A stretch of DNA of 35,352 nucleotides from Candidatus Altimarinota bacterium. Its GTDB lineage: Bacteria; Patescibacteriota; Gracilibacteria; UBA4473. Where the stretch lies: the NCBI GenBank assembly GCA_020631075.1, contig JAHDHX010000006.1, forward strand, positions 106,243 to 141,594. The letters run 5' to 3'. This document shows, piece after piece, positions 1 to 35,352 of the stretch; position 1 is the stretch's first letter; each line of letters begins with the position of its first letter. The position numbers were made by a program, and so were the translations under genes. The notes under the pieces were generated by a model. The model was given only the letters and a program-made list of their open reading frames with translations. It was not told the DNA's origin and made no database searches.

Positions 1-1
1 C

Positions 2-1018
2 CAGCGCTACAAAGTCGCCAAGATTCGCAACCCAATGGTGAAGGCCTTCTGGGAAAACGAAATGGCCCAGACAGGCGACCGCGAGAAGCAAGAAATGATC
101 CCCTACTTCACGTCCAAGTTCGGGCCATTTATCACCAACACCACCATGCGGAACGTGATCGGACAGACCAAGTCCGCCTTCAACGTCCGCGAGTGCATGG
201 ACAGCGGCAAAATCCTCATGATCAACCTCTCCAAAGGGAAAATCGGCGCGATTAACGCCCAACTCCTCGGGCTGATCGCCGTCGCCAAGATCAACATGGC
301 CGCCATGGGCCGCGTCGACATCCCCGAACCCGAACGCCGCGACTTCTACCTCTACGTCGACGAGTTCCAAAACTTCGCCACCGACACCTTCGCGTCCATC
401 TTGTCTGAGGCGCGGAAGTACCACCTCAACCTCATCATGGCCCACCAATACATCGCCCAGCTCTCCGAGTCGGCTGGTGGGGTGGCCGTCGGGCAAAAAG
501 ACTCCAAAATCCGCGACGCCGTCTTCGGGAATGTCGGGACAATGATCAGCTTCAAGGTCGGCGCCGACGACGCAGAGTACCTTGAGAAAGAATACTCCCC
601 CACCCTCTCCCAGCAGCACATCTTGGGCATCGCCAACTACAAAGCCTACCTCAAACTCAACATCAACAACGCCACCTCTCGCCCCTTCTCGATGGACACC
701 ATCTACGACCCCAGCAAAAAGAAGAAAAAAGTTCTCGAAGTTCTCCGCAAATACTCACGAATGAAGTACGGCCGCAAAAAAGAGTTCGTCGACGCCGAGA
801 TCGAAGCCCGCATGGGGGTCAACAACCTCAACGGCGAAGACCCAGAAAATCCCACGCCCCCCCGCTCCCCCGTCCTCCCCACCCCCATGGCTGGCCTCAC
901 CCCACCGGGGACCCCCGCCCCCGTTGCGCCCGCCCCACCGACCGTGTCTGGCCAACCCCCGACCATCCCCCCACCGACGAGCACCACCCCACCCACCGTC
1001 CCCCCGCCCACTCGCTAA
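2..1018 (+). CDS. TraG/VirD4-like T4SS coupling ATPase (3' part)
   Basis: The frame is open from base 2, so this is the C-terminal part of a gene that begins outside the window. It has the hallmarks of the C-terminal half of TraG/TraD/VirD4-type AAA+ ATPases: a hydrophobic strand ending in acidic residues (FYLYVDEFQNF, Walker B-like), then ILSEARKYHLNLIMAHQY, which matches the TraM-recognition/TraG-D C-terminal region, and later the FGNVGTMISFKVG strand. The Walker A motif must lie upstream. The last 55 or so residues are a proline/threonine tail of low complexity. In the family these inner-membrane ATPases feed substrate to a type IV secretion channel or pilus. The two pilin-like proteins at the other end of the window fit the same machinery. 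Whether it moves DNA or protein cannot be told. Confidence 0.82.
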   Translation, partial: QRYKVAKIRNPMVKAFWENEMAQTGDREKQEMIPYFTSKFGPFITNTTMRNVIGQTKSAFNVRECMDSGKILMINLSKGKIGAINAQLLGLIAVAKINMAAMGRVDIPEPERRDFYLYVDEFQNFATDTFASILSEARKYHLNLIMAHQYIAQLSESAGGVAVGQKDSKIRDAVFGNVGTMISFKVGADDAEYLEKEYSPTLSQQHILGIANYKAYLKLNINNATSRPFSMDTIYDPSKKKKKVLEVLRKYSRMKYGRKKEFVDAEIEARMGVNNLNGEDPENPTPPRSPVLPTPMAGLTPPGTPAPVAPAPPTVSGQPPTIPPPTSTTPPTVPPPTR

Positions 1019-1280
1019 TCCCTCCACCGCCCATCATGTCCCCCTTTTCTCGCCTTCCCCGCTCCGTGCGTCAGTTTCTTCATGTGCTGGTCGGGTTTGG
1101 GGCCTACCTACTCACTCTGCGCCTCTACCACCTCTTTATGCAGTGGTGGCACAGCTAGGGCTCATCCACACACAATGACACCCCTTCCTGCCTCTGCCCC
1201 CCCGCGGTGTCCTGTTTTCGTACTTCATTTTTCTCTCATTCCCCCTCCCCTTTTGCCGCATTCTCCCTAGGCTCTCCACC
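1019..1280. other. Intergenic, pyrimidine-rich, no gene seen
   Basis: This stretch is dominated by C/T runs on the + strand. No tRNA, hairpin terminator or convincing promoter was recognised. Confidence 0.5.
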
Positions 1281-2399
1281 GTGTTCTCCCTCCGTCGCTG
1301 CTTCCGTTTACTGGTCTCTGTCTTGGTCGGGCTCGTCCTGCTCGGGCTGACCGTGCTGGCCTTGCTGCACCGCGCTACCCCGCCCTACCCCCAGTCACCT
1401 CAGTTTTCGGTCAGCGACGACCGCTTTGTCAATTCCCACCCAGGCCTCGGCCCCTCTTTTGGCTCTGCCAGATCGTCAGAACCCGCCCCCGACGGCTGGC
1501 CCCGCCGCCCTTGGCCCGACAACATCACCAACACCACCACCCCCCAGCTCCTCACCCCCAGCGAGTCCGACACCCTCGCCGTCAGCTGGCTCGGCCATTC
1601 CACCTACTTGCTCGAGTTCCCCCACTACCGCGTCCTCATCGACCCAATATTTTCTGACACCGCTGGCCCCACCAGCTGGCTCGGGGCCTACCGCTACCGT
1701 CCCCCGGGGCTAACGCTCGACCAGCTCCCCCCCATCGACCTCATCCTCATCTCCCACAACCACTACGACCACCTCGACCTCCCCACCCTGCACCGCCTGT
1801 CGGACCGCGACGCCCCCCACATCGTGGTGCCACTGGGCGACGCACCGTGGCTCACCACCCTCGGCCTGCAAAATGTCACCGAACTCGACTGGTGGCAGTC
1901 TTTCGCCCCCCCCAGTGCCCCCGACTGCCTCACGGCCCACTTCACCCCCACCCAGCACGGTTCAGCGCGGGGCCTGATCGACCGTGATCGGTCGCTCTGG
2001 GGCAGCTTCGTCATCACCTACGGCCCCCAACGGTTCTACCACTCTGGCGACACCGGCTACAGCCCGCACTTCGCCGCCATCGGCGAGCGCTTCGGCCCCA
2101 TCGACCTCGCCCTGTTGTCCATCGGCTCCTACGCTCCGCGTGACTTCCTCGCCTACGTACATATGCCCCCCGACCTCGCCCTGCGTGCCCACGCCGACCT
2201 CCAGTCCCAGCAATCTTACGGTATGCACTACGACACCTTCCGTCTCACTGCCCTTGGGTTTGGTGAGGCCATCCGCGACTTCACCGCCGCCAAAACTGCC
2301 ACCCCACCTAGCACTCCGTTTGACCTCCTCGAAGTCGGCCAAACCATTCGCCTCCCCCTCACCCGCACCTGCAGCGCCCCCCCGATCCCCGAAGTGTAA
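1281..2399 (+). CDS. Membrane-anchored NAPE-PLD-like metallo-beta-lactamase-fold hydrolase
   Basis: 372 residues from a GTG start. Residues 8-29 form a hydrophobic anchor or signal, so the catalytic domain should face outside the membrane. The metallo-beta-lactamase signature reads H159-N-H161-Y-D163-H164, followed by H226, D257 (in YHSGDTGY) and H316 (in GMHYDTF). The spacing between H226, D257 and H316 (31 and 59 residues) equals that of the zinc ligands of human NAPE-PLD (H253, D284, H343), placing it in the NAPE-PLD/RomA-like group that cleaves phosphodiesters, classically N-acyl phosphatidylethanolamine. The true substrate here is unknown. No Shine-Dalgarno precedes the GTG and no better ATG is near. 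It stands alone after the coupling ATPase, about 260 nt downstream. Confidence 0.92.
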   Translation: MFSLRRCFRLLVSVLVGLVLLGLTVLALLHRATPPYPQSPQFSVSDDRFVNSHPGLGPSFGSARSSEPAPDGWPRRPWPDNITNTTTPQLLTPSESDTLAVSWLGHSTYLLEFPHYRVLIDPIFSDTAGPTSWLGAYRYRPPGLTLDQLPPIDLILISHNHYDHLDLPTLHRLSDRDAPHIVVPLGDAPWLTTLGLQNVTELDWWQSFAPPSAPDCLTAHFTPTQHGSARGLIDRDRSLWGSFVITYGPQRFYHSGDTGYSPHFAAIGERFGPIDLALLSIGSYAPRDFLAYVHMPPDLALRAHADLQSQQSYGMHYDTFRLTALGFGEAIRDFTAAKTATPPSTPFDLLEVGQTIRLPLTRTCSAPPIPEV

Positions 2400-2678
2400 A
2401 AGATCACCCCACTCCCTACCCCATCTCCTACCTTTTCCCCAAACCCATTTTCACTCCCCACACCACCCCCCTCCTCACTTCCCCATGCCTAACTTTTTTT
2501 CACCCACTGCATTTTTTCCTGACACCACCCATTTCCCCTCCCCCTAGCCTCAAACTCCCCTCCCACCCTCCAAAATTCCCCCAAACTGTCCCACCGTGGT
2601 TCGCCCCCCCAGTCCACCAAATCCTCACAGCACACAACCAAAAAGCACACAGAAAAGCCCTTTCCCCAAGAACCCCAG
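2400..2678. other. Intergenic, C-rich, no gene seen
   Basis: Low-complexity C/A/T-rich sequence on the + strand after the hydrolase gene. Short frames here have no recognisable content. It leads into the first copy of a repeated structured element. Confidence 0.5.
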
Positions 2679-2877
2679 CGAATACGGAGGAGGGAGCACC
2701 GTTTGGGCGGTTGAGCCCAAACCAGCCCCCCGCAGTATTCAAGATGACTGATTGCCTGCTGCATGCATCCGAGCGAGTCGCTCTATCTGTGACAATTTCA
2801 GACTGGTGAGGAAAGAGCAGCGGTGAGCGAAGTAGCAGGGAGCGATGAGCGACCCGCGCGCAGCTCACTCAGCTGCG
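2679..2877. ncRNA. Candidate structured RNA / repeat element, copy A
   Basis: Copy A shares ordered blocks with copy B (2971-3153): ATTCAAGATG at 2737-2746, GCATCCGAG at 2765-2773, GAGGAAAGAG at 2808-2817 and GGGAGCGATGAGCGACCC at 2838-2855. Between the blocks lie hairpins: TTTGGGC/GCCCAAA at 2702-2721 (6-nt loop), GAGCG/CGCTC at 2771-2783, and CGCAGCT/AGCTGCG at 2859-2877 (5-nt loop). No coding potential is evident. The strand of any transcript is unknown. It does not match RNase P, tmRNA, SRP, 6S or T-box features that I know. It could instead be a DNA repeat or a mobile-element remnant. Confidence 0.4.
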
Positions 2878-2970
2878 ATGCGACAACGAACCACGGTTCG
2901 CTGCCACCCGACTTTTCTCCCCCCCCAAAAGTCCACCCACCAGTCCACCATCAAACCCAAAACAAACAAA

Positions 2971-3153
2971 CGAATGCGAAAGGTTGCGTTGATGGAGCCT
3001 TGGCGGAATCAAGCTATCCTGAAGCATTCAAGATGCCTATGTGTATGTTGCAGATGCAGGCATCCGAGGTGATCGCGTCACTTGGCTCATCACCCAGCGA
3101 TCGCCGAGGAAAGAGGAGCGGTGATTGAGCCAGTCGGGAGCGATAAGCGACCC
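2971..3153. ncRNA. Candidate structured RNA / repeat element, copy B
   Basis: Second copy of the same element: ATTCAAGATG at 3026-3035, GCATCCGAG at 3060-3068, GAGGAAAGAG at 3106-3115 and GGGAGCGATAAGCGACCC at 3136-3153. Block spacing nearly matches copy A (34, 46 and 30 nt against 28, 43 and 30). Where copy A has a GAGCG/CGCTC hairpin after the GCATCC block, copy B has GTGA/TCAC (3069-3081), so the pairing is kept while bases differ. GCTCATCACC (3085-3094) can also pair with 3120-3130 with one bulge. It ends about 30 nt from the dnaA stop codon. Confidence 0.4.
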
Positions 3154-3185
3154 ACGGCGAAATCACCCAGCGACGAGCGACAGCA

Positions 3186-4622
3186 TTACTTCACCCCGAG
3201 GTCTTGGTGCAGCGCGTGCAAGTGCCGCGCCACTTGACGCTCGGTCTCCAGCAGCTTCTTTATTTTCCGCACCCCGTGCATGATCGTCGTGTGGTTCTTC
3301 CCGCCAAAATCCGCCCCGATCGACTCATAGCTCATTTTCAGCACGTCTTTGCACAGCAACCACGCCATCTGCCGCGGATAGACGATTTCTTTCTTGCGTG
3401 ACTTCCCCAAGATCTCCGTCGCCGGCACCTGATAAAACTCACTGATCAAGGTAATAATGTCATCGGTCGACCGCGCCAGCGACCGCATACTAGAACGCCC
3501 ATTGACGGATAGATTTTGGTTCGGGTTCAGCTTACGGAAGATCTTGGCCACACTCTGCACCGTCGGCGAAGCCCCCGTTATTTCCAGTTCCGCGTGCACT
3601 TGCGTGAGGAGGTTCTCCAGCTCACGCAGGTTACGGCGCACATTCGCCGCCAGGAAGTCCTGCACGTCTGACCCCAGCACCAGCCCCAGCTCGCGTGACT
3701 TCGCTTGCACGATCGCCATCCGCGTTTCGTAGTTCGGCAACTGCACATCCACCGAAAGACCCCAACCCATGCGCGACCGCAAGCGATCACTGATCCCCGT
3801 CAATTCCGCTGGTGGCCGATCCGCCGAAAAGATAATCTGTTTCCCAAACTCAAACAGATCATTGAAAGTGTTAAACAGCTCATTTTGCGTCTGCTCTTTC
3901 CCTTCAAAAAACTGCACATCATCAATGATCAAAGCGTCCACCCGCCGATATTTCTTCCGCAGATTTTCACCTTTTCGCTCGCGTATCCCCTTAATGATCT
4001 CGTTAGTAAACCGCTCCGACGTGGTGTAGACAATGCACGCATCAGGGTTCCGCCGCATGATTTCATTGGCCGTCCCTTGCAACAGGTGCGTCTTCCCCAG
4101 CCCCACCCCACCATAGACAAACAGCGGGTTATATTTCGTCCCCTGCCCGCTCCCCACCGACTCCGCCACCGCCAGACAGGCCGCATGGGCCAGTCGGTTT
4201 TCTTCCCCCACGATGAAGTTATCCAAAGTAAATTTCGCGTGTATCACCCGCGACTCTATGCCTTCTGCCAGCCGCACCTCGGGCTTGTTGGGCAGTTTCC
4301 GTGGGTTCGGCTTTTTCTGGAAGAGCGACGGGTTACTCGGCTGCGCGTCCGCCAGTTTCAGATTCACCCGGAAAAACACCTCCCCGATCTGCGGGTTGAC
4401 CGCCCGCACATTGGCTAAGATAACCGCCCGATACTTCGTCTCCAACCAGTTACGGTTCATCTCCGTCGGGCAAGCGATCACGATCGCCTCATGGTTCATT
4501 TCATCTATCTGCACTTTTTTAAACCACGTGCAAAATTCCATCCGCGAGATTTTTTCACTCAGGCGGCTCAGCACCGCGTCCCACAGTTCCGTCTTGTCCA
4601 TTGCCATTGGGGTGGTGCTCAT
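3186..4622 (-). CDS. dnaA: Chromosomal replication initiator DnaA
   Basis: 478 residues, a normal length. Domain I covers about residues 8-90 and a short linker follows. The AAA+ domain has Walker A GGVGLGKT (171-178), Walker B LIIDDVQF (231-238) and the DRLRSRMGWG arginine-finger region (279-288). The C-terminal DNA-binding domain carries the DnaA signature GGKNHTTIMHGVRKI (440-454). It binds DnaA boxes and opens the origin in an ATP-dependent way. The ATG at 4622 was chosen because the longer frame begins with a TTG that falls within the probable promoter. It follows purA on the same strand. The usual dnaN/recF/gyrB neighbours are absent. Confidence 0.98.
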   Translation of the reverse strand: MSTTPMAMDKTELWDAVLSRLSEKISRMEFCTWFKKVQIDEMNHEAIVIACPTEMNRNWLETKYRAVILANVRAVNPQIGEVFFRVNLKLADAQPSNPSLFQKKPNPRKLPNKPEVRLAEGIESRVIHAKFTLDNFIVGEENRLAHAACLAVAESVGSGQGTKYNPLFVYGGVGLGKTHLLQGTANEIMRRNPDACIVYTTSERFTNEIIKGIRERKGENLRKKYRRVDALIIDDVQFFEGKEQTQNELFNTFNDLFEFGKQIIFSADRPPAELTGISDRLRSRMGWGLSVDVQLPNYETRMAIVQAKSRELGLVLGSDVQDFLAANVRRNLRELENLLTQVHAELEITGASPTVQSVAKIFRKLNPNQNLSVNGRSSMRSLARSTDDIITLISEFYQVPATEILGKSRKKEIVYPRQMAWLLCKDVLKMSYESIGADFGGKNHTTIMHGVRKIKKLLETERQVARHLHALHQDLGVK

Positions 4623-4630
4623 AGTGCAGT

Positions 4631-4645
4631 CGGGCTCATCGCCCG
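4631..4645 (-). promoter_or_regulatory. dnaA leader hairpin
   Basis: CGGGC-GATGA-GCCCG forms a perfect 5-bp stem, 8 nt upstream of the dnaA ATG and just downstream of the probable -10. It could tune dnaA translation. It is short enough to have arisen by chance. Confidence 0.3.
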
Positions 4646-4649
4646 TGTG

Positions 4650-4679
4650 ATTAATGTACAACTATCTTAACAAAAACAA
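4650..4679 (-). promoter_or_regulatory. Probable dnaA promoter
   Basis: On the minus strand TTGTTT (4674-4679) lies 17-18 nt upstream of CATTAA/ATTAAT (4650-4656), in the only AT-rich patch of the 218-nt gap. Transcription would start near 4643, leaving a leader of about 20 nt. Confidence 0.4.
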
Positions 4680-4734
4680 TTCCCCCTCCACGTTTTCCTT
4701 CTCCTACTCTCCCCTCCCCTGTTCTTTCCCCTCT

Positions 4735-4838
4735 CCCCCCTCTTACCAGCTTCCCCCCGCGCCCCCTTTGTCAGACCCCACCATTCCGTCCCCTGTACCC
4801 CCCCGTCCCCTCACCCCCCTCTTATCAGCTTCCCCCCC
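4735..4838 (-). repeat. G-run direct repeats upstream of dnaA
   Basis: Two nearly identical 24-25 nt units lie at 4735-4758 and 4814-4838 with a 79-bp period. On the minus strand each is a G6-7 run, then AAGCTGATAAGA or AAGCTGGTAAGA, then a G6 run. Further G-runs lie between them, so the minus strand could form G-quadruplexes. Related units occur upstream of purA. Confidence 0.55.
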
Positions 4839-4840
4839 AA

Positions 4841-6235
4841 TTACAGAAATATTAACGCCTGTCGGTCAGGCCCCACCCCAATGCTCGACACAGGACAGCC
4901 AATCAGCTCCTGCAGGTTGAGCACAAAGGCCTGCGCCGTCGCGGGCAAGTCAGTGAAGCTCCGCACCTCAGAGATGTCTTCTTTCCACCCAGGGTAAGTT
5001 TCATAGGCTATTTTAAGCCCCTCTTGTTGGGCCGTCAGGGTCGGGACGTAATCCAGCTTTTCTCCGTCCACCGTGTACCCCGTCGCGACTTTAATTTCAT
5101 CAAGCCCCGTCAGCACATCTAGCTTCGTCAGGTTCAGGCTCGTCAGCCCGTTCACCGCCACCGCCCGACGAATGGTGATCACATCACACCACCCACAACG
5201 ACGCGGTCGCCCCGTCACTGACCCATACTCATGCCCCACATCGCGCAGGTGCTGCCCCGTTTTTTCGGTCAGCTCTGTGGGGAAAAATCCTTTCCCCACC
5301 CGACTGGTGTAGGCCTTCGTCGCCCCGATGACTTCAGTCACCGCCATGGGTGAGAGCCCCAAACCGTTGCACACCCCCCCCAGCGTGATCGTGCTCGACG
5401 TTACATAAGGGTACGTCCCGTGATCTGGGTCGAGGTGAAACCCCTGCGCGCCTTCTATCAGGATAGATTTCCCTGCGCGTAGGGCCTCATCGAGGAGCAT
5501 TACCGTGTCCGTCACCAGCGGGAGGAACTGCTCCCGATACGCCATTAGTTGGTCATATTCAAACTTCCAGTCCAAATCTGTCCGATACCGCTCACTCAGC
5601 AATCGCGCATTGCGTTCGAGCTTCTGCGCCAGGCTCTCTGGGTGCAGCAGCTCACTCACGCGTATCCCGATCCGCGACACCTTGTCAGTGTAGCACGGCC
5701 CGATCCCCCGACATGTCGTCCCGATTTTCTTATCGCCCTTGCGTTGTTCTTGCAGCGCATCCAGCTCCTTGTGGTATTCCATGATCAGGTGCGCCTCCAA
5801 CGACACTTTGATCCGCCCCCGCACCGACAGCCCCTTCGCCTCCAGCGCTTCGATTTCTTTCATCAGCGTCGGCACGTTGATCACCGTCCCGTTCCCCAGC
5901 ACCGCCACAGGCGTGTCGTGCAGCAACCCCGACGGCAAATGACTAAAGATATGTTTTTCGTCCCCCACCACAATGGTGTGGCCCGCGTTGGCGCCCCCAT
6001 TGCCGCGACAGACATAGTCAAAACCCCCCGCAAAGTAATCCACCAGTTTCCCCTTGCCTTCGTCCCCCCACTGTGTGCCCAGCACCGCCACTACCCGAGA
6101 TTTACCCGCCGTCACACTTGACCGTCCCGCCGCGTGGCTCGACACATTACCCATAAAACGAAGTGGTTGAGAGAAGAGAGATACCCAGTGAGTCACGGAA
6201 GGAAATTTAGTTTGAAGGATGACAAAGCCATTCAT
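4841..6235 (-). CDS. purA: Adenylosuccinate synthetase
   Basis: Catalyses GTP-dependent joining of aspartate to IMP, the first committed step to AMP, in the cytosol. In the 464-residue frame GDEGKGK is at 57-63 (catalytic D58) and NAGHT gives H86, with the same 28-residue spacing as D13 and H41 of E. coli PurA. GIGPCYTDK, EGAQGFHLDPDHGTYPYVTSS-like, TGRPRRCGWCD and C-terminal SIGVGPDR segments follow, so it is full length. The first 45 or so residues extend beyond the family's usual start. A second ATG at 6154 would give 437 residues and may be the true start; neither ATG has a well-placed Shine-Dalgarno. It lies 218 nt upstream of dnaA in the same direction. Confidence 0.97.
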   Translation of the reverse strand: MNGFVILQTKFPSVTHWVSLFSQPLRFMGNVSSHAAGRSSVTAGKSRVVAVLGTQWGDEGKGKLVDYFAGGFDYVCRGNGGANAGHTIVVGDEKHIFSHLPSGLLHDTPVAVLGNGTVINVPTLMKEIEALEAKGLSVRGRIKVSLEAHLIMEYHKELDALQEQRKGDKKIGTTCRGIGPCYTDKVSRIGIRVSELLHPESLAQKLERNARLLSERYRTDLDWKFEYDQLMAYREQFLPLVTDTVMLLDEALRAGKSILIEGAQGFHLDPDHGTYPYVTSSTITLGGVCNGLGLSPMAVTEVIGATKAYTSRVGKGFFPTELTEKTGQHLRDVGHEYGSVTGRPRRCGWCDVITIRRAVAVNGLTSLNLTKLDVLTGLDEIKVATGYTVDGEKLDYVPTLTAQQEGLKIAYETYPGWKEDISEVRSFTDLPATAQAFVLNLQELIGCPVSSIGVGPDRQALIFL

Positions 6236-6252
6236 CAGATGGTTAAGACTTT

Positions 6253-6335
6253 CCCCCTAGTTCAGCCTCCCCCCCTTTCAATGCTGCCCCCCCTACACTC
6301 TGACACAGCACTTCCCCCAATTCAGGCTCCCCCCC
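6253..6335 (-). repeat. G-run repeats upstream of purA
   Basis: Two units, 6253-6275 and 6314-6335, read on the minus strand as G7-AGGCTGAACTA-G5 and G7-AGCCTGAATT-G5. They resemble the dnaA-upstream units (G-run, AGCTGA-like core, G-run). Confidence 0.45.
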
Positions 6336-6394
6336 GACATCTTACACACCACCTTCCCCCCCCATTTCCTCCCCCCTCACCAGAACCGTTATTC

Positions 6395-6424
6395 AACCTA
6401 TTTTCCCCTCTCCCCCCTGTCAAT
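6395..6424 (-). promoter_or_regulatory. purA: Probable purA promoter
   Basis: A perfect -35 TTGACA (6419-6424) is followed after 17 nt by TAGGTT (6395-6400) on the minus strand. This implies a leader of about 150 nt to the first purA ATG, which would contain both G-run units. The -10 is weak. Confidence 0.4.
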
Positions 6425-6558
6425 CCCAAAATGTGCAAAACTCTATTGACCTCTACATAAAGGCCACGAGGGCGTCACACTATCACAAAAACACCACTAA
6501 TTTGTGCATCACAATCCCTCCACATTTTTTCCACATTTCGATCATTTTTCTGACATTT

Positions 6559-7149
6559 TCACCGTGGGTTTTGCACCGAAAATCTCCCCACCCCGCTCCC
6601 ACACTCGACCATCACCGTGCCCACTTCTTTGGCCCACACCAGTGGTCTATTTTCACGACTGGCCCACGCCTGCCAGCTTTGGGTCGGGGCCCGTCGTCCT
6701 TGCCACACCACGCCGCGCGTGGGCGGCGGTGCACCCACGGGCTGCCCCACCCCCGACGGCACCACCCACCATTCCGCCTGCAGTCGTTGTCTTGGCCATT
6801 CCTCTTTTGGCTTATGCAACTGCCACACGCACGTTTGTCCTCCGTCCACACGGCGCAGCGCCCGCCCCTGCGCGGTTTGCACCGCGCACCAGCTCTCCCC
6901 GCACCCCAGCGCTGCCCAGTCCGTCACCTGCACGGCATCCCCCCACCACTGGCGGGTGCCCTGCACCCAGTCAGCGGGCAGCTGGCCGTCTCCCTCCCAG
7001 TGCACCCGCTCCCCCAGCACCGTCAGCGTGCCCTCCACCGACACCAGCACCGTCCCCCGCTGCAACGCCCCCACCCCCAGCCCCCGCCACAAGGCCCACA
7101 GCCCCAGTAGCAGAGCCCCCAGCGCCAGTTTCCCCCAGCGCCTATCCAT
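6559..7149 (-). CDS. Membrane-anchored protein of unknown function, possibly a degenerate ComEC-like domain
   Basis: 196 residues. Residues 7-30 form one TM or signal anchor, and the rest is rich in tryptophan and glycine. Its ATG overlaps the stop of the upstream membrane-protein gene (ATGGATAG), so the two are probably translationally coupled. By eye, the stretch CGESWCAVQTAQG...VDGG and the later LQAEWWVVP...GVVWQGRRAP...VGTVMVECG run parallel to the C-terminal metallo-beta-lactamase domain of ComEC (GQGD...IDGG, LKADVLKVPHHGS, ...G.V.I). The HHGS metal ligands are replaced by SGVG. If the kinship is real, the protein would be catalytically dead and would lack the channel part. This is weak; otherwise the function is unknown. 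Confidence 0.7.
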   Translation of the reverse strand: MDRRWGKLALGALLLGLWALWRGLGVGALQRGTVLVSVEGTLTVLGERVHWEGDGQLPADWVQGTRQWWGDAVQVTDWAALGCGESWCAVQTAQGRALRRVDGGQTCVWQLHKPKEEWPRQRLQAEWWVVPSGVGQPVGAPPPTRGVVWQGRRAPTQSWQAWASRENRPLVWAKEVGTVMVECGSGVGRFSVQNPR

Positions 7150-8110
7150 CCGCTTTCATCAGCACCGCCTGCCGCTTTTTCAGGTAATGATACACCTTGA
7201 TCCACACCGCCGTGGTAAAGACATCCAGCACCGCCGTCAGATACGCCGTCAGGCTGAGCGTCAGCACCGCCACAGCTCCGCCCACCACCAGCGCCAGCGT
7301 CTGCGACAGCACTGAGAATATCCCACCCACCACCACCGGCAGGCCAAAGACCACCAGCACGTTGAGCAGCACCCGCAAGTGCACCAGCGCCATCAGCAGG
7401 TTTGTCCCCAGCACAGGCCCCAAATGCAAAAACACCAGCGACACACTCCGCTTGATCGCCCCCGACAGCCCCTCGTCTTCATACACCACCGCGTGTTGGG
7501 CAAACTGAAGGAAGAAATTAACCACCAGCGAGAGCGCAAAGTGAATTAACAAAATCGGCTTGATCACCCCCCAGAGCGAATCATGAAAAAAACGATAAAA
7601 CGTCCCCGTATAGAGCAACAACGAATACAAAGAAAACAACGCCAACACCCCCTTGAGTTCGAAAAACCGAAAGAAATACCGCGCGCCCGTCAGGAGGGAC
7701 GCCCGCAACGACAACCGCCGTATCGGCTGCTCCACCTTCGCGTTAATGGCCGCATACGTCGCCCCCTCCACCAGTGGCATCACCATAAATTGCAAGGCAA
7801 AACTCAGCCCGATCGCCACCACCACCGGCCACAGCAGCCCCTTGTCGGATAGAAAGGCCAGCAACGCCCAAAAACTTTTATACCCCGACTCTCCCTCCAG
7901 CGTCCCAAACTCTGACCCATACGCATAGATCTGCCACCCCACCCGCAGCACAAACAGCGTCACCAGCGCCAGATTCGGCACAAACACAAACCACTTCAGC
8001 TTCGGTGTCGCCACCGCTATCCGCCAAGCCTCCGCGATCAGACGTGCATACGGCATCAGACAACCAAATTTTAAGAGAGGGAGGAGAAACGTCAGCACAA
8101 AGTCTGACAC
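7142..8110 (-). CDS. Multi-spanning membrane protein, function unknown
   Basis: 322 residues from a GTG start; an ATG at 8056 (MPYARLIAEAW, 304 residues) is an equally good or better start, as the frame before it lacks charged structure. Several long hydrophobic stretches (for example LKWFVFVPNLALVTLFVLRVGW, LLWPVVVAIGLSFALQFMVM, VLLNVLVVFGLPVVVGGIF and ALVVGGAVAVLTLSLTAYLTAVL) suggest about six TM helices with an amphipathic start and a basic C-terminal tail (HYLKKRQ). The layout recalls EI24/CysZ-like or generic six-TM families, but no diagnostic motif was found. It is the first gene of a pair with the overlapping downstream gene and is divergent from the small gene at 8151. Confidence 0.85.
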   Translation of the reverse strand: MSDFVLTFLLPLLKFGCLMPYARLIAEAWRIAVATPKLKWFVFVPNLALVTLFVLRVGWQIYAYGSEFGTLEGESGYKSFWALLAFLSDKGLLWPVVVAIGLSFALQFMVMPLVEGATYAAINAKVEQPIRRLSLRASLLTGARYFFRFFELKGVLALFSLYSLLLYTGTFYRFFHDSLWGVIKPILLIHFALSLVVNFFLQFAQHAVVYEDEGLSGAIKRSVSLVFLHLGPVLGTNLLMALVHLRVLLNVLVVFGLPVVVGGIFSVLSQTLALVVGGAVAVLTLSLTAYLTAVLDVFTTAVWIKVYHYLKKRQAVLMKADG

Positions 8111-8115
8111 AACCC

Positions 8116-8144
8116 TTGAGCCAACGCAATCTGTATGCTATACT
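8116..8144 (+). promoter_or_regulatory. Promoter for the 8151 gene, leaderless
   Basis: TTGAGC (8116-8121), a 17-nt spacer and TATACT (8139-8144). Only 6 nt separate the -10 from the ATG at 8151, so transcription should start at or next to the start codon. The sequence around the -10 is nearly palindromic and offers a TATAGC/TACAGA box on the opposite strand for the divergent gene. Confidence 0.7.
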
Positions 8145-8150
8145 CGTCAG

Positions 8151-8465
8151 ATGGAATTTTTCGACCAACCGGCAACGTCCTTCCTGCGTGACCAACGCAA
8201 ACTGGCCAAGATGTTCGGCGCCTTTGTTATTGGCATCGGGGTGGCCATGGCGACCCAAGGCTCCACCCCAGACACCCCGCCATTGCAAGCCTCCCTTATC
8301 GACGCTGAGTTCCCCCCCAGCATCACCACCAACGTCACCGCCGACCCACTTCCCACCGAAGTCATCCTCGGCGACTGGGCCCAACTGTCAGACACCCCGT
8401 CAGGCGACACACCCACCACCGTCCACCAGAACCCCGTCACCCAGCGGATCATTCTCAGTCGGTAA
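8151..8465 (+). CDS. Small single-TM protein of unknown function
   Basis: 104 residues. A short charged N-terminus (EFFDQPATSFLRDQRKLAK) precedes one hydrophobic segment, about residues 21-36 (MFGAFVIGIGVAMA), followed by a proline/threonine-rich outer tail. The ATG lies 6 nt after a good -10 and has no Shine-Dalgarno, so it is probably read from a leaderless mRNA. Topology suggests cytoplasmic N-terminus and extracytoplasmic C-terminus. No family was recognised. It sits between a divergent membrane-protein gene and relA/spoT, which has its own promoter. Confidence 0.7.
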   Translation: MEFFDQPATSFLRDQRKLAKMFGAFVIGIGVAMATQGSTPDTPPLQASLIDAEFPPSITTNVTADPLPTEVILGDWAQLSDTPSGDTPTTVHQNPVTQRIILSR

Positions 8466-8520
8466 GCGTTGCTGTTCTCCAGTTTCTAGGTCATCTTGCA
8501 CTGTCTTGCCCCAGAAAAAC

Positions 8521-8551
8521 TGGACAAAAGGCACCTCGCTAAACATATAAT
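8521..8551 (+). promoter_or_regulatory. Promoter for the RelA/SpoT gene, leaderless
   Basis: Perfect TATAAT at 8546-8551, 6 nt before the ATG at 8558. A TGGACA -35 candidate at 8521-8526 gives a long 19-nt spacer. The geometry relative to the ATG is identical to the 8151 and 11664 genes. Confidence 0.65.
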
Positions 8552-8557
8552 ACGGTG

Positions 8558-10615
8558 ATGCCCACCACCGCTGTTTCACCGACCCCCGACCACCCCACCG
8601 TTGACTACCCCGCCCTGCTCGAGCAAATGCTCAGCGCCATTGCCAGCTACCTCCCAGGCTTCAGCGACCTCGACCGCGAGCGCGTCACTCGCGCTTTTTG
8701 GTACGGCGAATCCGCCCACCACGACCAGCGCCGCCGCTCGGGCGAGCCCTACTTCACGCACCCCGTGGCCGCCACCATGATCCTGCTCGAGATCCGCCCC
8801 GACATCGACTCCATCATCGCCTGCCTGCTGCACGACGTCATCGAAGACACCCCCATCACCGCCGCACAGGTCGAAGCCGAATTCGGTCCCACCGTGCGCT
8901 TCCTCTGTGAAGGCGTCGAAAAAGTCTCTCGGGTCAACCTGCGTAATGACCAACGCGGCAAAAAACTCGAAACCATCAAAAAGCTCTTCATCGCCGTGGC
9001 CAAAGACATCCGCGTCATCTTCGTCAAGCTCGCCGATCGCATTCATAATCTCTCCACACTTGAGTCCGTCCCCGCCGCCAAGCGCCAGCGCATCGCCCGC
9101 GAATCCATGGAAATCTACGCCCCCGTCGCGCTGCGGTTCGGGCTCAATAACTACAAAAACCGCATCACCGACCTCAGCTTCCAGTTCCTCTACCCCGAAG
9201 CCTACACCGACCTCACCCAGCAGCTCGCCGACACCGCCGCCCAACGCGAGAAATTCATTGAAATTTCCCAACAGCAACTCGAAACCACCCTGCGTGACCA
9301 CCGCGTCCGCTACCGCGAGATCAAGGGCCGCCAAAAGAGTCTTTTCTCCATCTACGAAAAAATGAAACGGAAAAACCTCATGTCCGTTTCACAGGTCTTC
9401 GACCTCATCGGTTTTCGGGTCATCATCCCCGACCAAGCCAACTGCTACCGCGCTCTAGGCGCCATCCACTCGCAGTGGACCCCCATGCCTGGTCGGTTTA
9501 AGGACTACATCTCTGGCACCAAACCCAACGGCTACAAATCCCTCCACACCACCGTGCTGGGCCTAGGCAAGAGCGCCATCCCGACCGAGATCCAGATCAG
9601 AACCCCCAAGATGGACATGGACGCCGAATACGGCCCCGCCGCGCACTGGGCCTACAAGGAAACCAAATCTTCTAATTTCGACCAAGAATACGTTACCCGC
9701 ATGGCGTGGGTCCCCGCCGCGATCGACTCCGCCGAGCAGAGCACCGAAGCCTTTTATAAAAAACTCAGCGAAAGCATCCTCGCCGACCGCATCTACGTCT
9801 ACACCCCGAAGGGTGACGTCATCTCACTGCCCGCCGACTCCACCCCCATCGACTTCGCCTACCACATCCACAGTGATGTCGGCCACGGCTGCGTCGGCGC
9901 CAAAGTCAACGGCGCCATCAAACCCCTCTTCTACAAGCTCAAAAACGGCGAGATCGTCGAAATCCAAACCAAGACGGGCCGCACCCCCAACCCCCAGTGG
10001 CTGAAGTTTATCAAATCAGGCACCGCCCGCAGCCACATCCAAAACTACTTAAATAAATCCACCACCTCGCTTGAGGAACCCCCCGAGACCAGCCCCCCCA
10101 CGCCCTCCCCCACGCCCAGCAAAACCCAAACCTCCACCCCCCTCCCACGCACAGTCCCCCAGCTCCACATCCCCCAAGGCACCGACATCATCATCGGCGG
10201 CCAGAGCGACATGCCCTACCATTTAGCTTCCTGCTGCACCCCACGCTTGGGCCACAGCATAGTCGCCTATAAGTCCCGCGGCCTCGATTTTTCCATCCAC
10301 AGCGCCGACTGCTCCACCCTGCGGTCTTTCCCGCCCGAGCGGGTCATCGACGCCTACATCTGGCAGCCCTACACCGTCACCACCCTCTGGACAGACCGCA
10401 TCGGCCTCCTGCATGACATCAGCCACGTCCTCGTTGACCTCGCCATCAACCTGACAGACATCATCGCCAAACCCATGAAACAAAACCAACAAATGATGTA
10501 TAAAATCACCATGGGCGTGCAGGTCACCAGTCAGGCCGAATTACAGACCATGCAAAGACGCTTTTCCAAGATTGCCAATTTTGTCGAGGTAATTTCTGTC
10601 GAGTCACGCGGGTGA
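8558..10615 (+). CDS. Bifunctional (p)ppGpp synthetase/hydrolase, RelA/SpoT family
   Basis: 685 residues. It makes and degrades (p)ppGpp, the stringent-response alarmone. The HD hydrolase domain is intact: H68, H92-D93, the following ED pair at 96-97, and D160 in KLADRIHNL. The synthetase domain (about 235-345) carries REIKGRQKSLFSIYEKM and FKDYISGTKPNGYKSLHTT. The TGS domain begins at DRIYVYTPKGDVISLP (about 410-472). A low-complexity Pro/Thr linker of about 40 residues separates it from the conserved-cysteine segment (ASCCTPRLGHSIVAYKSRG) and the C-terminal ACT domain. A GTG lies directly before the ATG; the ATG is preferred because it sits 6 nt after TATAAT as in two neighbours. The stop is TGA, consistent with the standard code. 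Confidence 0.97.
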   Translation: MPTTAVSPTPDHPTVDYPALLEQMLSAIASYLPGFSDLDRERVTRAFWYGESAHHDQRRRSGEPYFTHPVAATMILLEIRPDIDSIIACLLHDVIEDTPITAAQVEAEFGPTVRFLCEGVEKVSRVNLRNDQRGKKLETIKKLFIAVAKDIRVIFVKLADRIHNLSTLESVPAAKRQRIARESMEIYAPVALRFGLNNYKNRITDLSFQFLYPEAYTDLTQQLADTAAQREKFIEISQQQLETTLRDHRVRYREIKGRQKSLFSIYEKMKRKNLMSVSQVFDLIGFRVIIPDQANCYRALGAIHSQWTPMPGRFKDYISGTKPNGYKSLHTTVLGLGKSAIPTEIQIRTPKMDMDAEYGPAAHWAYKETKSSNFDQEYVTRMAWVPAAIDSAEQSTEAFYKKLSESILADRIYVYTPKGDVISLPADSTPIDFAYHIHSDVGHGCVGAKVNGAIKPLFYKLKNGEIVEIQTKTGRTPNPQWLKFIKSGTARSHIQNYLNKSTTSLEEPPETSPPTPSPTPSKTQTSTPLPRTVPQLHIPQGTDIIIGGQSDMPYHLASCCTPRLGHSIVAYKSRGLDFSIHSADCSTLRSFPPERVIDAYIWQPYTVTTLWTDRIGLLHDISHVLVDLAINLTDIIAKPMKQNQQMMYKITMGVQVTSQAELQTMQRRFSKIANFVEVISVESRG

Positions 10616-10680
10616 ATTTGACCCCCACTGTAGCCCACACTACAGTTTTCATAGATTTTTTACTTTGCTTACTTTCTCTC

Positions 10681-11097
10681 ATGAAAAAAGCCCTCTTACT
10701 CCTCGCCCTCACGGCGACCCTCACCGCCTGTGGTGGTGACAAAGCCAAATCTGGCGAAGTTGCCATCAACCCCGAAGACGTCAAAGTGTCTGACACACTC
10801 AAAGACGCCAAAGACAAAGCCGCCGACATGGTCAAAGACGTCGACGCCGCCGAAGCTGGCGAAATGGCCAAAGACGCCGCCGAAAAAGCAGGCGTAGACG
10901 CTGACACCGCCGCCAAAGTCGGTGCAGGCACCGAAAAAGCCGTCGACATGGTGAAAGAAAACGACACCACTATGACCGACAAAGAGACCGAAACAACTGA
11001 GACTGAAACTGCTGACGCGGAGACTGCTGCAGCTGACGAAGCTACCGACAAAGGTGAAGACTACGTCCCAGGCGAAGCCACCGAAAAAACTGAGTAA
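10681..11097 (+). CDS. Acidic helical lipoprotein, function unknown
   Basis: 138 residues. A classic lipoprotein signal peptide (MKKALLLLALTATLTAC, lipidated C17) is followed by a hydrophilic, Ala/Lys/Asp/Glu-rich region with repeated KDAxDKAADMVKDVDAAEAGE-like helical segments and a Thr/Glu-rich tail. It should be tethered to the outer face of the membrane. The longer frame opening at 10612 was rejected in favour of the ATG with the signal peptide. The leader just before the ATG is TTACTTTCTCTC, pyrimidine-rich and without Shine-Dalgarno. A strong terminator follows. No enzyme domain was recognised. Confidence 0.85.
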   Translation: MKKALLLLALTATLTACGGDKAKSGEVAINPEDVKVSDTLKDAKDKAADMVKDVDAAEAGEMAKDAAEKAGVDADTAAKVGAGTEKAVDMVKENDTTMTDKETETTETETADAETAAADEATDKGEDYVPGEATEKTE

Positions 11098-11120
11098 TCA
11101 AATTTCTTGATTCTTACACC

Positions 11121-11149
11121 CCACTCGGGCCTCGCCCCGAGTGGTTTTT
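11121..11149 (+). terminator. Rho-independent terminator after the lipoprotein gene
   Basis: A perfect 9-bp stem CCACTCGGG/CCCGAGTGG with a 6-nt loop is followed directly by TTTTT. It lies 24 nt after the lipoprotein stop and before ruvC. Confidence 0.92.
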
Positions 11150-11179
11150 CATCGTATTAAAAATGTCTAAGCTGACACC

Positions 11180-11656
11180 ATGAAAGTCATCGGGATAGAC
11201 CCAGGGTTTGGACGGTGCGGCTTCGCCGTACTCTCGGGCACCCTCCAGCAAATGGCCCACTCCACCCACGGTGTCATCACCACCCCCACGGGGCTCCCCT
11301 TCCCCGAGCGCTTGGCAGAGATCGCCCAAGATTTCCAGCACCTCCTCAGCACCCACCGCCCCGATCGCCTCGTCATTGAGGACCTCTTCGTCCAGCGAAA
11401 TGTCACCACCGTCATGCGCGTCAGCCAAGTCCGCGGCGTGCTCATCTACCTCGCGCACCAGCACGGCCTAGAAATCTGGCAACCCAAACCCCTTGAGCTC
11501 AAAATGGCCTTCTGTGGCCACGGCCGCGCCACCAAAGCCGACATGAAACACATGGCCCAGCAGGTCTTCCGCGGGCTCGACCTCCACCCCACCGACGACT
11601 CCGTCGACGCGCTCGCCCTCGCTTGGTTTGGGCTCCAGCAGCGCTTTGTGGTATAA
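11180..11656 (+). CDS. ruvC: Crossover junction endodeoxyribonuclease RuvC
   Basis: 158 residues, the usual size. It cleaves Holliday junctions in recombinational repair together with RuvAB, which are not in the window. The catalytic acids are visible: D7 in IGIDPGFGRCG, E67 in LVIEDLF, and D140 and D143 in DDSVDALA (DxxD as in E. coli D138/D141). The basic stretch before the last pair (GHGRATKADM) fits the DNA-binding region. The start has no Shine-Dalgarno. The stop codon lies inside the TATAAT box of the next gene. Confidence 0.96.
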   Translation: MKVIGIDPGFGRCGFAVLSGTLQQMAHSTHGVITTPTGLPFPERLAEIAQDFQHLLSTHRPDRLVIEDLFVQRNVTTVMRVSQVRGVLIYLAHQHGLEIWQPKPLELKMAFCGHGRATKADMKHMAQQVFRGLDLHPTDDSVDALALAWFGLQQRFVV

Positions 11657-11657
11657 T
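11628..11657 (+). promoter_or_regulatory. Promoter for the 11664 gene, overlapping the ruvC stop
   Basis: TTGGGC (11628-11633), 18 nt, perfect TATAAT (11652-11657), then 6 nt and the ATG at 11664. The ruvC stop TAA is bases 11654-11656 of the -10 box. Confidence 0.7.
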
Positions 11658-11663
11658 CACCAG

Positions 11664-13058
11664 ATGACAGACGGCGACGCCCAAAACCCATTCCTCACCC
11701 CCGCCGAAGCCGCCCAGCCAGCGGCGCCCCCCACTACGCCCTCGTCAGGAAAGTCCAGCGCCCCTGCCGCCAAATCTTCAAAATCTAAAAAATCCACATC
11801 ACCGAGCAGTAAAAACCAAACTAAACCTAAAAATAAACCCGCCCCCAAAGCCCCTCCAGCTGACCCGCCCACCAAAAAACCTAAAGAGCAAAAGTCAGAA
11901 GAAAAACCCGCCGAAAAACCAAACGAAGAACCCGCAGAAACCCTAGACGAAGACCTCGACACCGCCCTCCTCGACGAAGACGACGAAAATGATTTTTGGT
12001 GGGTTTTACAAAATTTCATCACCAGTTCCTTTCGCACTCTCGTCGTCATTTTCTTGATCGGCGGCGTGCTGTGGCTCATCTGGAGCAATAACCAAGCCCC
12101 TCTCAGCCAATGGGCCCCCGACACCGACACCACCAGTGCAACCAGCAGCACCACGAGCACCCCCACTCCAGCCACGCCCCTTGCCCCCCCCGTGACCACG
12201 CCCTCTGACGCCGACACCGACAGCCCCCCATGGTGGAAATTCTGGGCCAGCGACAACCCCAATGACAGCGGTTTGACGACGACCACCAACAGCCCCTCAA
12301 CACCCGTTTCAGCCCCAAACCAGCCCCCCACGGGCAATACTACCTCCCAGCCTTCCTCCACCACAGGCGCCCCCAGCCTCGACCCCCAGCACCAGCAAGA
12401 CATCATCCGCCTCGCCCAGTGGCACACTCGGGTCGAGTCCCCCACCACCGACAGCACCACCACTGGCAGCGGCACTGGCCCCCGCCCCAGCGGCTCGACT
12501 GGCAGCAGTGGAGGCAGTCCCTCCGCCGCCCAGACCCCCATCGCTCAAGCCCTCGACCTGCTCGCCACCATGCAGTTCAAGACCCAAACCCCCGTTTCAC
12601 AGTTCATTCAGGGCCGCACCACCGACATCCGCGCGCAAAAAATCAACCAATACCTCCAAGAAATCGAACGCGACACCAGTCAGGCCAACGCCCTGCGCGC
12701 CCAGCTTGGCCAGCTACAGAGCACCCTCACCACCCGCCAGACCCAAGCCCAACAACAAGCCGACGCCCTCAGCGCCCAGATCGGCCCCGCGCTCGACTCC
12801 CTCAGCAGCGACCGCACCCAGACCCTCCTCGCCCAGCACATCACCGCCAAAAACCAAGTCTACGAAGCACAGGCCCAAAACGAGATCGTCCGCCTCATCA
12901 TCACCAAGCTCGACGAACAGTCCAACGGCCTACGCACCATCGCCCAGAGCATCTACGCCAACCAGGCCGCTCTCATCCAAGACATCCGCGTCGTCGACTT
13001 CCCCAGCGACCCCTTCGGCCGCGTCATCCCCTACGAACAGTGGCAGCAACAGCAATAA
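11664..13058 (+). CDS. Single-TM protein with disordered and coiled-coil regions, function unknown
   Basis: 464 residues from the leaderless ATG; the upstream in-frame ATG at 11628 lies inside ruvC and before the -10, so it was rejected. Residues 1-95 are low-complexity Lys/Pro/Ala/Glu-rich and probably cytoplasmic. An acidic patch (LDEDLDTALLDEDDEND) leads to one TM helix at about 122-142 (RTLVVIFLIGGVLWLIW). A Ser/Thr/Pro/Gly-rich linker of about 150 residues follows. The last 170 residues are helical and Gln/Ala-rich (QKINQYLQEIERDTSQANAL, LGQLQSTLTTRQTQAQQQAD), a likely coiled coil outside the membrane. The layout suggests a structural or tethering protein. No family was recognised. Confidence 0.85.
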   Translation: MTDGDAQNPFLTPAEAAQPAAPPTTPSSGKSSAPAAKSSKSKKSTSPSSKNQTKPKNKPAPKAPPADPPTKKPKEQKSEEKPAEKPNEEPAETLDEDLDTALLDEDDENDFWWVLQNFITSSFRTLVVIFLIGGVLWLIWSNNQAPLSQWAPDTDTTSATSSTTSTPTPATPLAPPVTTPSDADTDSPPWWKFWASDNPNDSGLTTTTNSPSTPVSAPNQPPTGNTTSQPSSTTGAPSLDPQHQQDIIRLAQWHTRVESPTTDSTTTGSGTGPRPSGSTGSSGGSPSAAQTPIAQALDLLATMQFKTQTPVSQFIQGRTTDIRAQKINQYLQEIERDTSQANALRAQLGQLQSTLTTRQTQAQQQADALSAQIGPALDSLSSDRTQTLLAQHITAKNQVYEAQAQNEIVRLIITKLDEQSNGLRTIAQSIYANQAALIQDIRVVDFPSDPFGRVIPYEQWQQQQ

Positions 13059-13067
13059 TCTTCACTC

Positions 13068-13111
13068 AAAAAAATCGCCCTCCTTACAGAGGAGGGCGAT
13101 CTTCTATTTTT
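13068..13111. terminator. Bidirectional terminator between convergent units
   Basis: A perfect 11-bp stem ATCGCCCTCCT/AGGAGGGCGAT (13074-13084 and 13090-13100) with loop TACAG. On the minus strand it is followed by seven T, on the plus strand by CTTCTATTTTT. It ends both the 11664 gene and the V-ATPase operon. Confidence 0.93.
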
Positions 13112-13168
13112 CTTTTCCCCCCATCCCACACTTCCCCCCAAATTTCACTACTCCCCCCTGTTTTTGGC

Positions 13169-14929
13169 TTACGCCAATGAAGCCATCAGATCTTTGATTT
13201 CTCCTCGCAACGCTTCGAAGTCCTGCGTGTCTTCCGCGTCGATCAGCTTCACCTTGGCAATTTTGGAGAGAATCTCGTGCGTCTCCAGCACGGTGAAGTC
13301 CATATCTTCATTGTCCACGATGTTGAGGCCTTCGGTGTACAGCGCCACAATGGTTTTGAGCATTTGGTACTGCTTGACGGGCACGGTGAAGGCGTCGTAG
13401 GTGTCGAATGAATCTTGGTAGAGGTAGTCCTCACGGATTGATTTTGAAACCAGCAGCACTAGTTTCTCACGCACCGACAAGGCGTCTGACCCCACCAACC
13501 GCACGATTTCGTCCAGTTTGGCTTCTTCTTGCAGCAGGTTCAGTGCCGTCGAACGAACCTCCCAGTAATCCCCGGCCGTATTTTCGAGGTGAAACTGCTC
13601 AATGTTCGGAGTGTAGAGTGAGTAACTTTTCAGCCAGTTGATCGCCGGGAAGTGCCGTTGATACGACAACTTTTTGTCCAGCCCCCAGTACGTCTTCGTC
13701 ACCCGCAACGTGTTTTGACTCACAGGCTCTGACAAGTCACCCCCAGGGGGCGACACCGCCCCGATCACCGTCAGCGACCCCAGCCGACCTTCATTCCCGA
13801 GGCACTCCACCGCCCCCGCTCGTTCATAAAACTCAGCCGTTTTTGACCCAAGGTACGCTGGGTACCCCTCTTCACCAGGCATCTCTTCCAGACGACCAGA
13901 GATCTCACGCATCGCTTCCGCCCAACGCGAGGTCGAGTCGGCCATCAGCGCCACGTTGTACCCCATATCACGGTAGTACTCCGCAATCGTGATCCCTGTA
14001 TACACCGAAGCCTCACGCGCCGCTACGGGCATATTTGACGTGTTAGCGATCATGATCGTCCGTTTCATCAGCGGCTCACCAGAGTTCGGGTCGATCAAAT
14101 GCGGGAACTCATTGAGCACCTCTGTCATCTCGTTTCCACGCTCCCCACACCCAATGTAAACGATCACCTCCGCATCACAGTACTTTGCCAAGGTTTGCTG
14201 TGTCACCGTCTTGCCAGAACCAAACGGCCCCGGGATGCACGCCGCTCCTCCCTTTGTCAGCGGGAAGAACATATCGATCGACCGGCACCCTGTTTTGAGG
14301 GGCGTGTCAGGCACTCGTTTCGCTTTGATCGTCCGCGGGATACGGATCGACCAAAACTGACGCATCATCACTTCATGGACTTTCCCGTCTTGGTCTTTGA
14401 TCTTCGCTATTGTCTCCGTCACGTTGTACGACCCAGAAGTAATACTCTCAATTTTCCCTTCCGTAATGTCCGCTGGCACCATTACACGGTGCTCGATCAA
14501 CGAAGTCTCTTGCACGGTTCCCAGCGTGTCCCCTCCCGCTACGGTGTCACCCGCTTTGGCCGTCGCCTTGAAGTCCCATTTCTTACTTTGGTCCAAACCA
14601 TCCGCGTCGATACCCCGCGCCAAGTAGTGCCCAGATTTATCTTCCAGCACTTTTAACGGTCGTTGGATTCCATCATAGATTGATTCGAGGAGCCCAGGCC
14701 CCAGCTCCACCGACAGTGTCCGCCCCGTCAGGTTCACAGGCTCCCCTGGGCCAATACCTGCCGTTTCTTCATACACTTGGATGGACGCCTTCCCGTCCTC
14801 GAGGCGGATCACCTCACCGATCAACCCCTCCGCCCCCACACGCACCACTTCGTACATCTTGGCTTCCGCCATGTGGTCAGCCACCACCAGTGGCCCAGAA
14901 ACTTTGATAATAACAGGATTTGAGGACAT
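13169..14929 (-). CDS. atpA: V-type ATPase subunit A (catalytic)
   Basis: 586 residues. Catalytic ATP-hydrolysing subunit of the A3B3 head of a V/A-type ATPase. An N-terminal beta-barrel (about 5-70) and the A-subunit-specific insertion (about 110-190) precede Walker A GPFGSGKT (234-241), the catalytic-glutamate segment GERGNEMTE (E263), [27 protein letters not shown] and [12 protein letters not shown] (391-402). The ATG at 14929 gives the family's usual N-terminus; the longer frame reaching 15052 runs over the intergenic gap. Its leader is pyrimidine-rich. It is the last gene of the operon: a terminator follows within 60-100 nt, and subunits B and D do not follow as they normally would. Confidence 0.97.
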
Positions 14930-14969
14930 AAGAATCAGAGATAAATGAAGGAAAGAAGAGACAAAAGTA

Positions 14970-15326
14970 TTAACCAAGGATATTACTCCCGATTGCTCGT
15001 TCGACGAGCTTCGCTTGGCGCTCAGCGGCAAAACTTTTGCCGTCGGCACCACTTTGCAGTGAAGGTACAGGGATCAACGCTGGCAGCGCACGCTTCGCCA
15101 GCCGCGCGATCACATCATCCGAGAGGAGTTTATAGGTCGCCTCCTCCACAAACACGATCGCATACAGCGGCGTCGCCCCGTCATCAGTGGTCTTATTCGC
15201 CAGACTATACACCAGACCACTCGGGTCAGGGGTTTCGTCCGCACCATAGGTGTCCACCCCCAGCGCTTTATACACCATGATCGAGCTTTCACTCCCCACC
15301 ACAGCCAGTTTATATTCAGTACTCAT
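14970..15326 (-). CDS. atpF: V-type ATPase subunit F
   Basis: 118 residues, typical for the small central-stalk subunit F (NtpG type). It opens with a Rossmann-like strand [23 protein letters not shown] and later has [17 protein letters not shown], the standard F-subunit pattern. It binds the rotor with subunit D. The start lies 3 nt after the subunit C stop, and subunit A starts 40 nt downstream. Confidence 0.87.
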
Positions 15327-15329
15327 CTA

Positions 15330-16337
15330 TTAAAATGTCTGAAGAGTGTCAGTGATCGCCGCCGTATCAATGCCGTTGAGCTTCGCAAACATAATAAACT
15401 TCAACATTTTAGCATTACGCAACCGTCGTTCGTAGTACACCATCGGGATCTGCAGCGTTTCGATCTCCCCCTCCTCACTGCGGATCAAGAAATCAAAGTA
15501 GAGCTGGTCAAACCGCTTTTCCAGTTGCTGCAACAGCCCGTGCCCAGTCGCCGTTTGAAACGTCGCGTACAGCGGCTCCATCCAGGTGTCATCGAGCATC
15601 TGGGCAATCTCTTGCACCGCCTCGACGGCTTGCAATTCCGCCACTTTCACATTGCCATACGGCAACAGCGCCGCGTCGGTCAGCGGCAAGTCAAACGCCA
15701 GACAACGCGCCACCGTCATTATGTTTTCACGGTCAGCTTGCATCCGCAGGATCGTCCGCGCAAATGCCGTATTCGTTTGCTTAAGGATAGAACGAAGCGT
15801 TTCAAAGTACGCTTGATCGAGGGCAAACTCAACCCGCTGAAAGTCAGCATTCTCAGCATAATCTGCCACCGCAGCCGTGACCGCCGCTTGGATTTCAGGG
15901 TACACCACCGCACCATCTGGCAGCGGCGTCTCCCACGCCAGCGCTTCGATCACTTCTTGTGGGTAATTCCCCAACGGCGCAAACCCCGCCTCCACGCTAA
16001 AGTCACCCAACGAGTCAGCATCCTCCAGCAAGCGGAGTTTTAGCGCCCGTTTGAGATTATTTGTGTCAAACCGCAACCAGAAAAACTGCAACTGGACCGC
16101 GTTGTCAGTCCCCGTCATGATCAGCTCTTTGGTTTCTTGCAGACCTTGGTCTATCACCCGTTCAAATTCAGACGGCTGCAGACTTTGGTCAAAATATTCC
16201 GCATATTGCAGCTCAGACAATACCCGAAACGCCTCAGGCGCACTCGGCGCACCGATCATTCGCTCGAGTCGGTTAAAGTTCAAGAGTTTTGACTCCAGCG
16301 CTCTGATCCGACCGTTGAGGAAAAGCAAATCAGCCAT
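15330..16337 (-). CDS. atpC: V-type ATPase subunit C (d-type)
   Basis: 335 residues, the normal length of the all-helical NtpC/d subunit that couples the central stalk to the proteolipid ring. Recognisable features are the N-terminal LLFLNGRIRALESKLLNFNRLERMI, the FFWLRFDTNNLKRALKLRL helix typical of the first repeat, and the C-terminal YYERRLRNAKMLKFIMFAKLNGI. Its ATG directly follows the stop of subunit E (TAA-ATG), indicating translational coupling. Confidence 0.92.
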   Translation of the reverse strand: MADLLFLNGRIRALESKLLNFNRLERMIGAPSAPEAFRVLSELQYAEYFDQSLQPSEFERVIDQGLQETKELIMTGTDNAVQLQFFWLRFDTNNLKRALKLRLLEDADSLGDFSVEAGFAPLGNYPQEVIEALAWETPLPDGAVVYPEIQAAVTAAVADYAENADFQRVEFALDQAYFETLRSILKQTNTAFARTILRMQADRENIMTVARCLAFDLPLTDAALLPYGNVKVAELQAVEAVQEIAQMLDDTWMEPLYATFQTATGHGLLQQLEKRFDQLYFDFLIRSEEGEIETLQIPMVYYERRLRNAKMLKFIMFAKLNGIDTAAITDTLQTF

Positions 16338-16895
16338 TTAGACGAGTTGAAGTTTTTGAGCAAAGAAAGCCGTGAGTTCATCTTTATACTCTGAGAAAAT
16401 CAAAGTCTGAAATGAACTATCGATAGTTGTTCCCCCTTGGTGAAACACAAATCCGCCCGTCAGGGCCTCATCCGCTTGGATTTCAAACGCCCCCGAAGCC
16501 ACCGCTTGGGTGTCTTCCAGTCGCGCGGTCGGCACCATCAGCTTGGCTGATTTCTGCGACAGCGGCGCCAGCAGCGCCTTGACTACCGTCTGGTACTCAT
16601 CGGCAGGCAGCCCACACAGGCGGTCATGCAGTGCTTGCAACGCTTTCGCGATCAAGTCTTGCTTTGCCTGCATACTCGACACAGACGTCTCTCGCCGCAG
16701 CAAGAAGTCCATCTTTTTTTGCAGCTGCTCGTTGGTGGCAGCAAACGAAGATTCCAGCGCTTCACATTGTGCTTGGTAATCCGCTTCAGCCTGCGCCTCA
16801 GCATCTGTCATTTTTTGGGCATACTCCCCGTCGAGGAGGCTCATTTGTTGCTGAGCCTCTTCAAGGATTTTTGCCAGGATATCACTCAAAGACAT
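16338..16895 (-). CDS. atpE: V-type ATPase subunit E
   Basis: 185 residues. Peripheral-stalk subunit: a long N-terminal helix rich in Ala/Glu/Gln (residues 1-75, coiled-coil type) and a C-terminal globular part ending in SFQTLIFSEYKDELTAFFAQKLQ, which matches the end of E subunits (a lone-arginine variation aside). Its position between K and C matches the ntp/atp order. The leader CACTTTCTTTCTCTC before the ATG is pure pyrimidine near the start codon. Confidence 0.85.
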   Translation of the reverse strand: MSLSDILAKILEEAQQQMSLLDGEYAQKMTDAEAQAEADYQAQCEALESSFAATNEQLQKKMDFLLRRETSVSSMQAKQDLIAKALQALHDRLCGLPADEYQTVVKALLAPLSQKSAKLMVPTARLEDTQAVASGAFEIQADEALTGGFVFHQGGTTIDSSFQTLIFSEYKDELTAFFAQKLQLV

Positions 16896-16924
16896 GAGAG
16901 AAAGAAAGTGTTATATAAATGGGA

Positions 16925-17428
16925 CTAAGCCAAGTTGGCTGCAATCGCCACAAAGATCGCAATCAGCATTCCGAAGATCGCGTAGGTTTCAATCATCGCT
17001 GAGAGGATGATCGCCTTCCCAGAGATGCTTGACTCTTTCGCCACCGCGCCGATAGACGAAGCTACCACTTTCGCTTGCAGCAGCGCTGAAGACAAGCCAG
17101 AGATTCCCATGATCAAACCAGCCAGGAGGAATGCAATTCCCGCACCGACTGTCACGTTAAGGGCTTCACCACCACCCAGCATTCCCGCTTGGAGGAGGAT
17201 GATAATCGCCACCAGCAAGCCGTAGATACCTTGTGAACCAGGCAAGATCGTCAAGACCAAAATCGAACCAAACAGGTCAGGTTTTTCGGCCAACACGCCA
17301 GCACCTTTTTGCCCCGCCGTGCGGATACCCATACTCGAACCCAAGCCCCCCAGAAACACCGCCAAGAAAGCGCCAAGAATGGCCAGGACCGGACCCCATG
17401 CAAGGGCAGAAGTAGGAATAGTTTCCAT
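16925..17428 (-). CDS. atpK: V-type ATPase proteolipid subunit K (rotor ring)
   Basis: 167 residues with four TM helices, a duplicated hairpin as in NtpK-type proteolipids. The ion site is complete: L62, S65, Q66 and Y69 in LPGSQGIY, Q118 in LLQAK, and E147 in MIETYAIFG. In E. hirae NtpK the sodium ligands are L61, T64, Q65, Q110 and E139 with Y68 bonding; the Q-to-E spacing (29) is the same here. This predicts sodium rather than proton coupling. It lies between I and E. Only one proteolipid gene is present. Confidence 0.96.
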   Translation of the reverse strand: METIPTSALAWGPVLAILGAFLAVFLGGLGSSMGIRTAGQKGAGVLAEKPDLFGSILVLTILPGSQGIYGLLVAIIILLQAGMLGGGEALNVTVGAGIAFLLAGLIMGISGLSSALLQAKVVASSIGAVAKESSISGKAIILSAMIETYAIFGMLIAIFVAIAANLA

Positions 17429-17452
17429 GAAAAATAAGAGAGAAAAGAAAAA

Positions 17453-19519
17453 TTAGGAACGAAGAGAAACAAAACGGCTCACTCGCCGTAAGGGCTCAAA
17501 TGCTACCCCCCCCCCAGTGTAGAAATGACCAAAAAACTCAATAAACTGTAAACGCATAGAATGAATCCCAGCCCCGAGGGCCGACAGACCGAAATTGATC
17601 GAATGACCAAAGAGGATCACGATCGCCGCCGCAATGTGCGCCAGCCCTGGCACCCCCACCAGGTCAAAGATCACCCCCGCAGTCGTATTCATAGAAAATC
17701 CGATCACCCCCGTCGCCAGCCCCAGCGCCATCAAACGCGCATAGGACAGCATATCTGACACATATCCCATAATCCCAAAGAGCCCAATAAAGCCCTTAAA
17801 GACATACCCAATCAAATACGCAGGAAAGAGCACCACCTTCATGATTGGATTCTCTTGGTCCAAGAAAAACGGCGCCATATCTCGCCCCTGGGTCAAGATG
17901 AGCACCCCCGCCCCCACCGCGGCCAGCGTCCCCATCAGCCCTTGGTCTAGCCCCGTCAGCCCCGCTGTCCCAAACAGCGTCAGCATCAACACAAAGAAAA
18001 ACCACGCCCCACTGTCGAGCACCGCTCCCAGCAGGTCACCATTTCGTACCCGCTTGTAAGCATCCACTACCAGTGAGAAGAGCAACTGCATAATCCCCAG
18101 ACCAAACGAAGCCCCCAAGAAAATCAAAGTTCCATTACCCTGGATCGGGTTGACCAGTTGCCCCTTAAACATCGGGCCATCTGGCGTTTCATACGTCAAG
18201 TATGATGGAACCGCCGAAGCCTCAATCCCAAAGTACCCCCCCAGCAGCACCCCACCAATGATGGCCGCTACCCCACACATTAGCACCATCCGCAGCACCT
18301 TCTTAATGTCTTCATCGAAGTCCCCGCGGATCATAAAGTACAACGCCGTGAGCACCAGCAAGGTGCCATAACCAACGTCAGACAGACACACACCAAAGAA
18401 AAGTACGAAAAACGGCGCCATGAAGGGCGTCGGGTCAATATCATCCTTCGCTGGCATGCCGTACATCCCCGTCATAGTTTCGAACGAATCCACCCCCATC
18501 ATATTTTCGAGCAACACTGGGTGCACCTCCTCCTCGGTCACCGCTACTTCTTCCACGGCTACCCCACCACCAAAAGCGTCTTGCACCCACGATTTCAAAT
18601 CAGACAGCGAACGCTCAGGCGTCCACCCGGTGAAGGTAAATGATCGGTCAAAACTGTTGAGCTTCTGCCCCGCCGCCTCCCGCCCCAGCGACCAGTCCAG
18701 TGTATCAGCATACATCCGCGCTGGGCGCACTTGCTCCGCCAGCTTGGCCCGCGCGCGGCCTGACTCAGTCAACTCATGTTCATAATGAGAAATTTGATCT
18801 TCGATTTCCGTCAGCACACTTGTCACATACTTCCCCCCGTAGTGCTTATAAGCATCATTGAGCAAAAACGGCGCCGACGACGATTGGTCCGCCAGAGCAA
18901 AGATTTGCTCTTGCTGCGACGTGTGCGCGGTCACTCGCACGGTAATGTTATCACCGACTTTCCCCACCACCGCCGCGTCGAAGGCAGGCGAAGCCGCCGA
19001 AGCCGCCGCCTTAAACGACTCCAGACCTTTCTGCGTAAACACGAAGTATTTTGTCACCACAGATCGCACCCCGTCATCCGATAGATACGGCGCCTCCAGC
19101 GCTGACAACCCTTCAAAGTACTTATGAGTCACCTGCAACTGCTCGATTTCGTTGCGCCGTCGCACATCCCCTTCGCTCAGCTGCGATAACTCTTCAAAAT
19201 ACTGCGGAAAATCACGACCAAAGTCCTCCGCCACCGTAAAAATTTCTGACTCACGGCTGATCACCTTCCCCCCTTGCATCATCTTCGGCTTCGTCGCCTC
19301 AGGTTCCAGTGGCGCCAACTCACTTATGAAGTACTCTAATTGTTCTTTCAGGAGCACGTTCTCGCCCACGGGCGCTTCCGTCATCTGTTTCCCCGCTGAC
19401 TCAGCTGTTTCCTGCGCGTTAAAATGCACCAAGCCTTTCTGTTGCAAGCCCAGCACGAGGGAATCTCGGTGCTTCGCCAAACCCGCAAACCGCACTTTCG
19501 TCAGAGGAATTTTTGCCAT
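17453..19519 (-). CDS. atpI: V-type ATPase subunit I (a-type stator)
   Basis: 688 residues. The soluble N-terminal half (about 1-350) with coiled-coil segments and a V1-contact alpha/beta region is followed by a membrane half of about eight TM helices, starting near DIDPTPFMAPFFVLFFGVCLSD. The conserved C-terminal motif GAGIHSMRLQFIEFFGHFY, with the channel arginine near residue 656, and GGG...F.PL are present. It forms the ion half-channels against the proteolipid ring. It starts 2 nt after the stalk-subunit stop and ends 24 nt before the K start. Confidence 0.96.
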   Translation of the reverse strand: MAKIPLTKVRFAGLAKHRDSLVLGLQQKGLVHFNAQETAESAGKQMTEAPVGENVLLKEQLEYFISELAPLEPEATKPKMMQGGKVISRESEIFTVAEDFGRDFPQYFEELSQLSEGDVRRRNEIEQLQVTHKYFEGLSALEAPYLSDDGVRSVVTKYFVFTQKGLESFKAAASAASPAFDAAVVGKVGDNITVRVTAHTSQQEQIFALADQSSSAPFLLNDAYKHYGGKYVTSVLTEIEDQISHYEHELTESGRARAKLAEQVRPARMYADTLDWSLGREAAGQKLNSFDRSFTFTGWTPERSLSDLKSWVQDAFGGGVAVEEVAVTEEEVHPVLLENMMGVDSFETMTGMYGMPAKDDIDPTPFMAPFFVLFFGVCLSDVGYGTLLVLTALYFMIRGDFDEDIKKVLRMVLMCGVAAIIGGVLLGGYFGIEASAVPSYLTYETPDGPMFKGQLVNPIQGNGTLIFLGASFGLGIMQLLFSLVVDAYKRVRNGDLLGAVLDSGAWFFFVLMLTLFGTAGLTGLDQGLMGTLAAVGAGVLILTQGRDMAPFFLDQENPIMKVVLFPAYLIGYVFKGFIGLFGIMGYVSDMLSYARLMALGLATGVIGFSMNTTAGVIFDLVGVPGLAHIAAAIVILFGHSINFGLSALGAGIHSMRLQFIEFFGHFYTGGGVAFEPLRRVSRFVSLRS

Positions 19520-19521
19520 CT

Positions 19522-19851
19522 TTACGCTTTTTTACCTACCAGATCCAAGAACAGAGCCTGCCCCTCCGCCAATGCCCCCGCAATCTTCGCTTCCCCAGTT
19601 TCTGTCACCGTGCGCGAGTCCGCCTCAGCATTCTCTTTCTGCGCCGCAAAGGCTGACTTGTGCTGCGCTTTCGCTGCCTCCAGCTTCTCGGCGATGGCTT
19701 GCTTCTTTTTTTCCAGCTTTTCCGCATACATCTTCGCCAGCTCTTTTTGCTTGTCACCTTGCTGTTGCTTCAGCGACTCCACTTTTCCTTGCAGCTGCGC
19801 CGCCGCTTTGGCTTCCGTGTCTGTGATCTGCTGCAAATAGTTATCAGCCAT
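19522..19851 (-). CDS. V-type ATPase peripheral-stalk subunit (G/H-like)
   Basis: 109 residues, almost entirely one long Ala/Gln/Glu/Lys-rich helix (from EAKAAAQLQGKVESLKQQQ to about residue 75), then a short C-terminal helix ending DLVGKKA. This is the shape of the H/G stalk subunit that pairs with E. The family assignment rests on shape and on its place as the first gene of the operon. The frame extends further upstream, but MADNYLQQITDTEAK at 19851 is the sensible start; its leader is CGTTTCTCCCTCCT, pyrimidine-only near the ATG. Confidence 0.75.
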   Translation of the reverse strand: MADNYLQQITDTEAKAAAQLQGKVESLKQQQGDKQKELAKMYAEKLEKKKQAIAEKLEAAKAQHKSAFAAQKENAEADSRTVTETGEAKIAGALAEGQALFLDLVGKKA

Positions 19852-20188
19852 AGGAGGGAGAAACGTAAAGAAATTACAATGAAATCTTTCCAGAAAATTT
19901 TCGCGAGGATTGTTAGAGCGACCTCCGCCAGTGTCAATAAAATTCAGTTTGGTTTTTATCATCATTATCAAGCCCCAAAAAAACCTAAACAGCTACTCCG
20001 CAGACCTATGCCACCTTTCAGCAACCATGTACACATTTAAGTCTCAATATCTCCGACATCAGATTGCTGGACGTCACAAAAAACTTATCCTCTTTCTGAA
20101 AGCGCATTGGTGCCGCATCATCACCAAGTCACACCAAAAACCGCGCCAAATCTCTACCCTGCGCATAGATTCATCCCCCTCCCCCGCC
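19852..20188. other. Divergent intergenic region, V-ATPase / TPR gene
   Basis: No gene is credible here. On the minus strand a TGTAAT box about 21 nt before the V-ATPase operon ATG is a possible -10 without a clear -35. On the plus strand nothing convincing was found; the sequence just before the TPR start is C-rich. Confidence 0.4.
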
Positions 20189-21682
20189 ATGAAATATATC
20201 TCCCTCATCCTGCTCCTCATCCTCTCGGTTGGCTTCGGGTTCTACCTCACCCAAGACACCTCCACCCGCCAGCTCACCACCCAAGCCATCACCGACACGG
20301 TCAGTGAGGCACCATTACAAGAGGCTCCAAACGACACCAACACGCCTCGCCCCCGCCCCAGTCAGTCTGCGGAAACCTCCCCCAGTCCCGCCACCAGCCA
20401 GAAGTCCATCAGCGAGCTCACGCAAAAACTCAGCCAAAACCTGCAAAAAAACCAAACCACCGCCGCCCAAGAAACCATCGCCGACATCCGTGCCCAAGAC
20501 CCCCAAAACGTCACCGCCCTGCGCGCCTTGGGTGAGCTCGCCGCCCGCAACGAAAACCCCACCCAGCTGCGGTCACTCGACCAAGCCGCCAGCCAGCCCA
20601 GCCTCGGGCAAGAGTTCCGCGTGCGGGCCCACCTGGCTGAGCAAAACTACGAAGCCGCCTCCGACCTCCTCAGCCAGATCCCCGACAAAACCCCCGAGCT
20701 CCAGTGGTACACCGGCATCCTTCAGTCACTGCAAAACCGTCACCAGCTCGCCCAGAGCACCCTCGAGTCACTGCGTGACCAAGCCTTCGCCCTCGACGAT
20801 GGCACCGTCAGCGACGCCCTCTACAGCAAGGTCAAAGCCACCCTCGAAGCCTACGACGTGTGGGACCAATACACCGAAGCCGCAGACCCACACCTCTTCA
20901 CCCTCATCGGGCAAGCCCTGACCGAAAACTACGAAGCCTCACTCGGGTGGAAATTTGCCGACACCGCCCTGCGGGAGGACGTCCGCTACACCGACGCCTG
21001 GATCGTCCGTGGCTACAGCGCCTACCTGCTCGGTCGGTTTGACGAAGCCGTCGAAGACCTCAAATACGCCTACAAGCTCGACACCGTCCGCCCCGAAACG
21101 CAATACTTCCTCGCCCTCGCGCTCGAAGCCAACGACCAAGCCCCCGAAGCCACCCTGTACTATGAGAAAGCCGTCGCCTTTAATTTCGGCTTCGACGAGG
21201 CCGTCCAATGGAAACTGGTCAACCTCTACCGCCAAACCCAACAATACGAAAAAATGCTCACCCTCTACGAGCAACTCCTCCAGAGCGACACCCCCTCCGC
21301 CCCCGACGACTTCGTCCCGGGCCTCCAAGCCATCATTGACGAGATGCGAGACGTCAAAAAAGCCCGTGAGCTGAGTGAAAAAATTCTCGAACGCCACCCC
21401 GACAACCTCACCGCCCAAAACCTTCACGGCTGGGCGCTGATCGCCGACGGCAAGTATCGCCAAGCCGAAAACATCCTCGAAGCCGCCCTCGAAGCCAACC
21501 TCACCTTCCCACGGACATACGTCCACCTCGGCCTCCTGTCAGAGAAACGCGGCGACCTCACCGAAGCCAAAAGCTGGTACCGCCAAGGGTATGACCTCGC
21601 CCAACAGCAAAAAGACGAAGCCGTCGCCAACCTCGCCGCGCGGCAATACAACGGCCTCATCACCACTGACACCCAGAGTTAA
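20189..21682 (+). CDS. Membrane-anchored TPR-repeat protein
   Basis: 497 residues. An N-terminal hydrophobic segment (KYISLILLLILSVGFGFYLT, 2-21) anchors or exports it. A Pro/Ser/Thr-rich linker leads to a helical solenoid from about residue 75, with TPR-like units such as ALRALGELAARNEN, DAWIVRGYSAYLLGRFDEAVEDLKYAYKL, PETQYFLALALEANDQAPEATLYYEKAV, TAQNLHGWALIADGKYRQAENILEAALE and TYVHLGLLSEKRGDLTEAKSWYRQG. Such arrays scaffold protein complexes, here on the outer side of the membrane. The frame opens at 19910, but the ATG at 20189 with the signal-like segment is the natural start. It converges on the PKD-domain gene. Confidence 0.9.
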   Translation: MKYISLILLLILSVGFGFYLTQDTSTRQLTTQAITDTVSEAPLQEAPNDTNTPRPRPSQSAETSPSPATSQKSISELTQKLSQNLQKNQTTAAQETIADIRAQDPQNVTALRALGELAARNENPTQLRSLDQAASQPSLGQEFRVRAHLAEQNYEAASDLLSQIPDKTPELQWYTGILQSLQNRHQLAQSTLESLRDQAFALDDGTVSDALYSKVKATLEAYDVWDQYTEAADPHLFTLIGQALTENYEASLGWKFADTALREDVRYTDAWIVRGYSAYLLGRFDEAVEDLKYAYKLDTVRPETQYFLALALEANDQAPEATLYYEKAVAFNFGFDEAVQWKLVNLYRQTQQYEKMLTLYEQLLQSDTPSAPDDFVPGLQAIIDEMRDVKKARELSEKILERHPDNLTAQNLHGWALIADGKYRQAENILEAALEANLTFPRTYVHLGLLSEKRGDLTEAKSWYRQGYDLAQQQKDEAVANLAARQYNGLITTDTQS

Positions 21683-21732
21683 TACTCCGAGCAAAAAACG
21701 CTCCCCAAGACCTCCCCCCCCCCTGAGCATCT

Positions 21733-24000
21733 CTACCGCCAATTATTCTCCCCCGTCGTGCTGCCTGCTGGGGCAGCTGGGGCGGCCACTTTGACCGTGT
21801 CGGTGAAGGTATCGATCACCCCCCGCTTATCGGTCACTTTCAGCTCCACGGCGTATGTCCCAGGCGTGGCATAGATATGCGTCGGACTATAACGGTCAGA
21901 CGTCCGCCCATCACCGAAGTCCCACTCATACCGACTGATAGTCCCTTCCGAAGCCCCCGCGTCAAACCGCACTTTCAGTGGCGCTTCACCATTCGCAGGC
22001 GTCGCGGCAAACTGCGCTCGCAGCGGCAGCTCCCGTACGGAGATATACTGCTCCGACTCCGCTTTTTCCCCCGTCGAGGTCAAGATCTGTAACTTAACAG
22101 GAAACACCCCCACCGAAGTAAACTCAAAGTCCACCTGCGCCCCCGCGTGCAGCGGCGGCTGCTCGTCAAAAGTCCAGATATAGTCAATGATCTCCCCCTC
22201 GTCCGTGGTCGACGCACTCCCGTCAAACCCTACCGCCAGTGGCACCACCCCACTCGGTGGGTCAGGGGTAAAGCGCGACGCCGTCCCCGCCCGCGACACG
22301 TCTATGGGCAGCTCCGCTTTGTACTCATTTTGGTCGGCGTCCACCATCGTCAGGGTCACCGTGCGCTGGCCCGCCGTGCGGTATGTAAACTCAGCCGTCT
22401 CCGTGTAGGCGTCCGCACTGCCGTCCCCGTCCAGGTCCCACTGCCAGTCAATCACATTCGTCACGTCTGACCTCGCCGCTGAGAAATTCACCGTCAACGG
22501 CACCGTCCCCTCCAGCGCCTTGGCCGAGTCCAGCTTTTGCGGCACGGTGTCTATCCGCACCTGGGCGTCACTGGGGTCCAGCAGCACTTTGACGATCTTG
22601 GTTTGCTCCGCCCGCTCGCCGTCTTCGTTCGTCACCCGCAGCTTGACTTCATACGTCCCCGTCCGCCGAAAGGTGCGGTTAAGGGTCTGCCCCAGCTGCG
22701 GCTGGTTTTCCCCTTCTATCCACCATTCATAGCGGATGATCCGCCCCAACTGTGAGAACGACTGCCCCCCGTCCAGCGTCATCGTGTGCGGCGGCACGCC
22801 CTCCCACGGCTCGGTCGAGCTCATCACCGCCGTCAGCCGACCATCTGGTTTTTCCACCGCCACCATTTGCGACAGCGTGGCTGTTTCTCCATTGGCGCCC
22901 GTCACGCGCAGCGTCACTTCATAGTCACCGATCGCCGTCAGTTCACGCTCCACCGACACCAGGTCCTGTCCCGTCATTTCATACTGCCCGTCCCCGTCAA
23001 AATCCCACTCATAGCGGATGATCTGTCCGTCAGGGTCAAACGCCTCCGCCGCGTCAAACGTCACCAGCAACGGGCTCGGGCCACGGTCTGGGAAAGCTTG
23101 AAACTGCGCACTGACCCGCTCATTGTCAATGAAAACATCTTTGGTCTCTGAGCGCGGCGGCTGCTCATTCCCCGCCGCATCCGTGTACGAAATCGTCACC
23201 GTCACTGGGTACCGCCCTTCGGCCTTGCCCCGATCGGTAAACTGGTGACTGACCGTCGGGCCGAAGTAATCAGGCGTCCCATCATTTTCTATATCCCACT
23301 TGATCTGCTGCACATACTGCGTCAATCCCTCCGCCGCCAGTGCCTCCCCCACGTCAAACTGCACCAGCACTGGCGCCGTCAGCCCCCGCGTCACCACGGG
23401 GTCGGTACGGATAAATGAAGCATTCGGCGTCGCACTCGCCCCCTGCAAGTTGGTGGTGATCAGGAGGTACAACGCCATCCACAGCACCACACTCAGCACC
23501 ATCAGCAGGCTCGTCGTCACCGCCCGCACCAGTTTCGGCCGCCGCAGCTTTGACTTCGCCGACGTCATAAACCAGCCAAAGAAACGAATCAACGCTACAA
23601 TAAAGAGCACAAACGCCGTCAGGCCAAAGATCACATTGGTGATCGTCAGCAAAAACGACCGCACCTGCACGGGTGCCATACCCAAAGACTGAAACGTCGC
23701 ACTGTCCGCCCCCCCCGTCAGCAGCGAGGCAATCATCGCCCCATAAAAAAACAAAATCAGCAAGGCAAAAAAGCCAAACACCCCCAGCAAGATCGCCCGC
23801 GCCCCACCCCCACTGCGCTGTTTTTTGGTGGTTTTCTTCTTTTTCTTAGCGGTGGCTTTCACTGCTTTTTTGGTGGGCTTCTTGGCACTTTTTTTAGGGG
23901 CCTCCTTGGTCGCTTTAGCTACCTTTTCCCCTGCCTGGGCTGACGCAGGCACTTCTCGTGGGGGGTTGTCTGACAGCTCTGTGGGCAGTTTCGGGCTCAT
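21733..24000 (-). CDS. Three-TM protein with six PKD domains
   Basis: 755 residues. Residues 1-65 are Lys/Ala-rich, strongly basic and probably cytoplasmic. Three TM helices follow at about 68-94, 115-142 and 158-183. The rest is extracytoplasmic: six PKD-type Ig-like domains, each recognisable by a W-D-(F/L)-D-G or similar strand and a closing GxYxVxLxV strand, for example RYEWDFDGDGQYE, WQWDLDGDGSAD and RYEWDFGDGRTS...GTYAVELKVTD. The DxDGD loops may bind calcium. PKD domains act in adhesion and as spacers in surface proteins. Its promoter is in the stop codon of the giant PKD gene upstream. Confidence 0.93.
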   Translation of the reverse strand: MSPKLPTELSDNPPREVPASAQAGEKVAKATKEAPKKSAKKPTKKAVKATAKKKKKTTKKQRSGGGARAILLGVFGFFALLILFFYGAMIASLLTGGADSATFQSLGMAPVQVRSFLLTITNVIFGLTAFVLFIVALIRFFGWFMTSAKSKLRRPKLVRAVTTSLLMVLSVVLWMALYLLITTNLQGASATPNASFIRTDPVVTRGLTAPVLVQFDVGEALAAEGLTQYVQQIKWDIENDGTPDYFGPTVSHQFTDRGKAEGRYPVTVTISYTDAAGNEQPPRSETKDVFIDNERVSAQFQAFPDRGPSPLLVTFDAAEAFDPDGQIIRYEWDFDGDGQYEMTGQDLVSVERELTAIGDYEVTLRVTGANGETATLSQMVAVEKPDGRLTAVMSSTEPWEGVPPHTMTLDGGQSFSQLGRIIRYEWWIEGENQPQLGQTLNRTFRRTGTYEVKLRVTNEDGERAEQTKIVKVLLDPSDAQVRIDTVPQKLDSAKALEGTVPLTVNFSAARSDVTNVIDWQWDLDGDGSADAYTETAEFTYRTAGQRTVTLTMVDADQNEYKAELPIDVSRAGTASRFTPDPPSGVVPLAVGFDGSASTTDEGEIIDYIWTFDEQPPLHAGAQVDFEFTSVGVFPVKLQILTSTGEKAESEQYISVRELPLRAQFAATPANGEAPLKVRFDAGASEGTISRYEWDFGDGRTSDRYSPTHIYATPGTYAVELKVTDKRGVIDTFTDTVKVAAPAAPAGSTTGENNWR

Positions 24001-24029
24001 GGTTTTTGTGTGTGCAAGATTCTTCTCCT

Positions 24030-27000
24030 CTATTGTACCGCACGCGGCCGCACTTCGACAATCACGATATCACGCGCCGTCCGCACCCCGTCCGTCACCG
24101 AGTACTCCACCCGGTAATACCCAGGAATCGTGTACCGATGCACAATGTTTTGCCCCACTTTCTTGATCCCATTGCCCATGTCCCACTCAAACCCGAGCGC
24201 CGCGTCCGTCTCGGGCGCCGTCCCATACAGGAATATATTCGAGCCCGTGTGCCCCCAGATCGTCACATAAGGTATAAATTTCATATCAGGCGACAGTCCC
24301 GCCAACCGCAAGCAAGTGTCCGTGTCACCCACCGCTTGGTTTATGCGCACATTCAGCTGCTTGATTTCATCCGCTATCCGCACCTTCTCGTCAGTGGTTT
24401 CAGCTGCTTTCAGCTGGTCCACCAGCTGGTTCTTTTCCCAGACCAGTCGGTTTTGATACGTCTCACAAAACCCCTCCAGCACCTCTGCCTGCTTCTCGCG
24501 TAGTTCCGCCCGCTGGGCTACCTGCTGGGTCACTTGGGTCAGCACGGCTTCTATCGCCGCCTGCTCCGCAGGGTCATCTGACTGGTCTATAGCCATCTGT
24601 AAGGTCGCCTGCGTCCGTTGCAACAGGGCAATGTCCGTCTGCTGTCCACTTTGCACCAGCGCCGTTTCCAGCTCATCTTTGATCGTCAGCGTGTTGTCAC
24701 GCGCTTCGGTCAGCTGCGCCACCGCCACCGTGTCCCCCGCGGCTTGGGCTTGGGCCAGGGCCTGCTCCAGTCGGCTCAGGGTTTGGTTCACATTCGCCAG
24801 CGAAGTGTCTATGTCCGTGCTTATCCCCCCATTGGTCGCGGGCACACTGGTGTAGGTTATCAGCGTCGACTGCACCGTCTCCGCCGCCTCCAGCTGCTCC
24901 GTCAGCGTGGTCACGGCCGCCGCGTCACCGTCGGCTTCCGCTTGGGCTATTTCGGTTTCTATCTCCTCGATCGTGCTCTCCACCTGCACCACCGCCTGGG
25001 CGACTTCCCCCGCCGTGATCATCCCGCTCTCGGCGCCTGTCTGCACGTCGGTCAGGGCCTCAGTCAGCGTTTGCGTTGTGGCCAGCTGCTCGGTCAGCTC
25101 TGTCACCGTTGCGGTGTCCCCACTCGCCTCCGCCGCGGCTATCTGCGCCTGCAAGGCAGCCACCGTGTCCCCCAGTGTGGCGATCTCTTGCTCCAGCGCA
25201 GTGGTGTCGGGCCAGCTGTCCGCATCACTCTGCGGGAAGTAATTCTCAGGCAACCCCGCCAAGATATCATCATAGTCCGTCGCCACCTGCTCCGTGTCGA
25301 TGGTCTCACTCGGCGGCACGGTGTCACCTGTTTCCAGTTGCTCTATCAGGTCGAGGTCATCTTGCGCCTCCGCCAGCAAGTCCGCCACCACAGGGTTTTC
25401 CGTATCCCCCTGCAAGTCAGACAAATCCTCCCCCATGTCCCCCAGCGCGTCGTTGAGGTCATCACCATTGGTGGCCACCTGCACCCCGTCAGGGTCAAGG
25501 GGCGTCGTGCCCTCGGGCAAGAGGTTCGGGGCGATCGGCTCAGGTGTGCCCGTCCCCTCCTCCACGGTGATCGTCACCGTGTCACTGGCCGTCAGCTCAC
25601 CGTCACTCACCGTCACCGTCGCGGTGTACTCCCCCGCCGCCGCATAGAAGTGAATCACATCATCCACACTATACGTCACCCCATCTCCCATATCCCACAC
25701 ATACGTCAGCTCATCATTCGGGTCGAGGTCACTGCCGTGCGCATACAGCACAAACCGCGTGTCGGTCGTCCCCTGCTCCGACGGCGCCACCCCCACTATG
25801 CTCACCGACGGTGGGTTATTTTCCCCCTCAGCCGCTGGGGTGTACCCATTAGCCAGGCCCAGTCCTTCGGCCACCTGCACCGTCACACTGTCTGTGCTCT
25901 CGGCGGTGCCGTCACTGGCCGTCACCGTCACGGTGTACTCCCCCGCCTCGGGGTAAGCGTGCGACACCATCGGCGCGGTGTATGTCACCCCATCGCCCAT
26001 GTCCCACACATACGTCAGGTTTTCTCCGTCCAGGTCCACCCCCTGCGCACCAAAGATAAACACCGTGTCCGTCGTCCCGTTCTCCCCGGGGCTCACATTG
26101 CGGATCTGCACCGTCGGCCCCGCATTCTCACCGTTGGTGCCCGACCCTTCCCCCACGGTTATTTCTTGCGTTGCGGTCGTCTCATTCACCCCATCGCTGA
26201 CCGTCAGCGTCACCGTGTACTCCCCCCCCTCAGCATAGTAGTGCGTCACCGCTTCCCCCTCGGCCGTGTTACCATCACCGAAGTCCCAACTATACGTCAC
26301 CGCTTGACCGTCAGGGTCAAACCCATGTCCATAAAATTGAAATAAATTGTCCGTCGTCCCTGTCTCGGGGCTTACGCCAGTAATGTTCGCCTCAGGGGAC
26401 GTTTCCCCACTCGGGTTCCCGGGGGTGACGGTCACCGTCACCTCGTCGGTCGCCGTGGCCAGTCCGTCATCGACCGTCACTTTGACGGTATATTCCCCCT
26501 CCGTCGCATAAATATGATTCACCGTCGCTCGGCTATAGGTCGTCCCATCCCCCATGTCCCATTCATACGTCAGCGTACGCCCATCCATATTGATCGCCCG
26601 ACTATAAAACCCAAACAACGTCTGCGTCGTCCCCTGCGTGTCGGGCAGCACGGTGGTGACCTGCACCGTCGGGTCATTGGGCGCAGGGGTGGTGTCCACC
26701 ACAGTGACGGTTTCCGTCGCTTCCGCCGTGGCCTCACCGTCACTCACCGTCACCGTCACCGTGTACTCCCCCGCTTCCGTAAAGAGATGTCGTATGTGCC
26801 GCCCCGCATACACCCCGCCATCCCCCGTGTCCCACGCATACGTCAGGCTATCACCGTCCATGTCCAACCCCGTGGCCGACAGGGCCGTCATCTGGTCGAC
26901 CCCCACCACTAGCCCAGGGTTCACACTGGTTATCGCCACCTGCGGGAGCGTATTTTCCGCCCCCTCGGGGGTCGTCACCGTCAGGGTGCGCGTGTTAGTC

Positions 27001-30000
27001 ACGTCCGTCACTCCGTCACTGACCGTCAGCGTCACCGTGTACGTCCCCGCCGTCAGATAAAAGTGCCGCACCACCGCCACCCCGCTGTAAGTCGTGCCGT
27101 CACCCATATCCCATTCATACGTCAGCCGATCCCCGTCAGGGTCTGTCACTCGGCTATACAGCCACCAGCTATCATACACCGTCCCCGTCTCACCGGGTTG
27201 CACCGCGATGATCTGCCCCACAGGCGGGTTATTGACCGCTTCATCCGTCGTCACCTCCAGCGTCACCGTGTCTGGCGCCGACCATTCATAGCCGTCATAC
27301 GTCTCCACCGTCACCGTGTACGTCCCCGCCGTTTCATAGATATGCTTCACATGGTTCACCCCCTCAAAGGTTGTCCCATCGCCCATGTCCCAGCGGAAGT
27401 CCAACGCGTCACCGTCTATGTCCAGCCCATAGGCCGACACCCCAAAGACAGTTCGCGTCGTCCCCGTCAGGCTCGGGCTCACACTGGTTATGGTCACCTC
27501 AGGGGCATTGTTCGCCTCACTCAGGCTCTGCACCACTATTTCCACTGACTCCGACGTTGTCTCGTCTATGCCGTCACTGGCCGTCACCGTCACCGTGTAC
27601 GTCCCAGGTTCGGTGTAAAAATGACTCACAAACGCCGTCTCATACGTCGTGCCGTCGCCCATGTTCCACAGGAATGTCAGTCGATCATTGTCGGGGTCCG
27701 CATACTGCGCATACACCTGCACTCGCTCATTTTCCAGCACCGTCTGGCTGGGCGTCACCGCGGTTATGTCTATCACGGGCGGGTTATTCATCCCCGACCC
27801 ATCCCCACCGATCACCACCGTCACCTCATCACTGTCTTCCCCCCCCAGCGTGTCGGTCACCGTCACCTTCACGGTGTATGTCCCCTCCGCCTCAAACACA
27901 TACTGCAGCGTCTGGTCATTGATAGGCCGCTCTATCGTTTCATTCACGTCCCCCCCAGTCACCTCCCAGACGAGCGTCTGCAGGTTGTTGTCTTCGTCCG
28001 TCGCCCGCGCGTTGAAGGTAAACACCTCATCGATCCTCCCTCCTTCATATTGCGTCACATCACTGAGGTACGTCCCAGGCGAAACATTTATAATCTGCAC
28101 CTGCGGGTCAGCGTTGGCCGTCACAGTCTGGGGCAGCACCGTCACGGTGGTGCACTGGGGCTCGGTTTCGACGGTGCCGTCATTGGCCCGCACACACATT
28201 TCATACGTCCCTGGCTCGTCATAGCTGTGCGTCAGTGAAGGCCCTATGCCCACATATTCATACACCCCGTCACCATCCACGTCCCAGTCATAGGTCAGCG
28301 CGTCACCATCCACATCGGTCCCCACCGCATTGAAAGTTATCGGCTCCCCCTCATACCACGTCATTTCCGCCGCTTGCCCGGGCAGGGCCGTGCCCGTCAG
28401 CGGGCTCAGGGTCACCGTCGGGGCGTTGTTGGGCGGGGTCAGGTCCCCCACGCCTATCTCCACCGTGGCAGACACCGTGTGCCCCTCAGGGTCGAGCGCC
28501 CACCCGTCATACACCTCAAACCGCACTGCGTAGGTCGCCTCTTCGTTGAATACATACGAAAACACCTTACTCCCCTCACTCACCAGCACGTCGTCTATGT
28601 ACCATTTATACGTCAGCACATCGTCAGGGTTCGTGTCAAAAGCATTCCCATACACCGTGACCAAGTCCCCCAGGCCCACACTGGTGTCGGGCGTCACCGA
28701 AGTAATACTTACCACAGGCGGCACATTCCCCTCCCCGCCATTGGCCGTGCCCACGGGCGGCACGCCGGGGGGCTGGCTGACATACACCGTCACCGTGTTT
28801 GACTGCACCCAACGGATTTCATCATCCAGCGTCGCACACGCCTCCGCAGGGTACTCATAGTCATACGCAAACGGCTCACAGCCCGAGTTCCCCGCCCCTT
28901 CATTGGCAAACAGCGTGTAGTCTTGATAAATCCCATCCAAGTACCGCGCATACCCCTGCGCAAAACATTCATACGTCTCCACGTTCGGCGGCCCCGCCGC
29001 GTCATCGGTCGGCAGCTCCCCCGTCACATTGGCCGTCAGAGCCCCCCACAGCTCGCGCCAGTCCCCCCAGGCAAAGTCCCCCAGACCCGCGTCTGTCACC
29101 ACCTCGGTGTACGGCTGTCCGTCACTCACACACAGCACCGCTGTGTATTCCCCCCCCGCGTCATAGCGGTGCGCAGGCGCAGGCCCAGTCCCCGTCCGCC
29201 CATCACCATAAAACCAGCGGTACTGCAATACGTCCCGCTCAGGGTCGACCACCGTCGACTGGAACCGAAAATCTTGGCTCGCATTCCCCGAGTTATCATT
29301 GAGGAATATCTCCGCCGTCGGTGGCAGATTATTGAAAACATTATCCACCTCCACTGGCCCCAGCGCCCCCGCGGGGTCATCTGGGGTATAAACGAGTATC
29401 TCAGGGTAAGTCCCCTGCGCCGACCCCCCATCCGCATCGAAGACCGTCACCCGCACGGTGTATCGGTGGTACCCATTGTCCTGCGACAGGTCAAAAAACG
29501 CCCGCACCGTGTCCCCCGTTGACCCCCCCGCTCCGAAAGGATCAGTAATCAGCTGCGCGTGCTGCACTACATTTCCCTCCAGCAGCTCTATCCGCACCGA
29601 GTCAATTATTCCAGGATTATCATCCTCTACCCCCTGCGAGGGGTTCGGCGGCGCGTTTTCATCCCGCACTAGGTGGCGCGTGTCACGGTCACGCACCCGC
29701 ACATCCACGCGATACAGCGAGTTCCGCGGCACTTCCACCGCATTCGCATCATCAGGGTTAAGCGTCAGCTGGTTTTCCCCCGCCACTGCTACGATTTCAG
29801 GGTTCTTGTTGACGACCCTCACCGCGAAGCTCTTCACGTCCCGCAGGTTGGCATTCGCTTGGTCCGCCAGTGTCAGTCGCACGGGGTAGCTCCCCAAAGG
29901 CACCGAACCGATCACATACGCTCGTTCATCATTATCATTGGTGTACACCCCACGGTTAAAGAACTCCGTCACCGAACGGTCATCCGTCCCGATCAGCTCA

Positions 30001-32687
30001 CCATTCACCGTCCAGCTCAGGCTATACCCCGCTCTGTCCCCCGTGTTACTTTCGTCCAGCGCATAGCCGTTGGGCGTGCGTGACCCGCCCGAGTCAAAAG
30101 TCAACGCTTGGTCACGGGTCACCTCCACGGGCCCCAGCGCGAGGGGCAGCGCTTCCAGCGACTCACTAAATGGCGCAGGGTCATCCCCATCCGTGTAAGG
30201 CTCAGGCTCCCCCAAGTCCGCCAACCCGTCAGGGTACCCATACAGTTGCGGGATCGCCGTCGGCATCCCCTGTCGGTGCACATACACCGTCCGCTTCACC
30301 GTGTTTGAGATTTCTGTCGCCTCTGTGTCGGGTGGCGTCACCTGCGTCCGCGCTCGGAGGTACAAGTGATACACCCCTGGCTCACGAAACACCACCTTGG
30401 TGTTGCGCGGCCCGTTGTACTGCGTGTCCGCACAGTCCACGTCCGCCGTTTGCGTGTTGCCCTCGGGGGTAATGTTAGGGTTCGCCGCCGACAGCCCCCC
30501 CACCGTCTGGTAGTTCACCATCGCTGGCCCGTCGGTCGTGTCATACCCCGCCGTGCTTTCGTCTGTCCACCAGCAATAGTCCAGCTCCGCGGGGTCTTGC
30601 CCCGTCAGCACGTCCGCCCGCAGGTCATACACCCGCTCGGTTTCATACTGCTCTAGCACCGCAAAGTCCACCTTCAGCGTCTGCCCACTCTCCACCACCA
30701 CCCCGATGTCACCGTTTGGGCCCTGTTCGAGGTCAGCATCTGGCCCCGTCCCCCAGCAGTCATGGTGCGAGCGCAGCGTCAGGGTTTTATACGGCTGCTC
30801 CACCTCCAGTTTCACCGCCCACGCCCCGGGCTCAGGGAAGGTAAAATTGGTGATCGGACTGGCAGAATTCGCCTTCAGCCACCCCGTCGGCTCGGCGCAG
30901 GCCGCCGCCAGTTCCTTTTGGTTCAGCCCCGACGGCACAGGCTTTATCCGCCAGATATACGTCAGGTTTTTGTCATTATTGTACGTATTCCGACTCCCAC
31001 TCCCGTCTAGTTGATACTCCGCCGCGGTCAGGCCGTTGGGGTTGGGCTCCACACTGACGATGTCCGCATACGGACGGTTCGGCAACACACGGATGGGTAT
31101 CCGTCGTTGATCCGTTATCCCCGTCGCCGTTTCCAGTTGCACCGTGATGGTATAGTTCCCAGGCGCGTCAAAGTACACATTGTCCACCACTGTTCGGTCT
31201 ATGCCTATCAACGGCTTGGTTGTGTTGGCCGGCGGGGTCGGATTATTCGGGTCTGGCACACCGCCAAAAGCCCCCCCCCCCGCGTAGCACGTCCCCGTCC
31301 CCCATTCACTCGCTGTCCCAGCATCATTGGGGTCATCGGTTTCGGGCAGCGTCTGCCCCCCATCATACACACACCCCCATGTGTAGTTTATAATGTCCCC
31401 AATCTGCGAGGTCGACCCCGAAGCGTCAAAGCTCAACCCTTCATAGCTATAAAATTCCCCCGCCACTGGGTTTTCATCCCACCCACCCAGTGGCTCGGTC
31501 ACGATCACCGTCCCGTCTGACGTACCATTCACATTCACCACCGGCGTAATCCCCCCAATGAAGAGGACCGTCTTCGCCACCGTCTGGTGATAGTTTTGCC
31601 CCGTGTCCCCTTTGTCTATGTCCGAAGAGTTATTCGGCTGCCACGGGTCTACTTGATAGTAAGAATTCCCCGTCGCAGACACCGCACTCACTTCATACAC
31701 CCCCTCTTCCCCAAAGCGATGAAACGCCTCATACCCATATCCATTCGGGTTATCCGCGCCAAACTGTGCCGGCTGGAAATTTTTCGGACACGTCGGATCA
31801 CATTCAAAGTTCACCCCATTTCCGAAATTCCACGCATAGACAGAATCTTCCAGTTGGTCCGCCACCGTGTATGTCACCTGTCCATTGTCACGGTTGAGGA
31901 TTTCTATATCTCGCAGATCCATCGAATCCACTGGGTTCCCCAGCACCACTCCGTCCCCTTCCCCAAACATATTAAAGTACAACCCCTGCGCCGCCACTTC
32001 CAGAGGCACATAGTACCCTTTCCCAATGTCCTGCACCTGCAAGTCTACTATATCTTGCGGCATCTTCGCCTCCGTCGAGGCATACACACGCTGAAAATTA
32101 ACCTGACGGTTCGACACCGCCTCCTCAAATCCCATAATCTGACGTATCACCGTGTTGACGATCGCATACGAAGCCAAGATCACAATAATCCCAATGATCG
32201 CATAAATAATCATCTTTTTGGATTTCTCCACGTTGCCGTCTTCCCCCCCACTAAAGACATACAAGTACCCCGCATAAATGATGACCGCCACCGCAAACAG
32301 ACCCAAAAAGGTCAACGACCAGTTTATTAACTGAATGATAAAAGCGCGAATATCAATACTATTCGCCAGTCCCCTATCAGACACCAGGTTACCATATTCA
32401 TCATAATACGCATATCCCCACTGGTTACGTGTGTCACTCACCACAAATTTCCCGTTCGGCACTTTGTGCCCCCCCCCTATATCAAGGCTTATCTCTGCAA
32501 TATCCCCGATATTTCCATAAAAATTCCCCACCATGTTGGGGCTCCCGTCCGAGCTAAAGTTCACACTCGCTCCCCCCCCCAGACCACTCTGGTCCCAGAC
32601 GTTTCCATTCACACTCGTGGCCAACGCACTCAGCGGCGCCACCAGTGGCAGCACAATGCAGCAGAGAGTCAGCAAGATTCTTTTCAT
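24030..32687 (-). CDS. Giant T4SS-pilin-like / PKD-repeat surface protein
   Basis: 2885 residues. A signal peptide (1-23, cleavage near ALA-TS) precedes a two-TM segment (about 117-145 and 158-181) with the loop SGGEDGNVEKSKKM and the end ASYAIVNTVIRQ. This matches the neighbouring small protein and the two-TM pilin-like family associated with type IV secretion in CPR bacteria. From about 260 come seven irregular PKD/Ig-like domains, then about 11 regular ones (about 1325-2375) of roughly 90 residues with WDMGDGTTY-type and GEYTVTVTVSDG-type strands. Residues about 2395-2795 are helical, with three related 63-residue units. A final PKD domain (FEWDMGNG...) closes the protein. It should extend far from the membrane. 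It follows the small pilin-like gene by 19 nt. Confidence 0.93.
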   Translation of the reverse strand: MKRILLTLCCIVLPLVAPLSALATSVNGNVWDQSGLGGGASVNFSSDGSPNMVGNFYGNIGDIAEISLDIGGGHKVPNGKFVVSDTRNQWGYAYYDEYGNLVSDRGLANSIDIRAFIIQLINWSLTFLGLFAVAVIIYAGYLYVFSGGEDGNVEKSKKMIIYAIIGIIVILASYAIVNTVIRQIMGFEEAVSNRQVNFQRVYASTEAKMPQDIVDLQVQDIGKGYYVPLEVAAQGLYFNMFGEGDGVVLGNPVDSMDLRDIEILNRDNGQVTYTVADQLEDSVYAWNFGNGVNFECDPTCPKNFQPAQFGADNPNGYGYEAFHRFGEEGVYEVSAVSATGNSYYQVDPWQPNNSSDIDKGDTGQNYHQTVAKTVLFIGGITPVVNVNGTSDGTVIVTEPLGGWDENPVAGEFYSYEGLSFDASGSTSQIGDIINYTWGCVYDGGQTLPETDDPNDAGTASEWGTGTCYAGGGAFGGVPDPNNPTPPANTTKPLIGIDRTVVDNVYFDAPGNYTITVQLETATGITDQRRIPIRVLPNRPYADIVSVEPNPNGLTAAEYQLDGSGSRNTYNNDKNLTYIWRIKPVPSGLNQKELAAACAEPTGWLKANSASPITNFTFPEPGAWAVKLEVEQPYKTLTLRSHHDCWGTGPDADLEQGPNGDIGVVVESGQTLKVDFAVLEQYETERVYDLRADVLTGQDPAELDYCWWTDESTAGYDTTDGPAMVNYQTVGGLSAANPNITPEGNTQTADVDCADTQYNGPRNTKVVFREPGVYHLYLRARTQVTPPDTEATEISNTVKRTVYVHRQGMPTAIPQLYGYPDGLADLGEPEPYTDGDDPAPFSESLEALPLALGPVEVTRDQALTFDSGGSRTPNGYALDESNTGDRAGYSLSWTVNGELIGTDDRSVTEFFNRGVYTNDNDERAYVIGSVPLGSYPVRLTLADQANANLRDVKSFAVRVVNKNPEIVAVAGENQLTLNPDDANAVEVPRNSLYRVDVRVRDRDTRHLVRDENAPPNPSQGVEDDNPGIIDSVRIELLEGNVVQHAQLITDPFGAGGSTGDTVRAFFDLSQDNGYHRYTVRVTVFDADGGSAQGTYPEILVYTPDDPAGALGPVEVDNVFNNLPPTAEIFLNDNSGNASQDFRFQSTVVDPERDVLQYRWFYGDGRTGTGPAPAHRYDAGGEYTAVLCVSDGQPYTEVVTDAGLGDFAWGDWRELWGALTANVTGELPTDDAAGPPNVETYECFAQGYARYLDGIYQDYTLFANEGAGNSGCEPFAYDYEYPAEACATLDDEIRWVQSNTVTVYVSQPPGVPPVGTANGGEGNVPPVVSITSVTPDTSVGLGDLVTVYGNAFDTNPDDVLTYKWYIDDVLVSEGSKVFSYVFNEEATYAVRFEVYDGWALDPEGHTVSATVEIGVGDLTPPNNAPTVTLSPLTGTALPGQAAEMTWYEGEPITFNAVGTDVDGDALTYDWDVDGDGVYEYVGIGPSLTHSYDEPGTYEMCVRANDGTVETEPQCTTVTVLPQTVTANADPQVQIINVSPGTYLSDVTQYEGGRIDEVFTFNARATDEDNNLQTLVWEVTGGDVNETIERPINDQTLQYVFEAEGTYTVKVTVTDTLGGEDSDEVTVVIGGDGSGMNNPPVIDITAVTPSQTVLENERVQVYAQYADPDNDRLTFLWNMGDGTTYETAFVSHFYTEPGTYTVTVTASDGIDETTSESVEIVVQSLSEANNAPEVTITSVSPSLTGTTRTVFGVSAYGLDIDGDALDFRWDMGDGTTFEGVNHVKHIYETAGTYTVTVETYDGYEWSAPDTVTLEVTTDEAVNNPPVGQIIAVQPGETGTVYDSWWLYSRVTDPDGDRLTYEWDMGDGTTYSGVAVVRHFYLTAGTYTVTLTVSDGVTDVTNTRTLTVTTPEGAENTLPQVAITSVNPGLVVGVDQMTALSATGLDMDGDSLTYAWDTGDGGVYAGRHIRHLFTEAGEYTVTVTVSDGEATAEATETVTVVDTTPAPNDPTVQVTTVLPDTQGTTQTLFGFYSRAINMDGRTLTYEWDMGDGTTYSRATVNHIYATEGEYTVKVTVDDGLATATDEVTVTVTPGNPSGETSPEANITGVSPETGTTDNLFQFYGHGFDPDGQAVTYSWDFGDGNTAEGEAVTHYYAEGGEYTVTLTVSDGVNETTATQEITVGEGSGTNGENAGPTVQIRNVSPGENGTTDTVFIFGAQGVDLDGENLTYVWDMGDGVTYTAPMVSHAYPEAGEYTVTVTASDGTAESTDSVTVQVAEGLGLANGYTPAAEGENNPPSVSIVGVAPSEQGTTDTRFVLYAHGSDLDPNDELTYVWDMGDGVTYSVDDVIHFYAAAGEYTATVTVSDGELTASDTVTITVEEGTGTPEPIAPNLLPEGTTPLDPDGVQVATNGDDLNDALGDMGEDLSDLQGDTENPVVADLLAEAQDDLDLIEQLETGDTVPPSETIDTEQVATDYDDILAGLPENYFPQSDADSWPDTTALEQEIATLGDTVAALQAQIAAAEASGDTATVTELTEQLATTQTLTEALTDVQTGAESGMITAGEVAQAVVQVESTIEEIETEIAQAEADGDAAAVTTLTEQLEAAETVQSTLITYTSVPATNGGISTDIDTSLANVNQTLSRLEQALAQAQAAGDTVAVAQLTEARDNTLTIKDELETALVQSGQQTDIALLQRTQATLQMAIDQSDDPAEQAAIEAVLTQVTQQVAQRAELREKQAEVLEGFCETYQNRLVWEKNQLVDQLKAAETTDEKVRIADEIKQLNVRINQAVGDTDTCLRLAGLSPDMKFIPYVTIWGHTGSNIFLYGTAPETDAALGFEWDMGNGIKKVGQNIVHRYTIPGYYRVEYSVTDGVRTARDIVIVEVRPRAVQ
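24032..24061 (-). promoter_or_regulatory. Promoter of the six-PKD gene, inside the giant gene's end
   Basis: TTGTCG (24056-24061), 18-nt spacer, TACAAT (24032-24037) on the minus strand. The last bases of the giant gene (Val-Gln-stop, gta-caa-tag) form the -10 box. This leaves a leader of about 25 nt. Confidence 0.6.
24700..25136 (-). repeat. Three 63-residue helical repeats in the giant protein
   Basis: Related segments AAAEASGDTATVTELTEQL, AQAEADGDAAAVTTLTEQL and AQAQAAGDTVAVAQLTEA are encoded near 25082-25136, 24892-24948 and 24700-24756, at intervals of 190 and 192 nt. Each joins two heptad-like helices, suggesting a helical-hairpin array. Confidence 0.75.
25560..28710 (-). repeat. Regular PKD-domain array (about 11 units)
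   Basis: About 11 consecutive PKD domains with a period of about 270-290 nt. Recurrent strands are LTYxWDMGDGxTY, VxHxYxxxGEYTVTVTVSDG and a linker NNPPxVxIxxVxP. The C-rich + strand shows the same short motifs again and again (for example GTCACCGTCACCGTGTACTC). Confidence 0.88.
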
Positions 32688-32706
32688 AGGGTGTGTTGGT
32701 GTGTGT

Positions 32707-33402
32707 TTAGGGGTTTGGCGTGTTCATCAGACTATAGTCAAATCCACTCGATCCTTGGCTCGTGTCGATGTAATTATTGACCGTCACTCGGTCCGCATTC
32801 ACCGCCCGCATAATGGTATTGACGATCGCATACGCCGCAAACACCAGAATGATCCCCAATATCACATACAGCACAATGTTCTTGGCCTTCTCCATCTGCG
32901 AATCCTCACCAAAGGCCGATATATACAGGAATCCCGCATACACCACCGCCACCACGGCGATCACCGCCATGATCCCACTAAAAAACTTCACCCACCCAAT
33001 CACCAGCGTCGGCAAGTCACGCTCTTTCGACACCCCAGGGTCGAGCATCGTCGCCGCTATATCCGCCCCAGGTTTAAGCCCCGGACCAGTAAATATTGGC
33101 TTCGTCACGGGGTCATAAAAAACAGGCACCGCAGGAATGTCAGGATTTTCATAATACGCCCCCTCATCTATTTTTACGTCTTTTTTTATGATCTGCGTAT
33201 TCGGCAGCTGGATGTCTATCTCCACATTAAAATCCAAATTTTCAGGATCAACCAAATCACTAAACTCTCGCACCTCATCGGGCAGCAGCCCCATGGGGTC
33301 ACTCGGGTCAAACCCCTGCGCCCCCACCACACCCAGTCCCCCCCAGCCACACAGCCAGCTCAGCATTCCCCCCAGCCACAGCCCTTTTAGGAAAGTACGC
33401 AT
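32707..33402 (-). CDS. Small T4SS-pilin-like protein
   Basis: 231 residues with an N-terminal signal peptide (1-29, ending VVGAQG) and a charged middle region of about 100 residues. Two TM helices follow (about 141-162 and 175-198), linked by the short loop SAFGEDSQMEKAKN and ending FAAYAIVNTIMRA. The two-TM block aligns closely with residues 117-183 of the giant protein downstream, including GED...EK.K and AYAIVNT.(I/M)R. The arrangement is that of VirB2/TrbC-like pilins and of the T4SS_pilin family reported from CPR genomes; assignment is by eye. The probable promoter has an extended -10 (TGGTATGAT, minus strand, near 33428-33436). Confidence 0.88.
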   Translation of the reverse strand: MRTFLKGLWLGGMLSWLCGWGGLGVVGAQGFDPSDPMGLLPDEVREFSDLVDPENLDFNVEIDIQLPNTQIIKKDVKIDEGAYYENPDIPAVPVFYDPVTKPIFTGPGLKPGADIAATMLDPGVSKERDLPTLVIGWVKFFSGIMAVIAVVAVVYAGFLYISAFGEDSQMEKAKNIVLYVILGIILVFAAYAIVNTIMRAVNADRVTVNNYIDTSQGSSGFDYSLMNTPNP

Positions 33403-33520
33403 TTCAGCAGATTTCTATCCACGCATCATACCACACCCCATCCCCAAAAACCAGCACCCCCGTTGCCAAGTCAGCCCAAAAACGATTCAATAGCAGCAAA
33501 TTTTTCCCGCGCCCACTCTC

Positions 33521-34189
33521 ATGCTCACCACCAACCCCAAGCTCTGGTACCTCAAAAACTACGACCTTTTCGAAGGTATCAGCGAAGCCGACATCACCAA
33601 AGTCGCCGCCGACACACAAATGATCGAACCACCCGCCCACACTGTCCTCTACGAAGCCAGTGACGAGGTCGAACGCGTCTACGTCATCAAAAAAGGCGAA
33701 GTCAGATTGTTTCACCAGCACCCCGAATCAGGCAAAAAAGTCATCTTCGACACCCTCGAGCCAGGCGACGTCTTCGGCGGCATCAGTCCCGAAAGTTCGC
33801 AGTACGGCCACTTCGCCCAGACCATGCCGGGCACCTGCGTCTGTGCCTTTTCTCAGGCCGAGTTCCTCGCTCTCATTTCTACCTACCCGCAGGTCATGTT
33901 TCGGTTTATGAAACACATGACCTCACGCGTCGCGGAGTACCAGCAAGAGTTCGGGAAGTACCAATCCAAAGCTGATGATCTGGTCTTGCACGAGCTCCAA
34001 CGCCTCAATGACAAACGCCAGCGCGGCTGGCTCGGCACCATTATCAACCGCCCCCTGCGGGCCACCCACGAAGAAATCGCCACCCTCACGGGGCTCAACC
34101 GCGTCACCGTCACCCGCGCTATGAAGTCCCTGCGCGAGCAATCTCTCATCGAATATGACTCTCACACTGGGGTAATCACACTGCAATAG
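33521..34189 (+). CDS. CRP/FNR-family transcription regulator
   Basis: 222 residues. An N-terminal cyclic-nucleotide-binding-type beta-roll (about 10-115: LFEGISEADI...VYVIKKGEVRLFHQHPESGKKVIFDTLEPGDVFGG), the long dimer helix (about 118-150) and a C-terminal winged HTH (about 170-215) with recognition region THEEIATLTGLNRVTVTRAMKSL. The segment after GDVFGG (ISPESSQYGHFAQT) lacks the Arg-Ser/Thr phosphate-binding pair of cAMP-binding CRP, and the four FNR cysteines are absent, so the signal is unknown. It diverges from the pilin-like gene at 33402 and could control both neighbours. The leader before the ATG (GCGCCCACTCTC) has no Shine-Dalgarno. Confidence 0.93.
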   Translation: MLTTNPKLWYLKNYDLFEGISEADITKVAADTQMIEPPAHTVLYEASDEVERVYVIKKGEVRLFHQHPESGKKVIFDTLEPGDVFGGISPESSQYGHFAQTMPGTCVCAFSQAEFLALISTYPQVMFRFMKHMTSRVAEYQQEFGKYQSKADDLVLHELQRLNDKRQRGWLGTIINRPLRATHEEIATLTGLNRVTVTRAMKSLREQSLIEYDSHTGVITLQ

Positions 34190-34340
34190 GGAGGTATCCC
34201 CAAAATAATTTTACACACCCGAGGCCTCTGCTTGGGGAGAGTGAAATTCAACCTATGTGACCTACACTACACCTGGGCCATAGACACATTTTTTTGTCTC
34301 CCCTACACTACCCCTGAAATTTTTTTACCCTCTTGATTTC
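34190..34340. other. Intergenic with short direct repeats
   Basis: CCTACACTACACCTG (about 34260) and CCTACACTACCCCTG (about 34301) form an imperfect 15-nt direct repeat upstream of the thioredoxin-repeat gene. They could be regulator sites or alternative TACACT -10 boxes. No gene is present. Confidence 0.35.
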
Positions 34341-35352
34341 ATGACTACTCGTCTCTTTTCTTTGATGGCCCTCGCCGTCATCACTCTGGGCGCGACCGCT
34401 TGTGGCCACAGCGCCGACACTGGCAGCACCACGGGCACCCCCACCGCCGAAACTGTCAAAACAGTTGTCAGCAGTGTGCTCCCCACTGGGCAGGCCTACG
34501 CCGCCTACGACGAAGCCGCCTTCGCCAAAGTCAAAGGCCAAGAGCCCGCCGTACTCTTCTTTCACGCTGACTGGTGTGGCACCTGTGTCAAGAAAGCCGA
34601 AGCCCTACAAGCAGGCCTCGCTGACATGCCCACCAACGCCAAGATCTACCAAGTCGACATCGACACCGCTCCCGCCGAGCTAAAAGAAATGTACGGCGTC
34701 GAAATGCGTGACACCTTCGTCATGGTCAAGGCCGACGGCACCCACATCACCAAGGCAGGCGCCAAACCCGAAGACCTGCTCGCCTTCTTCACCAGTGCCA
34801 GCACTGCTACCCCCGCCTCCGAAGCCAAAACCGAAACCAAAGCCGCTCCCGTCAAAGTCGCCTCCACTGGCTACCTCCCCTTTGACCAAGCCACCTTCGA
34901 CGCCGCTGACAAAAAAGTCCTTTTCATGCACGACGCCGCCTGTGGCACTTGTGTGGGCAAAGACAAAGAATTCACCAGCACCAAGCTCCCCGCCAACGCC
35001 CAAATCTTCAAGATCGAAGCCGAAGACGTCACCGAAGACATGAAAAAAATGTACGGTATGGCTGATCCCGTCAAAGACACCTTCGTCATGATCAACGGCA
35101 ACACCACCACCACGAAAAAAGGCGCCAAAGTCGACGAAGTCATCGGCTTCTTCTCCGCCAAAGAGGCCCAAGCCGCTGGCACCGAAACCAAAGCCGCTCC
35201 CGTCAAAGTCGCCTCCACTGGCTACCTTCCTTTTGACCAAGCCACCTTCGACGCCGCTGACAAAAAAGTCCTCTTCGTCCACGACGCTGCTTGTGGAACT
35301 TGTGTGGGCAAAGACAAAGAATTCACCAGCACCAAGCTCCCCGCCAACGCCC
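34341..35352 (+). CDS. Lipoprotein with tandem thioredoxin-like domains (3' end outside)
   Basis: The frame is open to the window end (337 codons). A lipoprotein-type signal (MTTRLFSLMALAVITLGATAC, C21) is followed by a first thioredoxin-like domain (about 45-145) with active site ADWCGTCVKK. A second domain begins about residue 170 with DAACGTCVGK, and a nearly identical third domain with the same CGTC is entered before the window ends. Thioredoxin-fold CxxC sites handle disulfide exchange; membrane tethering puts this outside the cell. The first domain keeps the WCxxC tryptophan, while the others have AACGTC. The total number of domains is unknown. Confidence 0.9.
   Translation, partial: MTTRLFSLMALAVITLGATACGHSADTGSTTGTPTAETVKTVVSSVLPTGQAYAAYDEAAFAKVKGQEPAVLFFHADWCGTCVKKAEALQAGLADMPTNAKIYQVDIDTAPAELKEMYGVEMRDTFVMVKADGTHITKAGAKPEDLLAFFTSASTATPASEAKTETKAAPVKVASTGYLPFDQATFDAADKKVLFMHDAACGTCVGKDKEFTSTKLPANAQIFKIEAEDVTEDMKKMYGMADPVKDTFVMINGNTTTTKKGAKVDEVIGFFSAKEAQAAGTETKAAPVKVASTGYLPFDQATFDAADKKVLFVHDAACGTCVGKDKEFTSTKLPANA
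34830..35352 (+). repeat. Tandem 351-nt repeat in the thioredoxin-like gene
   Basis: Unit 1 starts at 34830 (ACCGAAACCAAAGCCGCTCC) and the same sequence recurs at 35181, a period of 351 nt (117 codons). The 172 nt of unit 2 within the window differ at about 8 positions, nearly all silent, with one Met-to-Val change. The repeat continues past the window. Confidence 0.95.

What the first reader, a model, noticed from the sequence alone, without database searches (positions are those of the whole stretch)
24030..33402. T4SS-pilin-like two-TM segment fused to an array of about 18 PKD domains, beside a stand-alone pilin-like gene
The 2885-residue protein and the 231-residue protein 19 nt upstream share a two-TM block (GED...EK.K loop, AYAIVNT end). 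In one it is the core of a small pilin-like protein; in the other it anchors a very long PKD and helical stalk. If the small protein polymerises as a T4SS pilin, the giant one could be co-incorporated through the shared block and decorate the structure, for example as a host-attachment fibre. A VirD4-like ATPase is at the other end of the window. The domain match is by eye and the function is inference.
Basis: partly seen in the sequence, partly recalled or inferred. Interest (0 to 1): 0.68.

Follow-up and report, generated by a model that had tools for sequence, protein, structure and literature searches.

The report
Pilin-anchored PKD fibre gene cassette
A group of very small, probably host-dependent bacteria keeps a three-gene set in which a secretion-system pilin gene sits beside a giant gene joining the same pilin segment to a long chain of immunoglobulin-like domains, plus a third protein with exactly six such domains; it is probably a surface fibre for holding other cells, and the joining of pilin and fibre was not found described in the papers searched.

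Summary
The 231-aa and 2885-aa genes share a two-TM block: both pass Pfam PF18895 (T4SS_pilin), the profiles match at 100% probability, and the alignment score is z=15.5 against hydropathy-preserving shuffles. The giant carries about 15 detectable PKD domains, a helical stretch and a terminal PKD.

Its last two TMs are probably a divergent pilin block.

The cassette pilin / pilin-PKD giant / six-PKD protein recurs across the window's class, with mostly operon-like spacing. In 35 of 44 loci examined a pilin block is fused to PKDs. The third gene occurs in 111 of 241 class genomes, none outside at that threshold, and always has six PKDs; the giant varies (about 500-3600 aa). The giant's pilin block is its most conserved part (49.5% identity against 19-29% beside it and 29.8% in the third protein's TM region), so it looks like more than an anchor.

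Best reading: a pilin-family subunit displaying an extracellular attachment fibre, possibly co-assembled with the neighbouring pilin. Polymerisation and adhesion are inferred. T4SS engine genes are scattered elsewhere, so a link to the secretion machine is unproven. New variant of a known kind.

The parts
32707..33402 (-). PIL: stand-alone pilin-like protein, 231 aa, signal-peptide-like N-terminus and a two-TM hairpin
   Evidence: PF18895 40.4 bits (cut-off 26.6), PF04956 TrbC/VirB2 28.7 bits (cut-off 27.9); upstream neighbour of the fused gene in every locus whose contig extends that far
32785..33048 (-). T4SS_pilin block of PIL (residues 119-206)
24030..32687 (-). FUS: 2885-aa giant; signal peptide, T4SS_pilin block, divergent Ig/PKD region, PKD array, helical stretch, terminal PKD
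32136..32378 (-). T4SS_pilin block of FUS (residues 104-184)
   Evidence: PF18895 in 33 of 33 fused blocks of relatives; 49.5% mean identity across the class against 19-29% for the flanks
25557..29336 (-). PKD array of FUS (12 units detected between residues 1118 and 2377, eight of them back to back from residue 1633)
   Evidence: iterated PKD profile; PKD_4
24288..25520 (-). helical / coiled-coil-like stretch of FUS (about residues 2390-2800)
   Evidence: composition; weak hit to a coiled-coil family PF16326
24048..24254 (-). terminal PKD of FUS (residues 2812-2880), conserved at the distal end within the family
   Evidence: 42.1% mean identity among 10 relatives against 25.5% (all pairs) or 34.7% (best match) for internal PKDs
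21733..24000 (-). MID: 755-aa third gene of the cassette; basic N-terminus predicted to be cytoplasmic, three TMs, six PKDs; starts 29 nt after FUS ends
23446..23802 (-). TM region of MID (residues 67-185); TM2-TM3 hairpin is a probable divergent pilin block
   Evidence: hhalign 95% against stand-alone pilins, reversed control 4%, shuffles under 2%; 10 of 27 members hit PF18895; profile retrieves T4SS pilins from other classes
21784..23406 (-). six PKD domains of MID
   Evidence: six in 27 of 27 members, and in three more
35..1018 (+). C-terminal part of a VirD4-like coupling ATPase (gene starts at contig position 104456, outside the window); not part of the cassette
33521..34189 (+). divergent CRP/FNR-family regulator next to the cassette; regulatory link not tested
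   Evidence: cNMP_binding and HTH_Crp_2

Best explanation
The three genes make one surface structure. PIL is a T4SS (VirB2-like) pilin-family subunit. FUS is a second subunit of the same family whose outward-facing C-terminus is extended by a long chain of PKD (immunoglobulin-fold) domains, a helical spacer and a conserved terminal PKD, so that it projects an arm from the cell. MID is a third membrane protein whose hairpin is probably descended from the same pilin block and which displays a fixed stalk of six PKDs. The most likely working is an attachment fibre for contact with another cell: FUS is held by packing of its pilin hairpin with PIL subunits, either within a short pilus-like filament or a membrane base, and presents the arm and its terminal domain; MID is a constant structural partner. 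Shown here: families, shared block, fusion, gene order, conservation pattern, constant six-PKD MID, variable FUS. Inferred: topology, co-assembly, polymerisation, attachment, and any use of the T4SS ATPases.
For: Same family for PIL and FUS blocks. Conserved cassette: PIL is the same-strand gene upstream of FUS in all loci with upstream sequence, and MID lies downstream in 25 of 32 fused loci that were not chosen by MID, most of the rest ending at a contig edge; many gaps are -4 to about 100 nt. The FUS block is the best conserved part of the giant (49.5% across the class, 60.1% in the family; flanks 19-33%), whereas in MID, the internal control, the TM region (29.8%) is less conserved than its PKDs (37-40%). 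The two TM glycines that are invariant in PIL (G51, G77 of A1) align with those invariant in FUS (G49, G75 of A2). FUS and PIL blocks form separate, old lineages: 7 changes of state against 26.7 in shuffles; one fused clade is not rejected, p-AU 0.50. In six genomes of the family the arm is cut into two genes at the equivalent place; the distal half keeps a signal peptide, lacks a pilin block and, in the members aligned, ends with the same terminal PKD; one-piece and two-piece forms of the same protein suggest that the halves act together. Precedents: Ig-domain proteins decorate R27 conjugative pili (PMC8730810); [quoted passage not shown] pilins of the T4SS cluster are essential for epibiotic growth of a Saccharibacterium (PMC10633639).
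Against: No evidence of polymerisation, and no experiment. The T4SS engine genes of this genome are on other contigs or far away (VirB4 on C5, VirB3/PrgI on C49, VirD4-like about 32 kb from the pilin gene); no VirB6 by PF04610. Structure models are weak and the fold search found nothing significant. A pilus made mainly of FUS is sterically unlikely, so FUS would have to be a minor, tip or base subunit. Three examined loci of one family (f7) carry PIL and MID without FUS, and listed genomes of family f5 lack MID.
Confidence: 0.42

Rival explanations
1. Plain anchor: the pilin block in FUS (and MID) is only a two-TM membrane anchor that was borrowed by recombination from an abundant local hairpin family. 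FUS is a long membrane-anchored adhesin or surface fibre that never enters a pilus, and its place beside PIL reflects common regulation only.
For: PF18895 blocks are very numerous in these genomes (15 in the window's genome) and also sit at the N-terminus of unrelated giant Ig-type proteins (Big_5, TIG, Big_7) in other classes, as expected of a general anchor. No link to T4SS engine genes. MID shows that a pilin-like hairpin can drift to something like an anchor.
Against: The FUS block is far better conserved than its flanks and than the TM region of MID, keeps the same invariant glycines as PIL, and PIL is always next to it.
Confidence: 0.38
2. Envelope scaffold: the cassette builds part of the outer layer of the cell, such as an S-layer support or spacer, with MID as a fixed-length strut of six PKDs and FUS as a variable brush; cell-cell contact is secondary.
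For: MID has exactly six PKDs in every member examined, as for a strut of set length; PKD domains are common in surface-layer and envelope proteins (general knowledge).
Against: The great variation in length and sequence of FUS, against a conserved terminal domain within the family, fits a contact fibre better; MID is missing from about half of the class genomes sampled, so it is not a general envelope part.
Confidence: 0.12
3. Chance or artefact: similarity of two hydrophobic hairpins, and a giant ORF that is open only because of high G+C.
For: TM segments are compositionally similar; the window has 57.7% G+C and many spurious ORFs.
Against: z=15.5 with hydropathy-preserving shuffles, curated Pfam matches, conserved gene order in many genomes.
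Confidence: 0.01

Closest known systems
T4SS_pilin PF18895 / TrbC-VirB2 PF04956 pilins of Patescibacteria (PMC12102498; essential pilin genes in the T4SS cluster of the cultured Saccharibacterium Se, PMC10633639)
   Same: PIL is a member; the FUS block is a member by PF18895 score; tandem pilin genes as in the reported VirB2 arrays
   Different: Those papers describe small pilins in arrays near virB4; passages read mention no fusion to PKD arms, and PMC12102498 states that no PrgB-type adhesins were detected. Here the pilin is fused to a giant PKD arm, there is a constant six-PKD partner, and the cassette is not beside virB4
RSP/RSP2 Ig-domain proteins that bind the R27 conjugative pilus (PMC8730810)
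   Same: Large immunoglobulin-fold proteins that decorate a T4SS pilus and aid cell contact
   Different: RSP proteins bind the pilus without being joined to the pilin; here the Ig-like array is covalently fused to a pilin block
PrgB-type wall-anchored adhesins of Gram-positive T4SSs (PMC12857230)
   Same: Would fill the same role, contact with a partner cell
   Different: PrgB is LPxTG-anchored with a polymer adhesin domain; FUS has a pilin block, PKD arms and no LPxTG motif at its C-terminus
Giant PKD/Ig surface proteins of epibiotic CPR bacteria (Vampirococcus, PMC8080830; Paceibacteria on methanogens, PMC10936435)
   Same: Very large membrane proteins with adhesion-type domains; in PMC10936435 PKD, Ig-like and T4SS pilin proteins are listed among highly expressed genes of unknown function
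   Different: No pilin-PKD fusion or conserved cassette is described in the passages read
NCBIfam NF058578 'CPR_pilus_PamR', pilus system RbmA-like protein
   Same: A curated CPR pilus-system family whose C-terminal part resembles the PKD repeats here
   Different: FUS and MID score 51.6 and 35.1 bits against a cut-off of 300, so they are not members; the source publication was not found in the library

Membership tests
T4SS_pilin (PF18895) | PIL and FUS score above the curated cut-off (26.6 bits) | tested here: met
   PIL 40.4; FUS 27.3 whole, 35.0 block alone
T4SS_pilin (PF18895) | Window MID scores above the cut-off | tested here: not met
   No PF18895 hit for the window MID; 10 of 27 MID relatives hit it and profile comparison gives 95%, so homology is likely but MID is not filed as a member
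T4SS_pilin (PF18895) | Assembles into a pilus | not testable with these tools
   No experimental data; weak structure models
TrbC/VirB2 pilin (PF04956) | Score above the curated cut-off (27.9 bits) | tested here: inconclusive
   PIL 28.7, just over; FUS block 20.5, under
Mbov_0395-type pilin-like conjugal transfer protein (NF045849) | Score above the curated cut-off (40 bits) | tested here: not met
   PIL 23.6, FUS 22.2
PKD domain (PF18911/PF00801) | Score above the curated cut-off | tested here: met
   FUS 512 bits, MID 204 bits for PKD_4
Type IV secretion system | VirB4, VirD4 and VirB3/PrgI present in the genome | tested here: met
   VirB4 on C5, VirD4-like on C35, PrgI on C49
Type IV secretion system | VirB6 (PF04610) present | tested here: not met
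   No match in the genome; PMC12102498 reports VirB6 scarce or absent in Microgenomatia and Gracilibacteria
Type IV secretion system | Cassette encoded with the engine genes | tested here: not met
   VirB4 and PrgI on other contigs; VirD4-like about 32 kb from the pilin gene; in one relative (G033) VirB4 is about 4 kb from a PIL-FUS pair
CPR_pilus_PamR (NF058578) | Score above the curated cut-off (300 bits) | tested here: not met
   51.6 and 35.1 bits; genome best 28.4

The most novel reading that the evidence does not exclude
A pilus or pilus-base organelle of the T4SS-pilin family in which some subunits carry genetically fused immunoglobulin-fold arms of lineage-specific length, built with a six-PKD partner of constant length, as a dedicated cell-contact organelle of one class of CPR bacteria.
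Probability: 0.25. Interest if true: 0.8.

Novelty: new variant of a known kind. Interest (0 to 1): 0.6.

Why it matters
How most CPR bacteria recognise and hold their hosts is open. Their T4SS is known to be widespread and, in one cultured species, essential, but no PrgB-type contact adhesin was detected in it (PMC12102498). A conserved set of genes that fuses a T4SS-family pilin to long, fast-changing adhesion-type arms with a constant partner names concrete candidates for that role, and suggests that pilin blocks of this family can be display platforms rather than bare filament subunits.

Tried and rejected
Chance similarity of TM hairpins: rejected by hydropathy-preserving shuffles and curated profiles. 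Link to the window's VirD4-like gene: rejected as evidence, since it is far away near dnaA. Solved relatives by sequence: none significant for the stand-alone or fused block profile. Structure: single-sequence model of PIL (mean pLDDT 54) and four-sequence model of the FUS N-terminus (44) show only a hairpin; the Agrobacterium T-pilus was one of only two matches for PIL but at E=8.6, not significant. Simple pairwise alignment of the window MID hairpin with PIL is not convincing on its own (z=2.7; z=4.7 with FUS); only the family profiles show it. PamR membership tested and not met. Promoter and terminator scans gave nothing specific; no RNA family and no tRNA in the window. Plasmid search with MID found only other PKD proteins, none covering 80% of the query. 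Several paper searches found no description of the fusion; the library lacks many subscription papers.

Full report
What is in the window. The window is the end of contig 35 of a 1.46-Mb, 96%-complete genome (G000). Its only named close match, a contig labelled Candidatus Gracilibacteria bacterium (Tobar13.5m-G57), carries all three genes.

The shared block. Pfam places both PIL and FUS in T4SS_pilin PF18895 above its cut-off, and PIL also just above that of TrbC/VirB2. Profiles of 26 stand-alone and 33 fused blocks match at 100% probability. All 33 fused blocks hit PF18895. The genome has 15 PF18895 matches in all, and the family is nearly universal in the phylum sample (57 of 59 genomes).

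The arm. FUS has a signal peptide, the pilin block at residues 104-184, divergent Ig-like domains, PKD domains (13 by Pfam, 15 by an iterated local profile, including eight back to back), a helical stretch, and a terminal PKD. By the usual rules a cleaved signal peptide, a cytoplasmic loop and two TMs put the arm outside the cell; this topology is inferred. Within the family the terminal PKD is more alike between genomes (42.1%) than internal PKDs are (25.5% over all pairs, 34.7% for best matches).

The third gene. MID has an N-terminal TM in place of a signal peptide, then a two-TM hairpin with a basic loop, then six PKDs. The hairpin family matches the stand-alone pilins at 95% probability; the same test with reversed or column-shuffled pilins gives 4-6% and under 2%. 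Ten of 27 members hit PF18895. When the MID profile was run over 286 genomes of the phylum, the hits outside the class that were read were mostly small signal-peptide pilins, and 10 of 10 tested passed the PF18895 cut-off. The window MID on its own does not hit PF18895, so it is described as probably derived, not as a member. All 27 MID members, and three more proteins in the same position, have exactly six PKDs, while fused proteins have between 1 and 15 detectable ones.

The cassette. Of 44 loci examined, 35 hold a fused pilin-PKD gene. PIL is the same-strand gene upstream of it wherever the contig extends. MID lies downstream, directly or after an extra PKD gene, in 25 of the 32 fused loci that were not chosen by MID; of the other seven, five reach a contig end (L048, L049, L052, L076, L080), one has another PKD gene with MID on another contig (L073), and one has a six-PKD gene that the MID profile misses (L086). 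The loci were chosen partly by large pilin-containing ORFs, so the rate of fusion is not an unbiased estimate; the MID link is less affected. MID is found in 111 of 241 class genomes at 1e-10 and in none outside the class at that threshold in the phylum sample. The listed genomes of family f5 lack it, and three examined loci of family f7 have PIL and MID without FUS.

Evolution. Fused and stand-alone blocks are separate old lineages: 7 changes on the tree against 26.7 when labels are shuffled; a single fused clade is not rejected (p-AU 0.50). The block is short, so the tree is poorly resolved. In six genomes of the window's family the arm is two genes: a pilin block with up to three detectable PKDs, and a second gene with its own signal peptide; the members aligned (L057, L060, L082) end with the same terminal PKD. 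The start of the second gene matches an internal place in one-piece forms, for example residues 562-574 of L063. This is what one expects of two parts that work together.

Anchor or subunit. In FUS the pilin block is the best conserved part: 49.5% mean identity across the class, against 28.5% before it and about 19% after it. In MID, whose hairpin should also anchor an arm, the TM region is at 29.8% and the PKDs at 37-40%. Hydrophobic segments alone therefore do not explain the conservation in FUS. The two TM glycines invariant in PIL and in FUS are at matching columns. This favours specific packing, most simply with PIL, but does not show it. Against it, the same pilin block heads giant Big_5/TIG proteins in other classes, as a general anchor might.

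The secretion machine. VirB4 (C5), PrgI/VirB3 (C49) and a VirD4-like protein (C35, near dnaA) are in the genome, scattered; VirB6 was not found. This agrees with a published survey in which Gracilibacteria TrsD and VirB3 are mostly not near VirB4 and VirB6 is scarce or absent (PMC12102498). Only one relative had VirB4 near a PIL-FUS pair (G033). The genome could drive a T4SS pilus, but the link to this cassette is not shown.

Comparison with what is known. The nearest known systems are the VirB2-like pilin arrays of Patescibacteria, the Ig-domain proteins that decorate R27 pili, and giant PKD/Ig surface proteins of epibiotic CPR bacteria. None of the passages read describes a covalent pilin-PKD fusion or the six-PKD partner. 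NCBIfam has a curated 'CPR pilus' protein PamR with PKD-like repeats; FUS and MID are far below its cut-off, and its source was not found, so an unseen paper may already describe something close.

Verdict. The most likely role is an extracellular attachment fibre built on a pilin-family base; membership of PIL and the FUS block in T4SS_pilin is met, while assembly into a pilus is untested. I rate it a new variant of a known kind.

Noticed in passing
L066, L068, L069 (end of giant); L072:10851-13082, L079:10638-12893, L073:10255-12909 (end of the extra PKD gene): A conserved C-terminal tail, roughly PDWLK[GN], ends either the one-piece giant or the separate distal PKD gene in several families; absent from the window giant. 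Possibly a sorting or docking tag.
   Followed up: no
L057, L060, L061, L062, L082, L049: The arm is split into two genes; the distal half has its own signal peptide and no pilin block.
   Followed up: partly
L130:901-14178, L131:1711-13703: In other classes of the phylum, pairs of genes with an N-terminal T4SS_pilin block are fused to Big_5/TIG/Big_7 giants (3302+ and about 3440 aa); the first also resembles beta-propellers, and the second is followed by a TSP3-repeat gene. Pilin-headed giants are thus not confined to this class.
   Followed up: partly
L074:3437-5531, L075, L077, L078, L132, L133, L134: Proteins with three pilin blocks each, in pairs, upstream of the fused gene; in L074, L133 and L134 the cassette lies beside nusG-like and ribosomal protein genes.
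   Followed up: no
L010:5096-15727: A 3543-aa DUF11-repeat giant just upstream of the VirD4-like gene on the same contig.
   Followed up: no
window 34341-35352: Lipoprotein-like gene with repeated thioredoxin-like CGTC modules, running off the contig end.
   Followed up: no
window 13169-19971: V-type ATPase operon (subunits A, I and K and others, by eye from the sequence).
   Followed up: no
L086:2858-13741: A 3627-aa pilin-headed giant with only one detectable PKD, still flanked by a pilin gene and a six-PKD gene.
   Followed up: no
NCBIfam NF058578, matched by window FUS and MID: A curated 'CPR pilus' family PamR (RbmA-like) resembles the PKD repeats here at low score; the paper behind it could not be found.
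   Followed up: partly
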